NCBI GenBank assembly: GCA_009746045.1
Contig: RPFO01000076.1
Coordinates: 4,883,275-4,947,274, forward strand
DNA: 64,000 bases
From: Mesostigma viride
Lineage: Eukaryota; Streptophyta; Mesostigmatophyceae; Mesostigmatales; Mesostigmataceae
Direction: 5' to 3'
In this document: positions 1 through 64,000 of the stretch, piece by piece
Layout: each line of letters begins with the position of its first letter
How positions within the stretch are numbered: position 1 is the stretch's first letter
Made by a program: the position numbers and the translations under genes
Notes under the pieces: model-generated
Database searches by the model: none
Told to the model about the DNA's origin: nothing
Seen by the model: only the letters and a program-made list of their open reading frames with translations

Positions 1-993
1 AAGAACCAAGACAGCTCGCAGGAAAGAAAACAGCACCAGCAACCCCGCTCGCCAGTTGCATGTACTTACAACTGTTGCAAGGTGATGGCGATCACAGTCG
101 ACGGTAACTCGCCTGGCAACATTTGCTCCGCCTGGCAACATAACAAGGCAATATCACTCTTCGAAGTGAAGCTCAATTGGCAAATGCAGCAATCCAAAGG
201 AACAATCGATAGTAATGCCGACACTTGATTTACTGGATTGGACCAGTCTTCCATGACAAACACTGTCAAGCTCTGGAGAAAATCCGTGATAAATGCCTTA
301 TCTATCGGATTGAAATTAACGCTAACTTGCGTGCTTAGCAACAAGATATTGAAACGTCAATCTATGTTTAGGTAAATGTCCATGCCGCCCCCGTCAATAT
401 CCGGAATGTTTCTCCCGCCATGGCTGCCGGGGGTCTGCTGTCTTGCACTTACGGCGCCTAACTGAGTAATTTACGCGCCCGCAGGCCCACAGGCCGACAG
501 GCGAGCCTTGTATGCAGGCTACGGACCTGCTTGGAGTACCGCGCCACTAGGCTCGGGTGAGTCTGGATGCGCATCCAGACTCATCAGTCTGAAAAATATG
601 GTCCACGGAGTTTATCAAGGACTAATTATACTGTAAGGAGACAACCATCCTATTTATGACCATCCTTCTCCTTCTTCACCAAGAGATAGGGCAGGGGCAT
701 CTGCTTGGGTGGTTATTCGCTCCTAACGGGGGGGTGGGCCGGCGTGGCGGGGCGCGGCGCGGCGGGGTGGGTGCCGATTGCCGAATGCTAACTAGGTAGA
801 TGTCCTTCCGAAAATGGGCTCCGCCGACGAAAGTTTTAACGTGAAAGTTACAACGCACGTTACTTGATATAAATAATAACTGCCTGACTGACAGACGACC
901 AGAAGCATGGACATCGAACTGATCGAAGCAGAAAGGTTGCGCGCGCCAGGACGGCGCTCCCGTCACGACGCTCTGCGATTATCTCGTTAACAA
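1..993. other. Upstream intergenic region, no supported gene
   Basis: I see no convincing gene. There are two short open frames on the minus strand (66-344 and 676-966) but neither has recognisable motifs and the second owes its length to a G/C-rich run near 728-770. The stretch just before 994 should contain the promoter and 5' UTR of the sulfotransferase gene, but I cannot point to a TATA box. Confidence 0.4.
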
Positions 994-1188
994 ATGGCCG
1001 ACTGTCGCAACAATCGTGATTGCAAGCCCAGTTCCAGGCTGCTCTGCATTGCTAGCGCACTACAGCTGCTGCATGTGCTAGTGCTTCTCTGTCGCGCAGA
1101 ACCCACGGTGCTGCCGATTCGTCGACACCTCCTACAAGATAAGCGCGAGCCTGAGCCGGCGCCACAATCCTTCATTGAAGGCAATTGG
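994..1188 (+). CDS. Sulfotransferase exon 1 (signal-anchor segment)
   Basis: Predicted first exon of the gene whose catalytic exon is at 4313-5087. It opens with a true ATG and encodes 65 residues: a short Cys/Arg-rich head, a hydrophobic stretch at about residues 15-33, then a polar stem. This is the usual layout of a type II Golgi membrane protein. The exon ends in phase 0 at a good donor (GTGAGC at 1189). Joining it to the phase-0 acceptor at 3049/3050 keeps the frame open. The phase agreement across both introns is my main support. The exon itself has no family motif, and another small exon could lie in the 1.9-kb intron. Confidence 0.5.
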
Positions 1189-1298
1189 GTGAGCAGGCGC
1201 GCTCAGGCTGTCCGTTTCCACTTTCCAGACATGCACGTGTACATTCTCTTCTGCTGAGGGCAGCCTTTGTTACCGCATGGGAGGCCTGGGTTGGCATG

Positions 1299-1487
1299 GG
1301 TTGTGCTGAGAACTGAGAAGCCTTATCAGAAAAACAGGGGCACGATCCTAGTTTGTGAGAGTCTGGCCCATTCGGGAGGTACGTCCTGTTTTTCTGATAA
1401 GGCTTCTCAGTTCTCAGCACAACCTATGCCACCCAGCCCAGGCTTATTCCCACCCGGATAGAAGTAGTACCGGGTGGGAGTAAGCCT
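1299..1487. repeat. Two adjacent foldbacks in intron 1
   Basis: A perfect 40-bp inverted repeat (1299-1338 against 1385-1424) encloses a 46-bp loop. A second hairpin with 18-bp arms and one mismatch (1440-1457 against 1470-1487) follows directly. Both lie in intron 1 of the sulfotransferase gene. They look like MITE or foldback remnants; I see no clear target duplication. Confidence 0.8.
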
Positions 1488-1933
1488 TTCCAGCGTTTGG
1501 CAGTGTGATACCCGGAATGTGCTCATATATTCGCGCTTTGTTGTCTGGCTAGGACGTTTTCTGGAATGCGATGTACTGGCAGTAGGCGTTCCTACGTGTA
1601 CAATGCACACATGCTCTACTGACAGGGTCAGCTGCTCGCACTACTGTGGTAAAACATGGAGGGGAAGAGTAAAGATGCTGGAAGGAGCCCCGGGCCGTGG
1701 AGCAGAGGAAGGACTCTGACTCACGACTGCCCGATGATGTCATGGTCACCTGGCATGCAAGTGGTGGCTCGATTCCGTTTAATTGTGCCACCAAGATAAG
1801 AGATTATTTATTCCGTTCATTCATAACATTATTGCTTCATAAGACAACATTGTTGCTTCCTGTCTGTAGTTGGATTTTATCAAGAGCGTGTCTTGCAGTA
1901 TGACATGTCTGCAACCTGAATGACCAATGATGT

Positions 1934-2003
1934 TGCGACCTGAATGATTAGATCCTAATTATAAGGTGCACATCATAATTAGGATCTAATCATTCAGGTC
2001 GCA
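1934..2003. repeat. Perfect 29-bp inverted repeat in intron 1
   Basis: Arms 1934-1962 and 1975-2003 are exact reverse complements around a 12-base loop. It is another foldback in the same intron, with a sequence unrelated to the pair at 1299-1487. Confidence 0.8.
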
Positions 2004-2655
2004 CCGGAGGGCCAGATGTCACCTGTGGGTACTAGCCCTGCCTGTTCCTATTTAACGATGACAACTCCCCGGCAGTCCCAGCTTGTGCAGTCCACATCAA
2101 TTCCTTAATTCCTTGTGCACCGCCGCTCCTTCTTCTTCTGCACCGCAATTACTTTTCTGCTCTCCATCTCTGCACCGCATGTCCCCTGCTTCTGCATGGC
2201 CAAACCATGTCCTTGGGTGCCCTCAAGACATGCATCATCTGGCGGATAGTGTCCACTGCAGTAATTCGGCGCGACCCCCTACCACTTCCCGGGCGATTCG
2301 CAAATGCCTCGCCGACATCTGGCGTTCTCCCCTGCCACTGCATGCTCGCGCTTGCTCGTGTCAACGTGGCAAGGGGGTGGCTTGTGCTAGTAATAGTCCT
2401 AGTTGCGCAAGGAATTTGTTTCCATCAAGGCTCTTTAGTGTAGATGCAATCATGCCAGGCTGCCTCGTGCTTGCACCGTGCCTGCATCGTGCTTGCATCT
2501 GACTGCGACACAAAGCTTGTGACTAATATTCCCTTGCCCTACCCAGAACGCACCCATCCACATTATGACCGGTTATGTCATTTATGACTTGCCCCCCCCC
2601 CCAGACCCTGGCTAGATGGGATTAATAATTGATTAGATTAAGTATAATTGATGAT

Positions 2656-2720
2656 AGATTAATTAATGATACGGTCCGGCATTGGGGAGTCGCGGAGCAA
2701 TAACCTTTCAGAGGATGGCT
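2656..2720 (-). mobile_element. Possible LINE 3'-end remnant in intron 1
   Basis: A short TTAA-rich tract is followed by a segment (about 2683-2706) closely matching the end of the full LINE at 5638-5660: both read TTGGGGAGTC, then CGGAGCA, then TAACC. The arrangement of TTAA tail plus terminal block suggests a degenerate, strongly truncated insertion on the minus strand. The match is short, so confidence is low. Confidence 0.35.
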
Positions 2721-3049
2721 CTTCTGAACACAACAGATGGCCTGCTGGCCCTATCTAAATATGATGCGGGCCTCCGTGCCGACTCTAGTGTATGTCCAAG
2801 GTGCGTCCATCCCTCCCCGATGCTAATGGTGTGATGAGCATGTCATAGAGATGGCCCCAGTATGCCCCTTCAATGCATCCAGCCGTCCCTGTTGCTATTT
2901 TTGTGCACTGCATCCTGTCTCTGCACAGCTCTCGTTTGATTCGCCCGCTCAGCCCTCAGCTGATTATCAAAGCCCTTTCCCTACCTGGTGTGCCATGTCA
3001 ACATCACTCTGTTACCTGTCAAATTCAACGCCGTCGCCTCTCTTCGCAG

Positions 3050-3315
3050 CACCGCTTCACATGCCCGCGCGGCGCCTACCAGGACGCCTCCCCCACCCCC
3101 CTGGCCGAGAAGGAACGGATGCTGCGGTCGCACGTGCGGTGGCTGCTGCGCGAGGGGTACCAGGTCATGCCCGGGTGGGAGACGGGGGTACAGCGGGCGG
3201 GCAACCGCATGTGGACGTACTCGGACCCCATGTGGCCCAAGCCGGCGCACTGCAGGGATGTGGGGGGGGGCGCCACCGCCATCCAGAACAACTGCATCAC
3301 GGTCGGCTTGGGGAG
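3050..3315 (+). CDS. Sulfotransferase exon 2 (stem region)
   Basis: Predicted second exon, from a pyrimidine-rich acceptor (TCTTCGCAG, ending 3049) to a GTGGGT donor at 3316. It encodes about 88 residues, many charged and aromatic, without a motif I can name; its place between membrane anchor and catalytic domain fits a luminal stem. It starts in phase 0, matching exon 1. It ends with two bases of a codon that the first base of exon 3 completes, so the reading frame runs straight into the sulfotransferase domain. Strong GC skew towards coding-like composition relative to the flanking introns supports it. Confidence 0.6.
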
Positions 3316-3745
3316 GTGGGTTTGTCAGGATGTTTTATTTTTGGTGTTGGCTGCTTAAGTCCCCAGGGATTTTTTATGCATGGCGGGATGAGCTGCTACT
3401 TAACGCATGCATGATGGGATGAAATGTTGGCCTTGATGGGAGTGCCTGGCTGGAGTTAGGATAGGAGTTAGGATATCGGGCGGGGTTTAAAGGGGAAGAG
3501 GCGGAGGGGGGTGGTTGGGAAGAGGCGAGAAGGGGGGATTGTTCATTTGGGTTGTGTTGAGCGTTGCACTTTCCTTCTGCTTGCAGTCACATGGCTTTAC
3601 TAGCCAGCAAGCCATTACTTTGCTCTTTCATCTGTGCACTTTCCTCCGATTTTTTCTCTTCTTTCCCTCGCCGCCTCATGCGGCGGTGTTTGTAACACGG
3701 TACCCTGAGTGTGCTAGGTGGTGTTGTTCGTGCGGTACCAACGCG

Positions 3746-3880
3746 AGCGCTAGTATTGGGGTACCTACAAAAGAGCTAGTGTTGCGGTGCCTACAAAAGT
3801 GCTAGTGTTGCGGTGCCTACAACAGTGCTATAGTGTTGCAGTGCCTACAATTAACGGTGCTGTAGTGTTGCAGTTGCGGT
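3746..3880. repeat. Degenerate tandem repeat in intron 2
   Basis: Four to five imperfect copies of a unit of roughly 25-30 bases containing GTGTTGC, GGTGCC and TACAA follow each other inside intron 2. No coding potential is evident. Confidence 0.6.
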
Positions 3881-4120
3881 ACCCCTCGTGGTTTGTGGGT
3901 AAGCACATTGTTGCCATGCCTCCTCAGCCCTTTTTGCCATCTCTCATTGGCTTGACCCTGGGCTGTCATACCTTTTATTTTGCTGCATAGCATCGTGCGC
4001 TCATCCCGCGTGCTATAATTTTTCTTGGGCCTAACTCCCTTGTTTGTTATGCAAGCCTCATCATGAACTCATCCCTCTTGTCGCACCCGGCCCACTGATG
4101 GCCCTTGGCCGTGCCTCATC

Positions 4121-4270
4121 GTCAACCCCTCACTGTCAACCCCTCACTGTCAACCCCTCACTGTCAACCCCTCACTGTCAACCCCTCACTGTCAACCCCT
4201 CACTGTTAACCCCTCACTGTCAACCCCTCACTGTCAACCCCTCACTGTCAACCCCTCATCGTCAACCCCT
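4121..4270. repeat. 14-bp minisatellite next to a splice acceptor
   Basis: Nearly eleven copies of a 14-base unit (GTCAACCCCTCACT) run in tandem with very few changes. The array ends about 40 bases before the exon 3 acceptor (AG at 4311-4312), so copy-number change would alter the distance between branch point and acceptor. The array is open in one frame, which creates an artificial extension of the exon 3 reading frame upstream; I do not regard that extension as coding. Confidence 0.9.
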
Positions 4271-4312
4271 CTGCCGTGTCTCATCGGCTTCAATACATGT
4301 GTTCGCACACAG

Positions 4313-5087
4313 AATGCTGATCAGCCACAAGTACAAGCTTTCCTTCCGGCTCGTCCCCAAGGCGGGCGGCTCGTCGATCGTGGAGGCTGCCCGGAGCGTG
4401 CTTCCAGGGATCCTGCTGCTAAACTATTGGGTGGATGTAGGTAGTAAAGGACTCCCCAAGTGCCATCCCAGTGTGATGCCAGAAAGAGAAAAAGAACAGC
4501 TTTACCCTTCTGTGGCGGACCAGCGGTATCTGGTCGTGGGCAACATGAGGGACCCGGTGGACCGGTTCATATCCGCGTATAACTATTTCGCAAGGCGCAC
4601 GGGTCATGATCCTAACAGCACCACCGACTTTGTGGACGTGCTGAGGAAAGGGTTTGAGTGCGCGCACTATGCATGGGGTGTGAAAGAATGGGGCTATAAG
4701 GGTTTCATGCATTTCTTGCCGGCAACGGGGTTCTTCCTGCTGCCCAACCTGCTTTATGCGCCCGATAATGACACACTGCCGTATATTGACAAGCTCTTCC
4801 GCTTGGAGGAATTGGACGAGCTGTTACCGTACCTGGAACTGGTTAAAAAAGGCTCCGTGTCGGCCACAGGCCCTGGCAAGGCCCCTGCCGTGGACAAGCT
4901 TGTGCTGGCCAAGAAGCCACTTGCGGTGAAAAATGCACGTCCACATGATGGCTCGTCCGAAATGTTCAAGAAATTGCTATCAGATAAGCAGGATATTATG
5001 CGGCTTCATTGTCGGTCATTCATCCAGGACTACATCTGCTTTGACTACCCGCTCCCTGAAGAATGTGCAGACATGGTCCCGTGGTAG
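4313..5087 (+). CDS. Sulfotransferase exon 3 (catalytic domain)
   Basis: Last exon and catalytic domain of a PAPS-dependent sulfotransferase, probably of the Golgi carbohydrate type (family 2 / HNK-1ST-like). In the three-exon model of 411 residues, the 5'-phosphosulfate loop is PKAGGSS (about residues 169-175, with the catalytic-type Lys170). The 3'-phosphate site is RDPVDRFISAY (Arg233, Ser241). Such enzymes transfer sulfate from PAPS to hydroxyls of glycans; the exact acceptor cannot be read from sequence. The exon runs uninterrupted to a TAG stop. The acceptor at 4311-4312 supplies the one base needed to complete the codon split with exon 2. Enzymes of this type would act on extracellular or wall polysaccharides, which is inference. 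Confidence 0.85.
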
Positions 5088-5591
5088 TGGGTCCATCGGC
5101 CGGTCAGTGGTCTGTCAGGCAACTTTGAGCTGTACAGGTTTCGTCAGAATCAGATTTTATAATCGTTTACTCAACGAGGTATTTAGTAACCACTTAAAAG
5201 ATGTCAGTTAGAAATTGGGCTCTGGTAAATTTTCAGTTCTGAAGCAGACAGCAGCGACGTTCCTACCTTGACTTAAGTTTACCTTAGGGCTCGCGCACAA
5301 TACCTGATTTAACCCGTGTTTTTTTTTTTGGAGAACGAAATATATTGCGATGTGAGCTATTTATAGAACACGTCATAACTGTAACGTGCCAAACCCATCG
5401 GCCAGGCACGTTGGGAAAGATCGTTTCTATCTACGGGACTATCGTCCCGGTTTGTTGCCTGCCTGAGTAGGAAGGGTGATCACTATTCGATGGGCTACTT
5501 GCTGTCATCACAGCGTAGGCCCAGAGGCATTATATTAATTACCTTCTTGTATTCTTGCAATTGCAGTTGTACAAGGTTATGTGTCGAACAC
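5088..5591 (+). other. 3' UTR and flank of the sulfotransferase gene
   Basis: No gene. A TGTAA pentamer at 5380-5384 lies about 300 bases after the stop and could be a poly(A) signal of the chlorophyte type. A run of T at 5318-5330 precedes it. The LINE target duplication begins at 5592. Confidence 0.4.
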
Positions 5592-5797
5592 GATTGTATT
5601 AAAATTAATTAATTAATTAATTAGACTCGTGCTCCCGTTGGGGAGTCACGGAGCATTAACCCCGATGGATGGATGGATGGATGGGTGCAAACATTCCTAC
5701 CGGTCTAATCTATCTACATTGGCTACATACTACATCTATCTAACAGCATTCTAACTACAACATCTATCTAGGCAGCCGCACGCTGCCCTAGGGGGAG

Positions 5798-7920
5798 CTA
5801 TCTGGCGTGCCTCCCGCGGGATTGCACACGCGGGCGCTTCCCCACTGGGGGGGGCTCGTTGTCCTCTATGACCTGGGCCCACTTGGCCTTGTCCATCATC
5901 TTCTTCCAAATCACGGAGAGGCCTAGGCCCCCCATGTCCTCTACTAGCTGTTCTTTGAAGGTGCGGGCCTTGCGGCGTCTAACATCACTGGGCCCAGCCC
6001 ACGTCAGGAGGTGCCGGCCAGGCTGGGCTGGTCGCAGCCCTGCGGGGGGGCCACGTGAGGTGTCTACCTGGTTGGGGCGAGCTAGGTGCCCTACTAGCTG
6101 CAGGCGGCGTTGCTTAATGGTGCTGGTGATATAGGGCATGCCCTGGTACAGGTCCTCATTGCGGACATGAGCAGCATATCCTACTCTGAAAATGGAACGC
6201 AGCATGCTGGTGACCGCGCCGTCCAGCTTGCGGGCCAGGTCGGCGGTGAGGGTCCACGTCTCGGCGCCATACGTGAGAACAGGAAGGACGAGGACCTTGA
6301 ACAGGTCCTGTTTCTCGATCTTGCCCAGGGGCTTGCGCCACAGGGCCCGGTACTGGCGTAAAGCGTGCCAGGCGAGGGAGATGCGATGGTCCACATCAAC
6401 CTCGCAGCTGGGGAGCAGGCTGCCCAGCAGCTTAACGCGGTCCCGATACAGGACTCGAGAGCCGTCTAGGAGATAGAGGGGCGGCGGTGAGTTGGTGAGC
6501 CCAACCGCCAGGGCCTCTGTCTTCTTGCTGACCTCAAGCCCCACTGCACGGGCCTCGAGAGCCAGGCAGTCAAGCCATGTCTGCACGTGCTCAGTGTCCT
6601 CGAAGAGGGTGGTGTCGTCTGCGTAAATGATGTCTGCTAGCCGAATCTCCGTGTCCGCACCGCCATGCCAGAATTTGTTAGCAACCTGCACTCCTGGTTC
6701 CCTGCCCACGATGCGGGCAAATCGCTTGCGCGCCTGAATCATTACGTATTCGACAACAATAATGAACAGGTAGGGCGACAGCACGCAGCCCTGCCACACA
6801 CCCTTCTGTAAAGGGCATGGGGGCGTGGTCCCGTAAGAAGTGCGCACCGAAGTGGTGGACCCTTCATACAGGTTGCGGATGACAGCAATCAGGGGGGGGG
6901 GATCCGGAACAACTCGAGGATGTCCCAAAGCGCAGGCCAGAAAACCGAATCGAAGGCTTTGATGAAGTCCACCAGCACAAGGTGCAAAGGGGACTCACCA
7001 GGCTGAAGGCGTTGCAGTTCCTCCACCAGGCAGCGAGTAGCGAAGAGCGCCTGTACTGTGTTGCGACCTGAACGGAAGCCGTGCTGAGTCTCGCTGAGGT
7101 GACCGTCCAGGGCCGTGCGCAGGCGGTTCAGGATGAGCCGCATAAGAAGCTTGAGGGGGGCACTTTGAATGCACACCCCTCTGTAGTTGCCGGGGTCGGC
7201 AGGCGACCCCTTGTTCTTGTACAGCATCGTGCGAAAACTGTGTTGCCAGGCCGCTGGAGGTGGTTGCGACGACAGCAGAAGGCGGTTGCAGATGTCCCGG
7301 AAGAGCAGCATAACACCTGTGTCCTCGAATTCGGCTGCAAGTTTTACAACTGCGGCCGGAATCTCGTCAGAGCCGGTGGCTGCGTCATAACGCAGGCGCT
7401 GGACCGCCTCCGTGACCTCGCGAGAGGTGAAAGGAGGCATGTCAGACGGGTCGCCAAGTGGGCCGACCAGCGGGGGGACTAGGTAGTCCGCCGCTGACCT
7501 AGGCGGGGCAGGGGGCCCAGCGGGGCCGGCCAGGGCGGCCGGGCGGGCGGCGGCGGCTGGGAGCAGGGGTGGGGGCGGCGCAGCTGTCCCCACGACCTCG
7601 GCCGTGGCCGTGGCCCAGGTACGAAGCCGCTTGGCTGGGGCGCCGGGGACGTCGTGGCGGTGGGGCCGGCCGAGGCCGTCCGGGTGCCCGAGGCGCTTGT
7701 ACCAGAACCAGGCCCCCTTGCCGTCGTGCTTCTGCTGGCAGCTGCGCAGGTCCTTGACCATCTGCTGAGCATCTGCCTTCTCAGCCTGCTCGTAGGCGGC
7801 CCTCAGAGCTGCTTGCAGCCCAGGTTTGGCGATCGGATCTCTGTTGCGGCGGAGCATCTGCCTGGCGGCGACCACTGTCGGTGCGTGACGGTGGACAGCA
7901 AGCTGCCGGCGCGGAGGCAA
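5798..7920 (-). pseudogene. LINE reverse transcriptase region, frameshifted
   Basis: Reverse transcriptase of the LINE at 5605-9008; it would copy element RNA at a nicked target. Two overlapping frames make it up: 7920-6889 and 6928-5798. Seen motifs: GFRSGRN, LVDFIKAFDSV (catalytic motif A Asp), QGCVLSPYLF and YADDT (catalytic motif C). A post-RT region with YGAETWTL follows. The break lies in a run of nine C (minus strand) at about 6892-6900, a typical indel site. A Pro/Ala-rich stretch (about 7480-7630) separates the RT from the endonuclease. Because motifs A and C sit in different frames the copy cannot make active enzyme as it stands. Confidence 0.85.
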
Positions 7921-8959
7921 GGTGGGAGGGTGCGGGCCGCCAGGCGATACTTGGCGGCGACACCACGGAGGATCACTGAAATATCCCCCGGCGGCGGAAT
8001 GGCGTGTAACTGCTGTCGGCTGCCCCGGGCGTCGAATACGGCCAGGAAATCATCCCTGTGCGACATAGCGGCCTGTTCTTCTGCTGACATCTTGTCGGCA
8101 TCCTTCAGCACAATCCGGAGCACCTTCAGATCTGGCTGAGGTGCCAGCTGTCGCGACGGTTTCACCCCAGGAAACCGCAATCTGATGCGAGCGAGCACGA
8201 GACGATGATCAGATTCCACCGTGCTGACAGAATCTTGCAGGACGCGAGCATCGACAACTGAGGGGCGCTGAGCCCGGCGTACACAGACATAGTCAAGGCA
8301 CACCACCCGATCCGACGGCCCAAAAAAGGTGGCCAGCTGCTCAGCGGGGCGTGCGAAAGAAGCATTGCATGCAACCAGCGCAGATTCTGCCAGCAGATTC
8401 GCAAATAAAGGCGTGTTACCGTTGGCTGTCGTGTTGGGCGGGGAATACTGAGCGCCCCCAGTGCCAACTGGCAGCGTGGCATTGGCGTCGAGCAGCATAA
8501 CCAGGAAGTGCCGAGCTGGGATGTTGGCCTCCTCCTCCTTGAGGGCGTCGAAGAAGGCCTCACGTTCCGCCTGAGCTCGACCCGCATGTGGTGCATATCC
8601 CACGATAACGGTTAGCGTGTGGTGTGAATGGCCCTCAGTGGCTGAAAAAGTGGCCACTAGCACACGCGGGGACCGCAGCACGATGGACTGGAGCTGCTCT
8701 GATGCTGCCGGCGAGCACAAGAGGCCCACACCACCTTGGCCCGGCGCGTCGCCGGGCCACCATAGTGGAACCGCCAGCCTGCACGCAGGTCGTCGACCAG
8801 CAGACCGTTGACCGCGTGCTGAGGGTCAACGGTGCGTCGGTGCTCCTGGACTCCAAGAACAGCGATCTTGTTGTCGGCGCACAGGGCGATCAGCTCGTCG
8901 ACGCGTTGGCGTGCTGGGGTGCCGCCGCTCGTAGAAGGATCTGCAGGGAGGGTGCGCAC
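7803..8959 (-). pseudogene. LINE endonuclease region, frameshifted
   Basis: Endonuclease/exonuclease/phosphatase-type domain of the same LINE, which would nick target DNA. Motifs in order: GVQEHRR (metal-binding Glu), GYAPHAG, LLDANA (equivalent of the GDFN block) and ESDHRLV (the terminal Ser-Asp-His). The first motif is in one frame (8959-8657) and the rest in another (from about 8729), so there is a frameshift near 8730, and another near 7915 where the frame passes to the reverse transcriptase. No ORF1 with a zinc knuckle is visible upstream; the element is about 3.4 kb and may be truncated at its 5' end. Confidence 0.75.
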
Positions 8960-9021
8960 GTTAAAACTTGCAATGCCAAGAATGGGCCGTATTGTATTAA
9001 AAGGAATAGATTGTATTAAAA

Positions 9022-9904
9022 GGAATAGATTCGTAGCTCAGATTAACTGAGGTGGGTGAGTCGGCGGATTGGCGGACGACTGTCTTGTGCATCGTCCTCG
9101 CACGCCTTTATGCCAAGCAGTGCCACTAGGTCGGCACTCGGCACCAGCTGGCTGATCCACTCGTGTGGCCCAAATTCACCCGTCACTAAGTTACGGCCTG
9201 AAGTTCATTGTAGTGTGCCGAACTACGGGTCGAACATAGGGCTGATCGACCTCTAACCATGTCCGTGGTAACCATCGTTACGTTATGCCATCGGACACAC
9301 ATCCATCGATATATATCCCAATGTCACCAATATTACTCTAGATATCGACTGTCGGCACCCTCGTATACACATGCAGAGATGTGCCGGAAGGTATGGACTT
9401 CAAACCACCCTAGGTATCTATCTCTTTTGCACGTATCTTTTTGTACCATCATATCTCTTTTGCCAAACCTTCTCGTGCTCGCTAGGCTTGACCCTAGTCG
9501 GCACGCTACACTCCTCCCCCCCTATCGGGGAAGGGAGCCCACTCCCTTCAAGCGAAGGGTTCAAATAGTTTGGCTCATGCGCTCATCCAGACCTTAGCCT
9601 CGTTGCCTTCTCCCTAGGCTTCCCTTAGTCACGCATCAAGCCGGGTATCCGCTGGAGCCCACCCTATATAGTGATTCGAGGCGGGCGCGCACGATCGGGG
9701 GCACGATCGGACGGCAGGCGCGCATGATCCTAGCCACAGCGATCGGGGGCACGATCCTGGGCACTAGCGATCGGAGGGGGGGCGCGCTCGAATAGGGACT
9801 CTCCCCACAGATAGACCTGTCCCGGCAGGATTTGTTTCCTTAGGTCGCCCAAGTGTCCAGCTCTAAGACCTTGGTCGCTAACTATCTACCGGGCCGAAAA
9901 ACCC
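9022..9904. other. Intergenic, low-complexity patches
   Basis: No gene supported. Between about 9690 and 9785 short motifs such as GATCGGGGGCACGATC recur in several imperfect copies, an irregular GC-rich repeat. The rest has no family similarity I can recognise. Confidence 0.4.
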
Positions 9905-9916
9905 GGGCGGGCGTAA

Positions 9917-10398
9917 TTAATTAATTAATTAATTAGGAACATCATTCCGTTGGGAGTCAATGTAGCACATATCCCTGAGAAGGGGCATATGGCTTTTAAT
10001 ACATCCTAGGCTACTTCATGCAAGGGTGGGAATGTAAGCTACCCTTGCTCTAGGTGCACCAGGGCACCCGCACCCTCACGGTCTATCACGCTATGCCCAG
10101 CTTAGGGGGAGCATGCCATGTGGGGGAAGATCATCATGGCTATACAAGGGCGAGGGCATGGCTTCTCAACAGAGAGCATCTCTCTGCATAGGCAGAGCAT
10201 GGCTAAATTCTTAATGCAACATCCATGGGGGTCCCATTATAGACATAGCGTGGCTAAATGTTGAAGGCATCATCCATGGGGGCCATTATGGGCGCACATG
10301 CGCGTGGGCCACATGCTAGGCTAAGCCTTACTAATCTACACTACTGGTATATATATTCCTAGTCTGAGGTGGCAGGAGGGGGCTGCCAGGGCAGGAGG
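9917..10398 (-). mobile_element. 5'-truncated LINE 3'-end fragment (copy A)
   Basis: A 482-bp fragment on the minus strand flanked by an exact 12-bp target duplication (GGGCGGGCGTAA at 9905-9916 and 10399-10410). It has a (TTAA)n tail at the low-coordinate end and is homologous along its length to the fragment at 31,782-32,456, which lies in the opposite orientation. It holds 3' UTR only. The end sequence before the tail (CCGTTGGGAG) resembles the stem-loop of the larger LINE, so it may belong to a related family. Confidence 0.85.
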
Positions 10399-10410
10399 GG
10401 GCGGGCGTAA

Positions 10411-11884
10411 GGCCCTCCTATACTACCGAGGAAGCCCTCGGTCGGGCCTAGAGCCCTAAGATGGAACACAGGGCTATAGAAGCGTTCATGAGCTGGTCCC
10501 GCCAGGCCTTAAGCTTCGGCCTATATGATTTCAGGCATCCGCCCTGGGTTACACCAGTTTCATGAACAATCCTATACCCGTTCCTTGAGAGCAGCTTATA
10601 TCCGCTCAACATTCATAGAGGGTGGATCCGGCAAGCCTATAGTAGTAGCCGTTGATCGTGCCGGTCCATTTGGTGGATTGAAGACATCCGTTGTGATGCC
10701 AGGCGACTGTGAGGCAGGTAGTCCTGGCCGCTGCTGGGATGTCTGGCCATGCGCCAGACTAGCTTGATCAGGTACTTGACGTTTATGCCGAAATCGTGAC
10801 GATACGTATCAAAGTTGCTTGGGGTTGTTGTCGTCTGAATTGTCGACTGAATCAGGAGAAGCCGTACGTGAACCGGTGGCTGTGTTGCTAGCTAGCGCAT
10901 GCAGCTCGGTCATATCGGAGAAGAACCGCATGTTGATGGTGCAGTCAGACCACACATCGCTGAATTGATGACTTGATGTAGCGTCCCGTGTTCGGCGACT
11001 GGGAAATCAGCGTTCAGCGACGAAGAGTGCGTGATGGGCGCCACTCAAACCTGCAAGATCGTGTGCATGGGTTGGTTGCGCTTGTGGTCGTGCAGAAGCA
11101 TGGCATATACAAACAAAAGTCAGGCTGACTCTCGGGGTGGCGAGAAGCCGGCCCCAAGAGAAAGAAGGGAGACAGCAACTGCATGACTAAAACAACTTAG
11201 ACCATGCACAGCTGAAAAAGACAATAAGACTCCACATATAGTAACCTCTGGAATGATGCCAACTGCTGAGGGCAGCCATCGCTGGCCAGCAGCCGTGCAG
11301 GGAAAAGGAAAAGACAACTAGTACCAGACAGATATGTCAAGTACTATATTCTGACACCTGAACTGGCCCTTCACTTGCTGTCGTTTCATCATAACCTTGT
11401 CAGACTCCTCCCCCCCCTAAATGGATCTGGAGACAGTACTATGATGTTGACAGATTTGTCGCGCCTACGTGACACACTAGGGATTAGTCAATCAGACAAA
11501 TGTGGCAATGCGATATTAGTATATAGGCATTAGCAGCAATACCTAAGTTGCGGCAAGCCATTGTGCATGTCACACGAAGGATCCTCGACTTCACGGCCAA
11601 ACACAACATTGAGCAGAGGCTGCCACGGCTATAAAAAGGAAACGGGGGTGTGGTCGGCACTGAGCAATTAATGGTAGGCAGACATGACAAGTGGTGAGTC
11701 AGTGTCAGACCTCCCGGCCACAGCATTTCGGAATGGTTGCCGACTATGCGGCATACCTACATGCCCGGCCTTAGCCTGGCAGCATATCCTGCCAGGGAAA
11801 AAGGGAACAGGTTGGTTCGTTCCAAAAGAAAGGTTGGCTGAGTATCAAACCGCAATGCAAAGCTAGGGGTCCACATGATCATGT
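10411..11884. other. Intergenic, no supported gene
   Basis: An 80-codon frame at 10,525-10,767 has no recognisable motif. A TATA-like CTATAAAAAGG at about 11,629 is followed by a 60-codon frame at 11,684-11,866 without motif support. I see no clear repeats or element ends. Confidence 0.35.
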
Positions 11885-12923
11885 TCAATAGGTTGCCGAC
11901 GTGTCACCGGGCGTGTCTGCTCCTCTCCTCAACTTCAGGTAGTTGCGCTTCATGTGACCGATCTCCTGACAATAGAAGCACCGCATGTGCCAGCTGCGAT
12001 TGTTGAGTAGAGCATTGACCTGGGAGTCATTCTGCGCGTCGCCGATCTCGTTCTCATCTTGCTCCTCCTCGGCTGGGGATTCCTCCGCGGGGTCGCCTTC
12101 GTCTGCAGGATTCGACGCATCAGTACCGCGCCGCGTCGAGCGTGCAGTCCTACTAGCCATGTGGTCGTCGGCTGCAGTGAGGAGATATGCTTTGACCTTG
12201 GACACGTCCCACAGATGCCACGGGGTGTCTGCGAACTTCTTCCTAGCCTCCAGCTGCAGATCAGGGTGGATGGCCTCCATGAGGCGAATCTTGTACTCGT
12301 GGCCCGACACATCCAATAGGCGATTCGCCATCTCGTCAATTTCCACCTCAAACTCGCGGTAGGGCATGTCACCCTGTCGGAATGCGCCAAAGGCAAGGCG
12401 CTCCTGGAACTCAGCGTCTGGTGGGACGAGCTTCTGCTGAATTCGTTCCATCAGCTCGTGGATATCCTTGGGGTAGGACTGTGACGCGATGCTATCGCAG
12501 TGAAGCAGTCGTGTAACTGAGATGTCCAATGATGGCCTGGATGATGATCAAGTCGATCAAGTCCTCGGTGGACAGATCCCAGTTGTGGTAGTTCGACCAG
12601 AATGTGATGGCCTTGTTCACATGCAGCCTAGCCCACTCCTGGATGTCTCGCGGCTTCATGCTCTTGTTTAGCTTGGGGATGTGCTTGAAGTCGGGCATGG
12701 GCGGCGCCTTGAAAAGTTTTTGCCGCCTGGGGCCGCTGAACTCCCGGGGCTCAGGCCACCCAAACGTGGGCGGCAGGAGAGTATGCTTGGACCGGTGTCC
12801 TACCATGGAGCTTCCTGCCTGCTGTCGCACTTGGGCGTAAAGTGGGTGATCGTAGCCCGGGTCATCTGCCGTGATGGTGCTAAAGTTCAGGTTCACGTCC
12901 GTGTCCCTGACTCGCCTACTCAT
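11885..12923 (-). pseudogene. Gypsy-type Gag remnant without pol
   Basis: A retrotransposon capsid protein, resembling the Gag of the decayed Gypsy at 56.6-57.9 kb (shared pattern AFGAF-x-QG followed by YRE, and a C-terminal zinc knuckle). It starts at a true ATG (12,923). A one-base shift near 12,500-12,535 divides it into two frames (12,923-12,492 and 12,529-11,885). The zinc knuckle near the C-terminus reads CFYC, then GH, but its last Cys is replaced by Tyr, so it probably no longer binds zinc. An acidic Glu/Asp-rich linker precedes it. No protease, RT or LTR is visible next to it, so it is an orphan gag fragment or the remains of a non-autonomous element. Confidence 0.7.
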
Positions 12924-13974
12924 GTTGGATCCTGCAGACTAAAGACGGCGCTGTCTGTGCGCGTGCTCCAGCTCTATTTGTTGCGATTTTGGGTGTGCTA
13001 GCCTATTAGGTGTTTAAGTGCAGCACTCGAGGCCGGTTGCCGGGGTCACGGGTCCCCACACCCCAACTACCCACGCGACCCTTAGACAAGTCCACACACA
13101 CACCACTCACACACACCTTTATAGCACTAAGTATTATTATTAGTCCTACCCTTGGATTGTGGTCAACTTATACGGCTAGTGTTAGGTCTAATGTTTTGTT
13201 TTATGAATCGTATAAGTTAAGGACCCTCAAAAGGGTTGCATGTACATCAAAATGCAATATATAGCTTGCTGGATGTATACGTCAAGCCCTAGTTGTTTGT
13301 ACCAAATATCCTCCTAGTCTTGCCCATCGGCAAGGCACAAGACACGTGCTAGTCTTGCCCATCGGCTGAAAGGGAAGGAAAATGCCACTATACCCCTTTT
13401 TGGTCCGTATCACAATAATATTGTGATACGGACCAAAAAGGGGTATAGTATTGTAATAATTACAAGGTATTGTAATAATTACAATATAAGATTTGTATAT
13501 GCAACCAACGGATTAAAAAAAAAGAAATGACATTTTTGTTCCAACCCATCGGTCAGAATTCTCACCTTGGACTGAGCCAGTTCTGCGGGGGTCGGCCCAG
13601 GACTATGAAAGGAAAAGAAAAGAAAGGTGCAGCCGGAAAAAAAATGCTAATCCGCGAAGTAAGAAAGCGGTTGTGCAAGAAAAAACGGAGATTCCGTCAC
13701 GGTTCCTCCATCGAGGGCCGTTAGGGTATTTACCGCTCCATAATGCATGGAAAACAAACGAAACGACGAAAGGAAGAAGCAGGAATGTAGACAGCCCTGA
13801 CTTTCGTCAGAGCAACCTTGCCGGCCAGCTACCTCGCGATTTCGTGTCCACCCGTCCTCTCGCCAGCAGGAGGGCCGCTTGGTTATTCGAGTCGGTGGCC
13901 GTAAGTTTGCTCAGTTGGACAAGGATTCTAAGTGAGCAAACTTTCGGCGCGCAACGCGCGGCTTGTTCAGGAAG
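12924..13974. other. Flank between gag remnant and Copia-1
   Basis: No supported gene. It holds a CA-rich stretch (13,085-13,125), an 18-base direct repeat (CTAGTCTTGCCCATCGGC at about 13,314 and 13,351) and the palindrome listed separately. Short open frames at 13,527-14,050 have no motifs. Confidence 0.4.
13387..13449. repeat. 63-bp near-perfect palindrome
   Basis: Two exact 31-bp arms meet around a single central base at 13,418. It is followed by a direct repeat containing TATTGTAATAATTACAA. Such a loop-free palindrome would extrude a cruciform; it may be a tiny foldback element. Confidence 0.85.
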
Positions 13975-13981
13975 TACAGCA

Positions 13982-14626
13982 GTTAGCATTTTGGGCAACC
14001 AATATGCTAAGTGGATGCAGTTTGGAAAGACCTTTCCAACGCCGTGCTGACCGCCTGAAACAGACAAGGGACAAGAAAGATATGAGGTCCCGAAGTCCTA
14101 GCCGTCCGTGGCCGACTGAGGTACAGTCCTCTGGTGTAGTGGACAGGACACGTGGCAGGCCGTGCCTGCGCAGGCTTAGCCTGACTATCACGTGACTGTG
14201 GTCCACGTAGACCAGAAGAGCAGCAGCCTGTGACTGGTGGACTACAGGAACTGGCACAGGTCTGCAAGGATACTAGGCCTTGCAGGCTTGTGACAGGTCC
14301 TGTACTTCCTAGGTTGCAGAGTCTAGGCAAATCCAGTTCGTCCTGGCTCTGCACTGATGCCAGTGGACGTTGAGGATTTGCTTGCCTGCCTGCACGTGCC
14401 TCGTCACGCCGATGGGAACGAGGAACAACGCAAAGGATATAGCTTGGTCATGGGGGATGACCAGCTATCTTGGCAAGCACGAACCGAGGCTCCCACATTG
14501 GACGTGGAACCGCTCACCGTGGTCGTGGCTTGGTGCACGGGTTAAAAGGTTGCTGCCTTGCAACTTTGGCTCATCCCGTTGTGTGGCGTGAGAGACCAGG
14601 AACTCACAGTTCTGGCTGTCGCTAAC
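13982..14626 (+). repeat. Copia-1 5' LTR
   Basis: 645-bp LTR with 6-bp inverted termini GTTAGC/GCTAAC rather than the common TG/CA. It is nearly identical to the 3' LTR. I did not find an obvious tRNA primer-binding site after it. Short frames inside are LTR sequence, not genes. Confidence 0.92.
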
Positions 14627-14658
14627 TCGTACTATTGCATTTCTGTTTGCAAGGTTTC

Positions 14659-15801
14659 ATGTCGGCCGAGGCTCGGGTTACACCTGAGTCATCTCCCAGG
14701 CGCGAAGCAGCTCCAGAGTTGCCGGCGCGCGAAGACGCATTCTTCCCCTACATCACCCGTCCAACGCTTCTACATTTGTGCAAGCGGCCCACGTTGCGAG
14801 GGGCCTTGCGGAAGGAGGTTGGGTCGCTGTGTTCGGTAACGCAGCAGGGCCGTCGGCAAACGACCCTGTGGTGATGAGGATTAGGGCGACGACGTCGCCA
14901 GGGGAAACAGGACGGGTCTGCACGGAGCGCCTCGTCGCCATTCGCGACGAAATTGCTTCGTTGATCTACAGTTAGAAGTTGCGTACCAGGGCGGGCACGT
15001 AACCATCCAGGCGCTGGACTTAGCGCGTGAAACGCTGGGCCAACTGGTGGCCATCTGTTTAGGTGGAACCAGATTGTATAATCACTGGGTGGCGACAAGC
15101 TCGCTGGGGGAGGGGACCGACGCGTCACATATCATACGGGACGCGCAGACGCGCGAGGCCGATAGCCCGTGGGATTCGGCCGAGGTGGTGGCTCAAACGT
15201 GTGAGCACCTGGTCAACATTCTGATCCAAGAGGCGCGTGGTCACGCCGATCACTGGGTGATCACTACGCGGCCGCCGGGATTTGGTCGACCTTGGACACT
15301 CCGAGGTTGCAGAGCAGGCCAGGGGCGACTGGGCCGACGGTGACAGTCATCACCGGTCGAGACGTCTCCGACGAGGAGTTCCACGATCAGTTCGTGGACC
15401 GGCCAACGGGAATCATAGCCCGCTCGTCACAACAGATTGACGAGGGTGACGGCACAAACGAGGGATACTCGGCCAGGCGCAGGGCAGAGTTAAACATCCC
15501 CTTTGAGCCGGAACACGATTTTGGGGAGATTGGTCGGGGCTCGCGGAACGACCGGCGAGGTGGTGGTAGTCGGTGGGTCAGGAATCTTCAGTGGTATCGC
15601 CGTGGCAGTGCGCCTAGACTGCCGGTAGAGCAGACAGCAGCCGGGAGGCCGGTGAGCCGTGTGCTAGGTCCTTACAACGCGGAGGAGGTCCGCTCAGTTC
15701 CACGCGTGGGGACACCGGTGGCACGCACAGCGCAGGAGCGTGAGGAGGAGGCCATAGCTGAGGAGCATCCAGCGGCTTCTTCCGGCAGCACCAGCGCTTG
15801 A
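14659..15801 (+). pseudogene. Copia-1 extra ORF upstream of gag (ORF-A)
   Basis: An additional element gene of about 380 codons before gag, with an ATG at 14,659. I do not recognise the fold. Homology to the matching ORF of Copia-2 (51,238-50,092) is clear along its length. Shared blocks are FFPY, then VARxLAExGWVAV, then SPGETGRV, then VAYQGxHxTxxxLDLARE, then LGEG and a C-terminal acidic tail, with conserved order and spacing. Three frameshifts (about 14,790, 14,975 and 15,300) break this copy. Conservation between two diverged copies implies selection on a protein. It has no zinc knuckle, membrane segment or protease motif. It could be a capsid-like or nucleic-acid-binding protein; this is a guess. 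Confidence 0.6.
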
Positions 15802-15853
15802 GCCTGTTTTCCTTGTCTATCGCCTGTTTTGTTTTGCCATCCCACTGTATATA

Positions 15854-17208
15854 ATGCCTCGTGGCAAACCGGGAGACGGCGACAAGGGCGAGATGGAGGC
15901 ACCGGCTGGAGCAAGCCAGGAGCCTCGGCAAGACAAGGAGCAGCTGGTGGGGGAGGCGATCCCAGCCAGCGAGGGCGATGGGGGAAAGAGACCAGGCAGC
16001 AAGAGACGGCACGAAGACTCGGTGGAGGAGGCGCGCAAGGCGCGGGCACTAGGAGCATCTGATGCAATAACGGTGGCGAATGGGCAACCTGCCGTGGAGA
16101 AGCGTAAGAGGGACACCTCCGCTGACGGCAATGGTAAGAGGCCTCACGTGGATGTGCTCTCCCCTGTGCTTGCTGGCCCAAGTGGCGTTGTTGCTGTGAC
16201 ACCCACTGTGGTGGAGCCGGTGAAGGCGCTGCCAGGGTCGAGACCTCACATGAGTGCAGTCACGCTTATGAATGGACAAAAGCCTCTTAACCCACCACTA
16301 GCACAGGAAGCCTAGACAAGTGGCTAGAGGACATGGAGCTGGTTGTGCTCTCCGTGGACCCCACTGTCAACCTAGTGCAAGTGTTTCACTCGTCCACGTG
16401 CAACAGGGACTCGTCAGAGCGTGTCAGGGAAAAGGCTAGGACTGGTGTCAAGGATAAGCTAACCTGGGCACAGTTCCTGGATGGGTTGAGGGAGGAGTTC
16501 TCTGACAAGGTTCTCAACCTCACCAACTACTATAAACATCAGTATGACACCTTTGAGATAGTGGGTCCTGTGGCAGAGGAATGGGCTAGGCTCAACCGTA
16601 TCAGGACAAGGGGGCCAAGTATGGCTTCCTGGTCACAGATAGGGCCTTGGCAGACTATTTCCTGGACCGTATGGGTTTGAGTGTGGATGGGAGGAACAGT
16701 GCCCGCATGTTTCTTAACCAGACTGATGGCTCCTTGCGTGCTCTGGAGCTTGTAATCCTCAGCATAAGGAAGCCAGATCCTGCCTGCAAAGCTATCCAGT
16801 CCCATGGCAGCAATGCCACCTCCGCTGTGCAGGGCCAAGGTGATGTCCCCGGGTACCCAGCCCGTGATGGGGCAAGGCCCAACAAGCGTAAGCGCTTCAG
16901 GCGCCAGAGGCAGGGGGCTCAGGGTGGCAAGGGTGCAGGTTCCCAAGGAGGGGTTGGGAGCCAGCAAGCTGGTGGTCAGCAGGGTAAGGGTGGCCAAGGG
17001 CAAGGCAAGGGCCAAGCTCAAGGCAACCAGGGCAAGCAGGGTGGACAGTCTCAGGGAGGCCAGGGAAGCCTGGCAAGGGTGGGGCTGGGTCTGGGAAGAA
17101 GGGTGGAGCATGCTTTGTGTGTGGCAAGGAAGGTCACTGGCGTCGTGAGTGTCCTGACAGGAAGGCCAAGCCTGCTGGGGCAGGGGGCCAGTCGGGCAGC
17201 AGTGACTA
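15854..17208 (+). pseudogene. Copia-1 gag with zinc knuckle
   Basis: Gag polyprotein region. The N-terminal part (from ATG 15,854) is a charged Lys/Glu/Gly-rich arm. A capsid-like helical region follows (16,320-16,800, with LDKWLEDMEL, then FSDKVLNLTNYY and DRMGLSVDGRN), then a long Gly/Gln/Lys-rich linker, then a CCHC zinc knuckle (CFVCGKEGHWRREC, about 17,115-17,156). Frameshifts occur near 16,310, 16,610 and 17,080, so capsid and knuckle lie in different frames. The Copia-2 gag matches along the whole length. The repetitive linker, rich in GGN codons, is probably prone to indels. Confidence 0.8.
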
Positions 17209-17242
17209 GCTACATCATCCCCTGTAAATAGTCAATCACCCC

Positions 17243-18570
17243 TTGGGGAAGGTGTGTTGGATGTACATAAGGATGGGGGTGTGCCCCTTGTGCAGCACCA
17301 AGGGTGTAAAGATGTTGTTCTTCCACTGGATTGCAATAACAATGCTGCAGCTGAATTCCCTATGCCTCATGCAGGTGGTGGGTCTCCAGCAGGTGCTGGC
17401 CTGGAGGGCCAAGGACCTTGCTGGAAGGGCCTGGAGCGGTCCAGGGAGCAGGACCTGGCTTGGGGAGTCAGGATGGCCTGCAGGAAGCCCTGGAACCTCA
17501 GGAGTGGATCATGTGTCCCCACACACGGTTCAGACGTCTCGCCAGGTCAGTACTGACAGAGTGCTGAGCTATGCTGAGGCTGGCCATAGATTGCATCATA
17601 TGTTTGGGCATTCTGGGCAGGCAGCAATGTTTGCTTGGAAGCTAGGTAGGGAGCCTTTGTGGGAGGCATGCCAGGCTGCTGCTGAGAACTGTGGTTGCCA
17701 GGAGAATGCTGTTCACCCACCTCAGTCCCATGCTAGGGAGCCTGCTAGGGAGCGTGGCGACATCCAGATGGATATCCAGCATATCAGGGGCTTGTATATA
17801 TTGGTGGCAGTGGACAGGTTCAGCAGATATAGGCTGATAGACGTTCTGCCTGGTATGCAGGAGCACCACTTGTTGTTGGGTATGAAGGCCCTGATCCCAG
17901 GCTTTGGGGTGTGCAAGAGTGTGCAGGCAGACTTGCAGTTTGACTGTTTGCTCAAGCATCAGGACCAGCTGCCTTGTAAGCTGGTAGTAGTCCCCAGGGA
18001 GAGTCATGGGCAGCAAGGGGCTGTAGAGAGATCCATACGTGAAGTGAAGACAGTGGTGCTAGCAGCAGAGTCAGTGCCACTTGTGGCATCTGCCTTAGAG
18101 AGGGCAGCCTGGTGTAAGGGGATAGAAGAGCAGCTGAACCACAGGGTTAACTATTACTTTGATGGTGTGGCTGTCTCTCCCCTGGCCCTGCAGTATAGCT
18201 TGTTACCTGAGAACGTGGTGCAGGCCAGTCTTAGGAAGGCAGATAGGTTATTTGCCCAGCTGAGACGTAAGGACAAGAACTGGAATGTGCTGAGGCCTCA
18301 GGTGGGGCTGAAGGTCAGGATGTGGAAGGAACCATCTATTCCAGGCAAGCGGGGGAAGTGGCAGGATGGGGTTGTCACTCGTGTGGAAGAAGCTAACAGA
18401 TCTTGCCTGGTGGCTTTGGAAAAGGATCCAAGGCACGTGTACAGGTTGTCCTGGGCTCATGTCAAGGAAAGAAGGCCACATGCAATCTGGCCTGCAGACG
18501 GGCCAGGCCCTCCCAGCTGGGTTGAGGAGCCAGGCCAGAGCCAGGCAGCAGCAGCTAACAATCCTCTGGT
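17243..18570 (+). pseudogene. Copia-1 integrase
   Basis: Integrase that would insert element cDNA. It contains a zinc-binding region (HHMFGHSG, then CGCQ), then the catalytic triad: first Asp in MDIQHIRGLY, second Asp in VQADLQFD, Glu in GAVERSIREVK. A C-terminal part with KPSIPGKRGKWQDG-like and YRLSWAHVKERRP blocks follows. Just upstream of the core a frame change separates the N-terminal segment that starts MLDVHKDGG (17,254) from the core frame. At about 18,570 the frame shifts again into the protease region. Compared with typical Copia pol, no protease precedes the integrase; it follows. Confidence 0.8.
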
Positions 18571-20773
18571 GTGGATGATGGTCTGTCCCTGCTGGAAGAT
18601 GACGAGCAGGAGGAGGCTGCTGAAGCAACTGTCACAAGGCCAGAGGGGACGGGGCAGCCACCTAAGGCCCGGGGGCCTCTCATGGCGGACGTCATCCGAG
18701 CACTCATGCGCAGCAAACATGATCCCAAGGTATCCAAGCTCACGGGGTGGGGGTCGTGCTGGGCAGCTACAATGGAGGTAGATACCAACTCACAGGTGTC
18801 TGTCATCAGGGAAGAGGATGCTGTAGGCTTACAGATGTCCCATCCCAGTTGCCTTGCTGTGTCTGATTTCTCAGGAAAGGTGTCCATGAAGATCCTTGGG
18901 GAAGTGAGTGTGCCTATCTTAGGGGTGCCCACCACGTTCTGTGTGGTAGAGGGCTATAAGGGGCCTGCCATTCTGGGACAGAACTTCTTGTGCATGCCAG
19001 GGGTTACTTTGACCTCTGATGAGTTGGCACTAGAAGGCAGGGGCAGCCTCCCCCTTGAAAGATATCACTATTCCCAGGGTCTTGCAGTGGCGGTGAAGGC
19101 TGTTAGGAGTCAGCCAGCTGAGGGTCCTCAGAGTCAGGAGCCCATAGCTGAGGACTTGTTGATAATCCCAACCACCTTTGATCCAAGGCAGTTAGGGGTA
19201 AACAGGTACCAGATAGCTGCTCACAGTCCTATTCCCTGGCGCCAGCTAGTCGAGATGATGCAGAGCCCCAAGATGGCTAAGGCATGGACTCTTGGCTTTG
19301 TTGCTTCTGGGCATGAGTGGATAGTTTCCAACTGTGCAGAACCTGTGGATGAGCTGCCAGAAGTTCACCAGCTGCTCAGATTGATGTTTGTCCTCAAGCT
19401 CAAGGAGGTTGATGGTGTCCAGGTGCCACATGTCAGACCAGTTGTAACCGAGTATCATGGCACTGGCCAGTTGTTAGATGAGGAGCTCTATACTCCAGGG
19501 ATGCTGCATGACACGTGGAGGATTCTGCTGTGTATATTTCTGTCTTTTCTGGTTAAGGGTGTGCCCTATAGCTCTGTGCTGATTGATTTCAAGAGGGCTT
19601 TTCTCAAGGGTGACCAAGATCAGGCTAGGCAGACTTGGAGAGATATCCCTCCTTTCTTTGTGACTGTACCTGCTGTATGGAGAGCAGAGATAAAGGCCAG
19701 GTACCTGAGAATTCTGAAAGGGTTGGAAGGTCTCAGGTCCAGTCCCATTATCTGGAGAAAGAGCCTAGAGAAATTCTTGAAGAATACTTGTGGGTTCTGT
19801 GTCTCCAGTGGATCCCTGTTTGTTCCAAGGGTCCTACAATGGCCTTCCTGTCTTTGCCTCACTGCATGGTGATGACCTGCATCTCATAGGTCCACCAGAC
19901 TGGGTTGAGGCTGTCTTGGCTAAGATCCAGAAGCGGTTTGAGCTGGGTAAGATACAGCACATGGTGGAGAATGAGCCTATGGTCTTCTGTGGCATGCAGG
20001 CTACGTTGTTCCAAGCCAAGGGCTCGTGGTTCATCAGGATGGAGGGTGGTAAGGACTACCCACAGCAGATTGTAGATGCATTGCAGGAGCCCATCACGCA
20101 GGCTAGGTGTGCTACCATCAGGGGCATGCTGGCATGGCTTGCAAGTATATGTGCCCCTGACTTGCTGGTTCTGAGTCGACTTACTGATTCCCAGCTGGTT
20201 GAGGTGGGTGCTGAGAGTGTGGTGCAGGCTGTCATGATGTCTCCCCCTCTCATACTGGGTCCTGTGGATTTGTACAAGCCCCTTGACATGGTTCTCTATG
20301 TAGACAGTTCTATGGACAATAGGAAGGTCACAGAGGTCAGGGGCCGGGCAGCAGCATTAGTTACCCTGGAGCAAGATCACACCTCACTTGTTACCTGGTA
20401 CAGTCGGTTGCAGAACAGGGTTACACCCAGCAGTGATATTGCTGAGTGCAGGGCAATCTGTGAAGGGCTGCATACTGCTCTTTACTTGAGGGAGCTCTTC
20501 TACCAGCTATGTCAAGTGGCTTCCTGTAGGTTGCAGCTGCACACACTGGTGAGGACTGATAGCATGGGCATGGTGCAATTTGTGCACAGGCAGCTGGCCA
20601 GGAGCAGGGACCTTGACTACTTGTTGCTCAAGGAGATGTCCTACCTAGCTCACATTGAACATGTGCCTGGTGTGGACAACCCTGCAGATGCCCTCACCAA
20701 GCTGGAGGAGAAGGCGGAGAGGCAGTACCCCCTGCTCCGTGGGCTCATGGACCCCTTACACGGGCGGCCATAG
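18571..20773 (+). pseudogene. Copia-1 retropepsin-like domain, reverse transcriptase, RNase H
   Basis: The first frame (18,571 to about 19,790) begins with a retropepsin-like domain: EVDTNSQVSVI takes the place of the usual D-T/S-G-A loop and AILGQNFL is the second psi-loop. The reverse transcriptase begins near 19,230; motif A is LIDFKRAFLKG. A one-base shift near 19,790 passes the frame to 20,773, with the second catalytic motif as LHGDDLHL (HGDD instead of the usual YVDD). RNase H follows: LYVDSS, then SSDIAECRA, then RTDS, ending NPADALTKL. Domain assignment is firm for RT and RNase H (Copia type), good for the protease. The Asn in place of Gly in the active loop is shared with Copia-2. 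Confidence 0.82.
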
Positions 20774-21774
20774 AGACCAGGCCTTGCTTCAGCTTGGGTG
20801 CCCCCAGTGGGCTGCTTGACCAAAGTACCAAGTGGTGACTGGTGCTTACTGGTTGACAGCCGGTCCTTCAGGGTTAGGTACACCCTCCTGGACAGGAGTT
20901 GGTGTGGAATGTCACTCCTACCAGCTGAGAATCATGCCTGGCCCTCCCCATGGGGTTCAGAAGAGTCGCCAGGACTTAAGTCGACGCCTTTGGCCTCAAA
21001 CAGTTAGGCCATGCAAGGGCAACCCGAATGTTGGTTCTTACAGGTTGCTGTATATATGTTTTCTAGTGCTTGTTTCCAACCTGTTGCTAATAAAGAACCT
21101 GGTTGTGTGACCATGTGGAACATGGTTGCCAGGGGGCCACATTCTGGGTTATATAATGCTTGAATAAAACATAATCATGTCATGTCATTCTCATGTTGTT
21201 CCATGGTTGTAATGTTTCTCTTGTGTAAAGTTCCAGGTCACCTATAAACCTGGAGGTTGGGGTGGGGTTCAATTCCCCAGCAGAGCCACAGCCTGGCATG
21301 AGTGATTCCTGGGCTTAACACCCAGTGAAGACATGGGCTCCCCAAGGAGGCAGTATTTGTAGGTGCTACCTGTGTTCTTTGAGCAAAGGGAAAGGCTGGC
21401 CAAGGCGGGCGCCATAAGAACGGGCGCCTGTGATAACTGTGAAAGATCAGGAACTCACAATAGTACGTTCTTGGCATCCTGTAATCCCAGCCATTGGACT
21501 AGGTAATGTGCCTTGACTTTAAAGCACCAAGTTCCCAAGGAAAGGTTGGGAGCTGACCAAGGGGTCAGGGGATAACCTGGGGTGACCTCTGATTCACTGG
21601 CCAGTACACCTAGCCTGGTCCAAGGGCAGATATGTTGTTACCCAAAGGAGGCAGGAACCTGGGCCCTCAAAGGTCTGATCAACCTCAAGGGACCAAGCGG
21701 TCTGTGGCTGAGTGGGCACAAGCAAGGTTAGGCTTTTTCAAGCTGGTCCAGCTCCAAAAGAAGAAAGGGTTGGA
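20774..21774 (+). other. Copia-1 3' non-coding region and polypurine tract
   Basis: One kilobase without a supported ORF lies between RNase H and the 3' LTR; it is conserved in Copia-2 (24,395-25,385, reversed), so it probably has a cis role. It contains AATAAA-like motifs at about 21,090 and 21,165. The polypurine tract AAAAGAAGAAAGGG at 21,756-21,769 lies immediately before the LTR and would prime plus-strand synthesis. Confidence 0.65.
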
Positions 21775-22419
21775 GTTAGCATTTTGGGCAACCAATATGC
21801 TAAGTGGATGCAGTTTGGAAAGACCTTTCCAACGCCGTGCTGACCGCCTGAAACAGACAAGGGACAAGAAAGATATGAGGTCCCGAAGTCCTAGCCGTCC
21901 GTGGCCGACTGAGGTACAGTCCTCTGGTGTAGTGGACAGGACACGTGGCAGGCCGTGCCTGCGCAGGCTTAGCCTGACTATCACGTGACTGTGGTCCACG
22001 TAGACCAGAGAGCAGCAGCCTGTGACTGGTGGACTACAGGAACTGGCACAGGTCTGCAAGGATACTAGGCCTTGCAGGCTTGTGACAGGTCCTGTACTTC
22101 CTAGGTTGCAGAGTCTAGGCAAATCCAGTTCGTCCTGGCTCTGCACTGATGCCAGTGGACGTTGAGGATTTGCTTGCCTGCCTGCACGTGCCTCGTCACG
22201 CCGATGGGAACGAGGAACAACGCAAAGGATATAGCTTGGTCATGGGGGATGACCAGCTATCTTGGCAAGCACGAACCGAAGCTCCCACATTGGACGTGGA
22301 ACCGCTCACCGTGGTCGTGGCTTGGTGCACGGGTTAAAAGGTTGCTGCCTTGCAACTTTGGCTCATCCCGTTGTGTGGCGTGAGAGACCAGGAACTCACA
22401 GTTCTGGCTGATCGCTAAC
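21775..22419 (+). repeat. Copia-1 3' LTR
   Basis: 645 bp, begins GTTAGC and ends GCTAAC. It differs from the 5' LTR by about one substitution (near 22,281), one missing A (near 22,010) and one extra base near the end. Confidence 0.92.
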
Positions 22420-22426
22420 TACAGCA

Positions 22427-22717
22427 AATCAAAAAATGCCTAGGCACTTTTGGATTCGACTAGGCATTTTTTTTCCAGGACTAGATCTGACAGAAAAATG
22501 CCTAGGCACTTTTCTGTCAGATCTAGTCCTGAAAAAAATTGCCTAGGCATTTTTTTGTCAGATCTAGTCGGTCGCAACTACCGTAGTAGCGAGGCATTTT
22601 ATGCGTGCTCGACTGCTCGGCATTTTGGGTTTAACGGACTGCACTGCACTTCGAATTTGAATGAAAGCAACGTTGAACACGTTTTAAGGTGAGCTCGGTG
22701 GGTGAGAACAAGCGGAA
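22427..22717. repeat. Palindrome cluster upstream of a Cys/His-rich ORF
   Basis: The block TGCCTAGGCA, itself a palindrome, recurs with A/T-rich flanks at about 22,437, 22,499 and 22,540. A 21-bp inverted repeat (22,477-22,497 against 22,510-22,530) surrounds the middle copy. The cluster ends about 150 bases before the ATG at 22,718 and could be promoter sequence or a foldback element. Confidence 0.75.
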
Positions 22718-23074
22718 ATGGCTGCCACAATGGGCACCGAAACCATGCAATTATGCGGGGGTGGTTGCAAAAACATGGTTGGCCCAGTCCACAAGTGCAC
22801 GTGCGGCAAGTGGATGCATGTTTTTTGTGGCGTCGGCGTGGGAGAAGAGGGTTTTGGACAGACAATTCTGTGCAAGGAATGCTGCGGCGATACGAAGGTC
22901 GCCAGGAAAGTCGCTCCGGATGACCTGGGCAATCAGCTTGATAGCGCGAAAGGAATCGACAAGAGGGCTGCTAATGACAAAGAAGCCCACTCTGATGGGG
23001 AAGAAGATGCTGAGGAGGCTGAGGATAGGGCCCCTCTAGCTGCATGGGGACATGGCCAGATTGGAAGGAACTGA
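22718..23074 (+). CDS. Cys/His-rich zinc-finger-like protein, first exon
   Basis: A 118-codon frame with a true ATG. The N-terminal half has evenly spaced metal ligands: CGGGC, then CTCGKWMHVFC, then CKECC (about residues 13-58), a pattern like a PHD or BED-like treble-clef finger. The second half is acidic and Lys-rich. I cannot name the family. It may be the 5' part of the gene interrupted by Copia-2, since it has the same strand and lies 0.5 kb upstream; a Gly/Asp/His-rich exon candidate (23,346-23,513, between a CAG acceptor and a GTAGTA donor) lies between. I could not find a donor that joins all three in frame, so the connection is inference. Confidence 0.45.
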   Translation: MAATMGTETMQLCGGGCKNMVGPVHKCTCGKWMHVFCGVGVGEEGFGQTILCKECCGDTKVARKVAPDDLGNQLDSAKGIDKRAANDKEAHSDGEEDAEEAEDRAPLAAWGHGQIGRN

Positions 23075-23737
23075 CCTTGACGAACTGGACCGTGCCCTTT
23101 TATGTGGGCGAAAGGAGGCCATGACAAGTGAGCAGGTACAGGGCGAAGTATTTTTGAAATCATGACAGGCTGCCTGCTGCGGACTTTCGTTTTGCGGTAT
23201 ATAGCGGTCATGCATTCGCGGGAACTCGCAGGTTTCGAAATGTTTCTGTGTTGCTGCATGTTTATATGTGCATGACGTATGTGCATTCATGCATTATGTG
23301 CAACATTCATTGCCAGGTGCTGCCGGAACGCGTTACTTGTTACAGGGATGTGCCGGATTTGAACAAGGCGACAGAGATGCCGACACCAAGGTCGATGGTG
23401 GCGGCGATCACGTTGATGGTCAAACCGATGCCGATGCCAGTGACGATGGCCGTGCCCACGGCGATGCCAAGGGCGATGAACATGGCCATCAACATGCCCA
23501 TGGCAGTGGCCAGGTAGTATAGCTGCGGGTGATACACTGCTGCGTTCAGCTGACATATCAGCCGGGATTGTTCTGGGACAGCACCTACCATCGAGCGCGG
23601 CTCCATCTTTGCAAGTGCACGACCCCAAGCGACATACGTAGTCGTTTCAGTGGTTGAAGGTGCAGGCTTCTTGATGGCCAAAACCACAGTCTCCAACCTG
23701 AAGGGCCTTAAGCAACGCTCGAGTCAGCGCCCCATCA

Positions 23738-24394
23738 ATTTGCGCAGCAACTCGTCAGCAGAGCTTGTGAGCTCCTGGTCCTTGCCGGCTGGAATGACCC
23801 TAGGCTGCTGGCTAGCAACCTTTATCCTCACACCAGGCCTACGACCCTCGATAGGCTCGCCACTCGTCGTGACGACCAAGGTTCGTGTGTGAAGACGCTC
23901 CTTGCCTCGTTGAGCCTCGAGCTATATGCAACCTCGTTCCATCCTTGTTCCTCGGTCATGAGCAACGCTGGGCAACGCTACATTGCCAGAGCCTCGTATC
24001 GCTGCCCTGCATCCTTGTTGCAGGCAGCATACAGGAAATCTCTGGCTATCCTGTGTCTAGGACAGCACAGGACCTGCCACAGACCTGCATGGACTTACAT
24101 CCTTGCAGACCTGCTGGCTGGCTACTGGCTTCTACTAGCCACAGGACCGTTGAGCCCTCAGTACATTGTGTCCCAGTCACGTGAGAGTCCAGGCTAAGCC
24201 TGTGCAGGCACGGCCTGCCACGTGTCCTGTCCACTATGCCCTGAGAGCGCACCGCCCCGTCGCCCGCCGGCCGGCAGTACTTCGGGACCTGATATCTTTC
24301 TAGTCCCTTGTCTGTTCTAGGCAGTTGACACGGCGTTGGAAAGGTCTCCTCAACCTGCATCCATCTAGCACATTGGTGCCCCAATATGCTAACT
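23738..24394 (-). repeat. Copia-2 3' LTR (left)
   Basis: 657 bp; nearly identical to the right LTR apart from a 45-base segment present only there. Frames inside (for example 23,885-24,197) recur in the other LTR and are not genes. Confidence 0.88.
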
Positions 24395-25385
24395 CCAACA
24401 CTTTGTTGTTTTGGAGCTTGGACCAGCCTGAGAACCTATCAGCCACTGTCCCCACAAGCCTTCAGACATCTGATCCCTCCCAGAGACCAGGCCTGCCTTT
24501 TCTTTTGGAACCTGAGGTGCCTCCAAATATTAGCTAGGCCTGCTCATTGGTTCAAAGGTTGCCCTCTGACCCACATGACATCCCAACCCTTTCTTTGGGA
24601 ACCTGGTGTAGATTAAAGTTAGGTCTTCACTTAGTCAGAGGAGTTTGGATAGAGGAGTCCATGAACGTACTATTGTGAGTTCCTGGTCATCCAGTTATCA
24701 CAGGCGCCCGTTCATATGGCGCCCGCCACGGAGCCTCCCTTATCTTTTAAATCCTTCCAAAGACTGAGAGAGCCCTGACAAATGTTAGCCAACACATGGG
24801 GAGCCCATGTCCTCACTGAGGGATAAACTCAGGATTCACACATGCCAGGCTGAGGTCAGCTGGGGAATCGAACCCCACCCCATATCCTCCAGGTTTGGAT
24901 CAGCTCCTGGAACTGAGCATTACACAACAACAGGACATGACAAGAACAAGATTATGTTTTATTATAAAGAAGTATAACCCATAGTGAGGCCCCTGGCAAC
25001 CACGTCCAACATGGTCACACAATCAGGGATTTATTAGCATGCAACAGGTTGGTTACAGAGAATATATACAAATGTACAGCAACCTGTTAGAGCCAACACT
25101 TGGGCTGCCCTTGCAGGGTCCATTCCATGAAGACCCAAGGCCCATTACAAAGTCCTTAAGACTCTTCTGCAGCCCCATGACAGAGCCAGGCGAAATTCTC
25201 AGCCAGGGGAGTGACTCCACCCTGACCCCTGTCCAGCAGAGTGTGTCTGAACTCTGAAGGACCTGCTGTCAGCCACCACGTGGCTGCCCAGCCCACTGGG
25301 ATGCCTCCCACCTAGAGCAAGGCTGTTTGGTCTACTCTGGCCCTCCCCCCTTGGAGGCCATGAGCCCACGAAGCAAAGGGTATTG
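24395..25385 (-). other. Copia-2 3' non-coding region
   Basis: Homologous to 20,735-21,774 of Copia-1 in reverse orientation; it contains no supported ORF. Its right end (reading GGGTATTG at 25,378-25,385) is the point where two elements inserted; the Copia sequence resumes at 32,533. Confidence 0.75.
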
Positions 25386-27156
25386 TGTCCAAAAACCAAA
25401 TGTCCTCATTTGAGGACATAGTCCTCGTTTGAGACGGGGGGGGTCAGGGGGGCGGTTTTGGCGCCAAAGTTGGTCCTGAGGATCCCTGGTGGGTTTTGGC
25501 GCGAAACTGGGATAGGTACTGAGCGCGCCAAGCCCCCGGGGTCGACAGGGGCCGACCGTACCTGGAAAATATGAGGCGAGGAAAAGTACCTACTACAGCA
25601 AGAACGTTGCAATGTAATCGAGCATTTTGTCGAGTGACGGCTATGGGGTCGTTCCAGCTCTGAGGCTTGCCTGAACGTTATAGGCCATTATTTTGCCCCG
25701 AATGAAGACAGAACTTTAGATCATCATCTATTCATTTCGAAGATGCTGCTTTTGACGTGCAGGTGCTTTGTATATGTCGAAAATATTGTTCATGAACGGA
25801 TTTTGGCATCGTTGAAGAAAATCTGGAAGCTACGTAGATGGCATGATAGGTCAGTATGCAGTTCGGTTTTACAATTTCTTTTTCCGCCCAGTAGCTGCGG
25901 ATATCGCGAGTATGGGTTATGGTACGCTTCTGGGTTAATGGGCGACCCGGGCAACAGAGGGACCTGGGCAGTTAGATGGGTCAAAGAGTCTCCATTTTTT
26001 CGTCGTGATATCGCAGTCACGCCTGGCGAAAACCACGGCGAGCGCGAGCCATATTTTACTTTTGCCGCAAGGCTGGGTGCTTCCCGGGCGTCACCGTCCT
26101 TTAATATATATTTCTTGAGCTGTCCCGCGCAGCTGGCGGCCTGGGCGCACGTCAAGAACAAGGTTCCGGATGTCATCCGCAACCGCATCGTTCTAAATAA
26201 GCGTGTCAAGAGTATCGTAGCTTATAACCCCCGCAGACTTAATGATTCCGGTTCTTTTCAATGCCCAACGTCGTGGTTGTGATTACGCCTATGTCCGGGG
26301 AACTTAAAGGAAGTTTGCTGGGTAATGCTTTCTTTTCCCGTGGTGTCACTGAAAAGGTAAACGGCCTTGCGTCGTCAAAACAGCAGCAAGTAGAAGTCAC
26401 TGTGCTTAGTTGCAATGTGGTAGTTTGATTTAACACATATACTGCCTTGTTGCTGAAAACTTTTTCAAGGCTTGCTGGGATGTTGCCCATATGTTTCTAA
26501 CGCTTAACCTCATGTCCAAGTGAGCTAGACTGGCTTGGAAACTTGAGCTTTTCATGCTTACATTGTGCTTGTATTGCTATTTGTGCCTCTTTGCAGTATC
26601 TGCTTCATATATGATTGAAGGCTTAAGCATCATTGTCGAGCACCGTGGTGGCAGCCAAGCCTCCAATAACGATCACAGACCTAACCTTGGCAAGTATTTG
26701 CTTCTTATTTCATTCTTTGGACTGAGCTAGCTTTGAGCTAGCTTTACACCTGCTATTTGGCCTGCACCATGGTCCCTGGCTGCCAGTTACATTTTGTGCC
26801 CCCCCCCGGCAGGCTGCAGGGTCTAGGATAGCGAGGGTGTAATGTAGACATGTTGTGGGCACCTTGGGTGCATTTTCAGGACCAGCCATGACCTGGCCCT
26901 GCCTTCTTTCTGGGCATATTGTTGGCTTGAGTGCTTGTTGGTCACTCGCGTAGCGACCCCCCTGCATTCATAAATCGTAAACAATTATACAATGAGCATA
27001 TTTCATGGATGTTAAGCATTGCTACTCTTGAACATATCATAAATGAACATGGTTCCATGCCGTACCCATGGATATGTTGAAATGTGTGAGTTATTACAAA
27101 TGGTATCCATGCTTAAAAATGTCCTCATATGAGGACATTTTCTTGGTGATTAGACA
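25386..27156. mobile_element. Unclassified 1.8-kb inverted-repeat element inside Copia-2
   Basis: The ends are imperfect inverted repeats of roughly 35 bases beginning TGTC(C/T)AA and containing a 20-base palindrome at each side (25,400-25,419 and 27,119-27,138; core TGTCCTCA/TGAGGACA). Flanks carry ATTG on both sides (25,382-25,385 and 27,157-27,160), a likely 4-bp target duplication. A 180-codon frame at 25,743-26,282 has no motif I recognise, so I do not call it a transposase. TG/CA termini also allow a solo LTR, but the long inverted ends favour a DNA element. Confidence 0.6.
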
Positions 27157-27176
27157 ATTGCACACTAGGAACTCAG

Positions 27177-27500
27177 GGGTGGTATAAGTGGTATAACGGG
27201 GTCGATGTGGTGGTAAAAAGTGATATAAAGTGGTATAAAGTGATATAAAGTGATATAAAGTGATATAAAGTGGTAAAATAGGTGGTAAAAGTGGTAAAAT
27301 GGGGGGAAAGTCGCTAGCAAAAAATTGGTGGTATAAGTGGTCAAAGTGGTATAAACCTCACGCGCCAAGTAAGAAGGGGGTGGTAAAACGAGGTGGTAAA
27401 AACAGGGTGGTAAAACGAGGTGGTAAAACGATGCGACAAAGTGGTAAAAATGAGGGTGGTAAAAGTGCACACCGGCAGTGGTAAAAAAGTGGTAAAAAGG
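27177..27500. repeat. Subterminal repeats of the CACTA-like element, left
   Basis: Dense array of GTGGTATAA, GTGGTAAAA and GTGATATAAAG units, about 10-12 bases each. The matching right arrays (31,590-31,770) are mostly in the opposite orientation. Confidence 0.85.
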
Positions 27501-29055
27501 GGGTGAGAAAATGCAGATTGCACATGGAATACTGTCGCCAGCATCACAACACAGGCCTTGTTAAAAACAGCTTAACAGGCCATCATTCCAAACGAGTTGT
27601 TTTTTATTAGAAATATACGATTACAATCAAGATTTAGCCCCACGTTGGTTATCTCATCAAAATGTTTACATCATTGTGAACAAAGGCGGCAAAAAGCTAG
27701 GCCTGCCATATTTTCTGCAGATGCTGCGACTATGACCATCTAATAATAACAGGCCCAATCTATATGCTTCTTCATCACGATTCATGCTTCTTTGGACAGA
27801 GCCACAGGGCTGCCAGCCGTTCTCTATGGTCCTGCAGGCACACGGAGCACCGCAATTGAAGAGGACACCGGTACAGCAAGGCAGGGGGCGGACCAGTCAG
27901 GCGGCAGATCGTTGTTGCCCAGCAAAACATCCTATGGTGAAGTAGGTTATGTGCCTCAACCCCGCTAGATTGTCGGCAGTCACTCAAGCAGGCATACAGA
28001 ACGGTATAATATAGCCGGTCCAGTTAGTAGCCTGTGTAGCTGAATGAACAAAAGCGAAAGCATGCCAGTGAGGGCAACTGCAAATAAGGAAAACATTACC
28101 TTGCAAAAACTGCTACTCTGATTGCTAACAAACAAAGGTATGGTTTGCAAAGGTGCCGCGCATTGGACGTTGACAGCAAATGAATCGGAAGAGAACGATT
28201 GAAAGCAATGGTTACCGACAGATTCACAAATACGAATTGAAACAACTAAAGAAAGCGATTGCTCACCAAAAACTTTCACCGCGCTTCTATAGCCTTCGAT
28301 GCCAACGACGTTCCTCGTCCCGTCTCTGCGATAGGGCCGCATGCTCCTCGGTCGCCGCATTGTCTTTAGACATGCACACGAAGAAAAAAATCGACGTACA
28401 AACCACAATACACAGCATACAAAAGAAACGTGCAGTGATTTGCATGGTGGTCAACACCATAACAAGAAATCGTTCGGAAGACACCCTCTCAACGGCAGGT
28501 CCCCAACGACCAGTAAATTACAGAAGCATGACGAATACACTGGGCCAGACATTCCACCATATGAGGAAGAACGTGCTCACCTTATGAGTTAAGAAAGCAT
28601 GCAGGTCTGGAAGTTCGGTAGTGTATTTACCGTATCTTTCATCTCTACCGAATATGACTTCAATGCTTCTAAACGATGCCATTCATGTCTCGTCCTCAAT
28701 TTAAATCCTCTGTTCGACCTGAAAACTTTGATGGGTACTGCACGCACATAATCCAGTCAATCTACATGCCTTTTCAGCGCTTCATCAATCTAGATCTATA
28801 AGGTTGCAAGGTTGCATTATTGCTATAGACATCTTGCAGTCCCGTGATCGCGCCGATCGCCGACCTAGCTTCCCTGGCCCTTGCTTTGAATGTGGGAAGG
28901 ACTCACACTGGGGAAACGATGCCTTCATCATCTTGTCGAGTCGCACCACATGAATGCAACGGTCACACGGCTCGCAACTCGGAAGGTCAAGCTTTGCAAT
29001 GCCGGGCTCCTGAAATGAAGTTACGGTTACGCCGCTCAGTCTCCGGCAGCGATAC

Positions 29056-29305
29056 AGCGTGTACATTTACCTTAGTATCAAGTCATAATGGCAAGCCATA
29101 TGTCCATTCGTTTGAATTTTGCTGACGATGTACGGATTAGAATCACGTACCCCGGATTTTTCTCTGGCAGGGATGTGCAGAGCGTGTACATTTACCTTAG
29201 TATCAAGTCATAATGGCAAGCCATATGTCCATTCGTTTGAATTATGCTGACGATGTACGGATTAGAATCACGATCCCAGGATTTTATGATTGTAGATGCC
29301 AATGG
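29056..29305. repeat. Tandem duplication, 125-bp unit
   Basis: Two adjacent copies (29,056-29,180 and 29,181-29,305) are almost identical over the first 85 or so bases and diverge towards the end. A frame through the repeat reads similarly in both. It may be a duplicated exon of an unrecognised gene inside the CACTA-like element. Confidence 0.8.
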
Positions 29306-31589
29306 GTGTGCAGAGTGACATTGCAGTGTGATCTTCGCCCGGTATTGCCGTTGCGGAAAGATACTGTCGCTTGGCCTGTACAGTTCAAAAACTAGCGGTT
29401 GCCGCTGGTTTCGGATCGACGCCAGCAACCGACATGCTTTTGCGCCAACGGCCATAAACACATGTAGTAGTGCAGCTAGAACTGCTTTTGGGTGTGGTCG
29501 ACAGGACGTGATTACCCCACATTTCACTTCGCGGTTTGCGCTGGGAGTGTACAGCTAATTGATTCTGAAAGGTAATGGCAGGAGGATGGGAGGTTCGATG
29601 ACAGGCTAGCAGTGGTTATGTATGCGGCTCTTAGGTTTGGAAGGGAATTTGTGGATTGGCCCATGGATTGGACTGGAGGAAGTCACCGGGACGACTTTCC
29701 TTTGCAAAGGCAGCGCCTTCGACCAGCTTTAAATTTCAGAGCAGAAAGCTGTCAAGGAGAAAGCTCAGGCAGGCGTATGACTAACAAGCTAGTCCTCGTC
29801 GCAATGTAAGACTGCTATAGAAACCCGGCGGTTTCCTGCTATGACCTCAGGTGAGCAAGTGAGTGCTTTTATAACATGGCCATGAATTCTGTATGCCCCA
29901 TGCGTTGCCAATAATAAAGAACTGCTCCCAGTGGTGTGCGGCGCGATGCAAGGGTTTCAGATGCACATAGCATTCGTTTTGAACTTGTTGAATTGAATGC
30001 TGCAGAAGGAAGTTTCGGAGTTGGAGAAGTGTGCGATGTGGAGAGACCTGGCCGGATGGCTTCAGATCCAGTCTTAACTGCACTTGTGCTTCTGGTTCTT
30101 ACATCCTTTTACTGTTTGCATTGCGTGCTGCACTTTGTAAATTTGTTGGCAGCGTCATGCCGTTAGACCGGCATGCGGCGGCCTATCCGTCTATGCTAGT
30201 AGAGCCTCTGGTTCTCTATGCTGGGTGATTGTTCTGCAGCATGGTGAGCGAACGTATGCCATTCCGTGTTGTCGGCATTGAGTTGCATGATCCTCTTTGA
30301 TATCCAGAGCTTACTTGGCATCTTTAAAATGGTTCTCTCCAAATCTTCGCATGCCTGCAAACGAAATCCCTTTACTGGTGAGAGCAATCAGGAAGTCTTT
30401 TCATTTTGAATTTTTTGTTCTCACTCGCTTGCAACACCATAGCAAGAGGTTTGCTGGATTTTCGTCTCATTCTGCTCTTTCCAGTGATATGCCTTGCCAT
30501 TAGGAATACATGGCCTTGTTAGATGACTTTCTTCATCTCGTTGAGCAGTTCTGAGGCTTTGGAGGTTATTTCAAACTTGATTGGCCTTGATTACTCAATG
30601 ATTTGCTATCGACTAAACGCTTGTCGCTGGTGGCTTCTATTTGTGGCAATTTGAGCGTCCTTTGCTTTGTAAAGCCCGCCATCATTAGAACTTTCTATTT
30701 GCAGTTGCACGAACTGGTATGTTGCACCTTCTTGCGTAGCAGCTATGCCTTGTAGGCTAGTATGCTCACCTATACATCTATTCAAAACATGGTGTGCGCC
30801 ACCAGCCTTGCATTCCCTTTCACTTTAGTTTCCCTTTCTATGCCTGCATTGGGAGGCAAGCATGACAAGCATTGGCATGCTTCACGCTAAGTGCGTGTTT
30901 GCAACCCTTTGCCTATTGTCAGCCAGCTTGACCCTGTGCCTTTTATGTTTTCTGTGTTTACGACTAGCAAATTCTATTGCGTAGCTAGGTTTGTGGCTTC
31001 GTTATGTTCTGACTGTGGTTTTGTTCCTTACGCCATCCCTAGTTGGTGGCCGCTTACTTTGCAATGGGAGGGGGGTGCCAGGTTAAGCTCATGGAGATTT
31101 TTCGTAGAATTTCTTTCAAACTCAGTTCCTTGACAACACAACATGTTGCCCCATGCGGTGGCCTTGTTATGCTCCTTTGATGGTGTTTGATCATTTTGCA
31201 GGAAAGCGCACCATGAGGCGAACTGAAGAACGATGGAGTAGCAATCATGGAGAGTAGGATTCTTCGTTCTTGGAGGATAGCCTCGAAGTTGAAGTAGCAT
31301 TTCTAGTCCCTCGATTACTCTTGATGTATGGGACTCCGGCATGCCATCGGTTTCTAAAGGATTATATTGCATCAATGACAAAGTCCTTGTAGGCGTGCGC
31401 TTGCACGCCATGCAAGGTGAGCTCATGCTTGCTGAGCTCACGCAGTTGTCCTCAACTTCTCAGTTTTCTCCAAGTTAATCATGCCAATATTACATTGAAT
31501 AAAGGTGCATCATTCATTGTTTGGGCCCAAACTGACTTGTTGTCAGTTCAGCCCTTGTCTTTTTACCACTTGTGTGCTCGTTCCCTTAA

Positions 31590-31770
31590 AAATTTGTGTT
31601 ATACCACTTTATATCACTTTATATCACTTTATACCACTTTTACCACCAAAAAACAGGGGTTTTACCACCGTTTACCACTTTTACCTTTTTAAGTGGTATA
31701 TTATATCACTTTATATCACTTTATATCATTTTATATCACTTTATATCACTTTATATCGCTTTTGGGGGGG
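31590..31770. repeat. Subterminal repeats of the CACTA-like element, right
   Basis: Array of TTTATATCACT and TTTACCACC units, the reverse complement of the left arrays. The LINE fragment inserted at its end. Confidence 0.85.
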
Positions 31771-31781
31771 TTTCTACCACC

Positions 31782-32456
31782 GCTGGACGACGATATATAT
31801 CACGCTGGACGACGACTTGACCTTGGCCCAGCAACAGCGGCGACGCGAGCTATGGCCGACCTACCTTCAGCTCCGGCAGCGTGCAGGGGGGAAGCCGGTA
31901 TACTGGAGGGGGGCGGTCATCCACGTTGACCACAAGCCCTGGCAGGCCCCTCCTGCCACTCCAGGCTAGGGAATATACCAGTAGTGTAGATTAGATAGGC
32001 TTAGCCTTGCAAGTGGCCCACGCGCATGTGCGCCCATAATGGCCCCCATGGATGGATGATGCTTTCAGTATCTAGCCGCGCCCAGCCTACAATGGGACCT
32101 CCCATGGATGATGCATTAAGAATTTAGCCATGCGATGCCTATGCAGGGAGTTACTCTCTGCTGAGATGCCATGTGTACACCAGCTATAGCCTAGCCACAT
32201 ACCCTCCACCCCATATGTCATGCAGGCCTTCTAGGCCCTCTCCTCAAGCACCCCCTGGGTGCCTGTGCTTGTTAAGGAGGCATGAACCATCATGGCGGTG
32301 CAGGTGCACCTTGTGCACCCAGAGCAGGTGACAGTTGTACATCCTCCACCTGCAGGTTGTAGCCCTGATTGTATTACAAACCCATAGATGCCCCTTTCTC
32401 AGGGCTATGTGTTACATATGCTCCCAACGGAGCTATGATTTTAATTAATTAATTAA
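31782..32456 (+). mobile_element. 5'-truncated LINE fragment (copy B)
   Basis: A + strand fragment with a (TTAA)n tail and a 10-bp target duplication TTCTACCACC (31,772-31,781 and 32,457-32,466). It lies inside the right subterminal repeats of the CACTA-like element. It keeps the last 50 or so codons of an ORF (about 31,820-31,969: QQQRRRELWPTYLQLRQ, then PVYWRGAVIHVD). These resemble the C-terminal part of algal LINE ORF1-type proteins. The last bases before the tail form a stem-loop (32,420-32,424 with 32,429-32,433, loop CAAC). Homologous to copy A at 9917-10,398. Confidence 0.85.
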
Positions 32457-32532
32457 TTCTACCACCCGAGGTGGTAAAAAGTGATATAAAGTGATATAAA
32501 AGGTATATTATACCACCCCTGAGTTCCTAGTG

Positions 32533-34026
32533 CAGCTCAGCCTTCTCCTCCAGCTTGGTGAGAGCATCTGCAGGGTTGTCCACGCGCCCAGCCACATGTT
32601 CAATGTTAGCTAAGCAAGACATTTCCTTGAGCAACAAATAATCAAGGTCCCTGCTCCTGGCCAGCTGCCTGTGCACAAACTGCACCATGCCCATGCTGTC
32701 AGTTCTTACCAGTGTGTGCATCTGCAACCGACAGGAAGCCACTTGACATAGCTGGTAAAATAGCTCCCTCAAGTAAAGAGCAGTATGAAGCCCTTCACAG
32801 ATTGCCCTGCACTCAGCAATGTCACTGCTGGGAGTTACCCTGTTTTGCAACCGACTGTACCAGCAGACCAGAGAGGACTGTTCTTGCACCAGGGATATTA
32901 ATGCTGCTGCACGGCCCCTGACCTCTGTGACTTTCCTACTATCCATAGAACTGTCCACATAGAGCACCATGTCAAAAGGCCTGTACAAATCCAAAGGACC
33001 CAGCATGAGAGGGGGAGACATGCGAACAGCCTCTACCACTCTCTCAGCACCCACCTCAACCAGTTGGGAATCGGTCAACCGACTCAGTACCCACAGGTCA
33101 GGAGCACAAATGCTGGCCAGCCATGCCAACGTACCTCGTATTGTTGCACATCTGGCCTGGATGATGGGCTCCTGCAAGGCATCTATGATCTGCTGGGGAT
33201 AATCCTTACCACCCTCCAGCTTGATGGACCATGTACCCTGCTGATGGATCAAGGTTGCCTGCATTCCACAAAACACCATGGGCTCATTCGCAACCATGTA
33301 CTGGATCTTACCCAGTTCAAACCGTTTCTGGATCCTGGCCAGAGTCAACTCTCGCCAAGTGGGATGGCCCAGGAGATGCAGATCATCACCATGCAGGGAG
33401 GCAAACGCTGGCAGCCCCTCATAGCTACCCTGAAACAGACAAGGATCAACTGGAGAGACTGAGAGACCACAGACAGACCTGAGGTACTTCTCCAAGCTCT
33501 TCCATCAGATGATGGGACTTGATCTAAGGCCTTCCACGCCTTTGAGAATCCTCAGATACCTCGTCTTCAGCTCTGACCTCCACACTGCAGGCATGCACCT
33601 TAACAAAGAAAGGGGGTATTGTGCGCCAAGTATCCTGTGCTTCCTGCTGATCACCCTTAAGAAAAGCCCTCTTGAAATCTACCAACACAGAGCTATAGGG
33701 TATCCCCTTCTGCAGAAAAGACAAGTAAATGCACAACAAAATCCTCCATGTATCATGCAGCATCCCTGGTGTGTAAAGCTCCTCATCTGCTAACTGTCCA
33801 GTGCCATGGTACTCAGTCACAACTGGTCTAACATGTGGCACCTGCACGCCATCCACCTCCTTGAGCTTGAGGACAAACATCAACCTGAGCAGCTGGTGAT
33901 CCTCAGGGAGGACATCCACAGGTTCTGCACAGTTGGCAACTATCCACTCATGCCCAGAAGCAACAAAGCCAAGAGTCCATGCCTTCGCCATCTTGGGGCT
34001 TTGCATCATCTCCACTAGCTTGCGCC
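32533..34026 (-). pseudogene. Copia-2 reverse transcriptase and RNase H
   Basis: The C-terminal half of Copia-2 pol, joined on the minus strand to the protease fragment at 45.6-45.15 kb before the Gypsy insertion. The first frame (34,026-33,524) holds TPWRKLVEMMQ and motif A (LVDFKRAFLKG). The second (33,495-32,533) holds SVSPVDPCLFQ, motif C as LHGDDLHLL and RNase H (LYVDSS, SSDIAECRA, NPADALTKL). A frameshift separates the two. The last 25 or so codons present in Copia-1 are cut off by the CACTA-like insertion. Codons before 34,026 in the same open frame are Gypsy sequence, not Copia. Confidence 0.82.
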
Positions 34027-34030
34027 AAGG

Positions 34031-34171
34031 TGTCGCGTCTGCGTGCCACAATCTCCGGCGCCACCATGGCGGCTGGCCACTCAGCTTAATTTGGTAAAAC
34101 CCAAATGAGCTGAGCTGACGTGCCTGCCTTAACTGCATGCCCTGTGGGGTGGGCGAGGACCTGTCCCATGT
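34031..34171 (-). repeat. Outer copy of a 140-bp segment at the Gypsy-1 end
   Basis: Nearly identical to 35,426-35,565, which lies on the inner side of the left LTR. It begins TGTCGCG directly after the AAGG target duplication, so it belongs to the integrated element. The right LTR has no such copy. Confidence 0.85.
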
Positions 34172-34176
34172 TTAAT

Positions 34177-35423
34177 GAAAAGAGGGCTCTCAGCCGAGGA
34201 CAAGGAACTGTCCCTCGTGCCTGATGACCACCTTCTTGATCCCCTTGTGTACCGTCGCGTGCCGCGTTTGAATATCCTTGCTGGGGCGTTAGCTAGACGC
34301 TCCAACTACTCTAATTGCGACAATATGATGGTGCAAGAGGGTGCTTTTGCCTCCCCTGCTATAGAACAATGCTTTCACAACACACACTTTGCACAGTCTG
34401 ATGATGAAGCCGCACATGCGGAATTTATTGAGAAAGTTAATACAATTACAACACGTTGATAGTCTCAATATCGATGCACTCCATGCTCACGAGCCCGCAG
34501 TTAGGCAGCGCTCCATGACATGCTACCGGCCTTGCTCCCAAGGAAAGGGAGAAACACGAAGGCCACTAACGAGAGACTCGAAGAGACTACACGCTGCGTG
34601 AGAGTCCTCTTCGACTATGAACCAAACCATTCGTCATGCCACACGCATGACACACGCCACACTTGTCAGTCCAGCCAGGAATGCCAAAACTATCTTGCTG
34701 CCTGAACCATGCAAATAGAAACCGCATTCCAGTTGCCGTCCTGGCTTTCTACCACACATGCCAACAAAAGCAGGAAGGCATCCCGACAAATCTAAATTGC
34801 TACCCTGTTGCCGATCTCATCTCCTAGAGGCTCCGGCATTTCTGTCCCTGGGAATGTCCGGCATTGAGTCACGTCCACCAAGGTCGAAGCATAATATCCT
34901 TCAGACAATCTGCACGCTCACACCTTGCGTGTGAGTGGCCCAGCAAACATTGCGTCTAATCGTTCCTTTCTAGAAGAAATCCCTTTGTAGGGCTGCCAGC
35001 GATTTCGCATTCATTCCAGCGATCTGGCTCCGCACCGCAAATTGTCCTTTTCCATTTTCTGTCCAGTCCTCATAACGTTGACCCGCTATTCTACACCACA
35101 AAGACACCTGGCCTGTCAATAGCCTCGGCGCTGTTGAAGTCCAGCAGTCCAGCTTCAGCTCCAGCTGTCCACTAACACGCGTATGATCCTCTCGACGCTG
35201 CGCACTTGTGCTGCCGTCCGCTCAAGTCAGTGCTGCGCGCCCAGCTGTGCCTGGCCCGGCGCGCGTGCACGTACACTTTCGTCCGCTCTTATGCTGCAAG
35301 TGCTAGTGTCCCCCCCGGTCACTAGCCTTTGTCGAAAATGCGTAGAAAACAAATTCCTTGCGCACGTCACCGGTCTTGTGCATAGTGGGCGCCGCCCGGA
35401 TGACATAGCTCGCGTCCGTGACA
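34177..35423 (-). repeat. Gypsy-1 3' LTR (left)
   Basis: 1247 bp, begins TGAAAAG and ends GTGACA on the + strand. Small frames inside recur in the right copy and are not genes. The true element end lies 146 bases further left. Confidence 0.85.
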
Positions 35424-35425
35424 GC

Positions 35426-35565
35426 TGTCGCGTCTGCGTGCCACAATCTCCGGCGCCACCATGGCGGCTGGCCACTCAGCTTAATTTGGTAAAACCCAAA
35501 TGAGCTGAGCTGACGTGCCTGCCTTAACTGCATGCCCTGTGGGGTGGGCGAGGACCTGTCCCATG
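35426..35565 (-). repeat. Inner copy of the 140-bp segment
   Basis: Follows a G-rich run on the minus strand (GAGGGGGGGAA near 35,567-35,577), a plausible polypurine tract. It overlaps no recognised domain. Confidence 0.8.
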
Positions 35566-35594
35566 ATTCCCCCCCTCGCTGGCGACCGGCCCCA

Positions 35595-38500
35595 TCACGA
35601 AGACAGCGATCGTACCAAGACAAGGGCAGCGGTGACCGCAGTCAAGCTGCGGGAGGTAAACTGCGCAGCGGTGCACACTGGACAAAACCAATCCCCCTCC
35701 GGAATGCTGGTGACCACTGGCTGCAAGCACTGCATGTGCCAACCACAGTTACACTGATCACACAATAACATGGACTCCGCCTGATCGACCCGGTGACAAA
35801 CCTGACACTGGGCGTCCTTGACTCGGCGAGACGTGTGCGGTTGGAGGTCGTGGACCAAATTGGGCAGCGAGCAGGGACTGAGATTGCTGAGGTTGTCAGT
35901 CGTACGGCTCCCGTCGGCGCCCTCCAAAATTGCCACTCCCGATGGTTTGATAGCCACAATGCGCAAAATGGTGGGCCCCGCCTCCACATCCAAAGTGTGC
36001 TTCAGCTGAGTGCGCAGGAAAACATACTGCCCTGGCCTAAACCGCAGCTGGCGAGCCATGTATGCGCCCCCCCGGCGCTGAGCGTAACGCAGGGAGTCCC
36101 TGTGCTGAGCAATGAACAAGTTGTTCATCGCGATGGGCATGACCTTCTTAAAAGTCTCTGCCCTGGCCAGCACCTCAACCAAAAATTGCTGAGCGTTGTC
36201 GAAGGCCATGGGTTCGGGGTGCGCAACCTGTGCCTCCGTAGGCAAAAGAGGATTACGCCCGAACAGAAGGAAATACGGGGAGAAGGTAGCGAGAGACTCC
36301 TGGGGAGACATGCGATAACCCATGGCAATCCATGCCAACTCGCGATCCCACCTGGCCGACTCCGGCACCTGCAGGCTCCACTTGCGCAGCGCCTGCTTGA
36401 CGGTCTGCACCAATCTCTCAGCCAAACCATTGGCCTGAGGATGCTCCCGAGAAGTGCGACGGTGATCAATAAGACATCCATCCAGCAACTCCTGGAACTC
36501 ACCCCTGAACTCACCACCCTGGTCCGTGACTACCTCCGCGGGAGCCCCAAACCTGGTGATGATGTCTGCAAAATGCTTCGCTGTGGTAGCGGCATGCTTG
36601 TCAGCAATGGGGATCAACTCAACCCATTTGCTAAAGCTCTCCACGCATACCATGACATAGAGGTTGCCGTCAGGGCTCTCCTGAAACGGCCCGCACAGAT
36701 CGACGTGCCAGCGATAAAACAAGCCCTTGATGGGAAGCGACATCAGCTCCTTGGCACCATGATCTGCGCTAAAGTTAGCCTTGGTTCGAGCACACGGGAC
36801 ACAGCTGGCCACTACCTGGGCCACTGTGTGTCGCATGTTATTCCACCAATAGCTGGTCCGTACGAGGCTGAGCGTGCGATTGCCACCCAAGTGACCATAC
36901 CGCTCGTGGTACGCCTGCACTATAGCAACGCGCTTGTCAGGCGGTGGGACGACCACCCTACGCTTGCCCAACAGCTTGTACAAAACCCCATCTTCCCAAC
37001 CATAGGTTGCAGCCCTGTGCTGCACCCTGTTCAACTCCGTCGCCTTCTGAGCAGGAGTCCAATCGACTGGAGTAGGAGTCAAGACAGCACCCTGCACTTG
37101 CTCCAAAACTCGACCATCTAGCCAGATATCAGCGGTGTAGCAATCAGCAAGAGAGCTACGCGCTAAGAGAGCCTGCACAGCGATCAGCTGCTGCAGAGAA
37201 GGATCAATGTCAAAGGACAGAGACCTACCCTCTTCCATAGCGCACACAGCTTTGGATGGCGTGAATGGCGACGGCCGCACCGGGTCGTCGCTGATGCCGA
37301 AGTCCGCCACAGAGTACTCGACACTGCGCCACCACGCCTCCTCCTCATCGTCGGCCGCATACCCAGCAGCGTTCACAAAGACCACAGAACCAGACGAGCC
37401 CTCGGCACCCATGGCCCGGGCTCCAGTGTGGTCAACAGTGGTAGGCATGGCGTATCGGGATAGCACATCGGCGTTGACATGGTCCTTGCCGGCCCGATGC
37501 ACAATGGTCATGTGGTACTCCTGGATAATCATGGCCCATCGGGCGAGCTTACCCGTCAGGTTGGTGTTGGTCATTAGCCACTGAAGCGGCTGGTGGTCTG
37601 TCACCAGAGTAAACACGCGCCCAAATAAATACGGGCGAAAGTGCTTGATGGCCCACACCACAGCCAGTGCCTCCCCCTCATAGGAAGAATACCGGCTCTC
37701 CGCTGGGTTGTTGCTGCGACTAGCATAAGCAATAACGTGCTCGCGCCCATCACCATCCTTTTGCGCCAAGACCGCACCCAGTCCTACCTTGGACCAGTCG
37801 GTATATAACACAAATGGCAAAGCATAGTCAGGGGCGCGCAGAATCGGTGCCGACGTGAGCTCCTGCTTGATTGTCTCGATGGCGCGTTGCTGTGCGGGAC
37901 CCCACGCCCACACGCACCCCTTCTTGAGTAACTCGGTCAAGGGCTTCACCTTGCTGCTGAAGTTCTCAATGTAACCTCGGTAATAGCCAGCCAAACCCAA
38001 ATACGCCCGCACCCCTGAGACATCCGTGGGTACGGCGGCCTGCGCAATGGATTCGACCTTGGCGGCATCAGGCGTCCGGCCACCCGGCACAATCTGATGA
38101 CCAAGGAATGAGAGGGTCCGCTGGGCGAACTTGCACTTCTCAGGGTGCAGCCGCATATTATGCTCCTCGAGAGCCAAGCGAACCTGCTCCAAGTGCGCCA
38201 GGTGCTCCTCAAATGTCGCGCTAAAGACGATTACATCATCAATGTAACAAGCGGCGAAAGGAAGACCTGCAAGCACTTTGTCCATAGCTCGTTGGAAAAC
38301 AGCACTAGCGTTGCGGTGCCCAAAGGGCATGCGCACCCACTCATACAAATTGCCGCCCCCCCAGAATGCAAGCTTCCGCTGATCCTCCGGCGCAACTGCG
38401 ATCTGATGAAAGCCGCTACGCAGGTCCAGCGAGGACACAAACTTCACATGAGGAGATATCTTATCCAGGACATCATCCACACGTGGCATGGGGTAACGGT

Positions 38501-39623
38501 CCACGGGTGTGTGTGCATTCAGCAACCGCAGATCGGTGGCCATGCGCATACCCGTCCATGCCCCGGTGATAGCGTCCTTCTTGGGCGCAACGACAACGGC
38601 AGCAGCATAGCTGGAGGAAGATTGCCTGATGATACCGGCATCCTCTAACTCCTTGCATTGCTCGGCTACAAAATCCAACTCGGCCTGACTCAGGCGATGC
38701 TGGCGTCGGAACAAAGGAGTGTCAGTGTCCAATGGAACACGCATGGTCCCACCATTGAAACACCCCAGTTCATCACTTGTGAAAGCGAAGGCCCCCCTTG
38801 CAGTGCCTAGCCACTTTAGCATGGCTGAGCGCTGCGCATCAGAAAGGTGTTCGCCAATAGCCCAGGGGTGCGTATCCGCGGGATCACCCACAGCTACCGC
38901 ATGTGCCTCAAGATGCGGCGCCCTAGCCGCATCGTCGTGGAACAAGGAAAAGGCTGCCACACCTGGTGTGACACCCACCGCCGGAGCCTCGCGTGCCGCA
39001 CGGTGTATTACCCGATGCAGCGTGGGCTCGCCGGCCAGCACGGTGCTGGTCAGCAGGGCGGTCATGAGAATGATAGTCCACACCTGTCGCAGACGCCACC
39101 CCCATGCTGATGAAGTCCCCGTCGCTGCAGGGCGCTTCAGTTTGGCTGCGCGCGCCTCAACCTGCTGAGGCGGATTGGCTGGGGACGCCCCCCCAGACTG
39201 GCGCACGGCAACCGATGCAAGCAGCACATACCCGACCTGCAACACCGACATAGCCTGGCCTATCAAAGACCAGCGCTCACTCTCGAGCACGCCCGGCAGC
39301 GCCGAGGCCCCGACATGAAAACCCATGCTGGCCTCACGAAATTCTGCGGGTGGCTGCACCAACAGACCGGTGGTAGTGTCCCAAACGAGACCCTTACCCC
39401 GATCACGGTATGCTGTCGACCCTTGGTAACTGACCAGGGTCGGCAGTGCACACATGGGGCTCCCGACCCGGTTGACGCGTGCATACGGTGGGCGATCCTC
39501 GCTATCCACCTTCTGCGTGACTAGGTGGGAAGGCAATGCTACCTCCGCAGACACACTCGGATGCTGCCTTGCTACGGCCCCAAGACCGCCTGCACACCGG
39601 TCGCACACGCCACGTTGGTCCAA
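35595..39623 (-). CDS. Gypsy-1 pol: methyltransferase C-terminus, RT, RNase H, integrase, PHD finger
   Basis: A 1342-codon open frame. Residues up to about 140 are the C-terminal part of the C5-methyltransferase, with a motif X-like block SLIGQAMSV (about 119-127). A hydrophobic segment (181-198) could span a membrane. The reverse transcriptase follows (catalytic YIDDV at 460-464), then RNase H (LYTDWSKVGLGAV, Asp609). The integrase has a zinc-binding HHCC (His906, His911, Cys941, Cys944) and a DDE triad (Asp975, Asp1034, Glu1069). A PHD finger with complete C4HC3 ligands (CQVC, CDQC, HMQC, CPVC) ends the protein at residues 1273-1317 (35,673-35,807). PHD fingers bind histone H3 tails, so it may direct integration to particular chromatin. 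The first residues overlap the upstream frame by 52 bases; there is probably no independent start. Confidence 0.93.
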   Translation of the reverse strand: MDQRGVCDRCAGGLGAVARQHPSVSAEVALPSHLVTQKVDSEDRPPYARVNRVGSPMCALPTLVSYQGSTAYRDRGKGLVWDTTTGLLVQPPAEFREASMGFHVGASALPGVLESERWSLIGQAMSVLQVGYVLLASVAVRQSGGASPANPPQQVEARAAKLKRPAATGTSSAWGWRLRQVWTIILMTALLTSTVLAGEPTLHRVIHRAAREAPAVGVTPGVAAFSLFHDDAARAPHLEAHAVAVGDPADTHPWAIGEHLSDAQRSAMLKWLGTARGAFAFTSDELGCFNGGTMRVPLDTDTPLFRRQHRLSQAELDFVAEQCKELEDAGIIRQSSSSYAAAVVVAPKKDAITGAWTGMRMATDLRLLNAHTPVDRYPMPRVDDVLDKISPHVKFVSSLDLRSGFHQIAVAPEDQRKLAFWGGGNLYEWVRMPFGHRNASAVFQRAMDKVLAGLPFAACYIDDVIVFSATFEEHLAHLEQVRLALEEHNMRLHPEKCKFAQRTLSFLGHQIVPGGRTPDAAKVESIAQAAVPTDVSGVRAYLGLAGYYRGYIENFSSKVKPLTELLKKGCVWAWGPAQQRAIETIKQELTSAPILRAPDYALPFVLYTDWSKVGLGAVLAQKDGDGREHVIAYASRSNNPAESRYSSYEGEALAVVWAIKHFRPYLFGRVFTLVTDHQPLQWLMTNTNLTGKLARWAMIIQEYHMTIVHRAGKDHVNADVLSRYAMPTTVDHTGARAMGAEGSSGSVVFVNAAGYAADDEEEAWWRSVEYSVADFGISDDPVRPSPFTPSKAVCAMEEGRSLSFDIDPSLQQLIAVQALLARSSLADCYTADIWLDGRVLEQVQGAVLTPTPVDWTPAQKATELNRVQHRAATYGWEDGVLYKLLGKRRVVVPPPDKRVAIVQAYHERYGHLGGNRTLSLVRTSYWWNNMRHTVAQVVASCVPCARTKANFSADHGAKELMSLPIKGLFYRWHVDLCGPFQESPDGNLYVMVCVESFSKWVELIPIADKHAATTAKHFADIITRFGAPAEVVTDQGGEFRGEFQELLDGCLIDHRRTSREHPQANGLAERLVQTVKQALRKWSLQVPESARWDRELAWIAMGYRMSPQESLATFSPYFLLFGRNPLLPTEAQVAHPEPMAFDNAQQFLVEVLARAETFKKVMPIAMNNLFIAQHRDSLRYAQRRGGAYMARQLRFRPGQYVFLRTQLKHTLDVEAGPTILRIVAIKPSGVAILEGADGSRTTDNLSNLSPCSLPNLVHDLQPHTSRRVKDAQCQVCHRVDQAESMLLCDQCNCGWHMQCLQPVVTSIPEGDWFCPVCTAAQFTSRSLTAVTAALVLVRSLSS

Positions 39624-42600
39624 TAGGCACGCAAACGATGCGTGAGCCCACCCAGCCCTGCGTTGTCACACACGATGGGCTCCCCCAGGAGTGCCACGAT
39701 TGTAGCCCAGTCCTCCCGCACCGCCTGATGTGGGCTGTCACCCGCCACAACGTTCTCAAACAGATACGCAGGCGGATGGGGCTGACGCGACTGCAACAGT
39801 CCCACCACACGCAACAGTTCCCAGAACAGCGCGCTACGCGGATCGGCTAGCCCCCGCCCTTGCCCTGCCTGGCTCAGGCCCTGGCACTCCCAACCCGCAA
39901 TTACCAAGTCGATGGCATGATGCCTGCGCAACAACTGCTGCACCTGCACCTCACCGATGGCTCGGATATCTTGAGGACATTCCCCAAACGGGTCACGCCA
40001 TGCTGATGGCGGAAACTGCGCGGGATACTCTCGCGACAACACGCCACAGTGACTGAAGTACACCTGACGCGCCTTGTGCGATGGCTCTACCGCGATGAGT
40101 TTACGGCACACGCCGCCTGCGGCCAAAAAGCCTGCAATGCCCCCTCCGATCCCCGCAAACAGTTCCAACACTACCGCACCCTTGGCAAAATCAGGGGCCT
40201 GCGGTAAGATTGCAGCAGAAAAATTACCTTGGGCCTCCGAGACACCCGGTTGCACCAAAGTGAGGCCATGGCTGGCCATCTGAGGAATGGTGATGACGGC
40301 TTCAGTCACCCGCTTGCGCATAGCCAGCTGCCGCGTGGACGTCACAGCATCCAGCGACCACTGCGTGCGCATCTTGGCAATGCTCGCCGTTGGCTGAGGC
40401 AGCACCGTCCGATGCTTGTCCCACGCCGATGAGCCCGCCGCCCGTACCTCCACCATGCTGACCTCCACCACGCCCGCAGCCGCGGAAGGGTTGAGGCGTG
40501 CAGCCCCGGCTGAAGAACTGAAGCATGAGACCGGCACACTGGCCCGCTTCAGGCCAGCCCCATCCCAATCAGGGATGTAAGATGCCTCCTCCGCCCTATA
40601 GTCCACCTGAACCATGGCGCGAGCAAGGACATCCACCCCGAGTAGTGCGGAATATCCACACTTGTTGACCACCAGCGCATACGCGGACACGGTGGTCATG
40701 CTAGAGGCGCGCAACGGATTGAAAATCACGTTGACTTTAACCGCCGTCATAGCGTACGGCTTACTAGCCGGACCCTGCCAACCTGACACAGACACGGGGC
40801 TTTCCACTAAGCCACCGTTCTCGTAGGTCAGGTTCAGCATGGTGGCCAAGTCTGTGCTGATGACTAGCGGCTGAGCACCGCTATCAAGCTTGACTGCGCC
40901 AACCAACGGACATGTCACCATGTCGCTCCATACATCTCCACAGGCTCCAACTGCTTGGAACGCTATGGACGGCTCACCATTGGGGTATGGAACCACCGTG
41001 GGAACCTGGGGAACTGCACTAGTGCGCTGCTGGCTACTTGTGCTGACCACTCCCGCTTGCACCACGGGCACTGCGGCTTCTACCGGCTGACGCCCGTAGG
41101 TGACGGACTCAGAATTGCGCAAGGTGCGCACATCATGCCCATCTGCGAACAACTGGATCTCGGACACAACCGACCCCAGCCACTCAACCCCCTTCTGCCC
41201 GAAGGTGTCGACCACCTGCCGTGCTGAAAACATGGGTACGTCCACAATGAACGGCATTGGGTACACAGGCGCCAATCGCCTACGCTGCTCCAGCCCAGCA
41301 GGGTTCGCATGCTCAAAAGCAGATTGCACCCCAGCCAGCGGCATGGAAAAGGACGCGGGCAACTGCCCGGCAGGCAACATGGGTGCCTGCTGAAAAGAAA
41401 GCGGGCTGCGTGCCTGCTTGCCTTTGGTAGCCTCCGCAGCGTTGATCTCGACGTCACCCGGCATGGGCGCCCAGAATGGGTCCTCCCGGTACACCGTCGC
41501 GAATTGGTTGGGGGGCGCCGTCGCCTCCTCACCATGCTTGATGGCAGCCACCTGGGCTTCCATCGAGTCGGTCTTGCCCGCCATCTCGGCGAAGTGGACC
41601 GTCTTGATGCCCGCGGCTGGACACTTGTTCATCAGGTGCCACTTCGTGTCTGCCCCATGCGGCTTCGTGCAGCGGCTTGGACACTCGCGACTAAGGTGCC
41701 CATCCTTGTCGCAAAGGTAACATTTACCGCGTGACGGGGTGGGTGCGCCCAGCGCGCCTTGCACGCCCTGCGCCTCCTGAGTCCCATCCGATGACGGCGG
41801 ACGACCGCCTCCGCCTCGACCACCACCGCGACCCCGACCACCGTAGCCACTGCCGCCGCCACCACGACTGACACCGCCACTGCCACCCTGACCGCCACCG
41901 CCGCTGCCCCCGTGACCGGCGTTGCCACCACCCTGAGTGCCGACATATTCACCGCGCCCCGCACCAGGCAGCCGCTGGCCACCCTTGACCGCGATGGCCT
42001 TCTCCATCTCAGCCATCTTCTTGCGCATCTCAGCCAGCTCAGACGAGATACCCTTCTCGCCTTCCGCACGCTTCCTGAGCAGCCGCTTGAATGCTGCACA
42101 GAGAGTCACCAAAGTCCACTCCCCACCGGGCGGCTCCGGAAGATCGATGGCCAGCAGGGGCACTGCACTCCGCCATAACCGGCAAGCCTTGGTCTGCGTA
42201 TAATCAGGCACTTTGCCCGCAAACGCGAGAAGCCGGTCAAGGGAGAAAGCCGGATCCTCACCCTCGGCGACGGTGAACGCTCCATTCCATTCCGCGATGG
42301 CCTTGACGTGCTCAACTGGGTACTCCAGCCGCAGTTGCTGCCACAGCTGCTCTGCCGGGTCGACATCGAAGATGATCGAGTCGAGATCCGGTGTGCCCAT
42401 GTCCGTGAGCGCAAACCATATGTCCGTGCGATGACATCGGTCCACGAGCGCTCGGTAATGCTGGACCAAAACCTGGACCTTCTTCTTGGTCAGGTCATGG
42501 AAAAAAAGGTGAATAAAATCCATCACCATCTCATGGCGAAGAGGATACCCCGAGGCATAACGATAAGTGTTACAATGAGCTCGGAAGAGCTCATAGGCTT

Positions 42601-43738
42601 CCTCTAAAGTCGCACCCGTGCCTGCTGAGGTGAACTTCTCGCGAAGCTCCACCTTGGGCAGCGATGGCACACGAGTGGATTCGCCATGCACGCCGTACGG
42701 CATGCGGTGGGGTCGCTGGACGTCGTCGCCCTCACCCCATGGTATGCTGGCTACCTCCCGATCGACTTGGCCCCAGCCGAAGTCTGACCGAGTGCCGCCA
42801 AGCCTGGGCCGCCCTGCGGTGCCACCCAACGGCGTTGCTGCCGCCGTCATGGGTGGCCGACCTGTGCTAAACAAGCCACCTGATGCTCCCCCCCTGGGGG
42901 CTGCACCATACCCGCCGCGCCACGATAACGTGCCTTGGTTGGGTGCCCGTAGGTTCCCCCCCAGCGTATAAGATGCGTCGGCAGTCGACCGGGTGCCTAC
43001 CCGACCGACGTTCGGCTGCAGCTCGTCATCCTGCGCCATTTCCCCGTCGCCCCGCCGTTGACCGCTTGGTCCGACGCGTGGCTGACTGGGCTCAACGTTG
43101 CGTAGTGGACCTGTCCCACTGCGCTCTTCGTCGAAGTGTCCGCGTTGGTCGCGCAGCGCCTCATGTCGCCGCGCTTCCTCGGCAGCGGCCTCCTCGTCGG
43201 CAGCCTGCCTGGCCTCGGCGTCGCGTTGGGCCGCAGCTTGGCAGGCGCGTGCAGCTTCCGTGGTTGCCTCCGCCTGCCGCCGTTGCTCAGCGCGCTCCGT
43301 AGCACGCCTCGCTTCAGCCGTAGATTCCGCGCGCTCCAAAGCAAGTCGCACAGTTTCTTCAACAAGCGTCGCCTGTTGCGATAACTGCGTCGCTTGCTGA
43401 GCTCGGAGTGCCGCCAGCTCTGCCGCTTGCTCTTGCAGCAGGCGCAGCACTTGGGTAAGAGCACCACCGTCCCCTGCCGAAGAAAGGGAAGGCGCTCCAT
43501 TACCTAACAAAGCGGTGTCCGCACTAGTGCCGAGACGACCGCTGGGCGGGTCAGTTGCTTGACCGCCCGTAGCTGCCGGCGCTGACCCACCACTGCCTGA
43601 TGCTGTGGGGTCAGTTCCTGACATGTTGATGGTGGTATCGACCCTGGAGAGCTCCTGCCCGTCGGTGTCGACGCCCGTGTTGGCACAGCCTGCGTGGCTT
43701 GCCAAAAACGCTGTGACCGACCTAGTGTGATATGACAT
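39572..43738 (-). CDS. Gypsy-1 Gag, retropepsin and N-terminal C5-DNA methyltransferase
   Basis: Likely starts at ATG 43,738 or ATG 43,624; the frame is also open slightly upstream. Gag has an Ala/Glu/Arg-rich coiled-coil-like region, a capsid part and a Gly-rich linker, then a CCHC knuckle CYLCDKDGHLSREC (about residues 673-686, numbered from 43,738). The retropepsin follows with LDSGAQPLV (catalytic Asp952) and ALLGVDVL. At about residues 1188-1388 lies the methyltransferase N-terminal part: motif I VVLELFAGIGGG (SAM binding), motif IV DLVIAGWECQGLSQAG with the catalytic Cys1285, motif VI AYLFENVV and motif VIII HRLRAYWTN. It would transfer methyl from S-adenosylmethionine to C5 of cytosine. 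The frame stops at 39,572; a shift of one base in a GGGG run near 39,580 would join it to the next frame. Confidence 0.92.
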   Translation of the reverse strand: MSYHTRSVTAFLASHAGCANTGVDTDGQELSRVDTTINMSGTDPTASGSGGSAPAATGGQATDPPSGRLGTSADTALLGNGAPSLSSAGDGGALTQVLRLLQEQAAELAALRAQQATQLSQQATLVEETVRLALERAESTAEARRATERAEQRRQAEATTEAARACQAAAQRDAEARQAADEEAAAEEARRHEALRDQRGHFDEERSGTGPLRNVEPSQPRVGPSGQRRGDGEMAQDDELQPNVGRVGTRSTADASYTLGGNLRAPNQGTLSWRGGYGAAPRGGASGGLFSTGRPPMTAAATPLGGTAGRPRLGGTRSDFGWGQVDREVASIPWGEGDDVQRPHRMPYGVHGESTRVPSLPKVELREKFTSAGTGATLEEAYELFRAHCNTYRYASGYPLRHEMVMDFIHLFFHDLTKKKVQVLVQHYRALVDRCHRTDIWFALTDMGTPDLDSIIFDVDPAEQLWQQLRLEYPVEHVKAIAEWNGAFTVAEGEDPAFSLDRLLAFAGKVPDYTQTKACRLWRSAVPLLAIDLPEPPGGEWTLVTLCAAFKRLLRKRAEGEKGISSELAEMRKKMAEMEKAIAVKGGQRLPGAGRGEYVGTQGGGNAGHGGSGGGGQGGSGGVSRGGGGSGYGGRGRGGGRGGGGRPPSSDGTQEAQGVQGALGAPTPSRGKCYLCDKDGHLSRECPSRCTKPHGADTKWHLMNKCPAAGIKTVHFAEMAGKTDSMEAQVAAIKHGEEATAPPNQFATVYREDPFWAPMPGDVEINAAEATKGKQARSPLSFQQAPMLPAGQLPASFSMPLAGVQSAFEHANPAGLEQRRRLAPVYPMPFIVDVPMFSARQVVDTFGQKGVEWLGSVVSEIQLFADGHDVRTLRNSESVTYGRQPVEAAVPVVQAGVVSTSSQQRTSAVPQVPTVVPYPNGEPSIAFQAVGACGDVWSDMVTCPLVGAVKLDSGAQPLVISTDLATMLNLTYENGGLVESPVSVSGWQGPASKPYAMTAVKVNVIFNPLRASSMTTVSAYALVVNKCGYSALLGVDVLARAMVQVDYRAEEASYIPDWDGAGLKRASVPVSCFSSSAGAARLNPSAAAGVVEVSMVEVRAAGSSAWDKHRTVLPQPTASIAKMRTQWSLDAVTSTRQLAMRKRVTEAVITIPQMASHGLTLVQPGVSEAQGNFSAAILPQAPDFAKGAVVLELFAGIGGGIAGFLAAGGVCRKLIAVEPSHKARQVYFSHCGVLSREYPAQFPPSAWRDPFGECPQDIRAIGEVQVQQLLRRHHAIDLVIAGWECQGLSQAGQGRGLADPRSALFWELLRVVGLLQSRQPHPPAYLFENVVAGDSPHQAVREDWATIVALLGEPIVCDNAGLGGLTHRLRAYWTNVACATGVQAVLGP

Positions 43739-43899
43739 AAACTGCCACAACCACTACCAAGTAGCAACGGTCTAATCTGAAAGACTTAATGGTTGATCAG
43801 GCCACTATGTGTGCTAGTCTTCCCCAGAAAACTGCACACCGTCTCTCTTTGCTGAAATGAAAATGTTCCTTTGCAGATGGAGCTAGTCTCTTCGAGTAA

Positions 43900-45151
43900 T
43901 GAAAAGAGGGCTCTCAGCCGAGGACAAGGAACTGTCCCTCGTGCCTGATGACCACCTTCTTGATCCCCTTGTGTACCGTCGCGTGCCGCGTTTGAATATC
44001 CTTGCTGGGGCGTTAGCTAGACGCTCCAACTACTCTAATTGCGACAATATGATGGTGCAAGAGGGTGCTTTTGCCTCCCCTGCTATAGAACAATGCTTTC
44101 ACAACACACACTTTGCACAGTCTGATGATGAAGCCGCACATGCGGAATTTATTGAGAAAGTTAATACAATTACAACACGTTGATAGTCTCAATATCGATG
44201 CACTCCATGCTCACGAGCCCGCAGTTAGGCAGCGCTCCATGACATGCTACCGGCCTTGCTCCCAAGGAAAGGGAGAAACACGAAGGCCACTAACGAGAGA
44301 CTCGAAGAGACTACACGCTGCGTGAGAGTCCTCTTCGACTATGAACCAAACCATTCGTCATGCCACACGCATGACACACGCCACACTTGTCAGTCCAGCC
44401 AGCAATGCCAAAACTATCTTGCTGCCTGAACCATGCAAATAGAAACCGCATTCCAGTTGCCGTCCTGGCTTTCTACCACACATGCCAACAAAAGCAGGAA
44501 GGCATCCCGACAAATCTAAATTGCTACCCTGTTGCCGATCTCATCTCCTAGAGGCTCCGGCATTTCTGTTCCTGGGAATGTCCGGCATTGAGTCACATCC
44601 ACCAAGGTCGAAGCATAATATCCTTCAGACAATCTGCACGCTCACACCTTGCGTGTGAGTGGCCCAGCAAACATTGCGTCTAATCGTTCCTTTCTAGAAG
44701 AAATCCCTTTGTAGGGCTGCCAGCGATTTCGCATTCATTCCAGCGATCTGGCTCTGCACCGCAAATTGTCCTTTTCCATTTTCTGTCCAGTCCTCATATA
44801 AACGTTGACCCGCTATTCTACACCACAAAGACACCTGGCCTGTCAATAGCCTCGGCGCTGTTGAAGTCCAGCAGTCCAGCTTCAGCTCCAGCTGTCCACT
44901 AACACGCATATGATCCTCTCGACGCTGCGCACTTGTGCTGCCGTCCGCTCAAGTCAGTGCTGCGCGCCCAGCTGTGCCTGGCCCGGCGCGCGTGCACGTA
45001 CACTTTCGTCCGCTCTTATGCTGCAAGTGCTAGTGTCCCCCCCCGGTCACTAGCCTTTGTCGAAAATGCGTAGAAAACAAATTTCTTGCGCACGTCACCG
45101 GTCTTGTGCATAGTGGGCGCCGCCCGGATGACATAGCTCGCGTCCGTGACA
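43900..45151 (-). repeat. Gypsy-1 5' LTR (right)
   Basis: 1252 bp, near identical to 34,177-35,423. A segment of about 160 bases (43,739-43,899) between it and the gag start would contain the primer-binding site; no standard initiator-Met tRNA match was seen. Confidence 0.88.
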
Positions 45152-45155
45152 AAGG

Positions 45156-45611
45156 TACAGGACTCGTTCCTGGGATCTGGTACCTCTGCACACCCAACTC
45201 ACGTGGGTCAAACGTAGTAGGGAGGATCAGCAGGTCCCCAGCAATGGGCTCCTTGGTATCAGGACCCTCTGCTTCTTGACCCCTCACAGCCCTTACAGCC
45301 ACACTAAGACCCTGGGAGTAGCGATATCTCTGCAAGGGAAGGCGGCCCTTCCCCTCTAATGCTAGCTCCTCAGAGGATATCCTCACCCCTGGCAAGCACA
45401 AGAAGTTCTGACCTAGAATGGCAGGCCCCTGATACCCTTCAACCACACTGAACGTGGTGGGCACCCCCAGGATAGGCACACTCACTTCTCCCAAGATCTT
45501 CATGGACACATTCCCAGAGAAATCAGACACAGCTAGGCAGCTAGGGGATGACCACTGCAAGCCTGCAGCATCCTCTACCCTTAGAATGGACACCTGTGAG
45601 TTGGTATCCAC
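45156..45611 (-). pseudogene. Copia-2 retropepsin-like domain
   Basis: Homologue of the Copia-1 domain: MDTNSQVSIL as active loop and AILGQNFLCL as second conserved block. It is followed by a linker ending where Gypsy-1 inserted. Upstream (higher coordinates) it is cut off by the composite element at 45,631-46,408; the coding sequence resumes at 46,414. The Asp-Thr-Asn loop is conserved with Copia-1, so the change from the usual Gly predates their split. Confidence 0.7.
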
Positions 45612-45630
45612 CTCTAGTGCTGGTGCCCCA

Positions 45631-46408
45631 TGTCAGAAATTTTCATTTGATTCCTTCAATGGTCGTCAAGACTGATTGAGACAATTGATAGACAGTTTAT
45701 TCATTGCATATTTAGGTTACGGACTGCCACCGTTTCACCGCCAAAGCCATGGTGCGGTTCCCCGGTGGGGACCATAGCATCCATAGCCACACTGAGCTCG
45801 GACTGCAAGGTAAGTGCAACGTAGGTGCGTCACTTCCTTATCAAGGCACATGAATATTGATCAGCTCATTGAGCCCAATCCATCTAGCTCATCATAGCTA
45901 TCAAATTCCCAGTCCATATGGAATAAATCCAACAAGAAATAAATCAGGCTGGGATATATTGTGGCCAGGTGGATATTATATCCCTAACACCCCCCTTAGC
46001 CACATGGGCACAATGCAAAAGATGTCTGGGTAGGTGGAATCTCAACACCCCCCTTGCACAATGCCTAAAGTGAAGACACAAGTGAGGTAGGGCAAACACT
46101 GAGTCTCTCCCCCCTCAATTCAGGCAAGGGCCTAAAAGCTAGGTAGGGCAGCCAGGTACTAAACATACTCTGACACCCCCCTTACATGGCTAGCCCGTCA
46201 AACCCTACGTTGCACCCTACGTTGCACTTACCTTGCAGTCCGAGCCCAGTGTGGCTATGGATGCTATGGTCCCCACCGGGGAACCGCACCATGGCTTTGG
46301 TGGTGAAACGGTGGCAGTCCGTAACCTAAATATGCAATGAATAAACTGTCTATCAATTGTCTCAATCAGTCTTGACGACCAAGGAATTAAAATAAAAAAT
46401 TTCTGACA
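45631..46408. mobile_element. Inverted-LTR composite element inside Copia-2
   Basis: 778 bp with inverted arms of about 195 bp (45,631-45,825 and 46,216-46,408), each beginning TGTCAGAAATTTT, and a 5-bp target duplication CCCCA (45,626-45,630 and 46,409-46,413). The arms equal the first 200 or so bases of the solo LTR at 49,013. The middle (45,845-46,055) matches 61,403-61,613, which spans the LTR/polypurine junction of Copia-3. It is therefore a mosaic of LTR pieces integrated as one unit. Confidence 0.8.
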
Positions 46409-46413
46409 CCCCA

Positions 46414-47820
46414 CATGACCCCCATCCCGTGAGCTTAGATACCTTGGGATCACGCTTGCTGTTCTGCAGAGCTCGAATGATGTCCGCCATCAGCAGCCCC
46501 CTGGACTGTGGTGCAGCCCTGGCCACCTGTGGCCTTGTGACAGACGTCTCAGCAGACTCCTGCTCACCCTCATCCATCCAGGACAGACCATAATCCAAGC
46601 ATGGCGGGTTAGCATCTACTGCCTGGCTCTCATCCTGCTCATCTCCCTCCAAGGGAGGATCAGGGCCGTCTTCAGGCCAGATTGCAGTTGGCCTTCTCTC
46701 CTTGACGTGAGCCCAGGATAGCCTGTAGACGTGCTTGGGATTACTCTCCAAAGCCACCAGACAATTAAGAATGGTTAGCCTCTTCCACATGGGTTACCAG
46801 CCCATCTTGCCACTTGCCACGCTTGCCTGGTAATGACGGTTCCTTCGACATCCTGACCCTCAGTCCCACCTGGGGCCTCAGCATTTTCCAACCCTTGTCC
46901 TTACGCCTCAATCTGGAGAACACCCTGTCTGCCTTCTTCAGGCAGGCTGCCACCACGTCCTGTGATAGCATACCAAACTGCAATGCCAGGGGAGAGACTG
47001 CCACACCATCATAGTAATAGGTTACCCTGTGGTTAAGCTGCTCCTCAATCCCCTTACACCAAGCTGCTCGCTCTAGAGCTGATGCCACAACAGGCACACT
47101 CCTAGCTGCTAGCACCACTGTTTTTACTTCACGTATAGATCTCTCTACAGCTCCCTGCTGCCCATGGCATTCCCTAGGGGCCACTACCAACTTGCAAGGA
47201 AGCTGGTCAGCCAGCTTGATCAAGCAGTCAAACTGCAAGTCAGCTTGCACCTTGGTGTACACCCCAAAGCCTAGCAACAAAAACTGGAGACCCATCAACA
47301 GCTGATGCTCCTGCATTCCAGGAAGAATGGTCAGCAACCTATATCTGCTAAACCTATCCACCCCCACCAACAGATACATGCCCCTGATGTGTTGGATGTC
47401 CACCTGGATATCCCCCCGCTCTCTAGCAGGTTCTCTGGCATGGGACTGTGGGAGGCGAACAGCATTCTCCTGACAGACACAATTCTGAGCAGCTGCACTG
47501 CAGGCCTCAAGCAAAGGCTCCTTGACAATCTTCCAAGCAAACATCTCTGCCTGCTTAGAGTGGCCAAAGATATGGTGTAGAGTGTTCCCAGCCTGAGCAA
47601 AGCTCAACCCCCTGTCAGCTTGGCTGCACAGAGAGGAACGTGACAAAGACTGTGTGCTTGGGATAGCACGACCCACCTGCTGTTCTCTTGCTCCAGGGAC
47701 CTCCTCCAAGGTAGCTCGGCTCCCAGAGCCAGCCTCGGTTCCCACAGAAGCTGCAGGTCCTTCCAGTCTGGCGGCTTGACTTCCAGAGCCGACCCCAACA
47801 ACTGGAGTCTGACCCTGCAC
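46414..47820 (-). pseudogene. Copia-2 integrase
   Basis: Core frame 47,820-46,765, then 46,790-46,414 after a one-base shift. Zinc-binding part HHIFGHSK and CVCQ; catalytic Asp in VDIQHIRGMY, Asp in VQADLQFD, Glu in GAVERSIREVK. The C-terminal part has YRLSWAHVKERRP and an acidic tail leading to the protease. An N-terminal piece with SNGGVPLVQQQG lies in another frame (to about 47,930). The match to Copia-1 integrase is strong throughout. Confidence 0.82.
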
Positions 47821-47995
47821 CAGCCACAGGCACAGGGAATTTCACTGCTGCAGCAGCGTTATTGCAATCATTGAGTGGAAGCACCTCATCATTCCCAACC
47901 CCTTGCTGCTGCACAAGAGGGACACCCCCATTACTATGTACAGCTGTTCGTCCCACTAGGGGTGATTGACTATTTACAGGGGACAACACATCAAG

Positions 47996-50037
47996 TCATG
48001 GCTTACCCACCTGGCCAGAGCCTGCTCCAGCAGACTTGGCCTGGTCTGGGCAGTCACGTCGCCAATGACCCGTCCTGCCACATCCAAAGCACTTATCATC
48101 CTTCCCAGCAGCAGCCTTCTTCAGGCCACCCTGGTTCTGGCTGCTCTGACTGGCCTGGGTGCCCTGGCCCTGGCTCTTGCCTTGCCCTTGGCCACCCTTA
48201 TTCTGCTGACCACCCTGGTGACCTCCAGCCTGCTGCTGACCCTTGCCTTTGGATCTCTGCTGCTGGCCCTTGCCACCCTGGTTACCATTCTGCCTGCGCC
48301 TGTTAGCCCTCTGACGCCTACTAGGCCTGGGATCTGCCTGAGCACCCTGCCCAGGGGCATCACCATGGACCTGATGAGCGGAGGCTGAAGGGGCACCAGT
48401 CACCTGGACTGCCTTGCAAGCAGCATTGTCAGATGGACGGATGTTAAAAATAACCCTTTGTAAGGCTGTCCACGTCCCATCTGTCTGATCAGCAAACATC
48501 CTAGCTGCATTTCTCCCATCCACACTCAGCCCCATGCGATCCAGGAAGTAATCTGCCACTGCTCTGTCAGTCAGATTGAAGCCATGCTTGGCCCCCTTCT
48601 CCCTGATGCGTGTGAGCCGCTGCAGCTCCTCAGCTACCGTGCCCTTGATCTCAAAGGTATCATAGCTGAGCTTATAGTGATTAGTGAGGTTGAGTACCTT
48701 ATCAGAGAACTCCTGACGTAGGCCCTCTAGGAACTGAGACCAAGTCAGCTTGTCCTTGACAGCTTGCCTAGCCTTGTCCCTCACACGCTCAAGTGCTGGA
48801 ATCCCTATTAGTCGTGGATGTGTGGAATACCTGCACAAGGTTGACAGTGGGATCTACAGAGCAAGAAACTAGCTCCATATCCTCCAACCACTTGTCTAGC
48901 TCTTCCTGTCCCACAGGAGGCTTGAGAGGCTTCTGGCCATTCATCACAGCCACAGCACTCATGTGAGGTCTAGTCCCAGGCAAAGCACGAGGGTCACTGC
49001 CAATGACAGCAGTGTCAGAAATTTTCATATAATTCCTTGGTCGTCAAGACTGATTGAGACAATTGATAATCAGTTTATTCATTGCATATTTAGGTTACGG
49101 ACTGCCACCGTTTCACCGCCAAAGCCATGGTGCGGTTCCCGGGTGGGGACCATAGCATCCATAGCCACACTGGGCTCGGACTGCAAGGTAAGTGCAACGT
49201 AGGTGCGTCACTTCCTTATCAAGGCACATTGGGGCAGCGGTGCACGTTCTAGAATATTCTGCACAAGTTGCCAGCTGTCAATTATACAATTGACGATTAG
49301 GAGAACGCCAGATGTCAAGCAACTAACACGGCATACAATGCATCTAGAACTGGATTCAGTCATACGAAATATCCAACACGGAATATTCGGCCGAGGATAG
49401 TACACCGTCGGCACCTAAGGTACGCAAAGTATTGTGCCGGAATTACAACTTCGGCACTACATAACTTTTGCTATACTGCACTATATTCAGTGCTATAAGC
49501 TGTGCCGGAAAGCTCACGGCGGGCCCTACCAAGCCTATTTAATTATCGGCCAGAAAGACGGCAGGCGGGTGCGATTGTTAGGGACGCAACCCTAATACCT
49601 CCGTTTACAACATGATGGCCAGACACTACAAATGTAAACAGGCAGACGGCAGTTGGGCACACAGGGTGAAATTCACCTCTGACAAGCAGCTCCTACTGTA
49701 CTGGTGCTAATGGCGCAGGAACACTAGCTGCAGGTGGAGTGACACCAGCATCAGGCACACGTGGTCTCTTACCCGGGCCTTGACGTTCAGCATCCTCCTG
49801 GCCCTCCCCCGTCAGCACCACGCCGTCGGTTGGCCACCCCGCACGCTCCTCCCCTTGTGCCACCTCTTTCCTCTTCCGGATGGATGCCCTCCTGCCATTG
49901 GCGCCCTCTGCCGTTGGGATTGCCTGTCCCTCTGGCGCGACGCTGGCTGGGCCTCTCGTATCCGCCCTTGCCTCACCACCGCCATCACCCGCCCCCGCCC
50001 CGCTCCCGCTGCCGCTCCCGCGCGTGTTACGAAGCAT
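47996..50037 (-). pseudogene. Copia-2 gag, interrupted by a solo LTR
   Basis: The N-terminal charged arm (50,037-49,693) is separated from the capsid and nucleocapsid part (49,007-47,996) by the solo LTR at 49,013-49,684. The capsid shows LDKWLEDMEL and DRMGLSVDGRN as in Copia-1. A Gln/Gly/Lys-rich linker follows, then the zinc knuckle CFGCGRTGHWRRDC with all four ligands. A frameshift separates the part before about 48,790 from the rest. Confidence 0.82.
49013..49684 (+). mobile_element. Solo LTR in Copia-2 gag
   Basis: 672 bp, from TGTCAGA to TCTGACA, with a 5-bp target duplication AGCAG (49,008-49,012 and 49,685-49,689). No internal coding region. Orientation is assigned by the TG end sharing 200 bases with the left arm of the composite at 45,631. 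The inverted 7-bp ends and TG/CA termini are typical of LTRs. Confidence 0.82.
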
Positions 50038-50091
50038 TATAAAATACTACAGACAACACACGCAGATATGGCTGCTGGAACCTACTCAGGC

Positions 50092-51238
50092 TCACGCACT
50101 TACTCCAGACGAGGCCGCCTCCTGGCTTGCACTCGCCTGCCCCTCCTCACGGTCTGGACGCTGCTCAACACCCTCAGCAACCGGTGTGGCTGCTGCTGCC
50201 GCTGCGACAATCTGGAGGTCTGGGTTAAACTCTCCCAGCACGCAGGTCACAGGTCGCCCGTCTTCCTTGCGTTCGACTGGGTGTTGTTCCTCACCTGGGT
50301 TGCGATGCCAAGCAAGATCGCGTACCCACCGCCGCTTACCGCCTCCGACAAGCTCGTTTTGCTCGCCTCGGCCGTAACGGTCGTACTCGTGAGTCACCTC
50401 ACGAGGGATGTGCAGATCTGCCCTCTGCCTCTCCTCGTAGGTTTCTGTAGTGCCGTCGCCCTCGTTTATCTGCTGCATGGGCCGAGCGCTTGACGGAGCC
50501 CTCTGGCTTGTCTGTCCACTCAAAATGGACGTCCTCAGGCGTCTTCTCGACACCCGTGACAATCTCCACCTCCGGACCCCACGCAGCGGTGGTTTCCGGC
50601 CTTGGTGTATCAAGCCTGGAGTACACTCCCAAAGGCTGCGTGGTAATAAAGAACCTGTCCGCGTACCCTCTCGACTCTTGCAAAAGGATGGAAACAAGAT
50701 TCTCAATGGTCTTAGCAAATACCTCCGCCGTGCTCCAAGGATTCACCGCCTCGCGAGCTCGGGCGTTCCGGATTATGTCGGCGTCTGGTACCCCCTCTCC
50801 TAGCACTGCTGTCGCCACCCAGCGGTGGTTGAACAGTCTGGTGCTGCCGAGCGCTGTCGCCACGATCTGGCTAAGCGCCTCCCTGGCTAGGTCGAGACCG
50901 GCTAGCGTGATGTGGGCGCCCTGGTAGGCGACCTCCACACGATTAGCAGTTTCAGCTAGCGCGTCACGAATGCGCACCAACTCCTCCACCGCCACTCGCC
51001 CTGTCTCACCCGGAGAAATCATGACGCGAGCCCGCTGTATAATCGGGTCCGCCGCCGCTGGCCTGCTGCCTCCCCCACTCACCGCCACCCACCCCTCTTC
51101 TGCCAAGTGCCTCGCTACGTAGGCCGCTTGCACGAATGTTGGAGCGTTTGCTTGGTTACGGTAGGGGAAAAACGCTTGCGCGTCTCTCTGCTCGTTCGCC
51201 TCACCAGCACCGTGGCTGCTTGACGATGAACCAGACAT
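50092..51238 (-). pseudogene. Copia-2 extra ORF upstream of gag (ORF-A)
   Basis: Counterpart of the Copia-1 ORF-A, with ATG at 51,238. One frameshift (about 50,420-50,700) separates the first 270 or so codons from the C-terminal part (50,718-50,092), fewer than in Copia-1. Recognisable blocks: QAFFPYRNQA, VARHLAEEGWVAV, ISPGETGRVAVEEL, VAYQGAHITLAGLDLARE, LGEGVPDADIIR and YADRFFITTQP. No known domain. The C-terminal part is acidic with Ala/Glu repeats. It lies immediately inside the 5' LTR, so it is the first gene of the element. Confidence 0.62.
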
Positions 51239-51263
51239 GAAAGCGCTTGGAAGCAATAGTACT

Positions 51264-51963
51264 ATTTGCGCAGCAACTCGTCAGCAGAGCTTGTGAGCTC
51301 CTGGTCCTTGCCGGCTGGAATGACCCTAGGCTGCTGGCTAGCAACCTTTATCCTCACACAAGGCCTACGACCCTCGATACTATCACACACGAACCTTGGT
51401 CGTCACGACGAGTGGCGAGCCTAAGGCTCGCCACTCGTCGTGACGACCAAGGTTCGTGTGTGAAGACGCTCCTTGCCTCGTTGAGCCTCGAGCTATATGC
51501 AACCTCGTTCCATCCTTGTTCCTCAGTCATGAGCAACGCTGGGCAACGCTACATTGCCAGAGCCTCGTATCGCTGCCCTGCATCCTTGTTGCAGGCAGCA
51601 TACAGGAAATCTCTGGCTATCCTGTGTCTAGGACAGCACAGGACCTGCCACAGACCTGCATGGACTTACATCCTTGCAGACCTGCTGGCTGGCTACTGGC
51701 TTCTACTAGCCACAGGACCGTTGAGCCCTCAGTACATTGTGTCCCAGTCACGTGAGAGTCCAGGCTAAGCCTGTGCAGGCACGGCCTGCCACGTGTCCTG
51801 TCCACTATGCCCTGAGAGCGCACCGCCCTCGCCCGCCGGTCGGCAGTACTTCGGGACCTGATATCTTTCTAGTCCCTTGTCTGTTCTAGGCGGTTGACAC
51901 GGCGTTGGAAAGGTCTCCTCAACCTGCATCCATCTAGCACATTGGTGCCCCAATATGCTAACT
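51264..51963 (-). repeat. Copia-2 5' LTR (right)
   Basis: 700 bp. It contains an extra segment at about 51,380-51,424 that is an inverted copy of the adjoining 37 bases. Confidence 0.88.
51384..51462. repeat. Inverted duplication within the Copia-2 right LTR
   Basis: Perfect 37-bp arms (51,384-51,420 and 51,426-51,462) with a 5-base loop CTAAG. Only the right arm exists in the left LTR, so the left arm was added after or during replication, as in template switching. Confidence 0.9.
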
Positions 51964-52682
51964 CCATCATTGATGGAATTTGCCCTTTTGTGTTTGTCAA
52001 GCTCCCCCTTGATGGCAAAGGCATGCCTTTCACCCAAGCTCTTGACGCAAACGGCAAGCCCTACGCGATGCCGCCTGGGCCAGCTAGGGATGCCACCTTG
52101 GCAGTTGGTGAACGTCTCTTGGCCACGCTTGATGTGCAGCAGTTCTCCAAGTATCCGGCTGCGTTCTGCCGTGTGGGCAATAATTCAGCCCCTTTTCCTT
52201 TCGATGAGGCACCGGGATGGCAGTCTTCTCGCCCTGCAAAGGTGCCCAAGCTGGCATCACCCGTGCCAGCATCTCCAGCTGCCAGGCGTGCATCACTCAC
52301 GCCAGGAAAGCCGGCTGCCCACAGGCGTGCATCCCTCGTGCCAGAATCGCCTGCCAAGCGTGCTTCACTCACACCGGAACTGCCAACTGCCAAGCATGCC
52401 CGCAAGGATAGAAAAGCATTCGTGGATCTTACGAACACAGAGACGCAATCCAAGCCTACAAAAAAGCCTAAATCAGAAGACTCACTTGGTGGCATGGGCG
52501 ACGACATCATGGGCAAGGGCAAGGGTAGCGAGGGCAAGGGCAAGGGTAGCGAGGGCAAGGGCATGGGCTGCACTGGCACGCAGGATGCAAACATGGGCAT
52601 GTTTGGCATGCAGGGCATGAATAGCATGGGCGCAGATGGCACGAGTATGGTTGGCATGGGTATGAATGGCACGGGAATAGGT

Positions 52683-53193
<511 letters not shown>

Positions 53194-53276
53194 CAGGCAT
53201 GCAGCCGCCAACGGGGACGAAGGGACAAAATAGGCAAGGCACGAGCTATGCCAGCAATCCGGACCTTGTATCGTAA

Positions 53277-54251
53277 TTTACCACGTTGCTCTACAGATTA
53301 TTTACCATCGCTTAATCCTGGAGTGTAATCCTCCTGTGGGCTCGAGTGTGAATCCCTCGCCTACTGGGTGTAAGTCTTCCCGCATTGAGTGTTTTAATCT
53401 GTGTGGTAACATTGTAATATACGAAACCGGTTTTCCGGGTTTGAGCTTATTCATATTGTGTGACAAGTATTCTTAAGCCACCATCGTGCGCTGTGACGCA
53501 TAGGAAGTCAAAAGTCTTTCGCATTCATTCTCAATCATTAAGGCGCTATTTTAAATAGCCATACGTGTTAAACTGGACTCGGAGGAAACTTTCCTAGTGG
53601 CCTCTATCCCTTCCCGTTTTTCTGTAATCTGATCCGGATCAGCAACGGAATTATCTAAGGGCCGGAACCCTTACTAATTCCGCTTGCAGTAATTCATTGT
53701 GGGGGTCGGATCCCCACAATCCTAACTGTCCATACCCGTTACCCATATTGCGGTTCTTGCATGCCCCAACCTGGCCTTGTCCGGTTTACCTAAGGGATTC
53801 GTCCGGAAACGAATCTCCTTATATTGCGTGCTTTATAAGGAAACGCTTTGTGGGTTGCGATTTCACGCATTATTTGACGTCTTGGCCATTGCCTTACACC
53901 CTATATCTGGGATATATACTGTCAGCTCAGGCAAGCTGCATGAATATCTCACGTCCCTTAATTGACGTATTTTGGTGCTTGGTCCCCGTGACCCGGTTCG
54001 CGTGACAGTGCCCGAGAGGACGCTTCCACGGATCTATTCCAGCACCGCGGTCGTTCAAGGGACTGCGCTTCCAGCGGATTCGCATGCACAACCAGGTACA
54101 TTGTAGGCTAACAAGGAACATGCCCTACCCCCCTTGTTAGAGCATTGTGTAACCTGTTTGGAAGCTGTGGGTGTGTGTGAGGATTATTATTAATTTATCA
54201 CCCTGCCAAGACTAAAGGCACATTGTTTCACACTGTACCAGCCACCACGCG
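53277..54251 (+). other. 3' UTR of the Met-Gly gene, then leader of Gypsy-2
   Basis: No supported gene. Several TGTAA motifs (about 53,325, 53,414 and 53,623) could be poly(A) signals of the host gene. The second half probably contains the 5' LTR and leader of Gypsy-2, whose Gag starts at 54,252. The matching 3' LTR is missing, so its limits cannot be set. Confidence 0.4.
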
Positions 54252-57200
54252 ATGGCTGACGGTATTGAGCGAGGGCGACGAGAGGCCCATCGCTTCTCTC
54301 CTGCCCCTTCCCTCGTGGCAGCACTCGAGGCGGCAGAGAGAGCTACCCAAAATCACTCACGCCCGAGTAGTGAGCGTGGCTCTAGGGGGTCATCCCCAGC
54401 ACAAACCCCACGTTTGGGAGGGAATTCCTCGGCGGCTGCCGGCGCACCACCTGATAGCCCCGTAGTGAATCCCCTTAACCCCTAAATGGTCTGAGATCCT
54501 GCCGATAAATCGGCTGGATCTTCACAATTTTGCAAACCAGATGCCATCCAACCTACCCATATCCAATGGCTGTCCTTGGGGGCCAAGCATTTCCATGAGT
54601 TGCCCTTCGGGTTGGTATATCACAACCTCACATATATTAATAATATAATTACTTACAGCAGAGTGAAATCACTCAAACCAAAGCAAACGCCCAGCTATAA
54701 ACCTCTATACAGAGCCATGTAAAATCTCTATACTACGATAAGACCAATGGAAACTCCTAACGGGAGGAACCTAATAGCCCTGCTGCACCGCAAAATCAGC
54801 CCGCGTACGGCGGAGCATGATGTCAGCCATGGCCCGAGTCAGCGCCACCGACAAGCGCTGACGCCAATATGACGTCCAGGTCCGCGCCGACCATGGGGCC
54901 CGCTGGCCCTCCAGGTCCAGCCTCACATATATGCAGGGTAGGCCATATATAACTGCCGTCAAAGTCAGGGGGGTCAAGACGCGCGTTTTCATTTTTGGTA
55001 GAATGTGCATTTTGAATTATGTTATAAGACCTAGGCACCTACCACTTCAGGGATGATAGACAATTAGTTGCTGAACAGTTTGAGCCATTGGGGTCATCAT
55101 TTGGGTGGGTATACTACCAGCAGTTACACCCAGTACAGCCCATAGGGGTACCGTTGGTAAAAAGCAACCAAGGGGGTAAGGGTGGGCATACTACCTACTA
55201 ATATGGCCACCAACCATGCCAAACAATACATTTCCCTTCCACAATGATATGGGAAACATAACTGCATCATCACACTGCCCTTACATGGCACCTATGTGCA
55301 GGTGCTACCTTGTCCGTGCACGTAGGTAACGTGGACGGATACCCTACGCAAGGCATGCATTCTAGGAGGCAGCCACCAACAAACTAGTGATGTTGAGCCT
55401 ATTTCAGCCTGCCCTAGCAAGGATAAACTAGGCCTAAGCTGCTATAGCTTGCCAGGTGATGGCCAGCACACCTGGTGGCACATGCTGTCAATGGGAAGCT
55501 TGTACTCACCAGTTACGTGCTTGATGATGCCACAGAGACCAGCCAACTGCCTCACACTCATGCAATATGTGTATGGGAAATGTATAACGAACATATATGG
55601 AGGTATTCAAACCCATACAGCCTCTAAAACTTATCACCATCACCCTGTGGCAGGTCAACTGACTGAGGGAAGCATCTAAGAAGGGTGTTTTAGAAAGGGG
55701 CCAGGCCAGGGGGAAAGAGCATGAATAATGCAAAAAGAATGTGCTACACAAGCTAGAACGTATATATAAACGTCAAACATCGATAGGAAAACGATGCTTA
55801 AGCTTTACCAGGCATGGATGGCGTTACCTTGGCCCAGGCGGTGGCCGCAAAATGGCGCATTTCGGCACACCAAAGTTGTGCAGCATGGTCGCTGGATTCG
55901 GTGATTTCTGGCCACCCTTGCACGTTTACGACTACTATGTATCATAAAAAGTACAAAGAAACCAATATATCCTTTAAAATACGCCGTAAAGGTATTGCTG
56001 TCAACGTTTCTATCGTCCGGCCTGATCGCAGTTTTTTCCAGCAAGAACGCTACCGACACCCATCAAATGGCATTCCCGCGAACCAAAAATTGGCCTGTAT
56101 GATCTTTGGGACGTATAGAATCAATATCCTAAGTTTGGTCAGAAAATTCGAACGAAAACGTAAATGCCATGCGTGGGCGCAAGCCGCCATGGCCAGGTCG
56201 ACGTTTTCCGGAATGCACGTTGTACGTGAAAAAGTACCCTGACCCCTTGTACTTTGACCGGCCAGAACACCTCTATAACTTTGTCAGAAGTATGCAAACC
56301 CATATACCATGCTTTAGAGTATTTTATAAACTTTCGATCTTCTCAGCTAAACTTTTCCTAATTCTCAATAGTTTTCGCAGCATTTGGTTGCCCGAGAAGG
56401 GGCCGATGCATCGGCTGGAACTCGATTTTTGGCGGAAAATCGGCCGCAAGACCATTTAGGGGTTAATGGACCACCAAGTGGAACATCCATCGCGGGAGTG
56501 TCGGCGGGTCCGGCCCTTGGTGTAGGAGCCGGCGCGGGGGCGCAGGGGAATAATGTTACCCTGCACTACGGTATAGGAGTGGGGCCCTGCCTACGGTGCT
56601 GCCGCAACCTACATTGGCCACTTGGCCCAGCAGCGCCCCGGCGCCACCCTTGTATGATAGCCGATCGCGGTCTCGCCGCGCTGCGAATCGGGCGTCCTAT
56701 CATGCGCCTGGACCCCTTGGGGCTAGCCCCTTTGGCCATGCCTCGCCAAATATGGCTGGGCAGGGCCAGGGCACCGCACGGACCGGTCGGTCTTCCTTCG
56801 GGGTCGCATGGGAGGCGATTCCCCTCCCCAACTCAGCATACGACCGCCTGGCTCCGGGTGACCCACGAGCGCAGCACCCAGCGGCCACCGCCGCCCATCA
56901 TTATGCAAGCCGCGCCCACTACCCACATGGGTATGAGCACCCGGGTGAGGATGACTGCAGCCCCCCGGCAGGTTACCCGCGTGGGCACACCTCGCAAGGT
57001 GTGGCCGGGCCCGGGAGACCCGTGAGTATCATGGGCCATCATGACGTTGATACTCACAATGCAGGGCGACTACCACCGTTGCCCAAGCTGTCGGATATTC
57101 CCAAGTTTAAACCCGACTGCTCCTACCAAGAGTTTGAGGCTTGGGAGATTGCAGTGTCTCAGAAGATCGACATCTGGGAGACATACAATCGCAAGCTCTT

Positions 57201-57955
57201 GGACGAGGATATCAAGGTCAAGCTGGTGTCCAGCGAGGCACTGGCTCCCGATGTGAGACAAGCTCTCCATTGCGAAAGCGCCCTGGCCAATGGCTTCCCC
57301 AGCAGCTTGGCTGAATTATTTCGGCGAGCACGGGCCAAGTACCTGCCACCCGACCAAGACAAGCTGGACCGGGAGGCTTTTGGGGCGTTCAAGCAGGGGA
57401 ACCTGAGCTATCGGGAATATATGACCAAGTTCGAGCTTCTAGCTGGGCGGGTTGATGACCTGATGGGCCCAGAAGCCTTGGCAAGGTTCTATGAGGGCTT
57501 GCAACCCGAATTCCGGGATGAGGTGAAGCGGAAATTCGCCCACCTCTCCTGGGCTCAATGGAAGCTGCAGGACATCAAGACCTACCTAGCGGAGATAGCT
57601 CCCTTGGTGCAGCGGACCCCAAAACCCCGCGTGAATGCACTGGAACTCAATGAGCTGGGATTCGCCCCCGTGTGGGTGGATGAGCTACAGTGCGAGGTCC
57701 TGGACATTCATGCCTTGGACACTTCCCGGATTCATGCAGTGCTACCACTGCAACCGCGTGGGGCACATCAAACGCGAGTGCCCTGATCTCCCTCCGCTGG
57801 ACCAGGCCCCGCCTGTGCAACGCAACAACTTTCAAGCGGCCTCCCCGCAAATGGCCTCGAGGCCACCACCGGCGCGAAATATGCGCACAGCTCCCAGTGC
57901 GGGTGAGCGTGCCCGACGCTTGCAACAAGCGCGCCAACAGCCCCGGCTGTACTAA
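54252..57955 (+). pseudogene. Gypsy-2 gag, split by a piggyBac-like element
   Basis: Gag starts MADGIERGRREAHRF (54,252), with a Ser/Pro/Gly-rich N-terminus, and is interrupted at 54,474. It resumes at 56,467 directly after the TTAA. The capsid region (about 57,060-57,650) has FEAWEIAVSQ, AFGAFKQGNLSYREY and LAEIAPL. A zinc knuckle CYHCNRVGHIKREC (about 57,737-57,778) lies in another frame owing to a one-base shift near 57,730. Related to the orphan gag at 11,885-12,923. The element is decayed. Confidence 0.75.
54479..56462. mobile_element. piggyBac-like non-autonomous element at TTAA
   Basis: Exact 14-bp terminal inverted repeats CCCCTAAATGGTCT (54,479-54,492; reverse at 56,449-56,462) are flanked by TTAA on both sides (54,475-54,478 and 56,463-56,466), the target duplication of the piggyBac superfamily. 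Subterminal GCCGAT/ATCGGC motifs occur at both ends. The interior has short frames only (for example 55,814-56,242), without the DDD motifs of a piggyBac transposase, so it would need a transposase in trans. Removing it with one TTAA restores an uninterrupted gag junction. Confidence 0.8.
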
Positions 57956-58301
57956 CAACCCAAGGCGCCCCCAAGCGCCTACCAGCAAGCTGGGCATGCC
58001 CTCAACCAACTGGATGCCGGAGACGCGGCCGAGCCTGATGATGGCTCTTCCGCGGCCGCATCCGGCCACCTGCGAGGCACACCGGTGGACGAGGGGCCTG
58101 CAGGAGAGGCGTTGGACTGAGAGGCCGGGAGGGCACTCCGGGCGACACCTTACCCGGCCATGAACAAGTCGCCCAAGTTTTGTTACCATGTAATGTGGTG
58201 ACAGAGACCCAGGAATGGCAAGCGGAGCCTAGCGAAGGCCCGCGGCAACTACTCCCGTCTTCACTGGAAGCCTACCAGACCCCCAGGGCTCTGGGCGTTG
58301 T

Positions 58302-60520
58302 TTGGAGGGCATCAAGGTCCTCATTGACAGTGGTGCGGCTACCACCTTCGTCAGTGAGGCCATAGTGCAGCGCCTGGGAGTAACCCCGACTCCCCATACC
58401 ATTGCTCGGTGCGTGCGATACTCGGATGGCTACACTCAGCCATCCCCGGGCTATGTGGACTTGGCCCCCATCGTACAAGGCACCAGCGTGCCCATTCGCG
58501 CCACGGTCATTCCCTTACATTGAAGCGGCTGATATCATCCTAGGGATTGACTGGCTGCACATCTCCAAGGTGACCGTCTCTTTTGGTACCATGGTTACCC
58601 ACTTCCCAGATGGGTCATTCTGGTTACCTGAGCGGCAGTATGCGGCCAACGGCATGACCATCACCGATTACACGCCTGCCCTCAAGAGTGACCGTCGTCG
58701 CCTTGCGGACATTCTCATGTCCAAAAGGGAGTTCAAGCGGATGATGAGAGCCCGGCAGCCTCCTCCCGTTTACTCCATTCGTCTGGACGCCCTTGCCCAC
58801 GCGCGCGGGCCCAGCGCCCAGCATGCCCAGGCTGGAGTTTCGTTAAACTCGCTTGGCATGGACTTGTCGGAAGACGAGGTGAAACGACTCAACGCAGTGC
58901 TCGATCAGTATTCAGCCGTGTTTGAGGAGAAAACACCTACGTTTCCCCCAGCCAGACCGGTGCTCCACCGCATTCATTTGCAGGAGGGGCACCCACCTAT
59001 ATACCACCTCACCCATTTTTCGCATGGGGCCCGTGGAGTTGGCAGAGCTCAAGAAGATCTTGGTCGGCTTGTTGGAGGCCGGCTTGATCGAGCCCAGCAA
59101 TAGCCCTTACAGCGCGGGCGTGTTGCTGGTGCCCAAACCCAATGGGAAGTGGCGTCTGGTTACGGATTATCGCAAACTCAATGCGATCACCGTGGAGTCC
59201 AAGTATCCCCTCCCCCGCATCGATGATATATTTAATAAGGTGGAGGGCGCAAAGTACTTTACGGTGCTCGATTGTGCCGACGGTTTTTGGCAACTTCGGA
59301 TCGCCCCCGAAGATTGCCATAAAACAGCCTTTGCCACGCCTTTTGGCCATTACCAATTCCGCGTGGCGGCCATGGGCTTGTGTAACAGCCCTGCCTCTTT
59401 TCAGATGCTCATGAACCACCTCTTTAGGTCAGTGATGGGCACTAGTCGGCTGCCCCAGGTCTCGGCAGACCTGCGCGACCCGACTATCCCGTGGGACCCG
59501 GGGACGCAGCCGTACAAACGCACCTGCGTGGCCATCTACTTGGATGACATCTTCATTTTCTCTCGCACGTTCGAGGAGCACTTGGAGGATGTTGCCGCGG
59601 TTCTGCAGATCATGGCGGATAATAAACTGTCCGCCCGCCGCAACAAGGTAGAATCAGGCCGCAGCGTCCCCTTTCTAGGCCACATTCTCTCGGACAAGGG
59701 CGTGTCCACGGACCCCGATAAGGTCGCCGCCGTCCAACAGTGGCCTATTCCCGCGAATGTTCGCGCCTTGCGCAGCTTCTTGGGCTTGGTATCGTATTAT
59801 CGCCGCTTCATCCCGCGTTTCGCGACCATTGCGGCCCCGCTTACTCACCTCCTCAAGAAGGACGTACCGTGGGAATGGTCAGGCCTGTGTCAACAGGCCT
59901 TTGACTTGCTGAAGGCCAGGCTCGCCACTGCGCCTGTCCTCATCCTTCCGGATCCCACCAAGCCATTTGTGCTCAATAGCGATTCTAGCAAGGTTGCTAT
60001 TGGCGGTGTGCTGCTCCAAGACCATGGTCTCGGTCTCCAACCGGTCGAGTATATCTCCCGGACGATGATCCCGGCCGAAAGAAATTACCCGGTCCATCAG
60101 CAAGAGTTGTTGGCCGTGGTGTACTGTTGCCATACTTGGCGGCACCATCTTCTGGGTGCTCAGTTCAACCTGGCTATGGCCGAACCCGACCCTGCGGACC
60201 CGTACCGCTTGATCATCCAGACCGACCATCGGCCCCTCACGCACTTGTTGACGCAGCCCACGCTTACGCCACGCCAAGCCCGTTGGCTTGAATATTTGGC
60301 ACAGTTCGGTCCGTTCAAGATCGAATATGTCAAGGGCCTTGACAACACGGTCCCTGACGCCCTGTCGCGTCGCCCCGACTATTGGTTTTATGAGGATCTT
60401 GACGTTTTGGCCACGACGTTGATCCCCTCCCATGGTCCCGTCGCCCCCTTTGGCGAGCGCTTGAGCGACCCGGCCGATGAGCCCCTTCCTCTTCTGTGGC
60501 GCCACAACCGCGGAGGTTGA
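58302..60520 (+). pseudogene. Gypsy-2 retropepsin, reverse transcriptase and RNase H
   Basis: The retropepsin is in two frames: LIDSGAATTFV (58,302-58,523) and IILGIDWLHI (from about 58,525). The RT frame (to 60,520) follows a further shift near 59,020. It has LVPKPNGKWRLVTDYRKLN, then VLDCADGFWQLRI (catalytic Asp), then VAIYLDDIFIFS (YLDD). RNase H has LNSDSSKVAIGGVL, then HQQELLAVV, then QTDHRPL, then NTVPDALSRRPD. There is no integrase: coding similarity stops near 60,520, about 300 bases before the Copia-3 LTR. With three or more shifts, this copy is inactive. Confidence 0.85.
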
Positions 60521-60813
60521 CACTGTTGACCATTCCGTGCGCCTCGCCGGCAGCACCCCTGCACGTGAGGGCACGTGCGCAGCCGCAGGGGGGGGAAGGA
60601 CTTCGGCCCCGTACAGCCATGTGGTGCCGGCGACAGGAGTTTACCCTCCAATGCAGCCCGTTGGAGAGGCATTCACGTTGGCAAATACTGCAACAACGGT
60701 CGTCATCAGCTCAGACCTGGAGCGCCTCATCTCGCTGTTGGAAAAGGGAGAGGAAACTAATGGGTTTTACACAATGCCTTGTGCTTGGCCTTGCTACCCT
60801 TGCACCTTGCAGG

Positions 60814-61547
60814 TGATGAAAGACTGAGCTTGAAGACAACTGAAGAGAGACCAGAAAAAGAGTTTTATTTCATAGATTTAGAGGTTAGGAATAGAGGTTC
60901 AATAGAGGTGAAATGGAGGTACCTGCCCTTAGGGGGCAGTTTCCTTTTATACCTTTTAGGCTAGGAAGGATGACATCAGCAATGACATCATCACAGAAGC
61001 TTGTAGAAACATCCTAGCATATTCCTAGCATATTCCCAGCATATTCTCAGTATATTCCAGGAATATTCCTGGCATATTCTTAGAACATTCCTAGAACATT
61101 CTAGACATGATCCAATGAGCTGGCATAATAGCTAGATGCCAAGTGTCTACATAATAATGTGCCACATAACATAATTAATAAAGTGACACATCTCTTTTCC
61201 TTGGAGTGACAAGTGTCATGCAATGAGTCTACCCACTTGTCATCATGTAAGTCATAACATGTGTCATCATGAGCTGCCAACACTTGTCAGCTCATGGACC
61301 AAACACTTGTCCAATAGGCCATAGCACCACTTGTCAATCAAATACGTGATGCTACTAGGCTGACTCAGGGTACAAGTCATCCATGTCCAAGTATAGGACT
61401 ATGGCACATGAATATTGATCAGCTCATTGAGCCCAATCCATCTAGCTCATGATAGCTATCAAATTCCCAGTCCATAAGTAATAAATCCAACAGGAAATAA
61501 ATCAGGCTGGGATATATTGTGGCCAGGTGGATATAATATCCCTAACA
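60814..61547 (-). repeat. Copia-3 3' LTR
   Basis: On the minus strand the polypurine tract AAGGGGGG (61,548-61,555) is followed by TGTTAGGGATAT, the LTR start at 61,547. The far end is placed at a TGATGAAAG near 60,814 by the CA rule only, so it is approximate. Inside lies an array of about ten imperfect units of the type CATATTCCTAG (61,011-61,110). The 5' LTR would be beyond the window. Confidence 0.65.
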
Positions 61548-62693
61548 CCCCCCTTAGCCACATGGGCACAATGCAAAAGATGTCTGGGTAGGTGGAATCT
61601 CAACACCCCCCTTAACCACATGCTCGTAGCATGCCGTCCAGTTGCTACCATGGTGCAACTGAAAATGAAGATGCCGTCCTCGTGAAACGCTTGAAGCTCC
61701 AACATGCGGTCATGAGCCGCACTACCGCCACTGATCCGTCCCCCCCCGGCAACGCGAATGAGTGTCCAACCATAGCAGCGACGCACTAGCTGCCCATCCT
61801 GGATGGCTGATACCCAACCCTTAGTTGGAAAAAGTGCTCTAGATGCTACATTCCCCCCTCACTCAAAGCGGCTGCCCATGGACACAATAGGGGCACACAG
61901 TCCCACACATATAATACGGCAACACATGCCAACAAAGAAAGTCCCTATGAGCTAACCCAAACGGTATAGAGGTAGGGCAACGGCAACAATACGTGCTGTA
62001 CACACACGGAGCAACATAACATACGCCATCTCACAAATAAATGACGCCAACATCACGTTTTGCGCCAGTTGAACGGGGTGAGCAAACAAACATGGCAACA
62101 AATGCCACACAAACAAGGTGCAATACAACCTTCAACACAAAACACAGTGGCCATAACAGATAAACGCGCTTCATAGCAAAGAAAACAGGACGTGCAAAAC
62201 ATTACCGCCACAAAGGCGAACACAAGTAACGATTACTTCGTCACGATTCACAAATCAATGCCCGAGAGTAAACATTACGTCCGACATTACAGACTATGCC
62301 GAAGTGCACAGCCGAACTCGACACAAAGGACGTAAACACTTGCATAAAAGCAATGCTCTCAGCACAAAACAAAATAACACACGCGTCACAGGCACTTTAC
62401 TTACGAAAACAAGTCGTAGACGACGATATAACGGCGCTTCACTACGCCGCAGACCAGTGCCACAAATAGCGTGCAAAAACTCTGGATATACACTCCAGGT
62501 ACGTAGAAAACGTCTCGTGGGAACAATACCAAAATGCGTGGGCCATCGCCACTGAACGCATGGCAAAATAAGCACATAGTTGCTGGAAGAACACAAAGAA
62601 AGAACCAGAAAACGCACGCTTACGGCGCCTCACAATTTCCAGCAAACACGACACAAAAGTCGACATACAAGTTCATTTCCCACAGACAAAACA
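61548..62693 (-). other. Copia-3 3' internal region, no supported gene
   Basis: Begins with the polypurine tract. A second similar CCCCCCTT block lies at 61,604-61,612. The first 65 bases recur in the composite element at 45,989-46,055. Short frames such as 62,617-62,294 have no motifs. No RT, RNase H or integrase sequence is present where a complete Copia element would have it. Confidence 0.5.
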
Positions 62694-64000
62694 TTAGGGC
62701 AACCTTGAGGAGTGGGGTCTGTGCATCCTGGGCGACAATTTCCAAGGGTCGTTGCAGCTAGCGCAGTTGCAAATGCCATAGCCTGGCCGAACACCGTAAA
62801 CTGACCGACGTGATACCTTGGCAGCATTTTGCACCTGAGTTGACCGTTGGTGCTTGACAGCACTGTGGCTGACAGGTCGCTGTCCACGTCGTTGTCGGCT
62901 CGCTCGAGGCCTCGCGCCAGCACCGGACTTGGCAGTCCAGGACTTGGAAAAATTTGGCAGCTTGGTCGATTTTGCACTCGCGTCACGAATTTGTTCCCCC
63001 TCAGTTAGGCTGGCAGCGTTCGAGCGCCGCGCCTTTGGTCTGGTCGCCGGACTTTGGTTACTAGCACCAGTATCACCTGGAATGCTGGCGGCGACAACGC
63101 GCTCCGCCTGCACTGGGCTGTTCTGGACCGCGGTTTCTGGAAGTACTTCAGCGTCTGACACGGACTTCTCCATTGCGCTGGAAACTTCTCGAATTGGCGT
63201 GAACTTCCACTGGGCCGGTGCAGCGTAGAAATAGCCACGCAGTGTGCGAGTAATGCCCAGTAGGCCGCCCCCGATCCCGCATACACGGGCAAGCATGGCC
63301 AGTATGACCGTTAGGCCCACGGCCAGCCACTCCGCCGCGTGTCCCGAGGCACGTGAGATGCTGCGCTCGCTGCTCGCCATTTTCTGCCCTTGACAGGCAG
63401 CGTCGACGTCCTTGAAGCTCGTCGCCGAAGATTTCAGCTCTGGGATGGCGTCCATTGCTGCGTCCGCACCGCGCGCGGGCAAAAAGTAGGTGTTGTTCCT
63501 CGTCACGATGCTGCAGGGCCTGCTGTCCAGCACAGCAACCCGCTTGGCGAGGTCGACGTTGTGGCCATCCTTGACGAGCTGGCCGACAGATAAAAGTCGG
63601 GTGCTCAGCTTTGGAACGAGCAGCGCGTTTTGGAGGTGCACGTCTGCCTCCTGGCCCGGCAGCTTCAGCTTGACAGTCCCGATGGCTGTCGCCTTCAGTT
63701 TGCCGCCTGAGCCGGCGATTTCCCTGTTGTGAGGGTGCAGGCACACGAAATCCGACGGGCATGGCGTCATGTGACAGCTCGCTGCAGAATCCAGCACCCA
63801 GCTGGTCGGCGCCTTCTTTTCATATTGCGTGAGTGCAGCAGTGTCCGACGGCGATGGCGACTCGGCGATGGTGGCGAAGACGAAGCCGGATGGCAGCTCT
63901 GCAGCCTCCTGGGTGATGTGCGCCTCGCTGGCACCTGGTGAGTGCCCCTTTCTCGCCGCTGATGTCGCGTGGTTCCGTCGCGTCGCCTGGTTCTTGCGTT
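62694..64000 (-). CDS. Copia-3 Gag-protease ORF with membrane segment (partial)
   Basis: The frame is open from the window edge (64,000) to a stop at 62,694, so the start is outside. It contains the Copia retropepsin motif WVLDSAASCHM (about 63,773-63,805; active Asp-Ser-Ala). A segment typical of the protease to Gag-pre-integrase region follows (LLVPKLSTRLLSVGQLVKDG). Then, instead of integrase, comes a predicted membrane helix (about 63,285-63,345: LAVGLTVILAMLARVCGIGG) and a long basic Ser/Arg-rich tail. No DDE, RT or RNase H motif follows before the LTR. It could be a non-autonomous derivative, or a captured gene fused to gag-pro. The protease assignment is firm; the tail is of unknown function. 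Confidence 0.7.
   Translation of the reverse strand, partial: RKNQATRRNHATSAARKGHSPGASEAHITQEAAELPSGFVFATIAESPSPSDTAALTQYEKKAPTSWVLDSAASCHMTPCPSDFVCLHPHNREIAGSGGKLKATAIGTVKLKLPGQEADVHLQNALLVPKLSTRLLSVGQLVKDGHNVDLAKRVAVLDSRPCSIVTRNNTYFLPARGADAAMDAIPELKSSATSFKDVDAACQGQKMASSERSISRASGHAAEWLAVGLTVILAMLARVCGIGGGLLGITRTLRGYFYAAPAQWKFTPIREVSSAMEKSVSDAEVLPETAVQNSPVQAERVVAASIPGDTGASNQSPATRPKARRSNAASLTEGEQIRDASAKSTKLPNFSKSWTAKSGAGARPRASRQRRGQRPVSHSAVKHQRSTQVQNAAKVSRRSVYGVRPGYGICNCASCNDPWKLSPRMHRPHSSRLP

Follow-up and report, generated by a model that had tools for sequence, protein, structure and literature searches.

Cytosine methyltransferases carried by retrotransposons have been described in LINE and DIRS elements of the dinoflagellate Symbiodinium and in Klebsormidium nitens, a charophyte with a Gypsy element whose repeats are DIRS-like (PMC5890265, in the portion available); this is the 2018 report that a preliminary description of the present locus had correctly cited. 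The K. nitens enzyme gave no methylation in yeast, a result that its authors called inconclusive, and the available text of the paper (de Mendoza 2018, PMC5890265) does not describe a primer, an attachment junction, joining of circles or a target duplication for KnitGypsy. Capture of a DNMT3 by a Gypsy element is thus not new, because it was reported for Klebsormidium. A separate line of background concerns integration itself: the circle-junction model of Panganiban and Temin (1984) was later abandoned for linear DNA in retroviruses, according to the available part of PMC11054761.

In the window, the 64,000-nucleotide stretch of Mesostigma viride DNA analysed here, a Ty3/Gypsy-type retrotransposon occupies positions 34031–45151 on the minus strand, with the target-site duplication CCTT on its 3' side (34027–34030) and its 5' side (45152–45155). 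The 5' terminal repeat A1 (1255 bp, 43897–45151) precedes the coding region, which is followed by repeat B1 (143 bp, 35426–35568), repeat A2 (1251 bp, 34173–35423) and the 3' terminal repeat B2 (143 bp, 34031–34173), all on the minus strand; the final base of A2 is common to B2, and the order of the copy is A-gene-B-A-B. Among the features expected of Ty3/Gypsy elements, a Ty3-type reverse transcriptase (RT) and an integrase behind RNase H are present, whereas one identical LTR per end is absent, A standing at one end and B-A-B at the other. A standard LTR reading was abandoned: initial searches for repeats found a direct repeat of 1.25 kb, yet a 146-bp stretch recurred outside it. The element extends to the end of B2, because an empty-site paralogue of its host element lies at 18761–20670 of the same window and the target duplication brackets the same borders. 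A1 and A2 are identical at 1245 of 1251 aligned bases, with 4 gap positions besides; the window copy is young and recently inserted.

Two open reading frames on the minus strand encode, in order, a gag zinc knuckle, protease, methyltransferase, RT, RNase H, integrase and PHD finger. ORF1 (39572–43753) holds gag with its CCHC knuckle (41675–41728), an aspartic protease region (40574–40978; weak in Pfam, E 0.06, and covered by a profile built from the window and its relatives) and methyltransferase motifs I–VIII. ORF2 (35595–39665) holds the end of the methyltransferase, RT and RNase H (37512–38615; Ty3 Gag-Pol, 5.1e-83), an integrase with H2C2 and DDE core (36249–36953; PFV integrase, 4.1e-19) and, at the polyprotein C-terminus, the PHD finger (35667–35816; PF00628, 5.5e-9; BAZ2B, 7.6e-14). 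A Pfam scan of both ORFs returned no tyrosine recombinase or phage-integrase match, no chromodomain at the integrase C-terminus, where the PHD finger lies, and no other DNMT-associated domain.

The preliminary description had placed a C5-cytosine methyltransferase between the protease and RT of a single Gypsy element, and the analysis bears this out. A complete motif set spans 39204–40189 on the minus strand: motif I (LFAGIGGG), the Cys loop (AGWECQGLSQAG), ENV, motif VIII (HRLRAYW), a target-recognition/IX block (ALPTLVSYQGSTAYR) and a motif X block (ERWSLIGQAMSV). The motifs do run along one strand, as had been stated, but that account missed a frame change that splits the enzyme into an N-terminal DNMT3-like part with motifs I–VIII in the ORF1 frame (39575–40189) and a C-terminal part with IX–X in the different frame of ORF2 (39204–39587). 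The order I, IV with the catalytic Cys, VI, VIII, IX, X is distributed over two frames in the window and runs in a single frame in copies L103–L105. The match of ORF1 to the DNA_methylase family is significant (Pfam PF00145, E=3.9e-11, score 43.4 bits, cut-off 22), and a profile from six related domains recovers both halves (ORF1, 5.9e-64; ORF2, 1.9e-24). Profile comparison with PDB entries and the fold of a relative both place DNMT3 nearer than DRM or bacterial enzymes. In the methyltransferase tree, the retroelement clade groups with DNMT3A/C pieces against 12 bacterial-type rows (SH-aLRT 98; the tree holds no DRM row). By sequence profile, tree and predicted fold, the last taken from a relative, the domain is DNMT3-like.

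This domain belongs to a family of 174 related proteins with two domain positions, whose named members come from green algae and a liverwort. The 85 relatives placed in the methyltransferase tree form one clade; rows without neighbouring domains, including Closterium P0036 and likely Spirogloea P0055, were omitted. The RT tree holds 49 rows of 97 candidates, and PR-DNMT is two rows in it, because a length filter dropped P0009 and P0056; both trees were built by a rapid method and contain few outgroup rows. The Glu that precedes the catalytic Cys, singled out earlier as a departure from the usual Pro, is genuine, but it is nothing unusual among these proteins: a column count over the 174 relatives gives E 92, P 70, D 2 and S 2, with one uncovered and seven gaps. 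Glu/Pro changes were counted with every bacterial-type and DNMT3 row taken by default as Pro. Among the listings of related proteins, none labelled K. nitens was found. A genome scan returned three loci, of which L012, on a contig filed as a cyanobacterial MAG, is a relative and the other two match over a short part only; an IMG/VR scan gave 11 loci with short matches at 32–45% identity, and an IMG/VR scan with P0002 gave none.

The preliminary description had named absence of the domain from all other copies as one observation that would count against it; instead, at least 150 genome places, the window included, match a 242-aa query covering motifs I–VIII at 99–100% with no inner stop, a count that, since copies were found by this domain, is uninformative on copies lacking it. 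Of four other copies read, three (L103–L105) have the whole methyltransferase in frame with RT and one (L106) is split as in the window; in none of the four does an open frame run uninterrupted from gag to the end of the PHD finger, and frames of up to 3371 aa are listed as open among the genome places. A whole methyltransferase from the window copy needs frameshifting or the help of another copy. We considered whether the break could be a programmed −1 frameshift site. In 34 of the 150 places, among them the window and L106, the match continues up to the residue that directly precedes the stop within the window's domain, and this form has spread, because six of eight scored copies of the class have their own exact 4-bp duplication; both observations would suit such a site. 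Against it, the match ends one residue earlier in the other 116 places, three of which, when read, have no stop across the domain and as far as RT; the frame of the published gene model P0001 likewise continues past the break; and the place itself is a run of one base, with no canonical slippery heptamer by eye. Programmed frameshifting is disfavoured and in our judgement distinctly improbable.

The same split copies bear on whether the methyltransferase is a passenger that does no enzymatic work and serves, say, as a structural component of the polyprotein. The spread of the split class would agree with this, as would the inactivity of the K. nitens enzyme in yeast (PMC5890265, available part). 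Conversely, the catalytic Cys, the ENV Glu and R-x-R are near-invariant over the 174 relatives, which are about 40% identical where compared, and the domain is whole and in one frame in most of the copies read; we regard a mere passenger as doubtful. CpG observed/expected is 0.86 in the element versus 0.65 in the rest of the window; the element is not depleted in CpG and so carries no mutational sign of self-methylation, but its copies are young.

The ends of the copies were then compared with those of the window. Forty further copies comprise 28 with B-A-B (21 with A1 in view, the other seven showing no A1 within the fetched 5' stretch), two of the order A-gene-B, and ten that are cut or ambiguous. 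One copy (C224) has other sequence, starting CTCGAA, after A2. Like the window, 17 of 20 scored B-A-B copies and both A-gene-B copies (19/22 together) have an exact 4-bp duplication; of the three B-A-B copies that do not, two keep three of the four bases and one is next to a stretch of Ns. An ordinary LTR retrotransposon inserting from linear cDNA, with the extra B as a by-product in a few copies, would account for the Ty3-type RT, the retroviral-type integrase and the 4-bp duplications. However, the 21 B-A-B copies with both ends in view end in A and B2, not in the cDNA ends that the polypurine tract and primer would set; the two A-gene-B copies end in A and B; and B occurs in none of the 40 fetched 5' stretches, whereas A1 occurs in 29. 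This reading is already contradicted, and we give it almost no credence.

The internal junctions differ sharply in constancy. The attachment-like B1|A2 junction CGACA-GC-TGTCACGG (35416–35430, minus strand), a 15-mer also present in L012, is identical to the window's in 28/28 other copies. The polypurine tract GAGGGGGGG (35569–35577, minus strand), which adjoins B1, is likewise identical in 28/28 copies, and the tract, the primer site and the B|A junction show no variation in any copy where they can be read. The A2|B2 join, on the other hand, is a blunt union of two reverse-transcript ends in 21/28 copies and irregular in 7/28, with A2 cut at 702, 731 or 919 and fused to B2 (in one case with two bases added and one lost), a 92-nt filler, single added bases, or one altered join. 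A tRNA primer was rejected, there being no TGG at the A1 border, and a self-primer was found instead: a 14-nt candidate primer-binding site (43884–43897, minus strand) is complementary to a site in repeat A, which in A1 lies at 44300–44313 on the minus strand (A position 839) and is the likely 5' end of the transcript. This 14-nt complementarity recurs in 28 of 29 complete A1 repeats; L012 has no comparable self-primer, its best inverted match being 13 nt and located elsewhere.

Together, the invariant B|A junction, the variable A2|B2 join, the 19 exact duplications and the two A-gene-B copies point to cDNA circles opened by integrase, and the joins at the copy ends suggest that the element likely inserts from circular DNA. 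Templated circularisation of the DIRS kind (split-direct-repeat style) would also make A-gene-B-A-B, with the A2|B2 join copied rather than end-joined; the repeat order matches that reported for DIRS and KnitGypsy-Dnmt3 (PMC5890265, as far as available), and the 21 blunt joins are identical within each sublineage. We nevertheless consider it unlikely, given seven irregular A2|B2 joins beside a B1|A2 junction that never varies, and given a DDE integrase and target duplications with no tyrosine recombinase found by Pfam in either ORF. Head-to-tail cDNA concatemers, rather than circles, as the integration substrate would give the same order and the same joins; no multimeric insertion stood out in passing among the copies, and we rate this very unlikely.

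Under the circle route that we prefer, transcription would start at the A1 self-primer site and end in A2, and reverse transcription, predicted to be self-primed, would yield a linear cDNA with B-A repeats. The ends of this cDNA would be joined by host end-joining into a 2-LTR circle, or recombined into a 1-LTR circle, which integrase would cut at the internal attachment site CGACA-GC-TGTCACG. Before the element inserts, its methyltransferase may methylate the cDNA or circle; a candidate role of the PHD finger is to guide the element to a type of chromatin. As a whole, we think it probable, from sequence comparison, that this is a young multi-copy Gypsy element with a DNMT3-like domain that is self-primed, circle-joined and opened internally by integrase, with cDNA methylation as a putative addition. 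With somewhat less assurance, we lean towards a lineage that normally integrates LTR circles at an internal site and that acquired DNMT3 in a single event close to the base of the green lineage, the domain later moving from before RT to before the integrase.

What appears to be new is the 174-protein family with its two domain positions, 85 members falling in one clade, and the A-gene-B-A-B joins, which suggest circles. Named members of the retroelement-borne DNMT3-like family come from a liverwort as well as from chlorophytes and streptophyte algae, a wider range than the charophyte and the dinoflagellates treated in the available text of the 2018 paper. Many nearly identical copies in one host make self-methylation and circle integration directly testable in a single alga.

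Among known systems, KnitGypsy-Dnmt3 is similar in having Gypsy RT, RNase H and integrase with a DNMT3-type domain in Pol, a streptophyte algal host and the order A-coding-B-A-B, here seen in the window and in 28 of 40 further copies; it differs in its host, Klebsormidium nitens rather than Mesostigma viride. The circle route would account, in a way that can be tested, for finding DIRS-like repeats on a Gypsy element whose integrase is of the DDE type; the 2018 paper, in the part available, leaves them unexplained. SymbioDIRS-Dnmt3 and SymbioLINE-Dnmt of dinoflagellates share a captured cytosine methyltransferase, and the former the A-coding-B-A-B repeats too (PMC5890265, in part), while belonging to other retroelement classes. 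They use a tyrosine recombinase or LINE machinery; the Mesostigma element has a DDE integrase and, in the Pfam scan of its two ORFs, no tyrosine recombinase. DIRS retrotransposons are not known to make a target-site duplication, in contrast to the exact 4-bp duplications seen here. DNMT3A/B/C and plant DRM provide the closest solved structures and sequences. The DNMT3 motif order I–X is the same, whereas DRM has a rearranged order that the Mesostigma domain does not follow, and the window member carries a Glu, not a Pro, ahead of the catalytic Cys. Tf1/sushi and Tcn1-type chromoviruses are likewise self-priming (PMC6317226, available part), but the Mesostigma element has no chromodomain match; it combines a PHD finger with a methyltransferase and has B-A-B ends. 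The retroviral circle-junction model similarly invokes a two-LTR circle as substrate and a junction with twofold symmetry (PMC11054761, available part); the site proposed to be opened in Mesostigma is the B|A junction within the repeats rather than the join of one end to the other. If this proposal is correct, a circle route abandoned for retroviruses is in use in Gypsy elements of green plants.

Two overlapping minus-strand frames encode the element's proteins: ORF1 (39572-43753, 1393 aa) and ORF2 (35595-39665, 1356 aa), which lies in a different frame and overlaps ORF1 by 94 bases. Pfam assigns to ORF1 a CCHC knuckle and a DNA_methylase domain (3.9e-11), with weak protease matches, and to ORF2 RT, RNase H, the zinc finger and core domains of an integrase, and a PHD finger whose closest match is BAZ2B. 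The C5-methyltransferase proposed in the preliminary description is borne out by this HMM match: the domain runs from 40189 to 39204 on the minus strand, with motifs I to VIII within ORF1 and IX and X within ORF2, and a profile of its relatives matches both parts (5.9e-64 and 1.9e-24, respectively). A six-frame scan of the 64-kb window found no other methyltransferase.

The published Mesostigma gene model P0001 (EukProt label Mesvir1) has two long segments that match the window at 98.1% and 99.7% and, past a frame change, a third of 101 residues at 72%, in which the end of the model diverges; the window thus most likely comes from the streptophyte alga Mesostigma viride. Across the genome (440 Mb, 2243 contigs), 150 of 427 candidate places were scored; all 150 are 99-100% identical to a 242-aa query spanning motifs I-VIII, with no inner stops. 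By our own row count over these places, the match reaches the last query residue in 34, including the window, whose frame ends right after, and one residue less in 116. Among four copies that were read, L103 and L104 hold a frame of 2074 aa that spans protease through PHD finger, L105 holds a 2671-aa frame from part of gag into the PHD finger, and L106, of the group of 34, is split as in the window with more breaks downstream. The A1 and A2 repeats differ by 0.08-0.72% (median 0.24%, 19 copies), and this low divergence indicates that the copies are young.

Three protein searches yield a family of at least 174 proteins among the matches listed (P0001-P0057, P0124-P0240), a minimum since 31 of the 151 matches of the third search lie outside these; P0058-P0123 (66 proteins, named bacterial enzymes among them) were left out as bacterial-type by score drop and names. 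Named hosts include Haematococcus lacustris, Monoraphidium neglectum, Marchantia polymorpha and two Closterium strains, and one record is presumably Spirogloea, going by its gene prefix. Most C5-methyltransferases elsewhere have Pro before the catalytic Cys. The Glu reported there in the preliminary description is present, but it is not the oddity it was taken for: with Glu in 92 of the 174 relatives (Pro 70, Asp 2, Ser 2, gap 7, uncovered 1), it is a common state in this retroelement family, and the residue switches at least 12 times on the tree when outgroup rows are entered as Pro. RT or RNase H lies upstream of the methyltransferase in 106 relatives, integrase parts alone lie downstream in 12, protease lies upstream or RT downstream in 12, as in the window, and 44 have no neighbouring domain.

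In a methyltransferase tree built by a quick method (100 rows, taking in 85 of 111 non-redundant relatives), all retroelement rows form a single clade (support 96), within which rows with RT/RNase H upstream or integrase downstream form a clade of their own (100); the protease-before rows, window included, fall outside the latter. An RT tree of 51 rows separates methyltransferase-bearing rows (99) from Ty3 and the window's Gypsy RT without methyltransferase, and pairs the window with P0002 (81) as sister to the remaining rows (94). These topologies fit a single DNMT capture followed by a single relocation of the domain, although the RT tree has only two outgroup rows and a long window branch. 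A Gypsy RT/RNase H frame lies at 58883-60517 (plus strand). The relative L012 (1-9285), labelled as the MAG of an uncultured cyanobacterium (Synechococcales), holds protease and methyltransferase, an in-frame stop, then RT, RNase H, integrase and PHD, and its first 127 nt equal its last 127; it looks like a eukaryotic Gypsy-DNMT element despite the label, and contamination of the same type seems to underlie the MAG names of P0023 and P0214. The liverwort protein P0220 (Marchantia polymorpha Mp_4g09160) combines protease with the same methyltransferase domain, whereas a passage of PMC6338049 states that transposon methylases are absent from land plants such as tracheophytes.

Repeat comparison gives the order A-gene-B-A-B, with A1 at 43897-45151, B1 at 35426-35568, A2 at 34173-35423 and B2 at 34031-34173, all on the minus strand. 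The element is nested within an ORF that belongs to a second retroelement, Copia-like on visual inspection, between duplications at 34027-34030 and 45152-45155; the empty site is visible in a diverged copy of this host (18761-20670, plus strand), and by eye a single CCTT restores the host frame once the element is removed. Two further direct repeat pairs, 13981-14516/21774-22308 (7.8 kb apart) and 23738-24400/51264-51969 (27.5 kb apart, possibly filled with nested insertions), are possibly LTRs of other elements. The window also contains a 12-bp tandem array with an occasional 18-bp step (52678-53241) and a 171-bp inverted repeat (45655-45825/46216-46386, 98% complementary, 390 bp between) with a relative at 49022-49229.

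A polypurine tract immediately precedes B1, and a 14-nt stretch whose first nucleotide is the final base of A1 is complementary to the sequence at A position 839 (shuffles reaching 13: 0/1000). The transcript's own 5' end thus likely serves as the primer. From this reading of primer site and polypurine tract, the cDNA would start with AATCATGG (B) and terminate in CATT (A).

We surveyed 40 further copies, chosen among the 150 rows because they lie on long contigs; 10 belong to the group of 34 and 30 to the group of 116. The 3' end is B-A-B in 28 (A1 in view in 21), A-gene-B in 2 and B1-A2 only in 3 (one N gap, one interrupted A2, one continuing into other sequence); 7 stretches have no 3' end. 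No B was found in the 5' stretches of these 40 copies (A1 visible in 29). The B1-A2 junction and polypurine tract (28/28 each) and the primer site (29/29) are invariant, and all but one of the 29 complete A1 repeats keep the self-primer site. An exact 4-bp duplication flanks 17 of 20 scorable B-A-B copies (of the others, two keep three of four bases and one, near an N run, two) and both A-gene-B copies (GACT and AACC). The end-to-end A2-B2 join reads CTTT/AATC in 15 and CATT/AATC in 6 of the 28 B-A-B copies, in each case both reverse-transcript ends of the copy's own sublineage, exactly abutted. Seven are irregular: two have added single bases, three join B2 to an A2 truncated at 702, 731 or 919, one has a 92-base filler, and one is altered in a copy whose B2 has also taken up a later ~0.44 kb insertion; the window's join has a one-base difference. 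Insertions starting AGTTAA lie within B2 or A2 of L049/L050 (C1107) and L081/L082 (C1613); that in C1107 (~0.44 kb, TAACT end, ACAGG on both sides) is likely a small DNA transposon.

Because the A2-B2 join varies while the neighbouring junction stays fixed, end-joining is favoured over a templated join. At the internal B-A junction 2 bp separate two inverted ends (TGTCACG and CGCGACA), and the same 15 bases occur in L012, whose ORF2 identity is 45.6%; no 15-base word was common to mononucleotide shuffles (0/200, longest 14). A two-LTR circle opened at this junction would yield a B-A-B copy, and a one-LTR circle an A-gene-B copy. Based on the varied joins, the two copy forms, the inverted ends and the bases shared with L012, we prefer integration from circles; cDNA concatemers as the substrate instead seem improbable.

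The conserved catalytic residues argue for methyltransferase activity. By analogy with a proposal for DIRS elements in 2018 (PMC5890265), the role we prefer would be methylation of the cDNA or circle ahead of insertion; against it stands the K. nitens enzyme, for which the same paper describes no methylation in yeast, a result its authors regard as inconclusive. The M. viride genome carries 5mC, chiefly CG (PMC6947507). The DNMT element lacks CpG depletion (observed/expected 0.86), which counts against self-methylation. By comparison, 16001-20000 has a ratio of just 0.23 and is probably an older, heavily CpG-depleted element. That the PHD finger might guide insertion is a guess.

The main text of the Mesostigma genome paper (PMC6947507) contains neither 'dnmt' nor 'gypsy', and its single 'methyltransferase' refers to CMT/DMT genes; a 2025 paper notes DNMT3 inside streptophyte and dinoflagellate retrotransposons (PMC12344493). 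Text passages of CC-licensed PMC papers yielded no account of a circle route for a Gypsy element. Circles as integration substrate recall the retroviral two-LTR circle model, put forward in 1984 and doubted from 1987 (PMC11054761), and the priming proposed here is that described for Tf1/sushi and Tcn1 elements, which use the transcript's own 5' end (PMC6317226). A DNMT-bearing Gypsy element with DIRS-like repeats is already known from K. nitens, where De Mendoza et al. described KnitGypsy in 2018 (PMC5890265), and the Mesostigma element shares this arrangement.
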